A stretch of DNA of 51,548 nt, taken from positions 1 to 51,548 of the forward strand of contig JAQTXJ010000005.1 in the NCBI GenBank assembly GCA_028688815.1, in the 5' to 3' direction. Both the position numbers and the translations under genes were made by a program. Positions within the stretch are counted from its first letter, which is position 1, and each line of letters begins with the position of its first letter. Below the pieces are notes generated by a model. It saw only the letters and a list, made by a program, of their open reading frames with translations, did no database searches and was not told the origin of the DNA. Below are positions 1 through 51,548 of the stretch, piece after piece. This stretch comes from a bacterium (GTDB taxonomy: Bacteria > Hydrothermota > UBA3073 > JACQXS01 > JAQTXJ01).

Positions 1-1
1 G

Positions 2-61
2 AATCGACATTTTGGAAAAAATATGCCAATTAATTTGAATTTGGTAGGGGAGACTTTATGA
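2..61 (+). CDS. Possible 3' end of an upstream gene (partial)
   Basis: The frame starting at base 2 is open and ends in a TGA that overlaps the ATG of the Nudix gene as ATGA, an arrangement typical of translationally coupled operon genes. Only about 19 residues are visible, ending in NLVGETL, so no family can be named. A second frame (from base 1) also closes early, at 31-33, and could equally be the gene end. The coupling geometry is the only reason to prefer this one. Confidence 0.3.
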   Translation, partial: NRHFGKNMPINLNLVGETL

Positions 62-555
62 ACATTGCAGATGCTATAGCGCTTCTTGATAAACAGGTTT
101 CGAATCCATCAAAAGGCTTACCTTATGAGCTATTTCTTTTTGTTAGTCGAATTACTCCAATGGTGAACGTCGACCTTTTAATAAAAGATGAAAATGGGCG
201 TACCCTCTTATCGTGGAGAGATGACGAATATTGTGGGAAAGGATGGCATGTGCCGGGAGGAATTGTTAGATTTAAGGAAACATTTGAAACAAGAGTTAAA
301 AAAGTAGCTGAAACCGAGATAGGAGTTGAAAATATCCATTTTGAAATAATTCCAATGGCATTAAATCAAGCGATCCTTCCCGAACGTAATACAAGAGGAC
401 ATTTTATTTCTATTTTATATAAATGCTTCCTACCGGGAACGTTTATTCCTGAAAATAAGGGACTTACTAATAAGGATGCAGGCTATCTTATGTGGCATAA
501 TGGTTGTCCTGATAATTTATTGAAATTTCACGAAATGTATAGAAAGTATATATAA
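58..555 (+). CDS. Nudix hydrolase, GDP-mannose mannosyl hydrolase-like
   Basis: This 165-residue protein has a Nudix fold with the signature GGIVRFKETFETRVKKVAET near residues 67-86, followed by EIG. The box deviates from the canonical G-x5-E-x7-REUxEExGU: the R-E-U positions read K-V-A and the first Glu of EE is Thr. The same kind of deviation is characteristic of GDP-mannose mannosyl hydrolases (Gmm), and the stretch TPMVNVDLLI also resembles the N-terminus of E. coli Gmm. Gmm-type enzymes cleave GDP-mannose or GDP-glucose by substitution at the sugar C1. The start has a purine-rich Shine-Dalgarno (GGTAGGGGAG). Its place at the head of a glycosyltransferase/radical SAM cluster fits a role in controlling GDP-sugar pools. 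The substrate is inferred. Confidence 0.8.
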   Translation: MNIADAIALLDKQVSNPSKGLPYELFLFVSRITPMVNVDLLIKDENGRTLLSWRDDEYCGKGWHVPGGIVRFKETFETRVKKVAETEIGVENIHFEIIPMALNQAILPERNTRGHFISILYKCFLPGTFIPENKGLTNKDAGYLMWHNGCPDNLLKFHEMYRKYI

Positions 556-580
556 ACAAAATACAATGTAGGAGATCCTA

Positions 581-1600
581 TTGATAGCAAAAAATATTAG
601 CGGACAAGCACCGGGAGGAAAAAGAATAAAACTCAAAGAAGTACTTCCTCTGGATACTCCTTTTGTGGTGCAGATATTTCCCGTATATGCTTGCAATTTT
701 AAGTGTAGTTATTGCATTTTTTCAATAGGTAAGGCAAAGCGAGGTTTTATTTCAGATAAGATTAATATGGATTTTGATTTATATAAAAAATGCATAGATG
801 ATATTGCCTTGTTCCCAAATAAATTGAAAGTATTGCGTTTTGTGGGAATAGGAGAACCACTTTTACACAAAAAAATAGTAGATATGGTTGAGTATGCAGT
901 TTCAAAAGATATCACAAATAGAGTGGAAATGTTAACAAATGCGTTGCTGTTAACTCCCAAATTATCGAATTCTCTTATTTCGGCCGGACTCTCAAGATTA
1001 GTTGTGTCTTTACAAGGAACAACAAAAGAAAAATATCAAAAAATATGTGGGGTAAATGTAGATTTTGAGAACCTTATTGAGAACTTAAAATATTTTTTTA
1101 ATAATAAAGGCAATACGCAAGTATATATAAAAATTATAGATTGTGCACTGGATAGTAAAGACGATGAACAAAAATTTTACGAGATATTCGGAGATATTTG
1201 CGATACTATTGCAATTGAGCATGCTGTCCCTATTCATTCCGGCGTTAACTATGAAATTTTGTTAAAAAATAAAGATGCTATGCTTACTCAATTCGGACTA
1301 CCCGTATCGGAAGTTAAAATTTGCCCACAGCCTTTTTTTACATTGCAAATTAATCCGGATGGAAAAGTAGTCCCATGCTATTCTTTTGAATATCCTAACA
1401 TTATAGGCGATTGCAATAATCAATCAATATACGAGATATGGAATGGTAAGCCGTTTCAAAATTTTAGACGCAGGATGCTTGATGGAGCTAAAAGTGTGTG
1501 CGAGGTATGTGCTAATTGCAACATAATTAAGTATAGGCTGTTTCCGGAAGATGTTTTGAATAATGATGTGGAACGACTTAAAAAGCTTTATGAAATTTGA
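581..1600 (+). CDS. Radical SAM/SPASM protein
   Basis: This 339-residue radical SAM enzyme has the cluster-binding motif CNFKCSYC (CxxxCxxC) near residues 38-45 and a GIGEPLL segment matching the GGE-type motif. The C-terminal half carries a SPASM-like cysteine set (CPQPFFTLQINPDGKVVPCY, then CEVCANC), expected to hold one or two auxiliary Fe-S clusters. The start is TTG at 581 behind a good GGAG ribosome-binding site; no ATG fits. SPASM radical SAM enzymes modify peptides, proteins or sugars. No precursor-peptide gene is visible here, and glycosyltransferases and nucleotide-sugar enzymes surround it, so a role in building or decorating a surface glycan is the better guess. The reaction is unknown. 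Confidence 0.85.
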   Translation: MIAKNISGQAPGGKRIKLKEVLPLDTPFVVQIFPVYACNFKCSYCIFSIGKAKRGFISDKINMDFDLYKKCIDDIALFPNKLKVLRFVGIGEPLLHKKIVDMVEYAVSKDITNRVEMLTNALLLTPKLSNSLISAGLSRLVVSLQGTTKEKYQKICGVNVDFENLIENLKYFFNNKGNTQVYIKIIDCALDSKDDEQKFYEIFGDICDTIAIEHAVPIHSGVNYEILLKNKDAMLTQFGLPVSEVKICPQPFFTLQINPDGKVVPCYSFEYPNIIGDCNNQSIYEIWNGKPFQNFRRRMLDGAKSVCEVCANCNIIKYRLFPEDVLNNDVERLKKLYEI

Positions 1601-2375
1601 AAATAGACATAAAATGGGAGGAACTATTTATAAAACAAACAATCAAAAAATTATAAAATTAGGAAATGACAGATTTAAAATAATAAATTTGACAGAACCC
1701 TTAAGAGAAAACGTTGAGGTTTTTCCCGGAGACCCAAAACCTAAAAAAAAGGTATTTTGTTCGTTTGAAAAAGAAAGTTGTCGGCATAATATATACTCAT
1801 TAGGTGATCATAATTTTCATCCACATGGAGACGCTCCCAATCATCAAAATCTTCAATACAAAGATAGAGGTTTTGAATTTTGGAGTCTTGACTTTGTGTT
1901 CAATAAAGCATGCCTGATTGATTTGTCAGAATCAAAGGATTCCGGTAATTTTGATGGGATAAGATATTTGAAGAAAATAAATGGAAAACAGATCTTTCCC
2001 TATATAGATAAAATAGGAAAAAATAGCGCTTTGATATTAAGAACAGGCTATGATAAATGGTTAGAATCAAACAGAAAACATGTCCCTAAGAATATACCGT
2101 ATATTGATAAAAGTGCAATTGATATAATTTCAAAATTTAAGGGACTTAAAGTAATTGGAACGGATAGTTTGACAATTGACAAAATAGGAGAAAATTACGC
2201 ACACAGAAAGTTTAAAGACAAAATGATAGTAGAATGCCTTGTTAATCTTTATAGTATTCCCAAAAAACACAGATATAGTTTTTATTTGCAAACAAGTCCA
2301 ATCGCAATAGTAGGAGCTACAGGTGGTCCTGTTTTGGCATATGCTTATATACAAGTGCACAAAAGACTTTCTTGA
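1590..2375 (+). CDS. Cyclase-family (kynurenine formamidase-like) metal hydrolase
   Basis: The protein belongs to the cyclase/KynB family. It has an early FPGDP segment and the metal-binding signature HPHGDAPNH, equivalent to the family's HxxTHxDxPxH. The family includes bacterial kynurenine formamidases and polyketide or sugar cyclases, so the name does not fix the substrate. The ORF track begins at 1563, overlapping the radical SAM gene by 38 bp. I prefer the internal ATG at 1590 (or 1614) because the first residues look non-family, but no start has a strong Shine-Dalgarno. The C-terminus contains the family-typical SPIAIVGATGGPV segment. It sits tightly between a radical SAM gene and a glycosyltransferase, which suggests a shared pathway. 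Confidence 0.75.
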   Translation: MKFENRHKMGGTIYKTNNQKIIKLGNDRFKIINLTEPLRENVEVFPGDPKPKKKVFCSFEKESCRHNIYSLGDHNFHPHGDAPNHQNLQYKDRGFEFWSLDFVFNKACLIDLSESKDSGNFDGIRYLKKINGKQIFPYIDKIGKNSALILRTGYDKWLESNRKHVPKNIPYIDKSAIDIISKFKGLKVIGTDSLTIDKIGENYAHRKFKDKMIVECLVNLYSIPKKHRYSFYLQTSPIAIVGATGGPVLAYAYIQVHKRLS

Positions 2376-2390
2376 TTAAATGAAACAAAA

Positions 2391-3497
2391 ATGAAAAAAG
2401 TATCGAATGCTCATAAAGTTTTTGCAGACAGGATAAGCGTTATTGTTCCTATATATAATGCTGAGAAATTTCTGAATAAATCTATAGAGAGTGTTATAAA
2501 TCAGAGCTATAAAAACATTGAAATCTTACTTATTAATGACGGTTCTACTGATAGTAGCGAAATAATATGCAATAAGTTTGCTCTTGCAGATAATAGAATC
2601 AAAGTAATCTCGCAAAAAAATAGTGGACCGGCTGCTGCCAGAAATGCTGGGATTCGCTATGCAACAGGCACCCTTGTATTTTTTCTTGATGCAGATGATT
2701 TTATTGAAGAAATTGCCTTGGAAACATTAGTCGAAAAGTATAATCAATACCAACCCGACTTAGTTATGGGAAATTTTAGTAAACTTGAAAATTGTGGTGA
2801 AATTATAAGACAAAACGTTTCATTCTCTTCTGACAATGAACCATTCGAGTGTCAGATTAAAGAATTATCAAAAACAGACATTGTAGCTTATGTAAGGCAT
2901 TTTCTTAAGCATCCGAGTAATCATTTGATTAGTTACTGTTGGGGGAGATTATATAAATTATCAATTATTAAAAATAACGGTATTTTTGCTAATGAAGATA
3001 TGCGTCTTTTTGAAGATTTCGTTTTTAATTTAGACTATTTTAGACATACCAATAAAATCGTATTTGTTAATGAGTCTTTATATACCTACACTATGCATAA
3101 TAATTATATATCTGCTAGTATGACTATTGTCAACGGGGATAGTTTATTGCATGATATGAATGTATTTGAAAATAAGGCAAGTGAATTTCTTCAGCAAACA
3201 AATATCAATGCATTTGATATAAAAAAAGATATTGGGCATGCTCTTATTCATTATGTTATTATTTTTTTTGTTCGTTCTTGTTGGCAAATTAATAGATATA
3301 ATAAAAAAAGGATTTATGACGAGATTGATAAAATTATTAATGCCCCAGTTTTTAAAGATAGTTTGCAGTATTATTCACCGTCAAAGGGTAACAGTAGAAT
3401 TTTGCCTTTATTGGCGAAACTTAAATTAGTTGACTTAATAATACTTGTTTGTAAACATAAGGCTTATAAAAGATATGGAAGGTTGGGGGACGGTTAA
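2391..3497 (+). CDS. Glycosyltransferase family 2
   Basis: This 368-residue GT-A fold enzyme opens with the classic GT2 N-terminus (VIVPIYNAEKFLNKSIESVI, then LLINDGSTD). The metal-binding DxD is in FFLDADDF near residue 100. No transmembrane helices are evident, so it is likely a cytoplasmic, membrane-associated transferase that adds a sugar to a growing lipid-linked oligosaccharide. It begins 15 bp after the cyclase gene and ends 2 bp before the next gene, so all are probably co-transcribed. Donor and acceptor cannot be read from sequence. Confidence 0.88.
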   Translation: MKKVSNAHKVFADRISVIVPIYNAEKFLNKSIESVINQSYKNIEILLINDGSTDSSEIICNKFALADNRIKVISQKNSGPAAARNAGIRYATGTLVFFLDADDFIEEIALETLVEKYNQYQPDLVMGNFSKLENCGEIIRQNVSFSSDNEPFECQIKELSKTDIVAYVRHFLKHPSNHLISYCWGRLYKLSIIKNNGIFANEDMRLFEDFVFNLDYFRHTNKIVFVNESLYTYTMHNNYISASMTIVNGDSLLHDMNVFENKASEFLQQTNINAFDIKKDIGHALIHYVIIFFVRSCWQINRYNKKRIYDEIDKIINAPVFKDSLQYYSPSKGNSRILPLLAKLKLVDLIILVCKHKAYKRYGRLGDG

Positions 3498-3499
3498 AT

Positions 3500-4753
3500 A
3501 TGTCGAAGAAAGATATTATAAAAGAAATCAAAAACAAACAAATGCCGGTTGTAATATATGGAGCCGGTATTGTAGGTGAAACTTTATTAGCTCTCTGTAG
3601 AAATGAGGGAATTACGGTTGAGTGTTTTTGTGATAGTAGTAAAAAAGTAGCTCAATCAAACTTTTGTGGTCTGGAAGTAATCTATTCTCCTGATTTGAAA
3701 ACAAAATATAGAGATGTAATATTTTTAATATCCGTTGCTGCCATAAAAGATGTGGTTGAACGCCTTCATGATCTAGAATATTCAAATTGGTATGCCGGCG
3801 GTTTATTATTAAATGATTTAGATTTTTCTCAAACTCGGTTCGATGCTCCGTTTAATTATGCTAAATATGCAATAGAAACCTGTATTTTATGCCATAAGGC
3901 TTATTTGAATCCGGATAAGCTCTCTATAAGAAGTATTGATATTATTATTACAGAACGTTGCTCTTTAAGGTGTAGGGATTGTTCCAATCTTATGCAGTAT
4001 TACGAAAAACCCGGGAACTGTGACACTGATATGTTGCTAAAGTCTATAGATGCTTTTTGTACGGTCATTGATGAGGTGATTGAATTTCGGATTATTGGCG
4101 GGGAAGCATTTATGAACAAAGAGTGGCATATAATAACCAAGAGATTATTAGACGAACCTAAAGCAAAGAGAGTTGTGGTATATACAAATGGAACCATCGT
4201 ACCAAAAGCCGAATATATCTCTGTTTTAAAGAAAGATAAAGCGCTTGTTAATATTACGGATTACGGTATTTTATCAAGAAAGTTAGTTGAGTTAAAACAA
4301 ATATTGGATAGGAATAATGTTGCTTACTACGTTGTAATGGCATCGGAATGGCTTGATTGTTCAGCAATAATGCTACATAACCGTAACATTGAACAGAAGA
4401 GGAAAATATATAAAAATTGTTGTGCTAAAAATATGCTCACTTTATCGGATGGAAAATTGTATAGATGCCCTTATGCAGCCAACGCTGCCAGGTTATTGGC
4501 AGTCCCGGATAACAAAGATGATTATATTGACTTATTTCAAAAGCCGCTTGATGATGAAACAAATGTTAGCGAAATGAAAGAAAAGGTTAAGGACTACCTT
4601 TTACATAAAGACTATTTAGAAACATGTGACTATTGTAATGGTAGACCATTATCAGGTTCTGAAGTGCAATCTGCTGTGCAGACAGATAAACCGGTAGAGT
4701 ATTACAAATATATTAAAGATAAAAATGTGAATAACGATACTTGTTTGAAATAG
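3500..4753 (+). CDS. Rossmann-like domain fused to a radical SAM domain
   Basis: Two domains are visible in 417 residues. Residues 1-110 form a nucleotide-binding-like unit (PVVIYGAGIVGETLL, a glycine-rich GxGxxG loop, then CFCDSS), resembling the N-terminal domains of nucleotide-sugar-modifying proteins. From about residue 145 a radical SAM domain follows, with ITERCSLRCRDC (CxxxCxxC) and IIGGEAF as the GGE motif. Further cysteines near the C-terminus (KNCCAKN, LYRCPYA, TCDYC) could bind an auxiliary cluster, in the manner of a SPASM or Twitch domain. The gene starts 2 bp after the glycosyltransferase. The fusion suggests that the radical chemistry acts on, or is tied to, a nucleotide or nucleotide-sugar. 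That is inference; no characterised enzyme is recognised. Confidence 0.8.
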   Translation: MSKKDIIKEIKNKQMPVVIYGAGIVGETLLALCRNEGITVECFCDSSKKVAQSNFCGLEVIYSPDLKTKYRDVIFLISVAAIKDVVERLHDLEYSNWYAGGLLLNDLDFSQTRFDAPFNYAKYAIETCILCHKAYLNPDKLSIRSIDIIITERCSLRCRDCSNLMQYYEKPGNCDTDMLLKSIDAFCTVIDEVIEFRIIGGEAFMNKEWHIITKRLLDEPKAKRVVVYTNGTIVPKAEYISVLKKDKALVNITDYGILSRKLVELKQILDRNNVAYYVVMASEWLDCSAIMLHNRNIEQKRKIYKNCCAKNMLTLSDGKLYRCPYAANAARLLAVPDNKDDYIDLFQKPLDDETNVSEMKEKVKDYLLHKDYLETCDYCNGRPLSGSEVQSAVQTDKPVEYYKYIKDKNVNNDTCLK

Positions 4754-4765
4754 TTGTTTTTTATC

Positions 4766-5731
4766 ATGAAAAAATTAAAAATTGCTGTATTAGGTTCCAA
4801 TTCTCACATTGCAAAGGGGTTGATTAACAATTTTCTCCAGAGTGGAGGGTTTGGCTTGCATCTCTATACGAGGTCACCGGACAAAGTTTTCAGTTTTCTT
4901 ACTGCCATAGGAAAATCTACTAAAAAGAACTGTGTTATTCATAAGGGTTATAGGGATTTTTTAAAATTTTCTTATGATGTCGTAATCAATTGTGTCGGAG
5001 TAGGAACTATGAACAGGCCGGGGGACAATTATAGTAATTATTTTTTGGTAACGGAAAAATATGATAATCTGAGTATTAAATATCTGCTTAAAAACCCTGA
5101 TGCCCTTTATATCAGTTTCAGTAGTGGGACTGTTTATGGTAGAGAATTTTCAGCACCTGCAGAAGAAAATACTATAAACAGTATTCGGGTAAACCATATT
5201 ACACCTGAGGATTATTATACCATTGCCAGACTCAATGCTGAAACCAAGCATAGAGCATTTAATGGATTGAAAATCATTGACCTCAGGATTTTCGCCTATT
5301 TTAGCAGATTTATAAACTTGACGGATAGCTATTTTATCATCGAAGTAATGAATTGTATTTTAAATGAGAAAATGTTGATAACGGATAATACAAATATTAT
5401 TCGAGATTATATTCATCCTAAAGACCTTTTCTCAATAATAATGAAATGTGTTGGCGCGGGTAAGATTAATGCAGCGTTTGACGTGAGAAGCGCCAAACCT
5501 GCAGGTAAGAGAGAAATTCTTGATTATTTCTCCTCGGAATATGGTTTAAAATATAGGATAAATAAGTTGTTAAAATATGCCAGCCCGACAGGCTCGAAAA
5601 ACATTTACTGTTCGAACTATAATAATATGGCTTGCATAAGCTATAAGCCAATATTCGGTTCTATGGATACAATTAGAGAAGAATCAAAATATATTATAAA
5701 CCGACAATTTGCTGACAAAAATATGCGCTGA
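4766..5731 (+). CDS. NAD-dependent epimerase/dehydratase (extended SDR)
   Basis: The Rossmann fold starts with IAVLGSNSHIAKGL, an atypical version of the GxxGxxG loop. The catalytic Ser/Thr segment is SSGTVYG. The usual YxxxK is replaced by YTIAR, so the catalytic Lys appears to be Arg; this would weaken or alter catalysis unless another Lys substitutes. The ORF track starts at a TTG (4754), but ATG 4766 gives a normal SDR N-terminus (MKKLKIAVLG). Extended SDRs in such loci make or modify nucleotide sugars. It overlaps the end of the radical SAM fusion gene closely and lies in the same presumed operon. Confidence 0.75.
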   Translation: MKKLKIAVLGSNSHIAKGLINNFLQSGGFGLHLYTRSPDKVFSFLTAIGKSTKKNCVIHKGYRDFLKFSYDVVINCVGVGTMNRPGDNYSNYFLVTEKYDNLSIKYLLKNPDALYISFSSGTVYGREFSAPAEENTINSIRVNHITPEDYYTIARLNAETKHRAFNGLKIIDLRIFAYFSRFINLTDSYFIIEVMNCILNEKMLITDNTNIIRDYIHPKDLFSIIMKCVGAGKINAAFDVRSAKPAGKREILDYFSSEYGLKYRINKLLKYASPTGSKNIYCSNYNNMACISYKPIFGSMDTIREESKYIINRQFADKNMR

Positions 5732-5898
5732 AATATATTCTATAACTTTGAAGCATTCTTAGTAAGTGTAGTTTTCCGATTTTGAGGCAATAACTGCGGA
5801 ACTTTTAAGAAAAAAACTTGTAATGAAAATGAATTATGGGGAAATTGTATTTTATAAAAGTTTTTACATTAAGAAATGAAGGGTAAAAAGAAGGTATA

Positions 5899-6921
5899 AT
5901 GCCACGCTTTTCTTATTATGTTGAAATATCAAAAAAAATACGTCCATTGAAAGTAACGCCTAAGATTTGGAATTACATAAAGTATCGTTTTCTAAAGCGA
6001 AAAACTTTGATGTCCGTGCGGCGGTATACACCCCAGATTGCCTCATTGTTTCTCACTATGCGATGTAACCTAAATTGCGGGTACTGCAATTCGGCAAAAA
6101 TCTTCCGGGAAGGAAAAGTGAACTGGCGTGAAAGTGAAGCAACTCTCGGAAAAGTCAAACGTATTTTTGCAAACCCATTATTCGCGAACTGCATATTTGT
6201 TGATCTGTCTGGAGGAGAACCTCTTTTGGTACAAGATCTGGACCATATTGTTGCTTATCTGGCAAAACGTGGACATACTACGAATGTTATCACTAATGGG
6301 TTACTATTATATGAACGCATTGTGGAGTTGAAACGTGCCGGAGTTTCACGAATTAGTATCCCTCTATATGATGAAAACCTGTCGACTATGAAAAATGAAC
6401 TTGAAAAAATTAATAAAGTTTTTCCCGTGCATACAAGTATTGTGCTATTACGAAGCGCAATAGAAAAAAATTCTGATGAAATTCTTGATACGGCACGTTT
6501 TGTCTATAAATCCGGATGTCTTAGCCTGCGTTTCTTTATGTATAGACCGCTAGGTGTAGATCCGGATACTAAAGAAATAATCACTGATACATATCCTGCC
6601 TATATAGAATTCCGTCGCAGGATGGAAGATGCTTTGCCAGGATTTTGTTTATGGCCGGCGGCGATCAAGACAAGAACAGTTGAAAAACTTTGCCCGCAGT
6701 TGTGGCAACGTATTAGTTGCGATATGTTGGGGAATATGCTAATCTGTTGTGGCACCGATAAGATGCTACAGGGGAAGAATAGTAACCTTTTTCATAGTGA
6801 ACCGGATATTCTTTTTAATCATTCTGCCTTGTTAGATATGCGTAAACAACTTCTATCACCGGGATGTGAAATACCGGATGTCTGTAAAACTTGTAATTTA
6901 TTAGGAGATCCGGGATGGTAG
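5899..6921 (+). CDS. Radical SAM/SPASM-like protein, tandem paralogue A
   Basis: This 340-residue protein carries the radical SAM motif CNLNCGYC (Cys56, Cys60, Cys63) and LSGGEPLL. Near residue 265 a conserved block CPQLWQRISCDMLGNMLICC begins, followed by CKTC close to the C-terminus, which together look like an auxiliary Fe-S binding domain. The start has an AAGAAGG ribosome-binding site. A 168-bp gap separates it from the epimerase gene, longer than other gaps in the cluster, so it may begin a new transcription unit. It is strikingly similar over its whole length to the next gene. Function unknown; the context points to polysaccharide biosynthesis. Confidence 0.83.
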   Translation: MPRFSYYVEISKKIRPLKVTPKIWNYIKYRFLKRKTLMSVRRYTPQIASLFLTMRCNLNCGYCNSAKIFREGKVNWRESEATLGKVKRIFANPLFANCIFVDLSGGEPLLVQDLDHIVAYLAKRGHTTNVITNGLLLYERIVELKRAGVSRISIPLYDENLSTMKNELEKINKVFPVHTSIVLLRSAIEKNSDEILDTARFVYKSGCLSLRFFMYRPLGVDPDTKEIITDTYPAYIEFRRRMEDALPGFCLWPAAIKTRTVEKLCPQLWQRISCDMLGNMLICCGTDKMLQGKNSNLFHSEPDILFNHSALLDMRKQLLSPGCEIPDVCKTCNLLGDPGW

Positions 6922-6938
6922 CCGGATTATAAAATAAT

Positions 6939-7994
6939 ATGGCGGGAGAACTTAAAAAAAGTAAAACTTGGATGTCGAACTTTTCATTATATATTGAGAT
7001 GTCAAAAAAAATACACTCCTTACAAACGGCACCTAAAGTTTGGAATTATATAAAATATCGTTGTCTAAAAAGGAATACGGTGATGTCTGTACGACGATAT
7101 ACGCCACAAATTGGTGCACTCTTGCTAACTTCGCGATGTAATCTCAATTGTGGATATTGTGGAGCGGCAAAAATCCTCAGGGAAACTAATGGTAAATTGT
7201 TAAATAACGATGCCAATCTTGAGAAGGTCCAACGTATTTTCACTAATCCATTATTTGCAAATTGCTTGTTGGTTGAATTGCAAGGGGGAGAACCATTATT
7301 GGTTGAAGACTTGGACCGTATTGTTGCGTATCTTGCAAGACGGGGACATATTACCAACATAATTACGAATGGGGTACTTCTTGCTGACCGTATTTTTGAT
7401 TTGAAAAATGCTGGAGTTTCACGGATAGAAGTTTCCCTCTATAATGAAAATCAAGCAGTTATGGAACGGGACCTTGTGAAAATTAACCAAACCTTTCCCG
7501 TTAATACAAGCATTATGTTGTTAAAAAGTACAGTAGAAAAAATGCCTGACAAGCTTATGGAAACTGTACATTTTGTTCATGATGCCGGATGTCGTGGTTT
7601 GAATTTCTTGATGTATCGCCCACTAGGTTTAAATCCAAAACGGGAAGAGATAATTAAGAATACCGATCCTGCCTACTTGGAATTCCACCGTAGAGTGGAA
7701 GAGGTTTTACCCGGATTTTGTTCATGGCATTCAACAGTCAATTCCGGAACAGTAAAAAAACTTTGTCCACAATTATGGCAGCGTATAATGTGTGATATGT
7801 TAGGAAACATAATAATTTGTTGTGGTATAGGGGAAGTATTAAAAGGACCAAATAGTAATTTATTTAAAACTGAACCGGATATCGTACTTAATCATCCAAT
7901 GCTTGTAAATATGAGAAAACAACTTATGAATACAAAATGTAATCCCCCGGATATTTGTAAAATCTGCAATCTATTGGGAGATTCCGGTTGGTAA
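6939..7994 (+). CDS. Radical SAM/SPASM-like protein, tandem paralogue B
   Basis: This 351-residue paralogue of the preceding gene lies 17 bp downstream. The shared core includes RRYTPQI, CNLNCGYC, QGGEPLL (SGGEPLL in A), the CPQLWQRIMCDMLGN block and the C-terminal CKICNLLGDSGW. The N-terminus is about 11 residues longer than paralogue A; the internal Met12 (at 6972) aligns with Met1 of A and may be the real start. The two copies have diverged by many scattered substitutions, so the duplication is old and both copies appear to have been kept under selection. This suggests related but non-identical substrates, or a heterodimer. Confidence 0.82.
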   Translation: MAGELKKSKTWMSNFSLYIEMSKKIHSLQTAPKVWNYIKYRCLKRNTVMSVRRYTPQIGALLLTSRCNLNCGYCGAAKILRETNGKLLNNDANLEKVQRIFTNPLFANCLLVELQGGEPLLVEDLDRIVAYLARRGHITNIITNGVLLADRIFDLKNAGVSRIEVSLYNENQAVMERDLVKINQTFPVNTSIMLLKSTVEKMPDKLMETVHFVHDAGCRGLNFLMYRPLGLNPKREEIIKNTDPAYLEFHRRVEEVLPGFCSWHSTVNSGTVKKLCPQLWQRIMCDMLGNIIICCGIGEVLKGPNSNLFKTEPDIVLNHPMLVNMRKQLMNTKCNPPDICKICNLLGDSGW

Positions 7995-8053
7995 GAGAAC
8001 TATACTAAGGCTTTTTGTGGAAACTATCATATAATAACTATGTAAGCTTTATA

Positions 8054-8082
8054 TTGACAAAATAGAAGATAACCTGTAAATG
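8054..8082 (+). promoter_or_regulatory. Possible promoter of the membrane glycosyltransferase gene
   Basis: TTGACA, 17 bp, TAAATG. The -35 is perfect but the -10 matches consensus at only three positions. It lies in the 117-bp gap before the glycosyltransferase ATG at 8112. Confidence 0.3.
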
Positions 8083-8111
8083 TAAATTTGGTTGTTCTAT
8101 TTATAAGACAT

Positions 8112-9068
8112 ATGAAAAAAATTTCAGTCATTACTCCTTGTTACAATGAAGAAGAAACCATTAGAGATGTTTATGAAAAAATTAAGGAGATCTTTATCGC
8201 CTTGAAAGATACTTATGAGTACGAGCATATATTTATGGATAATTGTAGTACCGATAAAACTCTTCCCATTCTAAAAGAGCTTGCCAAGGATAACAAGAGA
8301 GTAAAGATTTTGTCTTATTCCAAAAACTTTGGGTCTGTGAAAAGCGGAATAGTTGGTTATACCTATGCTAGTGGTGATGCTGTAGTTAGTTTCGAAGCTA
8401 ATTTTAAAGACCCTCCAGAATTAATTAATACTTTTATAAATTACTGGGAAAAAGGATTTGATGTAGTTTATGGTATAAGAAAAAAAACTGGGGATAAATT
8501 TTTTATGCGTTCTATGCGCAGGTTCTTTTATTGGTTTTGTAACCTTTTATCCCGGGAAAATCTACCTTTGAATGTAGGAAGCTTTTGCTTATTAGATCGG
8601 AAAGTAGTTAATGAATTAATTAAGTTAGACGACCACAAACCATATACGCGGGGGATAATAGCGTCCATTGGTTTCCAGCAGATTGGAGTTGAATACGTAA
8701 GAGGAAAAAGGCCTAAAGGAAAATCTAAAAGTGATATGGCTTACCTTATTGATTTAGCCATTAATGCTATTATTAGTTATTCTATTAAACCAATTAGGTT
8801 TTGCACTTTTATAGGAATGGGGTTGGCAGGATTAAGTTTCTTGACCGCAATAGTATATTTTATTCTCAAATTATTCTTTTGGCATGCGCAGATTCCTGCT
8901 GTATCTGCCTTGATTATGGCGGTTCTGTTTTTTGCGGGAATTCAACTTTTTTTCCTTGGAATAATAGGCGAATATGTTGGCGCGATTCATTCTCAAGTAC
9001 GTAAAAAACCTTATGTTGTAATCAAAGAAAAGATTAATTTTGATGATGTAAACGATCATAATGAGTGA
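8112..9068 (+). CDS. Membrane-bound family 2 glycosyltransferase (GtrB/ArnC-like)
   Basis: The GT2 catalytic domain begins ISVITPCYNEEETIRDVYEK. It is followed by two long hydrophobic helices (residues ~230-300, with FIGMGLAGLSFLTAIVYFIL and the FFAGIQLFFLGIIGEYVGAI segment), the classic layout of polyprenyl-phosphate glycosyltransferases such as GtrB and ArnC. These load one sugar onto undecaprenyl phosphate for later transfer on the outer face of the membrane. Where the usual DxD is expected the sequence reads FEANFKDPPE, so the metal site is shifted or degenerate. The ORF track begins at a TTG (8088); ATG 8112 matches family N-termini. The stop lies just past the next gene's start (overlap 8 bp), indicating coupling to rfbH. 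Confidence 0.85.
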   Translation: MKKISVITPCYNEEETIRDVYEKIKEIFIALKDTYEYEHIFMDNCSTDKTLPILKELAKDNKRVKILSYSKNFGSVKSGIVGYTYASGDAVVSFEANFKDPPELINTFINYWEKGFDVVYGIRKKTGDKFFMRSMRRFFYWFCNLLSRENLPLNVGSFCLLDRKVVNELIKLDDHKPYTRGIIASIGFQQIGVEYVRGKRPKGKSKSDMAYLIDLAINAIISYSIKPIRFCTFIGMGLAGLSFLTAIVYFILKLFFWHAQIPAVSALIMAVLFFAGIQLFFLGIIGEYVGAIHSQVRKKPYVVIKEKINFDDVNDHNE

Positions 9069-10371
9069 GAAAAAACTTAGACAAGAGATTTTTGATAAGG
9101 TTGAAAAATTACACAAATTAAAAAGTCCGGAAAAATTTGTTCCCGGAAAAACAAGAATTAATTATGCTGGAAGAGTTTATGACGAAAAAGAAATAGTTAA
9201 TCTGATAGATGCTTCTCTTGATTTCTGGCTTACAGCAGGAAGATATGCATCAACATTTGAGAAAAATTTTGCACAATTTTTAGGATTAAAATATTGCCTT
9301 CTGACTAATTCCGGTTCCTCGGCTAATCTTTTGGCGGTTTCTGCTTTAACTTCTCCTAAATTAGGCAAGAGGAGATTAAAATCTGGCGATGAAGTTATCA
9401 CTACTGCCTGTGGATTTCCTACGACACTAAATCCAATTATTCAGAATAATCTTATCCCGGTTTTTATTGATGTAGATTTAGAAACATATAACATTAAAGT
9501 AAATCAGATTGAAAAGGCAATAACAAAAAAAACTAAAGCAATATTTGTTGCCCATACATTGGGTAATACGTCTAATCTTGATGAAATTATGGAAATAGTA
9601 AAAAAATATAATTTATGGTTTATTGAAGATAATTGTGATGCTTTAGGTACGAAATTTAAAAATAAATATACCGGAACATTTGGGCATATATCAACTTGTA
9701 GTTTTTATCCTGCTCATCATATTACAATGGGAGAAGGAGGCGCGGTCTTAACGAATGACCCATTATTGAAGAAAATAATTGTCTCTTTAAGGGATTGGGG
9801 GAGAGATTGTTGCTGTGAACCCGGAAATGATAATACTTGTGAAAAAAGATTTGACTGGCAATTTGGAAAACTGCCGGTCGGGTATGACCACAAATATGTT
9901 TATTCACACATAGGATATAATTTTAAAATTACGGATATGCAAGCATCCATAGGGCTAGCCCAGCTAAAAAAATTGCCTTCTTTTATTGAAATAAGAAAAA
10001 AGAATTTCAATTTTCTTTCCGAAAAATTAAAAAAATATGAAAAATATTTTTTTCTCCCACAAGTAACAAAAAATTCTGAGCCCAGTTGGTTTGGTTTCCC
10101 TATCCTAATAAAAGAAGATGCCCCATTTTCAAGAGCGGATATTGTCAAATATCTGGAAAAATATAAGATTGCTACAAGAATGCTTTTCGGTGGGAATTTG
10201 ATCAAACAACCTGCTTATGAAGAGATAAAATATAGAGTCGTTGGTTCACTAAAAAATACAGATGTAGTAATGAATAATCTTTTTTGGATTGGTGTATATC
10301 CAGGGATGACAGAAGAAAAATTAGAGTATATAATAAAAATATTCACCCAATACTCACATTTGGTTAGATAA
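9061..10371 (+). CDS. rfbH: CDP-4-keto-6-deoxyglucose 3-dehydratase (RfbH/DdhC/E1-type)
   Basis: This 436-residue DegT/DnrJ/EryC1-fold protein has a diagnostic substitution. The PLP-Lys of aminotransferases is replaced by His in SFYPAHHITMGEGGAV, as in E1, which uses PMP and a [2Fe-2S] cluster to remove the C3 hydroxyl of CDP-6-deoxy-4-keto-glucose. The cluster cysteines are in the segment DCCCEPGNDNTC. The product is the precursor of 3,6-dideoxyhexoses such as abequose, paratose and tyvelose. The partner genes for CDP-glucose formation (rfbF, rfbG) and the E3 reductase are not in this window; they may lie upstream of base 1. The gene overlaps the membrane glycosyltransferase by 8 bp, which suggests that transferase may handle the dideoxy sugar. 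Confidence 0.9.
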   Translation: MSEKKLRQEIFDKVEKLHKLKSPEKFVPGKTRINYAGRVYDEKEIVNLIDASLDFWLTAGRYASTFEKNFAQFLGLKYCLLTNSGSSANLLAVSALTSPKLGKRRLKSGDEVITTACGFPTTLNPIIQNNLIPVFIDVDLETYNIKVNQIEKAITKKTKAIFVAHTLGNTSNLDEIMEIVKKYNLWFIEDNCDALGTKFKNKYTGTFGHISTCSFYPAHHITMGEGGAVLTNDPLLKKIIVSLRDWGRDCCCEPGNDNTCEKRFDWQFGKLPVGYDHKYVYSHIGYNFKITDMQASIGLAQLKKLPSFIEIRKKNFNFLSEKLKKYEKYFFLPQVTKNSEPSWFGFPILIKEDAPFSRADIVKYLEKYKIATRMLFGGNLIKQPAYEEIKYRVVGSLKNTDVVMNNLFWIGVYPGMTEEKLEYIIKIFTQYSHLVR

Positions 10372-10409
10372 AACCAAATTACAATCTTTTAATCCATAAT
10401 TTTATTCTC

Positions 10410-10437
10410 TTGACTTCATTATATTTTAATATAAAAT
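10410..10437 (+). promoter_or_regulatory. Promoter of the secreted-protein pseudogene
   Basis: TTGACT, 16 bp, TAAAAT: five of six matches in each box. The -10 ends 18 bp before the ATG at 10456, and a GGGAGGGA ribosome-binding site lies between them. Confidence 0.65.
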
Positions 10438-10455
10438 ACCGCGGGAGGGATAATT

Positions 10456-11334
10456 ATGAAAAACTTTTTTTGGGCATTACTTTTTTTGTCTGTACCGCTT
10501 AAAGCTGAATATGTTCCAATTGGTGATAGCGGAACATTATCATTAAATAAACCTTTTTGTGGTTCTTGAAACTTTAACATAAGGTACCAGGTTCTGGTAC
10601 TTAAAAATGAAATGCCGGCAGATTCATTGAAAATAAATCAAATAGCTATATTTTGTAATGATTCTAACTACCTTAATGCAAGTTTTTACAATTTTAATCT
10701 CTACGCTGTTCACACTTCTTTGTCGGAATTGACGACATCTTTTGATAGTAACTATGTCGATACGCCTTTTTTAGTTATGCATAGAGATACTTTAGCTTTT
10801 CAATGTGCTTACAATCAATGGACAGCGTTGCCATTTGACAGCATCTTTAAGTATAACAAAACGGATAATCTTATATTTGAAATTCAATGGAACGGTTCCG
10901 ATGCAGGTTCAGTTTATAGCCGTGCATTTGTTACGGATGTGCCTAGAGTTCTAGATGGCTACATAGGTTTTCCAACCGGGACATTGCACTCTTCTATGAA
11001 TAGTTTGCAGATTTACTACTCAACCTATGGAGTAGAGGAAAAATCGAAGAGCATTGCCTCCAATAAAAAATTGTATAATTATCCTAACCCTGTTATAAAC
11101 TCAACGGAAATTAATTATGAACTTCCATATAACACAGAGGTGAATATTACAATCTATAATCTGTCAGGACAAAAAATAACAACGCTTGTATCCGAATACA
11201 AAAAAGCAGGTTGTTATACTGTGAAATGGAATGGGAAAGATAATCATAATAACAAAGTAAATACAGGAACTTATTTTTATACTCTTAAAACCAACGACTA
11301 TAGGATATCCAACAAGCTAACTATACTGAAATAA
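10456..11334 (+). pseudogene. Secreted protein with FlgD/T9SS-type C-terminal tail, interrupted by one in-frame TGA
   Basis: The ATG at 10456 follows a good Shine-Dalgarno and encodes a signal peptide (MKNFFWALLFLSVPLKAEYV). After 37 codons the frame meets TGA at 10567-10569. It then stays open in the same frame to 11334; the ORF track lists only the part from 10612. Residues either side of the stop read FCGS-stop-NFNIRYQV, so a TGG (Trp) to TGA change would explain it. The C-terminal ~85 residues (YPNPV, then VNITIYNLSGQKITTLV, ending SNKLTILK) are a FlgD-like/type A sorting tail used for type IX secretion or cell-surface anchoring. The middle is unrecognised. It could be a true pseudogene, a sequencing error, or rare readthrough. 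TGA ends other genes here, so general recoding is unlikely. Confidence 0.7.
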
Positions 11335-11397
11335 CCCGACGTAATATATACGATTTAAAAATTGTTTAGAAAAAAGTAGTTGTTAGATTGGGGATAT

Positions 11398-13122
11398 TTA
11401 TTCTTGCCAATTTATCACGATCCACCGTTGTTCGGTCCCGTCATATAAAAGAGTTACGCTACCTGAACCGTTGGTGGTTATGTCTGTATCTCTTAATGTA
11501 TATATTCCATTGACCGAATTTATTCCACTATTATTCTTGATTGTCATATTTTGATTAGTGGAATTATATATTATAATTACTTTATTTGCAGCTATAGGGG
11601 CAAAGCCATTAATTGAAAAAGGTTGAGTAGGCCCGGATATTCTAAAATAAGTTTTATCTGATAATATTATATCATTATTATTTTCATTTGATAGTAAAAG
11701 TTCTTCATTAGATAATATTAAATTATTATTTGTAATCAGATTACCATTTACTTTTACATTTCCTGCAAAATATCCTGCATAGTTCTTGCTCGTCGTTGAT
11801 GTGCTACAAAATAAGGCAATGCTGTCTGAAATAAAATGTCCACCATATGCTACTCCACCTGTTGAAACTGTGCAACTTGATGTTGCTTTTACTCCATAAA
11901 TATTTGTTTTTCCCATTCCTGATGCTCTAATATTTATTCCATATCCATTTTGGTTTTCTACGGATGTATCATAACTCATTGTAAATATTCCGGCAGACAT
12001 AGTACCAGTTGACAAACCAGTCGCCTCTCCTTTTATTGCACATTTTGACCCGCGCCCAGAATTGTTCCCAGTTCCAATTTGAAATAATCCACCATACTGA
12101 TAACCATTCCCTTTATTGTATGATTGACCTAATACGCCTACTGTGGTTAAATCTCCTACCTTGCCATTTCGTAAGTCTGCCCAACCACGTATGCCCTTTA
12201 CCGGGCCACCGTAAATTGAATCACTTGTGTAGGAAATCATGCCTGCCTCAAATGCCTGACAGGGAGCTGTATGTCCCCAAAGTTCTCCCCATACGCTACC
12301 TGCTTGATAGTCTTGAACCGGAGTTCCGTCCGGCAATGTGTCAAATCCATTATAAGATACCACAATCCCCAATCCTTCCCATCCACTCGTTCTGTTATTA
12401 ACGGGATCTAACTTGATTCTAAGTGCTGAATTTATTCCTTGTGGAATACTGTCAGGGTTAGGTGCTATATATTGATGCCAATTATTAGTATCGGGTCTAT
12501 CAATTCGCCAAAAATATGGGCTGGTTGAGTCCATAAGTACATAAGTTGAACGGATAAACGCATATTTAACGGTATCTGCATAAGTTGAATGCTCTGCTCT
12601 CATTGCATAAGGGATGCTTACTAATTTTTTTCTCGGCGATAATATCTGGCTGTCTATCTGTGTTTCAACCCACAAAGGATTGCCTATAAATATAGATGTG
12701 GGAATGGGATTGATACTACCAAGTAAAACATTGAATGCTCCTTTAACAACTGGTACACTTGTTTGAGTCTCATTCCATAAAACATTTCCTGTAGTAGAAT
12801 CATTGTATATACTAAATTTCATACTGAAATTTCCCATAATGTCTAAACCTGATGTGTCATTTTTTTTCTCAAGATACCCCTGATAATTTATTTCTTGAGG
12901 AATTGTCTGCACTGATTTATTTATGAACGTGAGGGGTGTTGTTTTATCTAAAAGTTTGTTGGGAATCTTCTGATTTTGATTTATGGCTTTTGCTTGTATT
13001 TCAAAAGCTAGTGTGTTCATTAAAATACTAATTATAATCCATCTCATATTATCTATTAAGGCATAGTGTAAAACACAAGAGTGTTTAAGCTTGATATATA
13101 ATTTGTCAATACTTTTTTTCAT
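11398..13122 (-). CDS. Large secreted surface protein with tail-fibre-like body
   Basis: This 574-residue protein has a hydrophobic signal-like segment beginning at Met26 (MRWIIISILMNTLAFEIQAKA), so the true start may be Met26 (13047); the first 25 residues would be unusual ahead of a signal peptide. Residues ~75-185 form a module familiar in surface proteins of FCB-type and WOR-3 genomes: PQEINYQGYL, then FSMKFSIYND, VKGAFNVLLGS and RKKLVSIPYAMRAEHS. The C-terminal half is rich in Gly, Asn, Ser and Thr with short beta-strand repeats, like carbohydrate-binding or tail-fibre proteins. It runs opposite to both neighbours. An adhesive or structural surface role is inferred; no enzyme motif is seen. 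Confidence 0.72.
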   Translation of the reverse strand: MKKSIDKLYIKLKHSCVLHYALIDNMRWIIISILMNTLAFEIQAKAINQNQKIPNKLLDKTTPLTFINKSVQTIPQEINYQGYLEKKNDTSGLDIMGNFSMKFSIYNDSTTGNVLWNETQTSVPVVKGAFNVLLGSINPIPTSIFIGNPLWVETQIDSQILSPRKKLVSIPYAMRAEHSTYADTVKYAFIRSTYVLMDSTSPYFWRIDRPDTNNWHQYIAPNPDSIPQGINSALRIKLDPVNNRTSGWEGLGIVVSYNGFDTLPDGTPVQDYQAGSVWGELWGHTAPCQAFEAGMISYTSDSIYGGPVKGIRGWADLRNGKVGDLTTVGVLGQSYNKGNGYQYGGLFQIGTGNNSGRGSKCAIKGEATGLSTGTMSAGIFTMSYDTSVENQNGYGINIRASGMGKTNIYGVKATSSCTVSTGGVAYGGHFISDSIALFCSTSTTSKNYAGYFAGNVKVNGNLITNNNLILSNEELLLSNENNNDIILSDKTYFRISGPTQPFSINGFAPIAANKVIIIYNSTNQNMTIKNNSGINSVNGIYTLRDTDITTNGSGSVTLLYDGTEQRWIVINWQE

Positions 13123-13168
13123 ATATTCACTCAGTAGAATTACAACAAGTGATTCAGTTTTATTTCAT

Positions 13169-13196
13169 TTGACAATACTTATTAAAGTTATATCCT
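13169..13196 (+). promoter_or_regulatory. Promoter of the MoxR gene, nearly leaderless
   Basis: TTGACA, 16 bp, TATCCT (-10 with four matches). The predicted transcription start falls at or immediately before the ATG at 13204, and no Shine-Dalgarno is present. Confidence 0.45.
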
Positions 13197-13203
13197 TATA
13201 AAA

Positions 13204-14178
13204 ATGAATGACATTGAATATGTTGAGAAGCTTGTTGCCGCCAAAAAACAAATTATTACGGAGCTTAAAAAATGTATTGTAGGACAGGATGATGTAATAA
13301 ACCAGATTTTAGTTGCTCTTTTTTCACAGGGACACTGTATTTTATTGGGAGTGCCGGGTTTAGCAAAAACCTTACTCGTAAACACTATTGCATCTGCTCT
13401 TTCTTTAAAATTCAACCGTATTCAATTCACTCCTGACCTTATGCCTTCGGATATAACAGGTACGGATATAATTGAACAGGATGTTGTTAGCGGGAAACGA
13501 ATCTTCAGATTTGTAAAAGGTCCTGTATTTGCAAATATAGTTCTTGCAGACGAAATTAACCGTACTCCGCCGAAAACTCAATCGGCTTTATTACAGGCTA
13601 TGCAAGAATATAATGTTACGGCATCAGGAATTACTTATAAATTGGAACATCCGTTTTTTGTTCTTGCCACTCAGAATCCAATTGAACAGGAAGGTACATA
13701 CCCTCTGCCTGAAGCCCAACTTGATAGATTTATGTGCGAAATAGAAATTGATTATCCGACAATGGAAGAGGAATGTAAAATCGTTGAAACTACAACTTCA
13801 CAATATGTTCCTGTGATTGAAAAAGTATTAGGTATGGATGATATACTGGAATTGCAAAAACTAATAAGAAAAATCCCTGTTCCTGATATGCTTATTCAGT
13901 CTGTCGTAAAGTTTGTCAATCGTACAAGACCAAATTCCGAAGCTCCTAAATACGTAAATGATTGGATTGCCTGGGGTGCTAGTCCCCGCGCTAGCCAGTA
14001 TTTGATTCTTGGGGCAAAAGCTTGTGCCGCACTTGATGGTAGATATACTCCTTCCATAGAAGATGTAAAATATATGGCGATACCCGTTTTAAGACACCGC
14101 ATTATCCCAAATTTTCACGCCGAAGCAGATAACATAACTACTGTGGAAATAATAAAACGATTGTTAAAAGAGATTTAA
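13204..14178 (+). CDS. MoxR-family AAA+ ATPase
   Basis: This 324-residue AAA+ protein has Walker A GVPGLAKT, Walker B IVLADEINR, a sensor-type ATQNPIEQEGTYPLPEAQLD segment and the C-terminal lid typical of MoxR. MoxR ATPases act as chaperones that insert metals or remodel partner complexes, and their genes are normally followed by DUF58 and VWA-domain genes. Here none follows: the next gene on this strand is absent and rnpB runs in from the opposite strand. It is therefore an orphan MoxR, and its client is probably encoded elsewhere. Start 13204 is the only plausible ATG and has almost no leader. Confidence 0.9.
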   Translation: MNDIEYVEKLVAAKKQIITELKKCIVGQDDVINQILVALFSQGHCILLGVPGLAKTLLVNTIASALSLKFNRIQFTPDLMPSDITGTDIIEQDVVSGKRIFRFVKGPVFANIVLADEINRTPPKTQSALLQAMQEYNVTASGITYKLEHPFFVLATQNPIEQEGTYPLPEAQLDRFMCEIEIDYPTMEEECKIVETTTSQYVPVIEKVLGMDDILELQKLIRKIPVPDMLIQSVVKFVNRTRPNSEAPKYVNDWIAWGASPRASQYLILGAKACAALDGRYTPSIEDVKYMAIPVLRHRIIPNFHAEADNITTVEIIKRLLKEI

Positions 14179-14292
14179 ACTATTTTAATCTTTTAAAAAT
14201 TTGTTCTGCACAATATTTACCCAAGTACAATATCTTTCTAAATATAATCCCATAAGGGATAATCTATAAGTGACTTGCAATTTTTTAAAAAT

Positions 14293-14676
14293 CCAAGTAA
14301 GCCTATAAGCCGGGTTCTGTTAGTATGTTTACACATACTGACGATTATTTATCTAAGCGACCTACCCGAAAGCATACCTGTCTGTTGCCAGACAGAAAGG
14401 ACGAGCAATCCATGCTTTCTAATTGGTCTTGCACCGAACAGGGTTTGCCCCACCTTATCATTACTGACAAAATGAGTGAGCTCTTACCTCACTGTTTCAC
14501 CCTTGTCTCGCATTGCTGCGGGACGGTATAGTTTCTGTTGCACTTTCCGTCGGCTTTTGCCGCCCCTATCCCCCAGCAAATGCTGGGATACAGGGTGTTC
14601 TGCTCTGTGGTGCCCGGACTTTCCTCTCTATAAGTTTCAAAAGAAAAATATAAAGCAATCGTCCGACTTACTTGAA
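14293..14676 (-). ncRNA. rnpB: RNase P RNA
   Basis: Read on the minus strand, this stretch has the universal RNase P RNA core near its 5' end (GAGGAAAGTCCGGGC), the internal GGTAAGAGCTCAC and GGGCAAACCC elements, and the 3' signature CAGAACCCGGCTTATAGGC. The ends pair to form helix P1 (AAGTAAG at 5' with CTTACTT at 3'), which sets the boundaries to within a few bases. It is the catalytic RNA that matures tRNA 5' ends. It lies just downstream of the large TPR/ATPase gene on the same strand. ORFs listed across this interval in the six-frame track are spurious. Confidence 0.95.
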
Positions 14677-14727
14677 TTCTTTATATATATTTCAACGAAC
14701 TGGTATTTGCTTGTTGTTAAGGTGCTA

Positions 14728-17700
14728 TTAAGCAGATATGTCTATTGTCTTATCTTCTTTCTTTACGCATAAACTGAATTCTCCAGGGAGATTTAATACA
14801 TTCATTATAGATTTTAATAAGTACGTTTTACTATGAATGTTCTTAAATATTGAAATTGCTTCCGAATAACATTCAAAAGCTTCTTTTATTTTATTTAGTT
14901 CGTGAAATATACACCCCATAAGGAATACGCTCCTGCCTTTTGCTTTATCTTTATGTGATTTTTGGGATAACTCAAATGCTTCTGTCAAATGTTTTAATGC
15001 ACACTCGTAATCACTTCTTGCCCTGTGTAATTCGCCAAGGATTAAACAACTTTCTATTAAAAGAGCGGTGTCATCTATTTCTCTGTATAAATTATTTGCT
15101 TCGGTTAAGTAAGACAATGCATCACTTTTATTATCTCGTATAATACAAAATAATCCCCTGTTGAAAGTCGTCATTGCTTTCCATTCTTTTTCTTCTTTGG
15201 ATTTTTTATCCAGCTCGGAAATCAATTTTTCATAGGATTCATAATCTTTCATTAAGAAATAAGTAATTATAATATTATTATAAATAGTAATTATTTCATT
15301 TTTATCGGTTATTGATTTTAATACCTTTTCATAGTATTTCACGGCATCTTTATAACCATAAATAAGCCTTGCTTCATCACCTGCCCATAAGTTATAACTT
15401 GCTCCTTTTGAAGAATCCTCGGATAATTCAAGGTGATATGCGATATCCCATAAAAATTCTTCCATCTTTTCGCTATAGTATATTTCTAGCCATTCACCTA
15501 TTTTTCTGTGCAATTCAGACGAGTTTTCTACTTTGCTTTTAAGAAGTTCGTAAATTTCATTATATGTAAATCTATATTTATTATTAATAACTAATTTAAT
15601 TAGCCCAAGCTCAAGTCCCTTATCAATTATGTGGGAAAGATACCCCTCATTCTTACCGGTAAACAGAGTTAAAAAACTTATATCAAATTCGTTTCCAAGT
15701 AAAGCGGCGGTGGATAATATACTTTCTTCGTTCTTGTCCAGTTGGGTTATTTTATTTTCAAATATTTCTTTTACGGATTCAAAAGGTGTTTCTTCGTTTA
15801 TTAAGCTGTTAAGAGCTTCCTGTAATACAAATGGATTCCCTTTGGAAAGATTTTTGGCTTTTTCCAATATTGGAGCCGGTGGCACAACAGATTGTGAAAA
15901 AATTATCGAAATCATTGCATCCATATCTTTTTCAGATAAAGGATTAATTTGAATTTCCGGCATTTCTTTCCATACTTTAGAAAAACATTTTTCAATCTCG
16001 TTTTTATCCGTTATGTGTAGCCCCGAAGTACAGCATATTATTCCCTTGAAATTTTGAGAATGTTGAGCAAGATAAAAAATTAATTCAAAAGTAGATTTAT
16101 CTGCATCCTGAATATCTTCTATTATAAACAAAACAGGAGCTTCATTGGAAATCGTGTTGAGGGATGAAACTATTTTATTAAAAAACTCTATTCGTTCTTC
16201 ATCACAGATATTACATAAAATCGAGTTGCTATATTTCAAAGAAATAGGTGAATAATCTAGAAATATATCATAATTGGTAAATTCTAAATCTGTTTTTTTA
16301 TATTGATCCCAGAAAGGTAATAAAGATTTAATCTGGGCAAACAAGGCTGTTATTTCTGTCGAAAGCGTTTCATTCTTTTCTATATATTGTCTGAAAAATT
16401 GTTTAAATGGAGCATAAGGTGAGATAGGGGTGTTGCAATGTGTAATAAATGTCTGGTATCCTTTAAATTTTAATCGATCTGAAAATTCACTTAAGATTCT
16501 CGTTTTCCCTATGCCGGTTGCACCCGAAACAAAAACTACCTTCTTCCCAACGGCGAAAGCCTTTTGTAAATCTTCAAGCGTTTTTTCCTGCCCGATGAGT
16601 TGGGAACAGCTAATGGAACTACGTTTCTTAATGCTGATCTTGCTATACCCTTGCTCTAATAATGTCCTAGAGTTAGCAGCATCTGTGGGATACAGCGAGA
16701 CTTCTGTTTTTATGCTTACAGGAACTTTAGATTCGAAGTCAAATTTTTCTACGAGGTTTTTAAGGTTTTCTTGCTTCTCTTCCTTGTCTTTTTCTGCTAA
16801 ACTTGGAGAAAGTATGGTAAAAGCATCTCCGTTGTAGCGGAATAGAGTTTCTTTCTCTGCTAAATTCTCTTTTAGTAAATCTGCCATCTGGCATAATATC
16901 TTATCGCCAAGAGGTTCTCCAAACTTTTCATTTATTGTGCGGAAATGGGCAATATCAAGAAAAATAACTCCAAATGTGCGATTCTCTTGTTCGGCATTTA
17001 ATATTTCTTCCTCACAAAATTCCATAAGCGCATCACGGTCATAAAGTTGGGTGAGGCTATCTATTGACTTCCGGACAGGTTCACTTTTAATACTCGTTTC
17101 TATTGTAGATATATCAGCAGTAGAATTTTTAGTAATTTCCTCCGGGATTTTTATATCTTCTTTAGAAATTTCTCCTTTAACAAGCTTAATTGCATTACTT
17201 AGATAATTCTCCAATATAGGACTTTCTATATTTTCTGTTTTTATGCTGCTATCCGGTAAAGATGAGGCTGTTTCGCATTGAAATGGACCAAAGTTCTTCG
17301 CCTGCTCTATGCCTTCCTGAAGATATAACTCCTTTAATTCATTTATAACGGGCTCACTATTAGGAAACTTTTCGTTTATATATTCGTAGGTCTTGATTAC
17401 TTCTTCAAGGTTGTTTCTTCTGCGCATACGGTTGGCATAGTCAACAAAGTTTTCAATGGCTTCACTTTTTAATTTAAGTTGAGAATAAAGAATCCCAAGA
17501 ATGTAATATGTTTCTTCGGCATCGGGATTTATCCTTAAAATCTTTTTGGATATTGCTACAGCGTTATTATATAAAAAATCTTTTGTATAAATCTCCCTTG
17601 CTTTTTTATAGGAATTTATCGCATCATCTGTTAATTTCATCATTTTATAAATATCTCCGATAATATTATAAAAATTGGGATTGTTGGGTTCATCCTGGAT

Positions 17701-17790
17701 AAGAACCTGGTACTCTTGAAGTGCCTCGGAATACTTATATTCTTTCAAAAGGTCTTTTGCTTTTTGCTCTCTTATTTTCGTTGATTTCAT
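14728..17790 (-). CDS. TPR, degenerate GGDEF, AAA ATPase and TPR regulatory protein
   Basis: The 1020 residues read in order as follows. N-terminal TPR-like helices (1-150) lead to a GGDEF-type domain (~245-390, with DSLTQLYDRDAL and FLDIAHFRTINEKFGEPLGD). Next is an AAA-type ATPase module with Walker A VFVSGATGIGKTRILSEF and Walker B-like PVLFIIEDIQDAD. TPR repeats then fill most of the last 250 residues. The GGDEF signature itself reads NGDAF, so the glutamate needed for diguanylate cyclase activity is Ala; the domain is probably a nucleotide sensor or structural. The second half resembles STAND-type or adenylate-cyclase-associated ATPases, which act as signal hubs. No DNA-binding domain is obvious. 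A strong promoter lies immediately upstream, giving a near-leaderless start. Confidence 0.8.
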   Translation of the reverse strand: MKSTKIREQKAKDLLKEYKYSEALQEYQVLIQDEPNNPNFYNIIGDIYKMMKLTDDAINSYKKAREIYTKDFLYNNAVAISKKILRINPDAEETYYILGILYSQLKLKSEAIENFVDYANRMRRRNNLEEVIKTYEYINEKFPNSEPVINELKELYLQEGIEQAKNFGPFQCETASSLPDSSIKTENIESPILENYLSNAIKLVKGEISKEDIKIPEEITKNSTADISTIETSIKSEPVRKSIDSLTQLYDRDALMEFCEEEILNAEQENRTFGVIFLDIAHFRTINEKFGEPLGDKILCQMADLLKENLAEKETLFRYNGDAFTILSPSLAEKDKEEKQENLKNLVEKFDFESKVPVSIKTEVSLYPTDAANSRTLLEQGYSKISIKKRSSISCSQLIGQEKTLEDLQKAFAVGKKVVFVSGATGIGKTRILSEFSDRLKFKGYQTFITHCNTPISPYAPFKQFFRQYIEKNETLSTEITALFAQIKSLLPFWDQYKKTDLEFTNYDIFLDYSPISLKYSNSILCNICDEERIEFFNKIVSSLNTISNEAPVLFIIEDIQDADKSTFELIFYLAQHSQNFKGIICCTSGLHITDKNEIEKCFSKVWKEMPEIQINPLSEKDMDAMISIIFSQSVVPPAPILEKAKNLSKGNPFVLQEALNSLINEETPFESVKEIFENKITQLDKNEESILSTAALLGNEFDISFLTLFTGKNEGYLSHIIDKGLELGLIKLVINNKYRFTYNEIYELLKSKVENSSELHRKIGEWLEIYYSEKMEEFLWDIAYHLELSEDSSKGASYNLWAGDEARLIYGYKDAVKYYEKVLKSITDKNEIITIYNNIIITYFLMKDYESYEKLISELDKKSKEEKEWKAMTTFNRGLFCIIRDNKSDALSYLTEANNLYREIDDTALLIESCLILGELHRARSDYECALKHLTEAFELSQKSHKDKAKGRSVFLMGCIFHELNKIKEAFECYSEAISIFKNIHSKTYLLKSIMNVLNLPGEFSLCVKKEDKTIDISA

Positions 17791-17799
17791 TAAGTTAAA

Positions 17800-17827
17800 A
17801 TAATATATTGAAAATTACTCTTGTCAA
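17800..17827 (-). promoter_or_regulatory. Promoter of the TPR/GGDEF/ATPase gene, nearly leaderless
   Basis: On the minus strand: TTGACA, 16 bp, TATTAT. The -10 ends 9 bp before the ATG at 17790, so the leader would be only ~3 nt, and there is no Shine-Dalgarno. Confidence 0.65.
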
Positions 17828-17878
17828 GACTGAAATTTTTACGGAAGGTTGCCCTTTACTTCTTTCTTTTCTTACTCG

Positions 17879-17907
17879 TTGACAAAAATCTTTTTAACAA
17901 ATAAAAT
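17879..17907 (+). promoter_or_regulatory. Promoter of the sigma/anti-sigma/metal operon
   Basis: TTGACA, 17 bp, TAAAAT: perfect -35 and five of six matches in the -10. It lies inside the longer ORF called at 17849, which argues that translation starts at ATG 17930 instead. Confidence 0.7.
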
Positions 17908-17929
17908 AAATAATTCTATCATCCCAAAA

Positions 17930-18517
17930 ATGGAAAATTTGTTAAAAAATAAATCTGATGAAGAATTGATAAAAGCTGTTGCAAATAAAGATGAATCTGC
18001 TTTTGAAATTCTTGTAGAAAAGTATAAATACTCCGTTCTTAACATAATTTATCGTTATACTGCGAATCGTACGGAAGCCGAAGATATTTCCCAGGACATA
18101 TTTGTTAAAATCTGGCATTCTGCAGACAGTTTTAAATATAAATCTAAAGTCTCTACATGGATATATAAAGTTGTAGTAAATTACTGCCTTAATTTTAAGA
18201 ATAAAAATAAAATCAACGCCAATATCCAATCTCTTGACGAGCTTTCAGAAAAAGGCGAAATCATAATCGATTCTTCAAGAGAACATAAGACTTATGAAAA
18301 TCAAGAGACAGATAAAATAGTAAGAGAGTCTATAAATAAATTGCCCGAAAGATACAAAATGGTGCTTGTTTTATCAAGATTTGAAAGTAAATCGTATCAG
18401 GAAATTTCAGAAATTATGAACCTTTCAATTCCTGCAGTTGAGTCATTGATTTTCAGAGCAAAGGCGAACTTGAAGAAAGTGCTCTTACCGTATTTTAATA
18501 AGAAAATAGGAATTTAA
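17930..18517 (+). CDS. ECF-type RNA polymerase sigma factor
   Basis: From ATG 17930 this encodes ~195 residues. Region 2 contains the helix TANRTEAEDISQDIFVKIW and the -10-recognising stretch ending STWIYKVVVNYCLN. Region 4 reads LPERYKMVLVLSRFESKSYQ and ends in a helix-turn-helix (EISEIMNLSIPAVESLIFRA). The ORF track start at 17849 would add 27 non-family residues and would place the promoter inside the gene. The next gene encodes a zinc-finger anti-sigma factor, followed by periplasmic metal-type sensors. This pairing implies a cell-envelope or metal stress regulator that is released when its anti-sigma factor is inactivated. Confidence 0.9.
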   Translation: MENLLKNKSDEELIKAVANKDESAFEILVEKYKYSVLNIIYRYTANRTEAEDISQDIFVKIWHSADSFKYKSKVSTWIYKVVVNYCLNFKNKNKINANIQSLDELSEKGEIIIDSSREHKTYENQETDKIVRESINKLPERYKMVLVLSRFESKSYQEISEIMNLSIPAVESLIFRAKANLKKVLLPYFNKKIGI

Positions 18518-18564
18518 TTGTTTTTTCGCAAGTTTTTTGAATTTTAGCTGTCTAATTGAGTAGA

Positions 18565-19050
18565 ATGAAAAAAGAATGTATCAATCCTGAAAAACTATCC
18601 GCTTTTTTAGACGGGGAATTATCGGAACAGGAAAGAGAAAACATCAAATCTCACTTGAAAGATTGCCAAGACTGTCAAAAAGAAGCTAGCGAACTAACCA
18701 AATTGTCCGAATTGCTTAACAATTCTTTTCTCCCGATAGAACCATCGCCTTATTTTATTGCCAGACTGAAACAGAAAATTGAAGATAACGAATCTATACC
18801 CGTTGCGATAACAATTAATGACTGGATAAACCGCATAAAACATTCTCTTATTCCTATCGGAGCGACGGCTCTTATTTTATTGTCTTTTGTTGCTGGAAAC
18901 CGTATCGGGAACATATTATATCAAAAATCATCAACCGCCCAGGAGCAGGAAATTTATACTTCAGTCGAAAGTTCTATACTTAATGAATCCCCGGAAAGTT
19001 CATTAACCAATACTTATGCTAATTTATTACCCGAAGAAGGAGACCGATGA
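18565..19050 (+). CDS. Zinc-finger anti-sigma factor, membrane-bound
   Basis: The N-terminal ZAS/zf-HC2 domain has the motif SHLKDCQDCQ (H-x3-C-x2-C) near residues 30-40, which binds zinc and sequesters the ECF sigma factor. One transmembrane helix (SLIPIGATALILLSFVAG) lies near residues 90-110, leaving a short periplasmic tail of ~45 residues. The ORF track begins at TTG 18556; ATG 18565 is preferred. Its stop overlaps the next start as ATGA, so the periplasmic Spy-like protein is translationally coupled. That hints the downstream protein helps sense the signal, as in CnrYXH-type systems. Confidence 0.87.
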   Translation: MKKECINPEKLSAFLDGELSEQERENIKSHLKDCQDCQKEASELTKLSELLNNSFLPIEPSPYFIARLKQKIEDNESIPVAITINDWINRIKHSLIPIGATALILLSFVAGNRIGNILYQKSSTAQEQEIYTSVESSILNESPESSLTNTYANLLPEEGDR

Positions 19051-19508
19051 AAACAAAAATTTTAATAATCTTGCTTGTACTATCGCTGGGCGTAAATGTC
19101 GGTACGCTGATAACTGTTGTTTATCACTCTAATAAACCCAAAATACATAAACAATGGCGGCAACATCCCTTAAGCGAAAAACTTGACCTTAGTCAGGAGC
19201 AGATTGGGCAAATTGAAAACATAAAAACGAAAAGCAGACAGGCAACCGTTCCTTTGAGAGATACTTTAATTATGAAAAGGAAAGAACTTATTTCTCTGTT
19301 AAAAAGAAATCCATCCGACAGTATAAAGTCCGACAGTCTTATTAGAGAAATTGCTAACCTGCAAATACAGATGGAGTCATATGTATTAAATGATATGAGA
19401 GATATAATGAAAAACTTAACCCCGGAACAATCCCAGAAGTTTTGTGAATGTTTTGAAGAAAAATTACATTGTCCTAGAAAAAGTATGCGGTGTTGTCCGA
19501 TGAAATAA
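19047..19508 (+). CDS. Spy/CpxP-like periplasmic metal-sensor protein 1
   Basis: This 153-residue protein has an N-terminal membrane anchor or signal helix (ILIILLVLSLGVNVGTLITV) and a long helical body containing two Spy/CpxP-style motifs (LDLSQEQ and NLTPEQSQKF). The C-terminus is cysteine-rich (CECFEEKLHC, then MRCCPMK), with a CPM element shared with the last gene of this operon. The family includes periplasmic heavy-metal-resistance/sensor proteins (CnrX, ZraP types). It overlaps the anti-sigma gene by 4 bp. A role in binding Cu or another soft metal and signalling to the anti-sigma factor is inferred from cysteines and context. Confidence 0.72.
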   Translation: MKTKILIILLVLSLGVNVGTLITVVYHSNKPKIHKQWRQHPLSEKLDLSQEQIGQIENIKTKSRQATVPLRDTLIMKRKELISLLKRNPSDSIKSDSLIREIANLQIQMESYVLNDMRDIMKNLTPEQSQKFCECFEEKLHCPRKSMRCCPMK

Positions 19509-19545
19509 GATATTAATAAAAACAGATACCTTAAAGGAGGTACAA

Positions 19546-19776
19546 ATGATGAGAGAAAGCGGAAATATGTGTCAAATGGGTGGTGGCCCAAGATTTATGG
19601 GATTTAATCAGGGTGGATGCGGTTGTGGCTGTGGCTGTGGCGGCGGAGCTCCACAAAGAAGATTTATGACAAGACGGGAAAAGATTGCTATGCTTGAAGA
19701 CTACAAAAAAGAACTTGAAGCCGAACTAGAAGGGCTTAAAGAAAAAATAGCAAAAATAAAAAGCTGTAGTAAATAA
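19546..19776 (+). CDS. Gly/Cys-rich DUF5320-like small protein
   Basis: This 76-residue protein has a near-perfect AAAGGAGG ribosome-binding site. The N-terminal half is glycine- and methionine-rich with alternating Gly-Cys (GGCGCGCGCGGG). The C-terminal half is a charged coiled coil (REKIAMLEDYKKELEAELEG). That layout matches DUF5320-type proteins, whose function is unknown and which often sit beside metal or redox genes. The alternating Gly-Cys run could bind a soft metal. It is cytoplasmic (no signal peptide) and sits between the two Spy-like periplasmic genes in the same operon. Confidence 0.7.
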   Translation: MMRESGNMCQMGGGPRFMGFNQGGCGCGCGCGGGAPQRRFMTRREKIAMLEDYKKELEAELEGLKEKIAKIKSCSK

Positions 19777-19785
19777 GGGGGAAGA

Positions 19786-20370
19786 ATGAAAATACAAAAA
19801 AAACTTACTTCTGTTATTTTTTCCATAGTATTGATGACATTCTTAAGTGTTCCTGTTCTTGCTGAAAAATCAGACAGAGATGATGATATGGGATGCCCAA
19901 TGATGGGGAAAAAAGTGATTGTGGAAAAAAGAATGGAAAATTGCGAAATGGGAAGAATGGCGAACTGTGAAATGGGGAAGATGCGCAAAGGAGATTGCGA
20001 TTTTAAATGCTGTGACGAAATGAAGCGCGGAATGGATATGCCAGATATTCCAAACCTCACGGAAGACCAGAAGATAAAGATGAAAAAAATTCATCTTGAA
20101 GCAAAGAAAGACCTTCTTAGAATGGAAGCGGACTTAGAAATCAAAAACATTGAATTCAAAGAATTGATGGATGATAACATGAATGAAGGTTTGATTTATT
20201 CTAAGATAGATGAAATCGGAAAGATACGAACGGAAATACAAAAGAAGAAAGTTGGGACTATGTTGGCGGTCAGTAATCTTTTAACGAAAGAACAAAAAGC
20301 ATCTCTTAAAAAAGAAATGTGTCCAATGATGCGTAAAGAGAAAATAGATAAGAAAATGGATAGAAACTAA
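19786..20370 (+). CDS. Spy/CpxP-like periplasmic protein 2, Met/Cys-rich
   Basis: This 194-residue protein begins with a cleavable signal peptide (IFSIVLMTFLSVPVLAE). Next is a soft-metal-rich region (GCPMMGKK, NCEMGRMANCEMGKM, DCDFKCC), then a helical body with two LTxxQ motifs (NLTEDQKIKMKKI and LTKEQKASLK) and another CPMM near the end. LTxxQ proteins are periplasmic chaperones or metal sensors. The unusual density of Met and Cys suggests Cu(I) or Ag(I) binding. It is the last gene before a strong terminator. Confidence 0.75.
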   Translation: MKIQKKLTSVIFSIVLMTFLSVPVLAEKSDRDDDMGCPMMGKKVIVEKRMENCEMGRMANCEMGKMRKGDCDFKCCDEMKRGMDMPDIPNLTEDQKIKMKKIHLEAKKDLLRMEADLEIKNIEFKELMDDNMNEGLIYSKIDEIGKIRTEIQKKKVGTMLAVSNLLTKEQKASLKKEMCPMMRKEKIDKKMDRN

Positions 20371-20385
20371 GAAGAAAAGATTTAC

Positions 20386-20420
20386 AAAAAAAGGACAGGT
20401 GTTTCACCTGTCCTTTTTTT
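20386..20420. terminator. Symmetrical intrinsic terminator
   Basis: A hairpin with GGACAGGTG pairing to CACCTGTCC across a 3-nt loop, flanked by an A7 run on the left and a T7 run on the right. It can terminate both strands. It ends the sigma-factor operon on + and would have served the gene remnant just to its right on minus. Confidence 0.93.
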
Positions 20421-20446
20421 ATTTTCTATGAAGGATAGAAAATGTT

Positions 20447-20593
20447 TCATACCAAACTGTATTCAGAATAATCAAGGTGTTCTCTTGTCTGATTGTCTGC
20501 CCATTCTTTTGGTCTCGTAGAAAACATTTTGTTGTCATACCCGAAGGAAAAAGCAATTTCTTTGGAAACTACGAAAAAATATCCATTTATTGA
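20447..20593 (-). pseudogene. Possible 3' remnant of a lost gene
   Basis: On the minus strand a frame of ~48 codons stays open and reads like real protein (EIAFSFGYDNKMF, then RPKEWADNQTREHLD), ending in TGA at 20447. It has no ATG start and its upstream part is missing; the promoter region of the next gene abuts it. It would have terminated at the symmetrical hairpin at 20386-20420. The family is not identified. The main evidence is protein-like composition and the matching terminator. Confidence 0.35.
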
Positions 20594-20630
20594 CAAGAAC
20601 ATTAATTTCTATTAACTGTAGATAGTAATT

Positions 20631-21731
20631 ATGAAAAAAGATATTAAGATCGGTATAGATGCGAGAGTATTGCAAACGGGTTTTGCAAATAAAGGTATTG
20701 GAACATACGATTATAATTTAATTAAAAACCTCATTAAACTAAATACGAATTTTCAATTCTCTTTCTATGTTTTCAACAATTCCGAAATCCCGGATATTAT
20801 AAAAAACGAAAAACTAATTAAACTGCATAGACATAAAAAATTTAATATTTTTTATCAACAATTTATTACATTAAAAAATAATATTGATGTTTTTCATAAC
20901 CTTTTATCTATAGGCCCTACGCCTGAAATCGTTCTTCCATTTTTTCAATTTAAGAAAACTATCGGTACCGTTTTTGATTTAACCTTTTACAAGTTACCAG
21001 ATAAATGGTCTCAATTTATTTCAAATACAAAAGACTACAGATTGCAAATTCATGCATTAAAAAAGGCTCAAAGAGTTATCTCTATTTCATCGTATGTAAA
21101 AGATGACTTAATTAAAACATTTGCTGTCCCGGGAAAAAAAGTAGTTGCTGTACATGGGGGCGTAGATTTAAATATCTTCAAACCATTAGAATTACAAGAG
21201 GAATTGGAACATATAAAAAATAAATATAACATAAAAAACAATTTTATCCTTGGTGTTGGGGATGTTGGAGACTATAAAAAAAATATAAAAACGCTGTTTA
21301 AATTAATAGAATTCTTGCCCGATTTTAAGCTTGTTATAGCAGGCAATCCCGGTAATATTAAAAATTCAAATCCAAAAATTATTTTTGTCGGCGAAGTATC
21401 TCAACAAGAATTAACACTATTGTATAATTTAGCCTCTGTGTTCGTATTCCCGAGTTTTGCCGAAGGGTTAGGGTTCCCTGTTCTTGAAGCAATGGCTTCA
21501 GGATGCCCTGTTATTGCTTCTGACAGGACTTCTTTACCGGAAATATTGGGTGATGCGGGTATGTTGGTTGCCCCTTCCGATATAAAAGGGATGATGCAAG
21601 CTATAAAAACAATAACCGGGAATAACGAGTTCAGGCAGGATATTATACATAAAGGTTTAAAGCGTGCAAAAGTTTTTTCCTGGGAAAATTGTGCTAAAAA
21701 AACAATGCAATTGTATGAAGAAATTGCCTGA
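20631..21731 (+). CDS. Glycosyltransferase family 4
   Basis: This 366-residue GT-B enzyme has an N-terminal domain starting KIGIDARVLQTGFANKGIGT, typical of mannosyl- and rhamnosyl-type GT4 enzymes. The donor-binding domain contains FVGEVSQQELTLLYN, then FPSFAEGLGFPVLEAMASGC, the conserved E-x7-E region. It likely transfers a sugar from a nucleotide donor during glycan assembly in the cytoplasm. It stands alone, between the metal operon terminator and the convergent larE, so it is not part of the main polysaccharide locus. Weak promoter-like elements (a TTGACA at 20590) precede the ATG. Confidence 0.88.
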   Translation: MKKDIKIGIDARVLQTGFANKGIGTYDYNLIKNLIKLNTNFQFSFYVFNNSEIPDIIKNEKLIKLHRHKKFNIFYQQFITLKNNIDVFHNLLSIGPTPEIVLPFFQFKKTIGTVFDLTFYKLPDKWSQFISNTKDYRLQIHALKKAQRVISISSYVKDDLIKTFAVPGKKVVAVHGGVDLNIFKPLELQEELEHIKNKYNIKNNFILGVGDVGDYKKNIKTLFKLIEFLPDFKLVIAGNPGNIKNSNPKIIFVGEVSQQELTLLYNLASVFVFPSFAEGLGFPVLEAMASGCPVIASDRTSLPEILGDAGMLVAPSDIKGMMQAIKTITGNNEFRQDIIHKGLKRAKVFSWENCAKKTMQLYEEIA

Positions 21732-21771
21732 AAGTAAACTCCTAACAAACTTTTAATAGTAAAAAATAATT

Positions 21772-22593
21772 TTATTCTCTACTTATTTTAAAAATGTTCA
21801 TACTCCCGGTTCGATAGCCCTCAATATCCAAAGTTATATAAGCATAACCAAGAGATTTTAGTTTTTTTGCAACCTGTCTTCTAATGGCAATGTCCCAGAA
21901 TAACTTAATATCTGTATCCCTTACTTCTATCCTTGCAATGTTATTATGATGTCTAACTCGAACTTCTTTTAAACCTAAATCTAAAAGATATTTCTCTGCA
22001 AGTTCTACCATTTTAAGTTTGTGCTTGGTTAACGTATCCCCATAAGGGAATCTGCTTGCAAAACATGGAAAAGCTGGTTTGTCCCACGTTGGTAATCCAT
22101 ACTGTTTTGAAAGGAGACGAATATCTTTTTTGCTCAGTTTTGCATCTTTCAATGGACTATAAATGTTATATTCCATACAGGCTTTCATACCAGGTCTGAA
22201 ATCTTTTATATCATCAAAATTTGTACCATCTAGAATATAATTTAGATTGTTTGATTTAGCAATAATTGCAATATGGGCAAATAAGTCTAGTTTGCACCAG
22301 TAACATCTATCTTTGGGATTAGAATAAATTTTAGGATTTTTTAATGGATTCTCTTCAATAACTATATGCTTAACTGATAGTTTTTGGGCCATCTTCTTGG
22401 CAAATTCTATTTCCGAATCGGGATAAAATACAGAACTTCCCGTAACTGCCAAAACCTTTTTAGAAGGTATCGCATCTCTTGCAACTTTCAGCAGTAGAGT
22501 GCTATCTACGCCGCCGGAATAAGCAATTACTACACTCCCAAGATTTTTTAAGTTAGTTTTAAGAGTATGTAATTTTTTATCTAAAATCTTCAT
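21772..22593 (-). CDS. larE: LarE, ATP-dependent sacrificial sulfur transferase
   Basis: This 273-residue PP-loop protein has the ATP-binding motif SGGVDST at residues 26-32 and the LarE signature DKPAFPCFASRFPYG, where Cys177 corresponds to the cysteine that donates its sulfur (Cys176 in L. plantarum LarE). LarE adenylates and thiolates the carboxylates of pyridinium dicarboxylate mononucleotide to build the nickel-pincer cofactor of lactate racemase and related enzymes. A CYWC pair lies at residues 97-100. The larB and larC genes are not in this window. It starts directly after the TonB receptor gene (adjacent, no gap), so the two are co-transcribed. Confidence 0.92.
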   Translation of the reverse strand: MKILDKKLHTLKTNLKNLGSVVIAYSGGVDSTLLLKVARDAIPSKKVLAVTGSSVFYPDSEIEFAKKMAQKLSVKHIVIEENPLKNPKIYSNPKDRCYWCKLDLFAHIAIIAKSNNLNYILDGTNFDDIKDFRPGMKACMEYNIYSPLKDAKLSKKDIRLLSKQYGLPTWDKPAFPCFASRFPYGDTLTKHKLKMVELAEKYLLDLGLKEVRVRHHNNIARIEVRDTDIKLFWDIAIRRQVAKKLKSLGYAYITLDIEGYRTGSMNIFKISRE

Positions 22594-24756
22594 TTAATTT
22601 CCAAATTCTACTGATACTTTTCCGTAAAACTCTCTTCCGATAATTGGTCCCCAGTAATATTCGGTTGTCCCTTCGCCGTGCTGCTTCAGGTAGTAATCAA
22701 AAATATTATTAATTCCCAGATTAAATTTAATAGGCCCAAATTTCTTAGATGTGTTAAAATTAGAAACAGGATATACAGGGGAATTATGATGGTGAACACT
22801 TCCATCTTTGTAAACTGTTTGGACAGCCATTGGTCCATTAACATTACCTGTGATATTAAATTCAAGTTCAGAATCTTTACGATATGTAACGGAATAATCG
22901 GCTCCCCATTGATTTATAAATGGCAAAATATGACCGTTTTCAGATTCAGGGGATAATGCAAAGCCTCCGACTGTTAAATCCAAATTGTTTGAATAAGGCG
23001 TAAAATTAAATGAAAGTTCTACGCCTTTTGAAGTAACTTCCTCATCCAAGTTGTAATAATAAAAAACAGCCCTTTGCGTAACACTATCTATGCCTTCTAA
23101 CCTTGTATTTATAAAATTACTTACATGATGATAAAAAGAATTAAGTTTTAAATCCACTATCAGGTCTCCAATAGTGGTTAGCTTGCTAATTCCTCCTTCT
23201 GCCGACAATCCTTTTTCGCTTAATAGATTTGTGTCTCTTTTGACGGTGTAACGGTATCCTGCAGGTAAATTCTCAACGCTTCCAAATATGATAGACGGCG
23301 TTCTATAGCCTGTGCCGGCAGCAAAATTGAAATCTAATCCCAGCAATGTAAACTTTATAGCCCCATATGGTGACAAGATTTCGCCATATTTGGAATTGAA
23401 GTCAACTCGGGCAGCCGCAAAAACTTCTATCCCTCCGGGTTTCCAATGAGGAGTGGAAAGCCCAACTCCATAATTATCTTCATCGTAAGCTTCAAAAAGT
23501 CTTACATCATAAAGGTATTCATGGTTCAACGAAACTCCTAATGTGAATTGTCCAAGCATAGCGGAAAGTTCACTGTATAAGTTTTTTTGCTCGGCCGAAT
23601 AATCCTTGTTCTCAACAATACCATCCTCAGTATAAGAAGATGCAGCTATTTTAAACTTCAGTGGAATGATTGGGGAATTTATACGACTTTGATTCCAGAG
23701 ATTCCAGCAACGGGCAGAAATTTTTTCTGCATTTGGAATTGTTCCATATTGGTATTCGGGAACTATAACACCACTTTTTCGAACTTCATTAGTAATGGAC
23801 CCGCCAAAAGTTAAATCATAAAAAGAAGAAGGAGCAATTCTTATGGAGGTAAGATAAATATCTCCTAAATGAGCAGTGTTTTCACTTATCTTATCTTTAT
23901 TAAGGTCAACAAATCCTCGTTCACTATGAGCTGCCATTCCGGTTATTCCGATAACATTGTAAGAATTATTAAACATACCATATATCTCATTTCCGTAATT
24001 ACGATAAGTGTAAGAAGCTTTTGTAATTAGCTGATTAGAAGGTTTTGGAAGAGTTACATTTATAGCCCCGGATATGGCATCACTCCCCCAGATTGCTCCC
24101 GACGCACCTTTCAATATCTCTATTCTGTCCATAAAACTACTAGGAAAAGCAAGTATATACCTTGATGCTAGCCCGGAAACAATAGGTAATCCTTCAAACA
24201 AAATCAACGAAAACCTTCCAGGTAATCCCTGTATTGAAACTTCCGAAGTGTTATTACACATACTGCATTTAGTTTGTAATTCTACTCCCGGTTCTAATTC
24301 AATGGCTTCTCCAAGGGTAGATGCACCTGATTTTTCAGCTGCCTCTTGTGGAATAACAGTAATAGGTTCTGGAGTCTTTATTCTGTGAATAGTTTCTTTA
24401 CGCCCGGTAACTTCTACTGCTTTAAGCTGAATAGCAGATTCTTCTAAGACAACATCTTTTTTTACTTTTTGTCCATGCATAACCATAACGGTAAGTGTTT
24501 CTGGCGTAAAACCAATGTATTGATAGATAATTTTAAATTCTCCATGATTTGGAACTTCAATAGTATACTTTCCATTGTTATCAGTTACTCCTCCTATTGT
24601 ATAGCCATCTAACCAAATTTGGGCGGCAACTAAGGGATTTCCATTTTTGTCATGAACTTTCCCTTCTATTGCTCCGTGGAAAGCAAAAATGGGCGTATTT
24701 AACCAAAGAGTTGTAATCAAGACAAACATTAGATTATTCCTTATGTATTTTTTCAT
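22594..24756 (-). CDS. TonB-dependent receptor with carboxypeptidase-like N-domain
   Basis: This 720-residue protein has a signal peptide (NNLMFVLITTLWLNTPIFAF) and a CarboxypepD_reg-like domain (GAIEGKVHDKNGNPLVAAQI) before the plug. The plug reads QGLPGRFSLILFEGLPIVSG and ends in LKGASGAIWGSDAISGAINV, followed by a ~500-residue beta-barrel whose last strand ends GKVSVEFGN. Such receptors import scarce ligands across the outer membrane using the proton-motive force via TonB. Because larE follows without a gap, the ligand may be nickel or a nickel complex. The barrel contains several His clusters (e.g. VHHHN), but the substrate assignment is inference. Confidence 0.88.
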   Translation of the reverse strand: MKKYIRNNLMFVLITTLWLNTPIFAFHGAIEGKVHDKNGNPLVAAQIWLDGYTIGGVTDNNGKYTIEVPNHGEFKIIYQYIGFTPETLTVMVMHGQKVKKDVVLEESAIQLKAVEVTGRKETIHRIKTPEPITVIPQEAAEKSGASTLGEAIELEPGVELQTKCSMCNNTSEVSIQGLPGRFSLILFEGLPIVSGLASRYILAFPSSFMDRIEILKGASGAIWGSDAISGAINVTLPKPSNQLITKASYTYRNYGNEIYGMFNNSYNVIGITGMAAHSERGFVDLNKDKISENTAHLGDIYLTSIRIAPSSFYDLTFGGSITNEVRKSGVIVPEYQYGTIPNAEKISARCWNLWNQSRINSPIIPLKFKIAASSYTEDGIVENKDYSAEQKNLYSELSAMLGQFTLGVSLNHEYLYDVRLFEAYDEDNYGVGLSTPHWKPGGIEVFAAARVDFNSKYGEILSPYGAIKFTLLGLDFNFAAGTGYRTPSIIFGSVENLPAGYRYTVKRDTNLLSEKGLSAEGGISKLTTIGDLIVDLKLNSFYHHVSNFINTRLEGIDSVTQRAVFYYYNLDEEVTSKGVELSFNFTPYSNNLDLTVGGFALSPESENGHILPFINQWGADYSVTYRKDSELEFNITGNVNGPMAVQTVYKDGSVHHHNSPVYPVSNFNTSKKFGPIKFNLGINNIFDYYLKQHGEGTTEYYWGPIIGREFYGKVSVEFGN

Positions 24757-24915
24757 TATATTTATTAGACAGCAAAGTTACAAAAAACTTACGATCTAAA
24801 TAAATATATTTCTTAAAATTAACCCATCTGAACTCTTATATTTATTGTTAAAGCTTTCGAAAACTGGAGTTCAAGATAGATAAGAAAATAACAGTTTTGT
24901 GTTTTTTACCTGGAA

Positions 24916-25389
24916 TTATTTTGTAGCAGCACTGTTTTTAATGGCTTTCTTTGAATCAAGGTTTTCTTTAAAACTTATAAGAAGCCATAATACGATCCCT
25001 ATGGTTATACTTGAATCTGCGACATTAAATACATAAAACCGTGCATTCCCTATGCCGAAATCAATAAAATCTATTACTGCTTTTACCCTAATCCTGTCTA
25101 TTAAATTTCCAAAAGCCCCGCTGAGTATTAACAGTAGTGGTAAATTGTATTTAATATCTATTTTCTTTAACATAAAAATAATTAAAACAATTGCGATAAT
25201 TACAAATGGTATGTATGGGATACTGAAATTCAAGCCGAAAACTCCATTTTTATTATATAAAAGTGTGAATTGTAGAAAATTTCCAATTATATGTAACGAC
25301 TGATATTCAACGAGGTTTTTTGCTATTAAAAATTTTGTTAACTGGTCTGCTACTATTATAGCTAAAACAATTGTGATTTTTCTCCACAT
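24916..25389 (-). CDS. lspA: Lipoprotein signal peptidase (signal peptidase II)
   Basis: This inner-membrane aspartyl peptidase removes signal peptides from prolipoproteins. Four hydrophobic segments are visible. The two catalytic Asp motifs are present: GNLIDRIRV and FNVADSSITIG. The ORF track starts at a TTG (25398); ATG 25389 gives MWRKITIVLAIIVADQ, the usual N-terminus with the conserved D-Q-x-x-K. The gene overlaps the DksA-type gene by 28 bp and sits in the widespread ileS-lspA arrangement, so it is read from the ileS promoter. Confidence 0.93.
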   Translation of the reverse strand: MWRKITIVLAIIVADQLTKFLIAKNLVEYQSLHIIGNFLQFTLLYNKNGVFGLNFSIPYIPFVIIAIVLIIFMLKKIDIKYNLPLLLILSGAFGNLIDRIRVKAVIDFIDFGIGNARFYVFNVADSSITIGIVLWLLISFKENLDSKKAIKNSAATK

Positions 25390-26261
25390 TTTATGCAAAA
25401 TTCCGCATGCGGAATGGCTCTAAGTCTATTGACATCTATCAATTCTCCACAGGATTCGCATATGCCGTAATTTCCGGATGCTAATCTGTCTAACGCCCCA
25501 TGAATTTTTCGTAATTCTTTCACAATAGAGCTTATCATATAAGAATTTTGTTCCTTTGTTTCTGTATCGCTTGCAATATCTCCTATATGCAATGGATGGC
25601 TTGATGCATCTCCGGAATCTTCCTGTTGAGTATGTCTGAATTTTTCTTCTAATTTTGTCAGCCTGCTTTCAAGGTCTGTTTTTCTTTTTAAAAGCAAGTT
25701 TCTTATATATTGTAATTCTTTTTCGTCTAATGCCTTGACTGGACTTTTCTTTGTTTTCTTGTCGGTAGTTAAGTTTGAGGTAATAGTTTTAGTCGTTACC
25801 TTTTTTAACTGGGGCTTTATTTCTTTTTGTATTTTGGATAAAATGGGCTTCGCTTTTGGTGGAGTCTTGAGTGATTTTGGTTTTGTCTTTGAAGGGGCTT
25901 TTTTAAGTAAGACGGGTTTCTTTGTTTTGCTACTCTTGATAGCAGTAGCAGTTTTAACTTTAGGCATGACTTTCTTTATTCTACTCGTTTTGGAACTAAT
26001 TTTATTTAACATTTTGGATTTTTTTATTTTAAGTTTGCCTGAAGTAGATTTAGCTTTGAATGTTTTGTTATTTTTTGACACCGGTTTAGACTTTTTAATT
26101 AATACAGGTTTTGCCCGTTTTACAACAGTTTTTATTTTTTTCGCTGTTTGTAACTTAGTTTTCTTTATTTTAAGTTTAGCTTTGTTCCCTTTGCTGGACG
26201 GCAGGTTCTTTTTGCTTTTTTTAACCTTCAACAGGTTCTTTTTTTTCGATTTCTTTTTCAT
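25362..26261 (-). CDS. DksA/TraR-type zinc-finger protein with a long lysine-rich tail
   Basis: The C-terminal ~120 residues are a DksA/TraR-type module: a coiled coil (LLKRKTDLESRLTKLEEKF) followed by a C4 zinc finger (CESC, then CIKC). Such proteins bind RNA polymerase in its secondary channel. The N-terminal ~175 residues are very unusual, almost entirely Lys, Ser, Thr, Pro, Ala and Val in short repeats (e.g. KAKLKIKKTKLQTAKKIKTV), like eukaryotic histone H1 or bacterial H1-like DNA-binding tails. The start has an AAGGAGGAAG ribosome-binding site inside the end of ileS, overlapping it by 41 bp. A nucleoid-associated or DNA-tethered transcription factor is inferred. Confidence 0.83.
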   Translation of the reverse strand: MKKKSKKKNLLKVKKSKKNLPSSKGNKAKLKIKKTKLQTAKKIKTVVKRAKPVLIKKSKPVSKNNKTFKAKSTSGKLKIKKSKMLNKISSKTSRIKKVMPKVKTATAIKSSKTKKPVLLKKAPSKTKPKSLKTPPKAKPILSKIQKEIKPQLKKVTTKTITSNLTTDKKTKKSPVKALDEKELQYIRNLLLKRKTDLESRLTKLEEKFRHTQQEDSGDASSHPLHIGDIASDTETKEQNSYMISSIVKELRKIHGALDRLASGNYGICESCGELIDVNRLRAIPHAEFCIKCGEKSQLF

Positions 26262-28965
26262 AGTCTTCCTCCTTTATCACTTTACTGCATTTAACACACA
26301 GTGTCGGATGTTCATTGTTTTTACCTACTTCCTTTTCTCTTATCCAGCATCGTTCACATTTATTGTACTCACATAAACTAACCTTAATATCTAACTTTTT
26401 GAACGTAACCATATTTTCTACTCTGTCAACAATAACTTCAGAAACAATAAATATTGAAGGCAATAAAGCCATTTTATCTCTCAATAGAGATAATACCTTT
26501 TCGTCCTTAGAATCAATAATGACAGTTGCCTCCAATCCGCTACCTATGATCTTATTTGCTCTTGCCTGTTCTAATGCAAGCAGGACTTCATCTCTTATTT
26601 CACTTATTAACTCATACTCATTTGCAAGTTTCTCATTTTTCCATTCTTCCTTAACCACGGGTAACTTTTCTAAATGTATGCTACCTGTATTGAAGTATCC
26701 CCAAACTTCTTCGGAAGTAAAAGGTAGTATGGGAGCAATTAATCTTGCAAGAGCGCTTAATGTTTCGGATAAAACTGTCTGCGCGCTCTGACGTGAAATG
26801 GATGACTTGCCGTGAGTATATAACCTGTCTTTTAACGTATCAAAGTAGAATTGTGATAATTCCATAACACAATAGTTATGTATTAAATGATAAACTTTAT
26901 AAAATTCAAATTCTTCATAAGCTTTTGTTACGTTCTCTATAAGAACTGCAAGCTTATGTAACATTAATTTGTCTACTTCCCATAATTTTTCATAAGATAA
27001 TGCTTTTTTATAATCATATAAATTTCCAAGCAAAAACTTAAACGTATTTCTGATTTTCCTGTAAGCTGTTGTAGCCGTTTCCAACCCATCCGTGCTGAAC
27101 ATAATGTCACAGGTGTAATCCAATCCGGAAAGGTATAATCTTACTATGTCTGCCCCGTATTTTTTAATGACTTCCATCGGTTGGACCACATTCCCCTGTG
27201 ATTTTGACATCTTCTTGCCTTCTTTATCAAGTATCAGTCCATGAGTTAAGACCGCTTTAAAACAACTCTGTTCCTCTGTAACCATTGACAAAATTAATGA
27301 ATGCTGGAACCAACATCTGTGCTGGTCAACGGCTTCACAATAAAGATTGGCAGGGAACTTTAGTTTCTCTTTTACCACGGCGTAGTAGCTGGAAGAAGAA
27401 TCAATCCATACGTCAAAAATATCTTCTTCTTTTTTGAATTCTTTGTTCCCGCATTTCGGGCATACTGCATCTATTTTTGTGTTTTCATCAAACCAGATAT
27501 CTGTGCCATTTATCTTAACAAGCCCGATTGCTTTTTCTATTATTTCCGTTGTTAATATTGCTTCTCCGCAAGCTTTACAATATAATGCCGGGATTGGAAT
27601 TCCCCAGCTTCTTTGCCTTGATAAACACCAGTCAGGTCTTTGCATAATGTTATTTGCAATTCTCTTTTTGCTCCATTCGGGCATCCATTTGACTTTTTCA
27701 ATTTCTTCAACGCAACGTGTTCTCAAATTATTATGTTCCATATTTAAGAACCATTGTGGCGTAGCTCGGAATATAAGTGGAGTTTTACATCTCCAGCAAT
27801 GAGGATACGAGTGTTGAAAATCCTCCTTGTACATAAGAGTTCCGTTATTTGTCAGTATTTCTATAATATCTTTATCCGCGTCAAATATATTTTTGCCCTG
27901 TAACTCCGGAACTTCTTCCGTAAAACAACCTTTTTCATCAACAGGAGATAAAATCGGTAGATTATATGTAATGCTTGCCAGGTAATCTTCGTATCCGTGT
28001 CCGGGAGCTATATGAACACAGCCTGTTCCGGATTCGGAAGTCACAAAACTGGATAGTATGATTTTTCCTGTTCTGTCAAGGAATGGATGCTTATATTCTA
28101 TGCCCCCAAGTTCTTTTCCCAAAACGGTTTTTTCAACCTTATAGTCCTTTATTTTTAGTTTTTCGACAACCGTAGGCAATAGGGAATCTGCCATTATAAG
28201 AGTTTCTTTTTCGGTTTTAACAAAATTGTATTTGAATCCCGAGTTTATTGCGCATGCAACGTTTGCCGGGAGCGTCCATGGAGTAGTAGTCCATATTAAA
28301 ATATAAGTGTCCGGCATAGACAATATCTTGAATTTAACGTAAACGGATGGCGAAGTGAAATCTTTATAGTCAAGCTCTGCTTCGGCAAGTGCAGTCCTGC
28401 ATTTTGTACACCAGTGAACGGGTCGTTTTGCGCGGTATATATATCCTTTGGAAACCATTATTTTAAATACTTCCAAAACCTTTGCCTCGTATTCTTTGGA
28501 CATAGTAATATATGGATTGTCCCAGTCTGCAAAAGTTCCTAATCTCTTGAATTCCTGTCGTTGTATATCAACGGATTCTTCCGCATATTTCTTACATTCT
28601 TGCCTGAGCTGGTTTTTGGTAGAAAAACTTTTAGCGCCTTTCTTCTTAATAACCGCGTGTTCTATCGGCATTCCGTGACAATCCCAACCCGGTATGAAAT
28701 GGACTTTATAACCTGCCAGGATTTTATACCTGATAACCATATCCTTAAGTACACGGTTAAAGGCTGTCCCTAAGTGCGCATGTTCGTTCGCATAAGGTGG
28801 TCCATCATGAAATATATATTCGGGCGCATTAGCTCTATTTTCCTGTATGAGATTATATAAACCAGTGTCTGCCCAGTTTTTAAGAATGTCTGCTTCTTTC
28901 TGGACTAGATTCGCACGCATAGGAAATGCGGTACGCGGTAATATTACGGTATCTTTGTAAAGCAT
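26221..28965 (-). CDS. ileS: Isoleucyl-tRNA synthetase
   Basis: This 914-residue class I synthetase has a HIGH-region variant PPYANEHAHLGTAFN (residues ~56-70), the KMSKS motif in GKKMSKSQGN, a CP1 editing domain in the middle and a C-terminal zinc-binding set (CERCWIREKEVG, then CVKC) typical of bacterial type 1 IleRS. It charges tRNA-Ile and edits mischarged valine. It heads an overlapping operon with the dksA-like and lspA genes. A strong near-leaderless promoter lies just upstream; no T-box leader is present. Confidence 0.97.
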   Translation of the reverse strand: MLYKDTVILPRTAFPMRANLVQKEADILKNWADTGLYNLIQENRANAPEYIFHDGPPYANEHAHLGTAFNRVLKDMVIRYKILAGYKVHFIPGWDCHGMPIEHAVIKKKGAKSFSTKNQLRQECKKYAEESVDIQRQEFKRLGTFADWDNPYITMSKEYEAKVLEVFKIMVSKGYIYRAKRPVHWCTKCRTALAEAELDYKDFTSPSVYVKFKILSMPDTYILIWTTTPWTLPANVACAINSGFKYNFVKTEKETLIMADSLLPTVVEKLKIKDYKVEKTVLGKELGGIEYKHPFLDRTGKIILSSFVTSESGTGCVHIAPGHGYEDYLASITYNLPILSPVDEKGCFTEEVPELQGKNIFDADKDIIEILTNNGTLMYKEDFQHSYPHCWRCKTPLIFRATPQWFLNMEHNNLRTRCVEEIEKVKWMPEWSKKRIANNIMQRPDWCLSRQRSWGIPIPALYCKACGEAILTTEIIEKAIGLVKINGTDIWFDENTKIDAVCPKCGNKEFKKEEDIFDVWIDSSSSYYAVVKEKLKFPANLYCEAVDQHRCWFQHSLILSMVTEEQSCFKAVLTHGLILDKEGKKMSKSQGNVVQPMEVIKKYGADIVRLYLSGLDYTCDIMFSTDGLETATTAYRKIRNTFKFLLGNLYDYKKALSYEKLWEVDKLMLHKLAVLIENVTKAYEEFEFYKVYHLIHNYCVMELSQFYFDTLKDRLYTHGKSSISRQSAQTVLSETLSALARLIAPILPFTSEEVWGYFNTGSIHLEKLPVVKEEWKNEKLANEYELISEIRDEVLLALEQARANKIIGSGLEATVIIDSKDEKVLSLLRDKMALLPSIFIVSEVIVDRVENMVTFKKLDIKVSLCEYNKCERCWIREKEVGKNNEHPTLCVKCSKVIKEEDYEKEIEKKEPVEG

Positions 28966-28975
28966 AAGATTGGAG

Positions 28976-29003
28976 TTTATAATAGTAGTCTTATAAAAGT
29001 CAA
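28976..29003 (-). promoter_or_regulatory. Promoter of the ileS-dksA-lspA operon, nearly leaderless
   Basis: On the minus strand: TTGACT, 16 bp, TATAAA. The -10 ends 10 bp before the ileS ATG, so the transcript would begin within about 4 nt of the start codon. Confidence 0.65.
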
Positions 29004-29035
29004 GTAATATCTTAAATTAAAGGCTATATGCGAAA

Positions 29036-29593
29036 TTAAAAACTAATTGATTCTCCGTTATATGGTCCGTATAGCATTTTAAAAATTATAAATATAAGGC
29101 AGAGATAGACTGTTGCAATAAGGATTTTATGTAATTTCGTTAATCTTAATTTTTCCTTGTACTTGGATAATAGTTTTTTTATAACAAAATTCAGTATAAA
29201 AAATAATGAGAAGAATACCAGCATATTCAGTGAATCACCCCATACACTTGTAATAAGATAAGAAGAATACCAGAATGCCCATAGCCATAAAATGTTTGTA
29301 AATAATGGATTTATTCGCCATCTTTTGCTTGCATAACTTTCAATTACTCCAAATATAGTCATTATACCTATTAAAAGTAATGTTTTTAGTATTTCATTCT
29401 TGTCTCCGGACAAAAGGGGCGGAATGATTAAAGTAGCTATGAAAGAAATGCCAAAAAAATACCCAACTGCCTTTTCGCTTTTGGACTCCTTTTCTACCCT
29501 AAATAACAAAAGATACAAAAGAAATACCCCGATTATGATTGTAAGAATTGTGCAAATAATAAGCAAGGGCAAACTGGATAATATTTTTTCCAT
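29036..29593 (-). CDS. Six-helix membrane protein of unknown function
   Basis: This 185-residue protein consists almost wholly of hydrophobic segments: about six transmembrane helices (e.g. LPLLIICTILTIIIGVFLLY near the N-terminus and LHKILIATVYLCLIFIIF near the C-terminus) joined by short charged loops. No catalytic or transport motif is recognised. It ends about 70 bp upstream of ileS on the same strand, but ileS has its own promoter, so the two are probably separate units. Confidence 0.7.
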   Translation of the reverse strand: MEKILSSLPLLIICTILTIIIGVFLLYLLLFRVEKESKSEKAVGYFFGISFIATLIIPPLLSGDKNEILKTLLLIGIMTIFGVIESYASKRWRINPLFTNILWLWAFWYSSYLITSVWGDSLNMLVFFSLFFILNFVIKKLLSKYKEKLRLTKLHKILIATVYLCLIFIIFKMLYGPYNGESISF

Positions 29594-29747
29594 ATAATGC
29601 CTCGGCAGTAAAAATTATTTTTCCTTTTTTATACATTAATGTTAATTTTAAACGATGTTTTGTCAAGGGACAATTGTTTACCGTATAATCTTCTCTGGCA
29701 GGGGCAGATATATGCTTATATTATCCATAATTGCTGTTAGAATAACA

Positions 29748-29776
29748 TTGACAAATTAACCCGTAAATAATAGATT
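29748..29776 (+). promoter_or_regulatory. Promoter of the second sigma/anti-sigma operon
   Basis: TTGACA, 17 bp, TAGATT (-10 with four matches). The predicted start near 29783 leaves a leader of ~55 nt before the sigma-factor ATG. Confidence 0.5.
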
Positions 29777-29837
29777 AATTGGTAAATATAAATTTTATTG
29801 GAACTTTTTGGCAGTATAACCTATCTAAAGGATAGAA

Positions 29838-30323
29838 ATGCAATTTGAAGAGGTGGTAACTATGTATTCGGATAAGTTATTTAATATGGTATTTGGATTT
29901 ACCGGCAATTATGATGATGCATCCGATATAACACAGGAAACCCTATTCCTTGCGTATAAAAGTTTTGGTAAGTTTAGGGGAGATTCAAATATATACACAT
30001 GGTTATACAGAATTGCAAAAAATGAGTGTTATAAGCATTTCAATAAGAATAAAACATCTTTAATGCCCTTAAATGCAGAAATTATAAAAGAAGCAGTCCC
30101 GGATGTTGAAAATAAACTTAGAATACAAAAACTAATTTCAACCTTACCGGTAGAATATCGTGAGCCTATAGTTTTGAAATATTATAATGATATGCCTTAC
30201 GAAGAAATAGCTAATACAATAGGTGTCCCGGTTGGTACTGTAAGATCAAGACTTGCAAGAGGTAAAGAAATGCTGGAAAAGAAGTTAAATTTGCGTGCAG
30301 GTGGATTACCGGCATCGCATTAG
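29838..30323 (+). CDS. ECF-type sigma factor (second)
   Basis: This 161-residue ECF sigma factor has region 2 (NYDDASDITQETLFLAYKSF, then YTWLYRIAKNECYKHFNK) and region 4 (LPVEYREPIVLKYYNDMPYE, then the helix GVPVGTVRSRLARGKEMLEK). Two starts are possible: ATG 29838, with AAGGA in front and matching family length, and ATG 29862, with a stronger GAGGTGG; I keep 29838. The downstream anti-sigma gene follows after 11 bp. It is distinct from the ECF factor at 17930, so the window encodes two independent envelope-signalling pairs. Confidence 0.9.
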   Translation: MQFEEVVTMYSDKLFNMVFGFTGNYDDASDITQETLFLAYKSFGKFRGDSNIYTWLYRIAKNECYKHFNKNKTSLMPLNAEIIKEAVPDVENKLRIQKLISTLPVEYREPIVLKYYNDMPYEEIANTIGVPVGTVRSRLARGKEMLEKKLNLRAGGLPASH

Positions 30324-30334
30324 AGGAGGAATTT

Positions 30335-30958
30335 ATGAAAAATTGTGATAATATTAAATTGCTTATTCAGGCTTTTGTGGACAATGAGTTGTCTTCGGAC
30401 GAACAAAAAATTCTTGATTCTCATATAAAAGAATGTCAGGATTGCAAAACCGAACTGGAAAACGCAACAATTCTTAATAAACTTCTTAAGGATAATATCA
30501 AAAAGGTAGACCTCCCACCATATTTTGAAGCTAAATTATGGGCAAGAATTGAACGGGAAAAATCTAGAAAATTCTCATTTGCCAAATTAATCCCTATAAC
30601 AGTAAGTCTAATATGTGTAATTTTCGTTGCTGTGTTTTCTTTTCCACACTTAAAAACAGGCAAACCTGATATTTATATAGTGTCTCCTGAGGTTAATTCC
30701 ATAGTTCCTGACAATGATGTAACAATAAGTGCTGCATTTTATAATAAACCTAAATCACAGGAAGCGCAAATACTAATCAATGATGAAGTTGTTGCCCGCG
30801 AAAAAGAATCCGACCAGATAATATATACATCAGATAAGAATATGAAAGAAGGATATTATAAAATGAAAATTCAACTGATAGATAAAAATAATAAAGTAGT
30901 GAAACAAAAAGAACAGGTGTTTTATGTAGTTCCTGATGGAAAAGATAGTGAATTATAA
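30335..30958 (+). CDS. Zinc-finger anti-sigma factor (second), membrane-bound
   Basis: The N-terminal ZAS domain has SHIKECQDCKTEL (H-x3-C-x2-C). A single transmembrane helix follows (LIPITVSLICVIFVAVFSF, ~residues 88-106), then a ~95-residue periplasmic domain with Ig-like beta strands (PDIYIVSPEVNSIVPDNDVT). That periplasmic fold is larger than in the first anti-sigma protein and could bind a cell-surface ligand or the Ig-repeat protein encoded next. The ribosome-binding site is GAGGAGG. Confidence 0.87.
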   Translation: MKNCDNIKLLIQAFVDNELSSDEQKILDSHIKECQDCKTELENATILNKLLKDNIKKVDLPPYFEAKLWARIEREKSRKFSFAKLIPITVSLICVIFVAVFSFPHLKTGKPDIYIVSPEVNSIVPDNDVTISAAFYNKPKSQEAQILINDEVVAREKESDQIIYTSDKNMKEGYYKMKIQLIDKNNKVVKQKEQVFYVVPDGKDSEL

Positions 30959-31088
30959 ATTTTTTTGGAACTTTTTTGATATGATTTATATCTAATTTAG
31001 CAAAAGGAGGTAAAAGTCGATGAAAGAAATACAAAGAAATAAAAATTTCTCTGAATTTAATCGGGGAATAAATAATAGGAGGTATAAT

Positions 31089-32762
31089 ATGAAACGCTTT
31101 TTCGGAATAATTGCTCTTGCTCTGCCAATGGCACTACAAGCGGCAATAACAGTTAAAGTGCTTCCGAATCCTGCCTTGGTGCATCCTAAAGATGTAGTTC
31201 AGTTCAAGGCAGAAGTAACTGATTCTATGGGGAATCAGGTGGAAGCTAAAATAAAATGGGATGTGAAACCAAATCAGTTAGGGAAAATTGGTCCTAATGG
31301 TTTATTTTTTGCAGGTGGAAAAGAAGGAAAAGGTATAGTTCGTGCATTAGTAGAAACAGCGGCCGGAAAAGGTATAGGCCATTCACTTATAAAAATTAGT
31401 CGCGAAGCTGAAAGACGGGAATTAAAAGTCAGGGTAATACCTGCCCGCACTTTTGCGAAAATAGGCGACCCCGTGCAATTTAAAGTAGAAGTATTGGATA
31501 ATGATGGGAAGCCCGTAGAAATATTTAAAACTTTGTGGAAATTAGCCCCGCCGCATATGGGTAAAATCTCTCAAGATGGAATATTTACAGGGGATGAGAA
31601 TGGAAAAGCTAAAATCATAGCTCTTGTAAAAGCGGGTGCTCTTGAAGGTATTGGAGAAGCTACTGTAATGGTGGGCGAACCCGGTAAATATTTGCCGATT
31701 AAAATAAAACCGCCCCATGCAATACTTAAACCGCAAGAAACAATGAAATTTGAATATGAAATAATGGGACCGCATAATGACTCAATTCCTGCGAAAGCAT
31801 TATGGAAAGTTATGCCGGAAAATCTTGGCACTATAACATCGGATGGAGTTTTTACTGCAGGAGAAAAGAAAGGCAAAGGATTTATTGCCGTTGTAGTGAA
31901 AGCAGGCGATATGACCGGTGGTGACCGTGCAGGAATTATTATCGGTAAACCTGAAAAAGTAAAAGTTAAAATATATCCTAAATTCAGCTCAGTAGAACCA
32001 ATGGGAACCATTCAATTCAATGCTGAAGTTTATGATATAAATGGTAATTTAATACAAGTGCCTATAAAGTGGGAAGTGAGACCGGAAAAAGCAGGGACTA
32101 TAAATGCGGACGGATTATTTACTGCGGGCCCCGAAATTGGAAAATGTGAAGTTTTAGCTATCGTTCCGCCTGAATTTGGTATGGGATTAGACCGTGCAGA
32201 GGTTATTGTTGCAAAGAATATGCAATTTATAGTAAAAATAACACCTCTTGATGCCAGTGTAAAACCAGGCGAACAGTTTAAATTTACGGCGGAGGTTACA
32301 GATCAAAAAGGCGCTCCTCAGAATATTCCTTTAATATGGGAAGTCGGACCGAATACTCTTGGAATAATTACAAGAGACGGATTATTTACGGCAGGTAAAA
32401 ATCCCGGTAAAGGTATAATAGTTGCGCTTGTCCCACCGCAGTTTGGTATGGGTAAAGGTGTGGCAAATATTGTGGTTCAGGGAGCAACTAATTCGTATGC
32501 CGTTAAAATAGATCCTAAACTTGTAAAAGTTAAGGTTGGAGCTACTCAACAGTTTGATGCAAAAGTGGTTGATGCCAATAATAACGCAGTGCCAAATATT
32601 CCTTTGATTTGGAGAATAGAATCTCAAGTGCAAGCCGGAACTATTACACAAAATGGGTTATTTACTGCAGGGAATACCCCATGTAAATGTAGAGTAATAG
32701 TTGACATAAAACCGGGATATGGTTTTAGTCATGATGTGGCAGATGTAGAAATTATTCAATAA
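31089..32762 (+). CDS. Secreted protein of six Ig-like repeats
   Basis: The signal peptide (MKRFFGIIALALPMALQAA) starts at ATG 31089, which has an AGGAGGT ribosome-binding site. The rest is six ~88-residue Ig/BIG2-like repeats, each with a strand ending in a WxV/WKL core and the landmark DGLFTAG (or a variant such as NGLFFAG, DGIFTGD, DGVFTAG). The ORF track extends 23 residues upstream to 31020, also behind a strong AAAGGAGG, so a longer, non-signal form is possible. No sorting tail is seen. It follows the second sigma/anti-sigma pair by ~130 bp and is probably part of its regulon as a surface or periplasmic structural protein. Confidence 0.8.
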   Translation: MKRFFGIIALALPMALQAAITVKVLPNPALVHPKDVVQFKAEVTDSMGNQVEAKIKWDVKPNQLGKIGPNGLFFAGGKEGKGIVRALVETAAGKGIGHSLIKISREAERRELKVRVIPARTFAKIGDPVQFKVEVLDNDGKPVEIFKTLWKLAPPHMGKISQDGIFTGDENGKAKIIALVKAGALEGIGEATVMVGEPGKYLPIKIKPPHAILKPQETMKFEYEIMGPHNDSIPAKALWKVMPENLGTITSDGVFTAGEKKGKGFIAVVVKAGDMTGGDRAGIIIGKPEKVKVKIYPKFSSVEPMGTIQFNAEVYDINGNLIQVPIKWEVRPEKAGTINADGLFTAGPEIGKCEVLAIVPPEFGMGLDRAEVIVAKNMQFIVKITPLDASVKPGEQFKFTAEVTDQKGAPQNIPLIWEVGPNTLGIITRDGLFTAGKNPGKGIIVALVPPQFGMGKGVANIVVQGATNSYAVKIDPKLVKVKVGATQQFDAKVVDANNNAVPNIPLIWRIESQVQAGTITQNGLFTAGNTPCKCRVIVDIKPGYGFSHDVADVEIIQ

Positions 32763-32776
32763 AGTAGAATTTTAAT

Positions 32777-32816
32777 TAAAAGGCATTGTTCGCTTAGTGC
32801 GGACAGTGCCTTTTTT
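32777..32816 (+). terminator. Intrinsic terminator after the Ig-repeat gene
   Basis: A 12-bp stem (GGCATTGTTCGC pairing with GCGGACAGTGCC, with two G-U wobbles) and a 5-nt loop, followed by T6 and preceded by an A tract. Confidence 0.9.
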
Positions 32817-32836
32817 ATTTACAGAGTATTTTAGAC

Positions 32837-32864
32837 TTGACTGAAGTAAAATTGCCCCTAAACT
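32837..32864 (+). promoter_or_regulatory. Possible promoter of the outer-membrane candidate gene
   Basis: TTGACT, 16 bp, TAAACT (-10 with four matches). It sits between the terminator at 32816 and the ATG at 32901, where a promoter is expected. Confidence 0.4.
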
Positions 32865-32900
32865 ATTGACCTTTAATTAAAGCGGCAAGGAATACAAAAA

Positions 32901-34676
32901 ATGTATATAATATTATTTGCATTATTAAATGTTCAGATTACACATACCCCACCGAATAATATTTTTATGGATGCTCCATTACAAATTTTTGCCGAGGTTT
33001 CTGAAGAAGTTGAAATGGCATATGTTTTAATAAATGAAAAAATGGTTTATATGCAGAAAGAACAAACGCACCTATCTGCTACTATTCCCTATGAATTTGT
33101 TGAATCGCCGTCGATAAAATATTGCATAGTCGTTAAAACTAAAGACAATAAAATCGTTAAATCCCCGGAATATAAGGTCTCCGTTATAATAAGAGATAAT
33201 TTAATTGAGCTTGTGAGCCCTGAACCATATAGTTCAATTACTACAAAAAAGCCGGATATTGTTATTGTGTTTAGTAACGAAGTTAATCCTAAAGATATAA
33301 CAGTGTTTCTTGATAGCGTTAACATTACTTCAAATTGTGAAAATACTTCTTTCTCTATATATTACACCCCGAGGGCTAACTTAAGAATTGGACAGCATCA
33401 ATTGAAAGTAAAAATAAAAGATATAACTGAAACTACTTTTTCTTTTAATATAACTTCTAAAATATCTGCGCATGGATATGCATCAGCAGGGGCAAGATAT
33501 ACAACAAGTAAAGATTCCGTAACCTCCTCTTTACCCTATGAACCCGGAATACATCCTTTGTTTGATACTTATATAAATGGCTCACTATATTTTCCTTTTT
33601 CTTTCTGGTTTAATATGGACGAAGGATATAATTTTAATTTTGAGATGGAATATCCTAGGGGTAAATTATCAGTAGGAGATATTTATACGACTTCGTCAAT
33701 GTTTACATTATATGGAATATTACCACGCGGGCTTAATTTAACCACAAGTTCTACATTTATGAATATTGATTTACTTTGTGCACAAGTAGAAAAATCGGAT
33801 ACGAATTATCTTACTTATGCAAGATATATATTGGGCGGAAAAATAAGCAGAAAAATCTTAAACGCCAGTTTGGGGATTAGTTATTACTATGGATTGGATG
33901 ACTCAACTGTTTTGACAACTTTATCTGATACTTCTTTAAATAGATTAATGTATGAACCACCTATAAAAAATAACTTTTTTACGGGAGAAGTTAAATACCC
34001 ATTTTTGGAGCAATTAATTGGGATAATTGAATTCAGCAAAAGTAGTTCTCAATATCCGGATTCAGCATTAAAAGAAGGATATGCTTATAACGCCGGGATA
34101 GAATTAACAACCGATTACATTGACAATAAATTAACTTATAATAATATAGACACCTCTTATTTTATAATTGGGAATCCTTATCTTGATGCCGGTAAAAATG
34201 GGGTTCTTGATGAATTTTCTATCCAGTATAAAAACCTTTACTTGAATGGTAATTATGAAATATACAAAATAAGCGATTCAACGGAATATATGCTTTATAA
34301 TTATCTAAATTATACTTTTGGAAAATTTACCCCCTATATTATTTATTCAAATACTTTTGGACTTTCATCTACAAGTAGTGGCGTAAGATTTGGATTTTCC
34401 AGAGGTTATGCCTCAAGTAGTTATGGAATAACAAGTAGCGGAAATTCATTCAGGGCTGATGCAGAATGCGAGTTCATTAAAAACAGGTTTTCATTAAAAA
34501 CCGGATATGGACATAATAATTCATCAACTTCTTTTAATTGGACATCGGATATCCGGATGGAAGTTTATAAGTTTATTACACTGGAATATAAGATTATGAA
34601 TAATGTTAATGAATACGATAGCACATATAGTTATAATGAAAATATAATAACTTTAAGATTGAAAAAACAATTTTAA
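32901..34676 (+). CDS. Probable outer-membrane beta-barrel protein
   Basis: This 591-residue protein has a short hydrophobic N-terminus (MYIILFALLNVQITH) that is a weak signal peptide. Residues ~15-190 are Ig-like beta domains (PPNNIFMDAPLQIFAEV, then PKDITVFLDSV). The remaining ~390 residues show alternating aromatic and polar residues and end YNENIITLRLKKQF, with the terminal aromatic typical of outer-membrane barrels. No plug domain or TonB box is seen, so it is not a TonB receptor. It is followed after 14 bp by butyrate kinase, an odd pairing. Function unknown. Confidence 0.68.
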   Translation: MYIILFALLNVQITHTPPNNIFMDAPLQIFAEVSEEVEMAYVLINEKMVYMQKEQTHLSATIPYEFVESPSIKYCIVVKTKDNKIVKSPEYKVSVIIRDNLIELVSPEPYSSITTKKPDIVIVFSNEVNPKDITVFLDSVNITSNCENTSFSIYYTPRANLRIGQHQLKVKIKDITETTFSFNITSKISAHGYASAGARYTTSKDSVTSSLPYEPGIHPLFDTYINGSLYFPFSFWFNMDEGYNFNFEMEYPRGKLSVGDIYTTSSMFTLYGILPRGLNLTTSSTFMNIDLLCAQVEKSDTNYLTYARYILGGKISRKILNASLGISYYYGLDDSTVLTTLSDTSLNRLMYEPPIKNNFFTGEVKYPFLEQLIGIIEFSKSSSQYPDSALKEGYAYNAGIELTTDYIDNKLTYNNIDTSYFIIGNPYLDAGKNGVLDEFSIQYKNLYLNGNYEIYKISDSTEYMLYNYLNYTFGKFTPYIIYSNTFGLSSTSSGVRFGFSRGYASSSYGITSSGNSFRADAECEFIKNRFSLKTGYGHNNSSTSFNWTSDIRMEVYKFITLEYKIMNNVNEYDSTYSYNENIITLRLKKQF

Positions 34677-34690
34677 TTAAAGGGGGAACA

Positions 34691-35752
34691 ATGAAGACGC
34701 TTTTTGTGATAAATCCCGGATCTACATCTACCGTATGTTCTTTGTTTGAAGATGAAAAGGAAGTTAAAAGAGAAAAATTATCTCACTCCCAGGAAGAACT
34801 TAAGCAATACAAAAATTCTTTAGACCAACTGGATTTCAGATTCAAAATAATAGAAGAACTTCTCAATAAATGGGATGTAAAAAAAATAGATGCGGCTGTC
34901 GGAAGGGGTGGTCCGTTTAAACCAATTATAAGCGGAACGTACAATGTAAACGAGACTATGTTAAACGATGTTAAAGAAGGCAGAGTTTTGGCGGAACACA
35001 TATCAAATATAGGACCATTGTTAGCTTCAAAAGTAGCTAATAAATACAATGTTCTTGCATTTACTGTTGATCCTGTTTCAGTAGATGAATTTGAACCCCT
35101 TGCAAGAGTTGCGGGTATTCCCGAAGTTACACGGGTCGCATTACAACATACATTGAACATAAAAGCAATGGCAAGAAAGGCGGCTTCACAACTTGGTAAA
35201 TCTTTGGATGCTATTAACCTTATCGTGGCGCATTTAGGTGGAGGAATATCTATATGCCCATTAAAATCGGGAAAAATAATAGATGCGAATAATGCAAATG
35301 AAGGTGGTCCTTTTTCTCCTGAACGTAGCGGTAGTTTGCCTGTAACACAATTAGTGAAACTTTGTTTTTCGGGAAAATATGACGAGAAATGGATCAAAAA
35401 AAGACTTGTAGGAAATGGCGGAATTACTGCTCATCTGGGTACAAATAGTATAGAAGAAGTGAGAGATAGAATAGCTAACGGCGATGAAAAAGCAAAGTTT
35501 TATCTTGAAGCAATGGCTTATCAAATAGCAAAAGAAATAGGTGCAATGGCAACAGTTCTTAAAGGAAAAGTTGATGGAATAGTTCTTACGGGTTCCGCTG
35601 CAAATTATAAATTATTGGTTGATTTGATAAAAGAACGAACGGAATTCATAGCTCCTATGCTTGTTCTTCCGGGTGAAAATGAGATGCTTGCGCTTGCTCA
35701 GGGTGCGCTAAGAGTTCTAAATGGTGAAGAAATCGCAAAACAATATCTGTAA
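34691..35752 (+). CDS. buk: Butyrate kinase
   Basis: This 353-residue ASKHA-family kinase begins LFVINPGSTSTVCSLFEDEK and contains the acetate/butyrate-kinase motifs AHLGGGISICP and VLTGSAANYKLL. It converts butyryl-phosphate (or isobutyryl-/propionyl-phosphate) and ADP to the acid and ATP, yielding energy in butyrate or branched-chain acid fermentation. The partner phosphotransbutyrylase gene is not in the window. The ribosome-binding site is AGGGGGA. It sits just downstream of the outer-membrane gene and ends at a convergent hairpin. Confidence 0.95.
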   Translation: MKTLFVINPGSTSTVCSLFEDEKEVKREKLSHSQEELKQYKNSLDQLDFRFKIIEELLNKWDVKKIDAAVGRGGPFKPIISGTYNVNETMLNDVKEGRVLAEHISNIGPLLASKVANKYNVLAFTVDPVSVDEFEPLARVAGIPEVTRVALQHTLNIKAMARKAASQLGKSLDAINLIVAHLGGGISICPLKSGKIIDANNANEGGPFSPERSGSLPVTQLVKLCFSGKYDEKWIKKRLVGNGGITAHLGTNSIEEVRDRIANGDEKAKFYLEAMAYQIAKEIGAMATVLKGKVDGIVLTGSAANYKLLVDLIKERTEFIAPMLVLPGENEMLALAQGALRVLNGEEIAKQYL

Positions 35753-35780
35753 CCGATTACTAAATCCTATATTAATATAT

Positions 35781-35829
35781 AAAGAAAATTACAAAAGTAG
35801 AAATCTACTTGATGTATGTAATTTTCTTT
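35781..35829. terminator. Bidirectional hairpin between convergent genes
   Basis: A 13-bp inverted repeat (AAAGAAAATTACA with TGTAATTTTCTTT) encloses a second one (AAGTAG with CTACTT). It overlaps the last bases of the FG-GAP gene and lies just after buk, so it can fold on both transcripts. Confidence 0.6.
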
Positions 35830-37316
35830 GTTATTACAGAATTATTCCCTGCTTTTAGTGTTACAAAGTATACCCCGGCAGAGTTTTTCCCGGTGTTCCA
35901 TAAAGTTTCGTAAATTCCGGGAGGACAGTTGTTTCTCTCTAGAATTACATCTTTAATTCTGCCCGTAATATCTGTTATCTCAAGCTCAATGTTTGTTTCG
36001 TTTTTTATCTGGAACATTATTTTTGCAAAAGAGCCTTTTACAACAGACGGGAAATTTAAGTAATTTTCGTTTTTGGATTCGGTCTCTTCTATATTGCCCC
36101 CAGGACATGGATTCAGGTAAGCAAATATATGTCCACTGGAAGATGATTCCGTTAAAACTATATCAGGGCAGCTATCTCCGTCGAGATAAGATACATAAGG
36201 AAGATCAAACAGTTGGTAGTCAGTAGAAAGAGTGTGACTTGTAAAGTTTCCACTCCCATCATTCTCATACCATCTAAACCAATAACTTCGTCCTGCAACG
36301 ACGATATCCATATCCCCATCGGGCTCAAAGTCTCCAACATCAATGCCATCAATGGCAGTGCAATTTGCATCTATTGTATATCTTTGAAAACTATTTCCTC
36401 CGGTGTTTTTATACCAATAAAAAACTCCCGTTGATGCATTTCCTGACGCGATATCTATTAACCCATCGTTATTAAAATCTGCACATCTTACTCCTGCACC
36501 ACCACTACTCTGTATGTAGTTGGGAGGGCCAAGCGTATTGTCTATTATATACGGACTAAAACTTTCACTACCATTGTTTTTGTATAAAATCAATTTGCAA
36601 TTTGCTGTTGTATCAAGATTCCCATGATAACATTCAGTCACTACTATATCAAGATGTCCATCTTTGGGCACATCATTGTCAAAACAATCTATTTTCCATG
36701 CGTTACAAAATCCTATAAGATGGGGAGTGAAATTTAAATTTCCTGTATTTTCATACCAGTAAACACCGGTAGCTGTCTGAGTAGTGTAAAATCTGTTAGT
36801 GTTGACTGCCACGATTATATCTATATCTCCATCTCCTTCCATATCTCCAAATCTCATTTGCCTGAATAACCCACTTATACCGCTACTGTTAATATCTGTT
36901 GTTGTAAAAGTTCCTCCTCCACTATTTGTGTGAAGCAAGAGATATGATAACCCTGTTGCAGCCGTATTGTCATCTGTTGATACGGCATCTATAGTCCCAT
37001 TATTGTTAAGGTCAATTCCTGCTATTTCCTGGTTATAATAAGGAGAATTCCATATAAGGTTGCTTGCCGACCAAGTTTTTCCCTTGTTAGTGTTTGCATA
37101 CCAAACTGCCGTCTTACTCACTGCAACTGTTGCAAAAATATCAAGTTCGTATTTAGGGCTTGTGCCGTCTATGTTTCCAGTCCAGTCGCCATGAGGAACA
37201 TTCAATCCGCTTGCTACTGTTACCCTTGTAAAAGTTACTACCCTTGCATTAGTGGTTGTTGTGAATACTGACGAAAAGAAAATTAATGATAATAACATAC
37301 CTTTATATAATTTCAT
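35805..37316 (-). CDS. Secreted FG-GAP/VCBS-repeat protein with T9SS-type tail
   Basis: This 503-residue protein has a signal peptide (LLSLIFFSSVFTTTTNA). Its body has repeated FG-GAP/VCBS-like blades with calcium-binding-style Asp/Asn loops (DLNNNGTIDAVS, GDMEGDGDIDIIVA, DFNNDGLIDIAS, DFEPDGDMDIVVA), suggesting a seven-bladed propeller. The last ~85 residues are a FlgD-like/sorting tail (ELEITDITGRIKDVIL, then GVYFVTLKAGNNSVITKK). It is a surface protein, probably for ligand or carbohydrate binding. The tail resembles that of the pseudogene at 10456, implying a shared export route. Confidence 0.82.
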   Translation of the reverse strand: MKLYKGMLLSLIFFSSVFTTTTNARVVTFTRVTVASGLNVPHGDWTGNIDGTSPKYELDIFATVAVSKTAVWYANTNKGKTWSASNLIWNSPYYNQEIAGIDLNNNGTIDAVSTDDNTAATGLSYLLLHTNSGGGTFTTTDINSSGISGLFRQMRFGDMEGDGDIDIIVAVNTNRFYTTQTATGVYWYENTGNLNFTPHLIGFCNAWKIDCFDNDVPKDGHLDIVVTECYHGNLDTTANCKLILYKNNGSESFSPYIIDNTLGPPNYIQSSGGAGVRCADFNNDGLIDIASGNASTGVFYWYKNTGGNSFQRYTIDANCTAIDGIDVGDFEPDGDMDIVVAGRSYWFRWYENDGSGNFTSHTLSTDYQLFDLPYVSYLDGDSCPDIVLTESSSSGHIFAYLNPCPGGNIEETESKNENYLNFPSVVKGSFAKIMFQIKNETNIELEITDITGRIKDVILERNNCPPGIYETLWNTGKNSAGVYFVTLKAGNNSVITKKITYIK

Positions 37317-37405
37317 TCTTAGCCCCCATAAAAACTTATACTACTTAATATGTAAATATGTTTTAAAATTATGGTTTTGTCAAGGGGAAAAGATGATATT
37401 GTCTA

Positions 37406-38440
37406 TTATATATAGCTTTCAAGGACTACATTATCATCAAATATTTTGAACCTTACGGACTTTAGGTGGATGCTGTCTTTAATCTTTTTTATTCCAAGAT
37501 CCCCTATAACCGAGACTCCCATACCAATAAGTTTTGGCGCAATAATAAAATATACTTTATCTACTATTTTACTGGATATTGCTTGCGTAAAGACCTCTTT
37601 CCCGCCTTCTATAAGTATGCTCTGGATATTATTTTTAGCTGATTTTTGCAATAAAGAGAGTAAATCTACTTTACCTCCCGGAAATCTCCATATTTCTGCG
37701 CCCGGGATAGATTTGTTTTTATTTGTGGTAGCTATTATGCAGTTATCTCCTAATATTTTTGCATCTGTAGGTATAGACAAATTAGAAGAGAGAATAATTT
37801 TTTTGGGACTCTTACCTTTGACCAGTCTTACGGTAAGTTCCGAGTTATCATAGTTTATAGTATTGCTACCGACTAAAATGGCATCCACATTGGCTCTTAA
37901 TTGGTGCACAAATACTCTTGTTTGTGGATTACTTATCCATTCTTTGGTTTTTGTACTACCTGCTATTTTACCATCCAGAGTTATTGCTGCTTTCATTATT
38001 ATAAAGGGTAATCCCGTTCTCATATATTTTAAGTAAGTTTCATTTAATTTTTCTGCTTCTTTTTTATATTCTCCTATAACTACCTTAATTCCTGCTTTTT
38101 TTAATTCTTTAACCCCTTTTCCATTTACCCATTTAGCAGGGTCAATTATGGATGTATGAACCTCTTTAATTCCTGCTTTTATTATAGCTTTTGTGCAGGG
38201 TGGAGTCGTTCCCCAGTGACAGCAGGGCTCCAAATTTACATATAATATAGCTCCCTTAACGTCTGATTTTGCATTTTTAATGGCAACAACTTCTGCGTGA
38301 GGCGTTCCCTTGCCTTTATGATAACCCTTTCCGATTATTTTACCATTTTTTACTATAATAGCGCCTACCATAGGATTGGGGGAAGTTTTGCCTCCAAGTT
38401 TTGCAAGTTTGATTGTTTCTTGGATGTAATTTATAGGCAT
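37406..38440 (-). CDS. ribD: Riboflavin biosynthesis deaminase/reductase RibD
   Basis: This 344-residue bifunctional enzyme has an N-terminal cytidine-deaminase-like domain with the zinc motif HAE (residues 48-50) and PCCHWGTTPPC (Cys73, His75, Cys82). A C-terminal dihydrofolate-reductase-like domain begins near residue 145 (FIIMKAAITLDGKIAG). It deaminates and then reduces the pyrimidine intermediate in riboflavin synthesis. Other rib genes are absent nearby and no FMN riboswitch is visible upstream. It is the gene closest to the defence island on its left, and a remnant of pyrB lies just upstream on the same strand. Confidence 0.95.
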   Translation of the reverse strand: MPINYIQETIKLAKLGGKTSPNPMVGAIIVKNGKIIGKGYHKGKGTPHAEVVAIKNAKSDVKGAILYVNLEPCCHWGTTPPCTKAIIKAGIKEVHTSIIDPAKWVNGKGVKELKKAGIKVVIGEYKKEAEKLNETYLKYMRTGLPFIIMKAAITLDGKIAGSTKTKEWISNPQTRVFVHQLRANVDAILVGSNTINYDNSELTVRLVKGKSPKKIILSSNLSIPTDAKILGDNCIIATTNKNKSIPGAEIWRFPGGKVDLLSLLQKSAKNNIQSILIEGGKEVFTQAISSKIVDKVYFIIAPKLIGMGVSVIGDLGIKKIKDSIHLKSVRFKIFDDNVVLESYI

Positions 38441-38495
38441 TGTTTTCGGTAAGAGTTTTTATAGATAAGTTAAAAACAAGTATAATATATTAAGT

Positions 38496-38618
38496 TTATC
38501 CTACGAGTAATGCTTTCAGCAGTGCCATTCTAAGATATAGCCCGTTTTGTGCCTGTCTAAAATATGCGGCGCGCGGGTCGGTATCTACTTCTTTTCTTAT
38601 TTCGCCTGCTCTTGGAAA
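38496..38618 (-). pseudogene. pyrB: 3' remnant of aspartate carbamoyltransferase catalytic gene
   Basis: On the minus strand the frame [20 protein letters not shown], then [20 protein letters not shown], ends in TAA at 38496. This is the C-terminal ~40 residues of PyrB (the invariant DPRAAYFRQ and GLYxRMALL). Everything upstream is missing; the reading frame breaks at GGAAAG near 38614-38619, where the dinD remnant begins on the other strand. No intact pyrB is in the window. It marks the left breakpoint of the defence island. Confidence 0.85.
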
Positions 38619-38949
38619 GGATTATGAAATTTTGACGGCAGAGATTTCAAAAGCAACTTTTGGTATAACGCCCAGTCGGTATAAAAAAATCAAAGGATTA
38701 AAAAGAGAAAACCTGCGTGACCATATGGATGATTTTGAATTGATTTTTACGATGTTAGGAGAAAGAGCAACTACAGAAATTCATCGGACTGAAGATTCTC
38801 AAGGTGTGCCAAAATTAAAATCCGATGCCAAAGCAGGAGGAAAAATTGCCGGAGATGCCAGAAAAAAATTAGAAAAAAGGTTAAAAAGGTCTATTGTTTC
38901 AAAAGAAAACTATTTGAGACCACAAGCTAAGAAATTAAAAAAGAAATAA
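38614..38949 (+). pseudogene. dinD: 3' part of a DinD/Bro-N-type gene, 5' end missing
   Basis: The frame starts abruptly at the pyrB junction and reads [20 protein letters not shown], then continues to the typical C-terminal block IHRTEDSQGVPKLKSDAKAG followed by GKIAGDARKKLEKRLKRSIV. This matches the C-terminal region of DNA-damage-inducible protein D/BRO-type proteins. The N-terminal Bro-N domain is lost. The ORF track begins at an in-frame TTG (38632), an artefact of truncation. DinD-type genes are common beside type I restriction operons. A truncated protein might still be made, but no promoter or ribosome-binding site is evident. Confidence 0.7.
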
Positions 38950-39002
38950 ATCTGTCTCCTAATAACTATTATACTATTAACGAATCCCCTATTAACGATT
39001 TT

Positions 39003-39033
39003 ACTGACCACTGATCACTGACCACTGTCCACT
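39003..39033 (+). repeat. Short degenerate tandem repeat (ACTGACC/ACTGATC)
   Basis: Four imperfect units of 7-8 bp (ACTGACC, ACTGATC, ACTGACC, ACTGTCC) lie before the hsdM promoter. They could be a binding-site array or neutral slippage; no hairpin is formed. Confidence 0.6.
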
Positions 39034-39044
39034 ATTTTTTCTCC

Positions 39045-39075
39045 TTGACTTTTCCCATTCCCGTTTTAATAATAT
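39045..39075 (+). promoter_or_regulatory. Possible promoter of the type I restriction operon
   Basis: TTGACT, 19 bp, TAATAT. The spacer is longer than usual. A clear GGAGAAA ribosome-binding site lies before the hsdM ATG. Confidence 0.35.
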
Positions 39076-39104
39076 AACTTAACATTAACTAACAGGAGAA
39101 AAAT

Positions 39105-40688
39105 ATGGCTAAAACAGAAAACTCTAATGGAGCGAATCTGGGTTTTGAAGAAAAACTCTGGCAGGCGGCAGATAAGCTAAGAAGCAATATGGACGCTGCC
39201 GAGTATAAACATATTGTTCTCGGCTTAATATTCCTGAAATATATTTCAGATGCGTTCAAAGAAAGATACGATACCCTTTATAAAGAAGTCTCTATCCCTG
39301 AAAGTAAATTGTATATAAAGGAACCGGGGGAACGATACAATGAATTAAATGACCCTGACCAATATAAATCAGAGAATATATTTTATGTCCCGGAAAATGC
39401 CCGCTGGGGGTATCTCCAGAACAATGCAAAAAGACCGGATATAGGTAAAATTATTGACGATGCAATGGATGAAATAGAAAAAAATAATTCTTCTCTCAAG
39501 GGAGTATTACCAAAAAATTATGCAAGACCTTCTCTTGACACACAAAGATTGGGAGAACTTATTGACTTAATTGGGACAATCGGATTGGGAGATGAGGAAA
39601 GTAGGAGCAAGGATATTCTCGGCAGAGTATATGAATATTTTATCGGACAATTTGCAGATGCTGAAGGGAAAAGAGGGGGGCAATTCTATACTCCTCGTTC
39701 AATTGTTCAGTTGCTTGTTTCTATACTTGAACCCTATAAAGGGAGAGTTTTTGACCCTTGTTGTGGTTCCGGTGGTATGTTTGTGCAGAGTGAAAAATTT
39801 GTTGAAGCTCACGGTGGAAGAATAGGAGATATTTCTATTTATGGGCAGGAATCCAATCAAACCACCTGGCGACTTTGTAAAATGAATTTAGCTATCAGGG
39901 GAATTGATGCAAATATTCAATGGAACAATGAAGGTAGTTTTCTTAATGATGCTCATAGAGAGTTAAGGGCAGACTTTGTTATCGCCAATCCACCATTTAA
40001 TGACAGTGCTTGGAAAGGGGAGATGGTGCGAGAAGATATAAGATGGAAATATGGAACACCCCCAACAGGGAATGCAAACTTTGCATGGGTGCAACACTTT
40101 ATTCATCATTTAGCTCCTATGGGAATGACTGGATTTGTTTTAGCAAACGGCTCAATGTCATCTAATACTTCCAACGAAGGAGAAATAAGAAAAAACATAA
40201 TAGAAGCTGATTTGGTTGATTGTATGGTTGCATTACCATCGCAATTGTTTTATAATACAATGATACCTGCTTGTCTCTGGTTTATTGCAAGAGATAAGAA
40301 AAACCACAAGTTCAGAGACAGAAGAGGCGAAACCCTATTTATAGATGCAAGAAAAATGGGTATAATGGCTGACAGAAGACATAGAGAACTACCAGAAAAG
40401 GAAATACAAAAAATTTCAGATATTTATCACAAATGGAGAGGTGAAGGCGAAACTTACGAAGATGTTCCCGGCTTCTGCAAATCCGTAACATTAGAAAAAA
40501 TAAGAGAACACAAATGGATTTTAACTCCAGGCAGTTATGTTGGAGCGGAAGAAGAGGAAGAAGATACAGAACTATTTGATGACAAAATGAAAGAATTAAC
40601 CTCGGAGTTCGCGAAACAGATGAAACAGGAACAAAAACTGGATGAAGAGATAAAGCAGAATTTAAAGGGATTAGGGTATGAAATATAA
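39105..40688 (+). CDS. hsdM: Type I restriction-modification DNA methyltransferase, HsdM
   Basis: This 527-residue N6-adenine methyltransferase has an N-terminal HsdM domain ([20 protein letters not shown]), then the SAM-binding motif [11 protein letters not shown] and the catalytic NPPF motif ([12 protein letters not shown]). It modifies host DNA at sites chosen by HsdS and is also required for restriction. It heads the operon hsdM, hepT-like, mntA-hsdS fusion, hsdR. A 24-bp gap separates it from the HEPN gene. Confidence 0.97.
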
Positions 40689-40712
40689 TAAAATTGTACT
40701 TGAGGAGGCAAT

Positions 40713-41132
40713 ATGACACTGGATTTGAGCAGTTTACAAAAAGCAGTTAGTTCTCTTGAGCGGGCAATAAAAGTTGCTTCTTCTCAAATTACAGGAGAAG
40801 TTGATACAGATTATGAAGAGGTTATTCGTGCCGGTGTCATTCAGAGTTTTGAGTTTACCTACGAGGTATGTTGGAAATTTATGAAACGATGGCTGGAAAA
40901 TAATTTTGGTAATGACACTGTTGATGGGTTATCCAAAAAAGAATTATTCAGAGTTGCTGCCGAAAGTCAACTTATAAAAGACGTTGAAGTTTGGATAGGG
41001 TACCACGAAGCAAGAAATAAGACCTCGCATATTTATGATGAAGATAAGGCTAAAGATGTATATGATGCGGCAGTCCAATTCATAAATGAAGCAAAAGATT
41101 TACTTGAAGTCTTAAAAGCTAAAAATGATTGA
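40713..41132 (+). CDS. HepT-type HEPN protein (nucleotidyltransferase partner)
   Basis: This 139-residue all-helical protein of the HI0074/HepT group starts LSSLQKAVSSLERAIKVA. It carries the HEPN RNase motif RX4HXY as RNKTSHIY (Arg101, His106, Tyr108). In the characterised HepT/MntA system, HepT is an RNase toxin and MntA neutralises it by adding AMP to this Tyr. Here the toxin-like gene lies inside a type I restriction operon and overlaps the next gene by 8 bp, so the two are translationally coupled. All catalytic residues are intact, so it is probably active unless modified. Confidence 0.88.
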   Translation: MTLDLSSLQKAVSSLERAIKVASSQITGEVDTDYEEVIRAGVIQSFEFTYEVCWKFMKRWLENNFGNDTVDGLSKKELFRVAAESQLIKDVEVWIGYHEARNKTSHIYDEDKAKDVYDAAVQFINEAKDLLEVLKAKND

Positions 41133-42699
41133 TGTTTCCCCATTTCATCTGGCAATAATTAAAAATATATTCCATAAGTATGTTCCAAAATATGAAGTTC
41201 GTGCATTTGGTTCACGCGTAACATGGACAGCAAAAGACTACTCAGACCTTGATTTGGTGATCCTCGGAAAAGCAAAAATTCCTGATAAAATATTTCTTAA
41301 TCTCAAGGAGGCTTTTCAGGAATCCAATCTTCCGTTTAGGGTAGACGTGCTTGACTGGCAGAGAATCTCGCCGGAATTCAGAACAAACATTGAGAAACAA
41401 TATGAAGTAATTCAAAAATCAATAGAGGGAAAATCAAATGAAGTAGGGATACTTTCTGAAGATTGGGAAGAAGTAGGAAATTATTTAGAAATAGTAAAAA
41501 GCAATATTAATCCATCCCAATCTGAAAAATATTATCATTATAGCATCCCTGCATACGATAATAATAAAACTCCAGAATTTCAAATGGGCTCTGAAATAAA
41601 AAGCAATAAGACTAAAGTTTATTCCAATACGATTTTAGTTTCAAAATTGAATCCACGATTTAATCGTGTATGGGAAATAAAAGAATGTGATAATAATTCT
41701 ATTTGCTCAACAGAATTTGTAGAGTTGAAATTTAAAAGAAAAGATGATGAAGTGTTGATTGATTATTTCACGGCATTATTTAATACGTCAAACTTTATTA
41801 ATTATCTTACAGCTAACGTTAAAGGTACCAGTAGCAGCCACCAAAGAGTATCTCCGGAAGATATATTGAGATTTAATTTCAACAAGATATCAATAGACGA
41901 TAAAATTATAATTGGTAAATTATATTCAGAGTTTTCTTTAAAAATAGAACTTAACCAGCAGATGAATAAAACGCTTGAAGCAATCGGGCAGGCAATTTTC
42001 AAACATTGGTTCATTGACTTTGAATTCCCCTTCGATTTCGATCAGGGGAGGTCCGATAATAATGGCAAACCCTATAAATCCTCCGGCGGTCAGATGGTTG
42101 ATTCTGAACTTGGTAAAATACCGAAAGGGTGGAGAGTTGCAAAACTTGGAGATATATTAGATAATATTAAAAACCCACTAAAACCGGGCGAGCATTTAAA
42201 AAACAGAAAATATGTTCCTATTGATAATCTTCCTATGCGAAAAATAGGACTGGATTCTTATTTGCCATATATTGAGGCAAAAAGTAGTCTAGTTGCATTT
42301 GAAAAAGATGACATTTTATTAGGTGCAATGAGAGTTTATTTTCATAGGGTTAATTTATCTCCCTTTGCAGGTATCACAAGGACAACAATTTTTGTATTAA
42401 GACCAAAAAATAAAGAATTTTTGAGCTACTCTTTATTTTTGTTAAGTCAAGATTCTACAATTGATTATGCAAATTCACATTCGAAAGGCACTACTATGCC
42501 TTATGCAGTATGGGATGGGTCTTTGTCAGAAATGGCAGTAATAATTCCCGAAGAGACAATAATAAAGAAATTTAATGAGCTTTTCTATCCTTTATTGGAG
42601 AAGATAAGAGACGCTCTATTTGAGCAAACAACTCTTTCTCAAATCCGTGATTCTTTATTGCCAAAACTTATGTCGGGGAAGATAAGAGTAAAAATATAG
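41125..42699 (+). CDS. MntA-type nucleotidyltransferase fused to HsdS specificity subunit
   Basis: This is one uninterrupted 524-residue frame. Residues ~1-100 are a minimal nucleotidyltransferase with GSX10DXD (Gly29-Ser30, Asp41, Asp43 in [16 protein letters not shown]) and a third acidic position in FRVDVLD, ending in EKQYEVIQ as free-standing MntA/HI0073 proteins do. Residues ~110-520 are a full type I specificity subunit. It has target-recognition domain 1, the conserved helix [20 protein letters not shown], target domain 2 starting near [15 protein letters not shown], and the C-terminal helix ending [13 protein letters not shown]. The overlap with the HEPN gene and the 2-bp gap to hsdR place it in the operon. 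The fusion would tether the AMP-transferring antitoxin to the methylase/restriction complex. I know no characterised example; the role is inferred. Confidence 0.87.
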
Positions 42700-42701
42700 A
42701 A

Positions 42702-45700
42702 ATGCCACACATCCTAACCGAATCAGAAGTTGAGCAAGCGGCCCTGGAGATACTATTAGAATTAGGGTATAAAATACTCTACGGACCTGACATTGCACCA
42801 GAGCCTGATGGTAAAACCCCGGAAAGACAAAGCTATTCCGATATTGTTCTTGTTGACCGTTTAAAAGATGCAATTAATAAACTTAACCCCAATATCCCAC
42901 AGGAAGCCAAAGAAGAAGCCCTTAAGAAAATCCTGCGAAATGAAAGCCCAAACCTTATTACTAATAACCAGCAGTTCCATAAAATATTAGTTAATGGTCT
43001 GGATATTGATTACAGAAAAGATGACAGAATAATTAATGACAAAGTCTGGCTCTTTGATTTTAAGGAGATAAACAATAACGAATTTCTTGCAGTAAACCAG
43101 TTTACAATCATAGAAAATAATAACAATAGAAGACCTGATATAATCCTGTTTGTTAATGGCTTGCCTCTTACAGTTATAGAACTCAAAAACCCTGCCGACG
43201 AAAATGCTACAATAAAAACTGCTTTTAACCAGCTCCAAACTTATAAACACCAGATTCCATCACTGTTCAATTATAATGAGATTCTTGTCATTAGTGATGG
43301 AACAGATGCAAGAGCGGGCACTATAACTTCAAACTGGGAGCGATTTCTCCCATGGAAAACAATAGAAGGCACAGAGCTTGCTTCTTCAATAACACCTCAA
43401 ATTGAAGTCCTTTTCAAGGGAATGTTTGATAAGAAAGTTCTGCTTGATTTAATAAGACATTTTGTCGTATTCCAACGAGAAACAGATAGCAGGGAAAACG
43501 TTACTACCCTGTCCAAGAAAATATCCGCATATCATCAATATTATGCAGTAAATAAAGCAATAGAAACTACAATAAAGGCAACTAAGGGCGACAAACGATG
43601 CGGTGTAGTCTGGCATACCCAGGGGTCAGGCAAAAGCCTTATTATGGTGTTTTATACGGGCAAACTTGTCCTTTCTATGGACAATCCTACCATTGTTGTG
43701 TTGACTGACAGAAATGACCTTGATGACCAGTTATTTGATACTTTTGGCAGTTGCAATGAAATCCTAAGACAAGAACCGGTCCAGGCGGATACGAGAGAAA
43801 AATTAAAAGAGTATCTTCAAGTAGCTTCCGGTGGTATTGTATTTACGACAATCCAGAAATTCTTTCCTGAAATAAAAGGAGATAAATACCCCTTACTCTC
43901 CGATAGACGAAACATTATTGTAATAGCAGATGAAGCCCACAGAAGTCAGTATGATTTTATTGACGGGTTTGCAAGACATATGAGAGATGCTCTTCCGAAT
44001 GCTTCTTTTATTGGATTTACAGGAACACCTATTGAAAAGACAGACAGGAATACGATTGCGGTATTCGGAGATTATATTGACATTTATGATATAGAACAGG
44101 CGGTTGATGATGGTGCAACTGTCAGAATATATTATGAAAGCAGACTCGCAAAACTTGACCTCAAAGAAGAAGAAAAGCCCAAGATAGACCCTGAGTTTGA
44201 AGAAGTAACTGAGGGTGAAGAAATAGAGAAAAAAGAAAAATTGAAAACCAGATGGGCAAGATTAGAAGCAATTGTTGGCTCAGAAGAAAGAGTCAAACAA
44301 ATTGCGCAGGATATTGTGAGGCATTTTGAAGAACGACTGACAGCCATTGACGGTAAAGCTATGATTGTTTGTATGAGCAGAAGAATATGCGTGGATTTAC
44401 ATAATGAAATTGTAAAATTGAAACCCGAATGGTATCACAAAAATGATGATAAGGGAAAGATAAAAGTTATAATGACTGGTTCAGTAAGCGACCCTGTTGA
44501 ATGGCAGGAACATATTAGAACTAAACAAAGACGACGGGAACTTGGAGATAGAATGAGAGACCCTGATGAGCCGCTTAAAATAGCTATAGTCAGAGATATG
44601 TGGCTTACGGGTTTTGATGTCCCGTGTTTACATACTATGTATATTGACAAACCTATGAAGGGACACGGCTTAATGCAGGCAATAGCAAGAGTAAACAGAG
44701 TTTTTAGGGATAAACCGGGTGGACTTATCGTAGATTATCTCGGGATTGCGGATGATTTGAAGAACGCACTGTCGGAATATACGGGGAGCGGTGGGAAAGG
44801 GAAACCGACTTTTGACCAGAAAGAAGCGGTTGCAATAATGCTTGAGAAATACGAAATTATATGCTCTATGTATAAGGGCTTTGATTACAAGAGAGTTTTT
44901 ACCGCATCCATTAAAGATAAACTTTCAATTATGATGCAGGCGGCAGAACATATTTTGAAACCAGGAGAAGATTCCAAACAGAAATATTTATCATACGTTA
45001 CTCAATTATCACAGGCTTTTGCGCTTTCCGTGCCGGATGAAGAGGCTTTAAGGATTCGGGATGATGTAGGATTCTTTCAGGCAGTTCGTTCACATATTGC
45101 TAAATTTGACATAACAAGAGGCAAGACAGAAGAAGATTTGGATTCGGCAATAAAACAAATAATTTCTAAAGCAGTAGTTACGGATAAAATTATTGATATA
45201 TTTGCGGCAGCAGGATTAAAGAGACCTGATATTTCAATACTTTCAGATGAGTTCCTTGCAGAAGTAAAAGGTATGACGCATAAAAGCCTTGCGGTTGAGT
45301 TATTGAAGAAACTCTTAAGTGATGAAATCAAAACAAGGGCAAGGAAAAACTTAATTCAGGGACGTTCTTTTGCTGAAATGCTGGAAAATACAATTAAAAA
45401 GTATAGAAATAAAGCTATTGAAACTGCAATGGTATTGGAAGAATTAATTGAATTGGCAAAGGAAATGCGGGAAGCGAATAAAAGAGGGGAAGGCTTAAAA
45501 CTCAGTGAAGATGAGCTTGCTTTTTATGATGCATTGGAAGTAAATGACAGCGCAGTTAAAGTGTTAGGAGATGAAACATTAAGAACTATCGCCAGAGAGC
45601 TTGTTGTTACTGTGAAAAATAATGTTTCTATAGACTGGACATTAAGGGAAAGTATTCAGGCAAAAATGAGAGTTATGGTCAAAAGAGTTTTAAGAAATTA

Positions 45701-45797
45701 CGGATATCCGCCGGACAAACAAGCAAAGGCTACTGATACGGTTTTGGAACAGGCGAAACTAATATGTAAAGATATAGTTGAACAGGGTGGAGAATAA
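42702..45797 (+). CDS. hsdR: Type I restriction enzyme R subunit, HsdR
   Basis: This 1031-residue protein begins with the RecB-type nuclease domain ([20 protein letters not shown], the PD-ExK core). The superfamily 2 motor follows, with Walker [17 protein letters not shown] box [23 protein letters not shown] and the helicase C-terminal motif [14 protein letters not shown]. It translocates DNA and cuts unmethylated molecules at a distance. The length is normal and the frame intact. It begins 2 bp after the fusion gene. Confidence 0.97.
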
Positions 45798-45811
45798 TTA
45801 TAACTACTTAT

Positions 45812-45864
45812 ATGAATTTACAAGACAAAACTATTAAGAAATTACGATATTTGATAAATGACGG
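45812..45864 (+). repeat. Truncated copy of the abortive-infection gene 5' end
   Basis: The first ~53 bp (starting ATGAATTTACAAGACAAAAC) match the start of the gene at 47795 with about four mismatches. After this the similarity ends and the frame closes at 45892 (26 codons). The ydeI ATG at 45858 lies inside it in another frame. It is the relic of a duplication or an insertion that separated the original gene from its start. Confidence 0.85.
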
Positions 45865-46412
45865 AAATAAAAACTTTATCCTTAACAAATAGAAAAGAAT
45901 GGCGGAAGTGGTTAGAAAGTAATCACAACAAAGAAAAGGAAATCTGGTTGATTCATTATAAAAAACATTCCGAAATAAAAGGAATCTCCTATAAAGACGC
46001 TCTCGAAGAAGCCATCTGTTTCGGATGGATAGACAGCAAAATGAAAGGAATTGATGACGAAAAGTTCATACTAAGATATTCACCCCGTAAGAAAAATAGC
46101 GTCTGGTCGGAGATAAATAAAAATACCGCCCTGAAAATGATAAAAGAAGGAAAAATAACCGAAGAAGGCCTTGCTAAAATTGAAGAAGCAAAACGAAATG
46201 GAAATTGGGTGTCCGCATACACTTCAAAAAGAAAACCCGACATCCCTCCCGACCTCAAAAAAGCTTTGCTGGAATGTGAAAATGCATGGGAGAAATTTAA
46301 TAAATTTTCTAATACATCCCAACTGCAATACGTCTTCTGGGTGAATACCGCAAAACTAAAGACAACAAGAGAAAAACGGATTAAAGAAGTGGTGAAAAGG
46401 GCGAGTAGTTAA
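45858..46412 (+). CDS. YdeI/OmdA-family protein
   Basis: This 184-residue protein has the YdeI-type layout: KEWRKWLESNHNKEKEIWLI, then YKDALEEAICFGWIDSKMKG and a C-terminal basic helix (RIKEVVKRA). The family is linked to bacteriocin/antimicrobial peptide protection in some species; its biochemical role is not settled. It is cytoplasmic. The start lies inside a relic of the abortive-infection gene, whose own ATG and frame precede it, and no good Shine-Dalgarno is seen. Its presence inside the island suggests it came with the defence genes. Confidence 0.82.
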   Translation: MTEIKTLSLTNRKEWRKWLESNHNKEKEIWLIHYKKHSEIKGISYKDALEEAICFGWIDSKMKGIDDEKFILRYSPRKKNSVWSEINKNTALKMIKEGKITEEGLAKIEEAKRNGNWVSAYTSKRKPDIPPDLKKALLECENAWEKFNKFSNTSQLQYVFWVNTAKLKTTREKRIKEVVKRASS

Positions 46413-46708
46413 GTAGGAAGTAGGTAGCAGGAAGCATAACAGAGAATCAGCAAATCAGAGGGCAGGATATCAGAAGAGCAGAGTACCCCGCCGAAGCGGG
46501 ATAACAAAATCTAAAATTGCATTGGCAATTAAGATTTTATAATCAGGAATAGAAAATCGGATATTAGTTATTCGTGTAATAGTTATTCGAGGCAATGGAA
46601 TCCACCAAGAGTTCTTCAACATAAATAACAGTTTGGAAAAAGATTGACTTCTTTTGAATAACAATTAAATATTGTATGGATTAGTGGAAAAAATAAGGAT
46701 AGGTTACT
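46413..46708. other. Intergenic stretch with hairpins and degenerate repeats
   Basis: There is no gene here. It begins with short imperfect repeats (AGTAGGAAGTAGGTAGCAGG, then units around ATCAG). Next comes a small hairpin CCCGCCGAAGCGGG near 46490, then a long AT hairpin at 46506-46538 (AAAATCTAAAATTGC pairing with GCAATTAAGATTTT), then a pair of AGTTATTCG units. A weak TTGACT lies at 46644, ahead of the nuclease gene. Confidence 0.55.
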
Positions 46709-47743
46709 ATGAAAAAGCAAATTGTGGCAAAAATGGATATATTTCAAGAAATCAAAGAATTAATACTACAAACAAAAAATAAAGTTGCAATAGCAATTAA
46801 CTCAGAATTATCTTTATTATATTGGCAGATAGGTAAAAAAATCTCAAACGAAATTCTAAAAGATAAACGAGCGGAATACGGACAAAAAATAATTGTTGAG
46901 TTAGCTAAAAGACTGACTCAAGAATATGGTAAAGGTTGGAGTGAAAAACAATTAAGACATTGTCTACGCATTGCGGAGACTTTTTCTGACGAAACAATTC
47001 TCTCCGCAGTGCGGAGAAAATTATCATGGACCCATATCAAAATATTAATGTACATAGATGATTCTATAAAAAGAGAATTCTATACGCAAATAGCAATAAA
47101 TGAAAAATGGTCATCAAGACAATTACAAGAAAGAATAAATTCTCAACTCTATGAACGAACTGTAATCTCTAAAAAACCGGAAAAAACAATAAAACAGGAT
47201 TTACAACTCTTAAAAACAAACAATCAAATATCGCAAGACCTTGTGTTTAGAGACCCTTATATCTTAGACTTTTTAGGCTTATCCGATACGTATTCGGAAA
47301 AAGATTTAGAATCTGCAATCCTTATTGAACTTCAAAAATTTATTATAGAATTTGGCACAGACTTTGCTTTCTTAGCAAGACAAAAAAGAATTACAATAGA
47401 TAATCGTGATTATTACATTGATTTGCTTTTTTATCATAGAAAATTAAAATGCCTTGTTGCAATAGATTTGAAGCTCGGAGAATTTGAAGCCGGATTTAAA
47501 GGACAAATGGAATTATATCTTAATTATTTAGAAAAATATGAAACAGTCCAAGGAGAGAATTCACCAATTGGATTAATTCTTTGTGCCGGTAAAAACAATG
47601 AACATATAGAATTATTACAGTTGCATAAAAATAATATTCGTGTTGCAGAATATCTGACAAAATTACCACCCAAAGAAATCCTACAGAAAAAACTACATAC
47701 TTCAATTGAGCTAGCAAAAAAGAAACTCTTGAAAAATGACTAA
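46709..47743 (+). CDS. DUF1016/YhcG-type PD-(D/E)xK nuclease
   Basis: This 344-residue protein has the N-terminal helical DUF1016 domain (VAIAINSELSLLYWQIGKKI, then YGKGWSEKQLRHCLRIAETF). The C-terminal nuclease domain has the core YIDLLFYHRKLKCLVAIDLK (D then D-x-K). YhcG proteins are Holliday-junction-resolvase-like nucleases often found beside restriction systems, and are implicated in defence or recombination. Met9 is an alternative start. Intact frame, usual length. Confidence 0.88.
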   Translation: MKKQIVAKMDIFQEIKELILQTKNKVAIAINSELSLLYWQIGKKISNEILKDKRAEYGQKIIVELAKRLTQEYGKGWSEKQLRHCLRIAETFSDETILSAVRRKLSWTHIKILMYIDDSIKREFYTQIAINEKWSSRQLQERINSQLYERTVISKKPEKTIKQDLQLLKTNNQISQDLVFRDPYILDFLGLSDTYSEKDLESAILIELQKFIIEFGTDFAFLARQKRITIDNRDYYIDLLFYHRKLKCLVAIDLKLGEFEAGFKGQMELYLNYLEKYETVQGENSPIGLILCAGKNNEHIELLQLHKNNIRVAEYLTKLPPKEILQKKLHTSIELAKKKLLKND

Positions 47744-47794
47744 AAAGGGGCAATTGGAATATAAATAAGCCATTAAAAGATTTTGGGAGGGGTG

Positions 47795-48639
47795 ATGAAT
47801 TTACAAGACAAAACTATTAAACAATTACGGTATTTGATAAATGACGGGACCGAAAATCGTTCCGGTAAGGATTTAGTTGAATTCTTTAGTCCACTCGGGT
47901 TTGATGACCATTACGGATACCGATTCCCGACACGAGATGCTTATACCGAAGGCAAGTTAAATAAAATCAACAAAACCCCGAAAATGGAAGAATGTATAAA
48001 ACAATTGTTTTCTCCTATTGAGTTTATCGGTAAAACTAATGAGTTAAACAAACATATTGTTGACTTTAACCAGTATCTGGCATTTGATGGGTATAAAATC
48101 GTCCTTGACGGGAAAACAGTTAAAATAACGAATACCGAAGAAGAAGTTATTATCCCTGTAGACAGCATTGCCGAAAGTGAATTTATAAGCAGGAAATTCA
48201 AAGATGTCCCTTTAGAAAAATTGGGATTAGACAACGCAATCACCGATATCCTGAAACAACGAATACAGGAAATAGTAAACTGCCTTCGCACAAACTCCCC
48301 TCTGGCAACAATATTCCTATGCGGAAGTACTTTAGAGGGAATATTACTTGGTATAGCTACAAAAAATCAGAAGGAGTTTACCAAATCGCTCGCAAGCCCT
48401 AAAAACCCGGTAGGCAAACCCAAGCCGATTTACGAATGGAGTTTATTATAGATGTTGCGCACTCTCTGGATTTAATTGATGAAGACGTAAAAAAATTCAG
48501 CCATACTTTGCGGGATTTCAGGAATTATATTCATCCTCACCTGCAAATGTCTTCGAGTTTTAACCCGAATGAACATACGGCAAAAATATGCTGGCAAGTG
48601 TTACAGGCGAGTATTTATCAACTTTCGAGGAAGCGTTAA
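47795..48639 (+). pseudogene. Abortive-infection HEPN gene with a frameshift
   Basis: The start ATG 47795 has a GGGAGGGG ribosome-binding site. The first frame (listed from TTG 47783) runs to 48451 and the second from about 48436 to 48639. Together they make one Abi-C-type protein: an N-terminal domain (LVEFFSPLGFDDHYGYRFPT), then LATIFLCGSTLEGILLGIAT, then a HEPN-like end with RDFRNYIHPHLQM (R-x6-H). Loss of one base near 48440 (expected WSL then FIIDVAH) explains the break. It could be a genuine mutation, a sequencing error, or phase-variable; no slippery run is obvious. A 53-bp copy of its 5' end sits at 45812. Confidence 0.78.
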
Positions 48640-48646
48640 ACACAAT

Positions 48647-48666
48647 GGGCGAACGACCGTTCGCCC
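48647..48666. repeat. REP-like palindrome
   Basis: GGGCGAACGACCGTTCGCCC: 8-bp arms around a 4-nt loop, followed by CCTACAAC. GC-rich in an AT-rich setting, it resembles the REP-type palindromes with a CCCCTACA tail seen in many genomes. Only one copy is in the window. Confidence 0.75.
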
Positions 48667-48679
48667 CTACAACGGATAT

Positions 48680-48700
48680 TGCAAAAACACCGTTTTTGCA
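48680..48700. repeat. Second palindrome beside the REP-like element
   Basis: TGCAAAAAC and GTTTTTGCA form a perfect 9-bp stem around ACC. No T run follows, so it is not a clear terminator, but it could pause transcription of the abortive-infection gene. Confidence 0.6.
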
Positions 48701-48727
48701 CTCCAAAAGTGGACAATTATCAAGGGG

Positions 48728-48810
48728 TTACTTAAGATTTTTTAAGAGAAGGTCTTTTATGGATTGAGGGTTGGCTTTGCCTTTCGTTTCCTGCATTACC
48801 TTTCCCGTGA
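48728..48810 (-). repeat. Displaced copy of the gatB 3' end
   Basis: 83 bp match the last 27 codons and stop of gatB at 49717-49799, of which 64 bp (48747-48810) are identical. The differences are confined to the last 19 bp of the coding end; four of six are synonymous and the last codon is AAG rather than GGG. It is thus a gatB allele rather than decayed DNA. It brackets the zeta kinase module together with the intact gatB end. Confidence 0.92.
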
Positions 48811-48839
48811 TTCAGTATTCGCTGTCTTCCGTCTTTTCC

Positions 48840-48867
48840 TTGACACTGTTTTATTTTGCATTATAGT
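48840..48867 (+). promoter_or_regulatory. Promoter of the zeta-type kinase gene
   Basis: TTGACA, 16 bp, TATAGT: perfect -35, five of six in the -10. The leader would be ~7 nt with no Shine-Dalgarno. Confidence 0.65.
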
Positions 48868-48880
48868 TTCACGCTAAACA

Positions 48881-49462
48881 ATGCCAACAAAAAAACGTAT
48901 ATTTATTATTGCTGGGGCTAACGGTACAGGGAAAACAACTATCAGCAAAGACTTGTTAAAAGATTTTGATTTGAAATTTCTTAATGCTGATGAAATAGCA
49001 AAATCTATTAGTTCCGATAATGTTGACCTGTCAAACATAAGACTTAAAGCAGGAAAAATATTTCTTTCGAAATTGCATAACTATATAAAACAAGGCATAT
49101 CTATTGCATTAGAAACAACTTTAGCCGGTAAATATATCGAAAACATAATACCTGAAGCCAAACAAAATGGGTATATAATTTCCATTATTTACTTTTTTGT
49201 TGATAGTCCGGAAGTCTCTATTGACAGGATACAAATTCGGGTTAAAAATGGAGGGCACTTTGTCCCGGAAAAAGAAGTTATTCGTCGATTTTATAGAAGC
49301 AAAGAAAACTTTTGGAATTTTTACCGAAAAATCGTAGACGATTGGACAGTATTCTATAATGGAGGCAAAGAACCGATTCTTACCGTTACAGGAAAAAATG
49401 AAAATTATAAAATACTCAACGAACAGTTTTTTTCTATTTTTAAAAAAGATTTTGACTCTTAA
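48881..49462 (+). CDS. Zeta-toxin-like P-loop kinase
   Basis: This 193-residue ATPase/kinase of the AAA_33/zeta group has Walker A GANGTGKTT near residues 13-21, an acidic LNADEIAKSI segment, and SIALETTLAG in the lid region. Zeta toxins phosphorylate UDP-N-acetylglucosamine, blocking cell-wall synthesis, but related kinases have other targets. A 56-residue partner follows 53 bp later with its own promoter. The pair is flanked by gatB 3'-end copies, indicating acquisition. Confidence 0.85.
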   Translation: MPTKKRIFIIAGANGTGKTTISKDLLKDFDLKFLNADEIAKSISSDNVDLSNIRLKAGKIFLSKLHNYIKQGISIALETTLAGKYIENIIPEAKQNGYIISIIYFFVDSPEVSIDRIQIRVKNGGHFVPEKEVIRRFYRSKENFWNFYRKIVDDWTVFYNGGKEPILTVTGKNENYKILNEQFFSIFKKDFDS

Positions 49463-49468
49463 AAATGT

Positions 49469-49497
49469 TTGACAAAGGAATCAAAAGTGTATAGAAT
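49469..49497 (+). promoter_or_regulatory. Promoter of the small partner gene
   Basis: TTGACA, 17 bp, TAGAAT: perfect -35, five of six in the -10. It lies between toxin and partner, so the partner can be made independently of the toxin. Confidence 0.65.
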
Positions 49498-49515
49498 AAC
49501 ACTTTACACAATTAA

Positions 49516-49686
49516 ATGAAAAAAGAGCTTTTATGTAAGATAGAAAGGATTGCTGTCCGGGCAGTAAAGAAAGCGCAACAGGAAAGTCATCGTAAGGGGT
49601 TACCAATTGTCTATACCAAAAACGGCAAAATTTGTTTTGAACTGCCTAATGGTTCTATTACAACAATTAACCCTTTTTCTGCTTAG
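49516..49686 (+). CDS. Small partner (probable antitoxin) of the zeta-type kinase
   Basis: This 56-residue protein is too short for the ORF track. It begins MKKELLCKIERIAVRAVKKA with an amphipathic basic helix and continues GLPIVYTKNGKICFELPNG, then INPFSA. The pattern of a short helix followed by VYxxNGKIxxELPNG is one I associate with small proteins encoded next to zeta-family kinases. It has a strong dedicated promoter. The antitoxin role is inferred from size, position and promoter. Confidence 0.72.
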   Translation: MKKELLCKIERIAVRAVKKAQQESHRKGLPIVYTKNGKICFELPNGSITTINPFSA

Positions 49687-49716
49687 GAAAGAAACTCCCA
49701 AAGGATTTGCAAAAAC

Positions 49717-49799
49717 TTACCCGAGGTTTTTCAACAGAAGGTCTTTTATGGATTGAGGGTTGGCTTTGCCTTTCGTTTCCTGCATTACCTTTCCCGTGA
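49717..49799 (-). repeat. gatB 3' end, in-place copy of the direct repeat
   Basis: Partner of 48728-48810 in the same orientation, about 989 bp away. Identity is complete over 64 bp (49736-49799). Confidence 0.92.
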
Positions 49800-51105
49800 A
49801 GAATGCAAATAACTGCACTTTCCCCTGCTTGTACCGCTCCACCTCCGCAGGATATTCCGCCAAAACCTTTTTCACCGCGTTCTCGATTTCGTCCCCTCCG
49901 CTTATTTGCTTTAACCCTTTCGCCTCCACAAACTTCGCCGGGGATTCCTGCTTCTCTATAAGCTCCGGCAATATGTCTTTTGCAGTTTTCCTCGTTATAA
50001 TCCCATTTTCTATAAGCGAAAGTAGTTCTGCCGTGTACGCAGGCGAGAAAGTCAACTTCTCCAGCGACGTTTGAAGCGTGTTCATTACCGCGAGTAAATC
50101 CGAAATAATGAAATTTGCCGTTTGTTTCGGCAAATTACACACCTTTACCGCGCTCTCATAATAATCCGCCATTACCTGCTCTTCACAAAGTATTTTCGCG
50201 TCCTGTTCCGGTACCCCATACTGACTTACAAACCTGCTTATTTTCGTTTCCGGCAGTTCAGGCAGAGTTGCCTTTATCTCCTCTATCCAGCTTTCCTTCA
50301 ACACAAGCGGAGGCAAATCGGGCTCGGGAAAATACCGATAATCTTCCGAACTTTCTTTCGTCCGCATCGGTTTCGTTACTTCTTCCTTTTCGTCCCATAA
50401 AAGCGTAACGTGAGTTATTTCTTCGTTATTGTCAATGGCTTTTGTCTGTCTCTCGAATTCATAGTCTATACCTTTTGAGACTGCTTTAAAAGAATTAAGG
50501 TTTTTAATTTCCGTTCTGTTGCCTCTATTGACGGATATATTCGGCTCGCACCGCATATTCCCTTTTTCCATATCTCCCGTGCATACTCCGATGTACCTTA
50601 AAATCTGTCTCAACTTCATCAGGTATTCAACGGCTTCGGCAGAAGATTCAATGTCCGGTTCGGTGACGATTTCTATTAACGGAACACCACACCTGTTAAA
50701 ATCAACAAGCGTTTCTTTGTCCGTGTGTATTGATTTGCCCGCATCTTCTTCCAGATGAACTCTTCTTATTCTTATTTTTCGGTTATTTACCATTATAAAC
50801 CCGTTTTGGGCAATCGGTTTGTCGTATTGCGTAATCTGGTATCCTTTTGGTAAATCCGGGTAGAAATAATTTTTCCTTGAAAATATTGAAGTCGTGTTAA
50901 CGGAGCAATTGAGCGCAAGAGCTGATTTTATCGCGAACTCGACGGCTCGTTTGTTTAGTACGGGCAGAGTTCCCGGCATTCCCATACATACGGGACAGAC
51001 TAAAGAATTCTGTGAAGCCTGCCAGTCAATCTTGCACCCGCAGAATAATTTCGTCTGCGTAAGAAGCTGGGCATGAACTTCCAAACCAACCGTTACTTTA
51101 TTCAT
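49717..51105 (-). CDS. gatB: Aspartyl/glutamyl-tRNA amidotransferase subunit B
   Basis: This 462-residue protein starts VTVGLEVHAQLLTQTKLFCG, followed by CPVCMGMPGTLPVLN, FYPDLPKGYQITQYDKPIAQ and the C-terminal YqeY-like tail (KGKANPQSIKDLLLKNLG). With GatA and GatC it converts Glu-tRNA-Gln (or Asp-tRNA-Asn) to the amide form. It overlaps era by 8 bp. Its last 83 bp are duplicated at 48728, to the left of the zeta module, so the 3' end looks like an integration site. Confidence 0.97.
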   Translation of the reverse strand: MNKVTVGLEVHAQLLTQTKLFCGCKIDWQASQNSLVCPVCMGMPGTLPVLNKRAVEFAIKSALALNCSVNTTSIFSRKNYFYPDLPKGYQITQYDKPIAQNGFIMVNNRKIRIRRVHLEEDAGKSIHTDKETLVDFNRCGVPLIEIVTEPDIESSAEAVEYLMKLRQILRYIGVCTGDMEKGNMRCEPNISVNRGNRTEIKNLNSFKAVSKGIDYEFERQTKAIDNNEEITHVTLLWDEKEEVTKPMRTKESSEDYRYFPEPDLPPLVLKESWIEEIKATLPELPETKISRFVSQYGVPEQDAKILCEEQVMADYYESAVKVCNLPKQTANFIISDLLAVMNTLQTSLEKLTFSPAYTAELLSLIENGIITRKTAKDILPELIEKQESPAKFVEAKGLKQISGGDEIENAVKKVLAEYPAEVERYKQGKVQLFAFFTGKVMQETKGKANPQSIKDLLLKNLG

Positions 51106-51548
51106 ATCCGAATTCTCTTAACGCGATAGGGTCTTTCCGCCATTGTTTCTTTACTTTAACCCATAACTCGAGATACACTTCGTGGTCAAGAAATTTTTCT
51201 ATAGACCTTCTTGATGCAGTCCCGAGTTTCTTTATGGCTCTCCCGTCTGCGCCAAGTATAATCATTTTTTCGGAGTCTCGTTCGACATAAATCGTAACGC
51301 TTATATAAAATTTGCCTTTTTCCCTTTCTTTGAATTCCTCGACTACGGCTGTAGCCGCATAGGGTATTTCTTCGCCGTAAAGTAAAAATATATGTTCTTT
51401 TATTATTTCGGTAACAAAAAATCTGTTGGGCCTGTCCGAGATAAAATCTTCCGGGTAATACGGCTCGCCTTCCGGCAGGTAACTTATAACCGCATCCCTT
51501 AGTTTTGCCAGCCCGTCATTGTAAAAAGCAGACAAAGGAACGATTTCC
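51098..51548 (-). CDS. era: GTPase Era, C-terminal part (cut by the window edge)
   Basis: The visible ~149 residues begin EIVPLSAFYNDGLAKL and continue YLPEGEPYYPEDFISDRPNR, then the KH-domain region ending LELWVKVKKQWRKDPIALRE. This is the end of the GTPase domain plus the RNA-binding KH domain of Era, which binds the 3' end of 16S rRNA during 30S assembly. The N-terminal G domain lies beyond the window. The ORF track's Met is a TTG inside the gene. It overlaps gatB by 8 bp. Confidence 0.95.
   Translation of the reverse strand, partial: EIVPLSAFYNDGLAKLRDAVISYLPEGEPYYPEDFISDRPNRFFVTEIIKEHIFLLYGEEIPYAATAVVEEFKEREKGKFYISVTIYVERDSEKMIILGADGRAIKKLGTASRRSIEKFLDHEVYLELWVKVKKQWRKDPIALREFGYE

Follow-up and report, generated by a model that had tools for sequence, protein, structure and literature searches.

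A mobile gene cluster rich in radical SAM enzymes, with an unusual branched surface sugar as its probable product

The stretch of DNA analyzed here (51,548 nucleotides, hereafter the window) holds the right half only of a larger locus. This gene cluster is mobile and common to unrelated bacteria; it probably makes an unusual branched surface sugar, which an exceptional number of radical enzymes would then reshape. The reading that we lean towards is that a horizontally mobile locus makes a C-branched, radical-edited deoxysugar, which is then loaded on a lipid carrier and used in surface glycosylation.

The radical SAM (rSAM) genes of glycan loci usually go unnamed. As the module would link several rSAM families to a ThDP-branched CDP-3,6-dideoxyhexose, their substrates become testable, and Pseudothauera nasutitermitis offers a cultured carrier from which the glycan could be isolated. 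The findings also suggest that the surface sugars of little-studied phyla (Omnitrophota, CPR) include structures that present catalogues lack.

Radical SAM Genes and Their Partners in the Window

The preliminary description had placed four rSAM genes among glycan genes at positions 581–7994, and profile searches bear this out: four intact open reading frames, all above the Pfam cut-off for PF04055, lie in that interval. Between and around them lie genes for a pair of GT2 glycosyltransferases, an SDR epimerase, a Nudix protein resembling GDP-mannose hydrolase, RfbH, and a PF04199 protein. All partners named earlier were recovered by profile, but the Nudix, second GT2, and RfbH genes lie outside the interval, and the PF04199 gene had been overlooked. 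The features are as follows.

1–33, +: tail of a further B12-binding rSAM gene (ESTFWKKYAN-stop), truncated by the contig edge; tentatively rSAM6, from its likeness to rSAM6 C-termini
58–555, +: Nudix hydrolase, GDP-mannose-mannosyl-hydrolase-like (PF00293; best solved match of its profile GDP-mannose mannosyl hydrolase, E 2e-8)
581–1600, +: rSAM1, 339 aa, TTG start; PF04055 and PF13186; twitch/SPASM one-cluster C-terminal domain, BtrN-like
1563–2375, +: PF04199 "cyclase", kynurenine-formamidase-type metal hydrolase (E 1e-11)
2391–3497, +: GT2 glycosyltransferase (PF00535, E 1e-37)
3500–4753, +: rSAM2, 417 aa; PF04055; Rossmann-like N-terminal domain plus twitch radical SAM; SpeY-like
4754–5731, +: SDR-type NAD-dependent epimerase/dehydratase (PF01370)
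5899–6921, +: rSAM3, 340 aa; PF04055; twitch-type radical SAM
6939–7994, +: rSAM4, 351 aa; tandem duplicate of rSAM3
8088–9068, +: PgfS/ArnC-type GT2 glycosyltransferase (NCBIfam PgfS, 228 bits, below the cut-off of 500)
9061–10371, +: RfbH, CDP-4-keto-6-deoxyglucose 3-dehydrase (NF011936, 735 bits, cut-off 423)

Is this clustering accidental? With 38 rSAM matches genome-wide, 0.11 would be expected per 7.4 kb, and the chance of at least four is P = 5e-6, or 2e-4 with duplicates counted once; mere coincidence is thus rejected. The conserved synteny described below is stronger evidence than this statistic. The duplicates rSAM3 and rSAM4 are 62% identical, and the sister genome has a single copy of this type. 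Orthologues of rSAM3 occur there (68% identity), in locus L033 (54%), and in the Omnitrophota loci L135 and L144 (58–61%).

The tail at 1–33 resembles the C-termini of rSAM6 homologues (..SEFWKDYEKRF.., ..SSFWRNYAKQF.., ..SGFWKAYAKQF..), and in L135 and L136 rSAM6 immediately precedes the Nudix gene and rSAM1. It is the shortness of the match that makes the assignment tentative.

As for the partners, the Nudix protein has the same two Nudix-box departures as the solved GDP-mannose mannosyl hydrolase (GDPMH), and scores 37.7 bits in NCBIfam against a cut-off of 146. The first GT2 gene adjoins rSAM2 in L031 and L034 too (57–58% identity), and the SDR epimerase is kept in L030, L031, L032, and L034 (53–77%). 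The second GT2, a probable polyprenyl-phosphate sugar transferase judging by its family, is 88% identical in the sister locus and recurs in others. The PF04199 protein has no PDB relative and is absent from the sister locus.

E1 3-dehydrases carry histidine in place of the PLP lysine, together with a four-cysteine [2Fe-2S] set. Beside its equivalog score, the RfbH of the window has both: the histidine (PAHHITMGEGG) and Cys 192, 250, 252, and 260, spaced C-X57-C-X-C-X7-C. The usual partner of RfbH is an RfbI-type reductase (RfbI/E3). None was found in the whole genome, which is 92% complete and whose sole FAD_binding_6 protein is apparently a hydrogenase-type subunit; this lowers confidence in the RfbH step, while the assignment of RfbH itself does not depend on it.

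Cysteine Sets and Fold of the Radical SAM Proteins

The CX3CX2C motif is invariant in the alignments of all four proteins, which belong to the radical SAM superfamily. Extra C-terminal cysteines had been claimed for at least three of them; all four have a conserved set. In rSAM1, C38, C42, and C45 as well as C248, C266, C310, and C313 are invariant (32 homologues aligned), the conserved C-terminal cysteines of rSAM2 are C308, C323, C376, and C379, and in the rSAM3/4 type C265, C274, C283, C284, C329, and C332 are invariant (four sequences). A SPASM domain is a C-terminal domain with two auxiliary clusters and a seven-cysteine pattern. Of the four proteins, rSAM1 alone scores above the cut-off of Pfam's SPASM model PF13186, and the four conserved C-terminal cysteines in each of rSAM1 and rSAM2 could hold a single auxiliary cluster. 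The spacing matches a one-cluster "twitch" rather than full SPASM; twitch is the better name. Among the NCBIfam matches listed, none of the four proteins reaches a curated cut-off.

The nearest PDB entry to rSAM1, both by sequence and by fold, is BtrN. In the fold search with its model (pLDDT 91.5), BtrN ranked first (E 1e-14), BlsE second, and DesII third, with moderate TM-scores of 0.5–0.6; the peptide maturase SuiB stood just below these sugar enzymes. For rSAM2, the family profile gave 7wzv as its top PDB match (E 4e-10), whose sequence is that of 7wzx, deposited as the twitch rSAM dehydrogenase SpeY. A BtrN/SpeY-type twitch fold with one auxiliary cluster is thus found for rSAM1 by fold and for rSAM2 by profile. 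The AlphaFold model of rSAM3, built from four sequences, is poor (pLDDT 51) and therefore unusable for fold search.

The Whole Locus and Its Spread

The missing half is seen in the sister genome, where one contig carries RfbF, RfbG, NeuB-cupin, HAD, ThDP, MTase, rSAM3, rSAM5, Nudix, SGNH-like, rSAM1, epimerase, GT2, and RfbH genes. In the window's own genome the left half lies on another contig, C119, with rSAM5, the B12-binding rSAM6, and rSAM7, so that linkage rests on the sister genome; the rSAM tally becomes four in the window and about seven in the whole locus. C119 and C19 could not be joined by overlap, as no words of at least 17 bases are shared near the ends, and C47, which has two rSAM genes at its edge, was considered as a bridge, which could not be demonstrated.

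The same gene set, in varying order, occurs in a deltaproteobacterial MAG, in Omnitrophota (twelve loci), in Wolfebacteria, and in Pseudothauera, where the locus adjoins a flagellin gene. It was found in L031–L035 and in ten further Omnitrophota loci; nine of these ten have the ThDP gene, and the remaining one ends at a contig end. In the tree, the rSAM1 clade of the module mixes phyla with 99/99 support. In Competibacteraceae (L036), rSAM1 accompanies RfbF/G/H, and the ThDP relative, only 31% identical, lies elsewhere, so that the substrate of rSAM1 is not necessarily the branched product.

The wider rSAM1 family was compared, by its neighborhoods, with other rSAM genes. Its 37 loci, from at least eight phyla, were set against 28 loci of other rSAM genes, comparable in length, counting RfbF/RfbG/RfbH, rfbC, glycosyltransferase, SDR, or NeuB genes as glycan genes (genes in GC-rich loci were found with tblastn and a codon-biased gene caller). 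Glycan genes are present in 27/37 rSAM1-family loci and in 2/28 controls (Fisher 6e-8). The top Pfam families beside rSAM1 relatives are FkbM methyltransferases, other rSAMs, group-1 glycosyltransferases, and NDP-sugar dehydratases, and those beside the controls are MoaC and MoeA, along with further unrelated families. A phage search found no rSAM1 homologues. Context and fold, the nearest solved enzymes being those of cyclitols and sugars, support the earlier suggestion that the rSAMs would act on sugars, not peptides. The surface-polysaccharide part of that suggestion is presumptive: neither Wzx nor Wzy was identified in the locus, and in Pseudothauera the neighbor is a flagellin gene.

What kind of glycan is this? 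The left half points to a ThDP-made C-branched CDP-sugar. The ThDP enzyme (C119, L012) matches JanthE in the PDB at 391 bits, ahead of all others (next 5ahk, 289), and scores 395 bits against the acetolactate-synthase model TIGR00118, below its cut-off of 538; it is, by similarity, a YerE-like carboligase rather than an acetolactate synthase equivalog. JanthE (8rph) is a YerE-like enzyme (PMC12188165), and ErwE uses CDP-4-keto-3,6-dideoxyglucose as the acceptor for a hydroxylated keto acid (PMC12247030). Carboligases of this kind cross-couple a 2-keto acid with a ketone; here a keto-sugar acceptor would be supplied by RfbF, RfbG (below its NCBIfam cut-off), and RfbH.

Proposed Pathway and Alternatives

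Gene content, synteny, enzyme families, conserved ligands, and cross-phylum spread are established here, and from them a route can be sketched whose every reaction and step order, and whose choice of nucleotide- over lipid-linked sugar as rSAM substrate, are conjectural. RfbF and RfbG would make CDP-4-keto-6-deoxyglucose, from which RfbH would take off the 3-OH to give CDP-4-keto-3,6-dideoxyglucose. NeuB-cupin would condense PEP with an aldose, possibly freed from an NDP-sugar by Nudix and dephosphorylated by HAD, into a hydroxylated 2-keto acid. The YerE/ErwE-like ThDP enzyme may then decarboxylate this acid and attach it at the C-4 ketone to form a branched, higher-carbon CDP-sugar. On this sugar, rSAM1 and rSAM2 may perform a BtrN/SpeY-type reaction (hydroxyl dehydrogenation or a related abstraction of hydrogen), the B12-dependent type rSAM6 a C-methylation or an AprD4-like dehydration, and rSAM3/4 and rSAM5 further radical steps, before the PgfS/ArnC-type GT2 would place it on polyprenyl phosphate.

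In its boldest form, offered tentatively, the product would be a new monosaccharide class: a NeuB-derived keto acid ThDP-joined to a CDP-3,6-dideoxyhexose, branched and of ~10–14 carbons, then oxidized, deoxygenated, epimerized, or methylated by up to seven rSAMs. If true, the pathway would stand out among those of carbohydrates for its wealth of rSAMs, and it would be mobile across bacterial phyla.

Does the locus make one product, or two? Possibly, if doubtfully, the ThDP enzyme makes a yersiniose-type sugar from pyruvate, the donor of YerE itself (PMC12247030), with NeuB, HAD, and Nudix making a separate nonulosonic acid and the rSAMs serving either or both. The NeuB-like protein does belong to the nonulosonate synthase superfamily, but NeuB-cupin and ThDP co-occur in most loci, no CMP-nonulosonate synthetase is among the genes examined, and there are YerE-like enzymes known to take long, hydroxylated keto acids as donors (PMC12247030).

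It is improbable that the rSAMs act later than proposed, on an assembled or lipid-linked glycan or on a peptide or protein carrier such as flagellin. The conserved PgfS/ArnC-type GT2, the flagellin gene in Pseudothauera, and SuiB among the fold matches fit such a substrate, whereas the closest fold matches are enzymes of small molecules (sugars and cyclitols), the neighbors are sugar-nucleotide genes, and the gaps hold no fitting precursor gene.

That the four are RiPP or other peptide maturases sitting in a glycan locus by chance is largely refuted, even though peptide maturases are where SPASM-type cysteine sets occur most often, and also account for several of the weak NCBIfam matches: none of the four reaches a maturase cut-off, no plus-strand ORF of at least 20 aa lies wholly inside the gaps 5732–5898 or 7995–8087, in line with the earlier remark that no precursor peptide was apparent, and the rSAM1 family, which would have had to stand consistently beside precursors, lies mostly in glycan loci, as counted above.

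Comparison with Known Systems

The proposed sugar-editing route can be set beside several described systems. An rSAM-rich rfb locus is already known from the Brachyspira hyodysenteriae plasmid pBHWA1 (PMC4267127). Like the locus here, it has about seven rSAMs, including several homologues of rSAM1 (34–38% identity), adjoining rfbF, rfbC, an epimerase, and glycosyltransferases; however, rSAM5, NeuB-cupin, YerE-like ThDP, and RfbH were not found in the 17 kb examined. A literature search, mostly outside subscription journals, for rSAMs in connection with nucleotide sugars, O-antigens, or YerE found neither a description of the module nor a paper connecting YerE-type branching to rSAMs.

Among single enzymes, BtrN and SpeY, twitch dehydrogenases of a type that oxidizes a secondary alcohol and spends one SAM per turnover, have in common with rSAM1 and rSAM2 the CX3CX2C motif and one C-terminal [4Fe-4S] ligand set. 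They belong to an aminocyclitol antibiotic context, whereas rSAM1 and rSAM2 stand in a surface-glycan one; BtrN is ~21% identical to rSAM1 in the fold alignment, and rSAM2 differs from both by an additional Rossmann-like domain at its N-terminus. DesII and BlsE perform radical chemistry on an NDP-sugar or a sugar nucleoside. For all their rank in the rSAM1 fold search, their identity is low (14–17%), and they are known from single antibiotic pathways. The best solved relative of the B12-binding rSAM6 on C119 is AprD4, the radical SAM diol dehydratase of apramycin, but rSAM6 has a B12-binding domain and scores 91 bits against the AprD4 cut-off of 500.

The YerE and ErwE pathways, to yersiniose A and erwiniose, are alike in their RfbF/RfbG/RfbH-type supply of CDP-4-keto-3,6-dideoxyglucose and their YerE-like ThDP carboligase. 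To these, the locus described here adds a linked NeuB-cupin, a HAD protein, a GDPMH-like Nudix hydrolase, and up to about seven rSAMs.

Gene content of the locus

The draft genome G000 (2.67 Mb, 157 contigs, the window being contig C19) has 38 radical SAM (rSAM) matches, and therefore 0.11 would be expected per 7.4 kb, against the four found at this locus. All four are intact ORFs above the PF04055 cut-off, and annotation bears out the preliminary description, in which they were interleaved with glycosyltransferases, an epimerase, a Nudix protein and RfbH; the PF04199 protein was absent from that account.

Genes of the locus in the window
58-555, Nudix protein
581-1600, rSAM1
1563-2375, PF04199 protein
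2391-3497, GT2
3500-4753, rSAM2
4754-5731, SDR epimerase
5899-6921, rSAM3
6939-7994, rSAM4
8088-9068, PgfS/ArnC-type GT2
9061-10371, RfbH

Two of the four, rSAM3 and rSAM4, form a tandem duplicate pair (62% identity). Extra C-terminal cysteine sets, previously credited to at least three of the enzymes, are conserved in all four: C248/C266/C310/C313 in rSAM1 (across 32 homologues), C308/C323/C376/C379 in rSAM2, and C265/C274/C283/C284/C329/C332 in rSAM3/4. No precursor peptide had been noticed, and the intergenic gaps indeed contain no plus-strand ORF of 20 aa or more. Among the matches listed, none of the four reaches an NCBIfam cut-off, so they carry no curated name.

After the locus come a protein whose C-terminal end resembles a FlgD/T9SS-type sorting signal (10612-11334) and a repetitive surface-type protein (11398-13122), both also present in G138, a sister genome from the same genus, where a 1020-aa GGDEF + AAA ATPase + TPR fusion protein (14728-17790) is also conserved. 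A Type I restriction-modification locus occupies 39105-45797 (HsdM, 39105-40688; further ORFs, 40713-42699; HsdR-like, 42702-45797).

The locus beyond the window

In G138 (JAQUPX010000005.1) the whole locus lies on a single contig, in the order RfbF, RfbG, NeuB-cupin, HAD, ThDP enzyme, methyltransferase, rSAM3, rSAM5, Nudix, SGNH-like, rSAM1, epimerase, GT2, RfbH, and then the genes that lie downstream of the locus in the window. The G000 ThDP gene (86% identity) is on contig C119, at whose right end RfbF is followed by an extra small ORF, RfbG, NeuB-cupin, HAD, ThDP, rSAM5, rSAM6 (B12-binding + rSAM) and rSAM7 (Rossmann + rSAM), the last cut by the contig end. The window's first 33 bases encode ESTFWKKYAN*, resembling the C-terminal end of rSAM6 homologues; with the C119 gene set, this tail gives a locus of about seven rSAMs, perhaps eight. 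Since C119 and C19 do not overlap, we infer their linkage from the sister genome.

The extra ORF (147 aa, L023:6950-7393 on C119), which the sister genome lacks between its RfbF and RfbG genes, looks like a four-helix-bundle/intervening-sequence protein. The ThDP enzyme (L023:10626-12455) is the only acetolactate-synthase-like protein found at E<=1e-10 in this genome (92% complete), and branched-chain amino-acid auxotrophy is possible. Two more rSAM genes, of which one is B12-rSAM6-like at 28%, lie at the edge of another contig, C47 (L026:3-1967), which truncates one of the pair; they could be part of this locus or of a different multi-rSAM locus.

What the enzymes resemble

BtrN is the top match of rSAM1 in sequence searches, and for its AlphaFold model (pLDDT 91.5) BtrN, BlsE and DesII rank above the peptide maturase SuiB. 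The top PDB match of rSAM2, 7wzv (E 5e-4 with the single sequence, 4e-10 with the family profile), is the twitch dehydrogenase SpeY, going by the title of 7wzx. AprD4 comes first for rSAM6, and MoaA, then BlsE, for rSAM5; the matches of rSAM3/4 (8wm2 and MoaA) are uninformative. As for the other enzymes, the Nudix protein has an altered Nudix box in common with GDP-mannose mannosyl hydrolase, and RfbH has the 3-dehydrase motif, a histidine in place of the PLP lysine plus four cysteines. The ThDP enzyme falls below the cut-off of the acetolactate synthase model; its nearest match is JanthE (391 bits), followed by 5ahk, which we take to be the YerE homologue of Pseudomonas protegens.

Related loci and glycan context

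A seven-sequence rSAM1 alignment was scanned against about 85,000 species genomes. Close relatives (59-78%) occur in two Omnitrophota, in the cultured betaproteobacterium Pseudothauera nasutitermitis and in two MAGs, one from Wolfebacteria and one deltaproteobacterial, the latter assigned to Myxococcota by the tree tool. Their loci all have rSAM5, RfbH, NeuB-cupin and ThDP alongside rSAM1, and RfbF and RfbG are there in every case where the contig extends far enough; Nudix, rSAM2, rSAM3 and rSAM6 are often present, and gene order varies. The families, synteny and conserved ligands of the locus are established by observation. In P. nasutitermitis, RfbF-RfbG-RfbH-NeuB-cupin-ThDP directly follows a flagellin gene (L118:221-1702), about 20 kb before rSAM1, which suggests that the sugar may decorate flagellin there.

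An rSAM5 search of 384 Omnitrophota-group genomes gave 14 matches. Ten newly examined loci (43% identity or more; L032 and L033, the two Omnitrophota loci, counted apart) include nine with a ThDP gene, while the tenth ends at a contig edge and carries RfbG and RfbH. The rSAM1 clade of this module (nine rows, support 99/99) intermixes Omnitrophota, Wolfebacteria, Pseudomonadota, Myxococcota and the window's group, a mixture of phyla that indicates horizontal transfer.

Distant relatives (28-43%) occur in Brachyspira, Clostridia, Prochlorococcus, Chlorobi, Rhizobiales and others. Do rSAM1 homologues keep company with glycan genes or with peptide precursors, the check proposed in the preliminary description? 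A glycan reference gene is present in 27 of 37 rSAM1-family loci against 2 of 28 loci of other rSAMs (Fisher 6e-8), and an RfbF homologue in 16/37 against 0/28 (Fisher 2e-5), which favours glycans; Pfam tallies two genes each side are consistent with this.

Proposed pathway

ErwE reportedly makes erwiniose by coupling the acceptor CDP-4-keto-3,6-dideoxyglucose with a hydroxylated 2-keto acid (PMC12247030). The locus is predicted to encode enzymes for this acceptor and a carboligase of the ErwE group; with NeuB-cupin, a PEP-condensing enzyme that could provide the hydroxylated 2-keto acid donor, this precedent leads us to propose a branched CDP-sugar pathway. Its substrates, reactions and step order we infer as follows: the ThDP carboligase would form a branched higher-carbon CDP-sugar, the rSAMs would edit it, and the PgfS/ArnC-like GT2 would load the product onto polyprenyl phosphate. 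The NeuB-derived donor is the weakest step. The pathway also leaves two observations unaccounted for: no RfbI/AscD-type reductase for RfbH was detected genome-wide via FAD_binding_6, and one rSAM1/RfbFGH locus, in Competibacteraceae, lacks YerE-like ThDP.

Comparison with known systems

No description of this combination, its conservation and its spread was found in the literature searched, which covered few subscription papers. Its components all have known counterparts, in YerE-type branching, rSAM sugar enzymes and rSAM-rich rfb loci. The last are not new in themselves, because a 2014 paper (PMC4267127) described the gene block on the Brachyspira hyodysenteriae plasmid, where about seven rSAM genes accompany rfbF, rfbC, an epimerase and glycosyltransferases.
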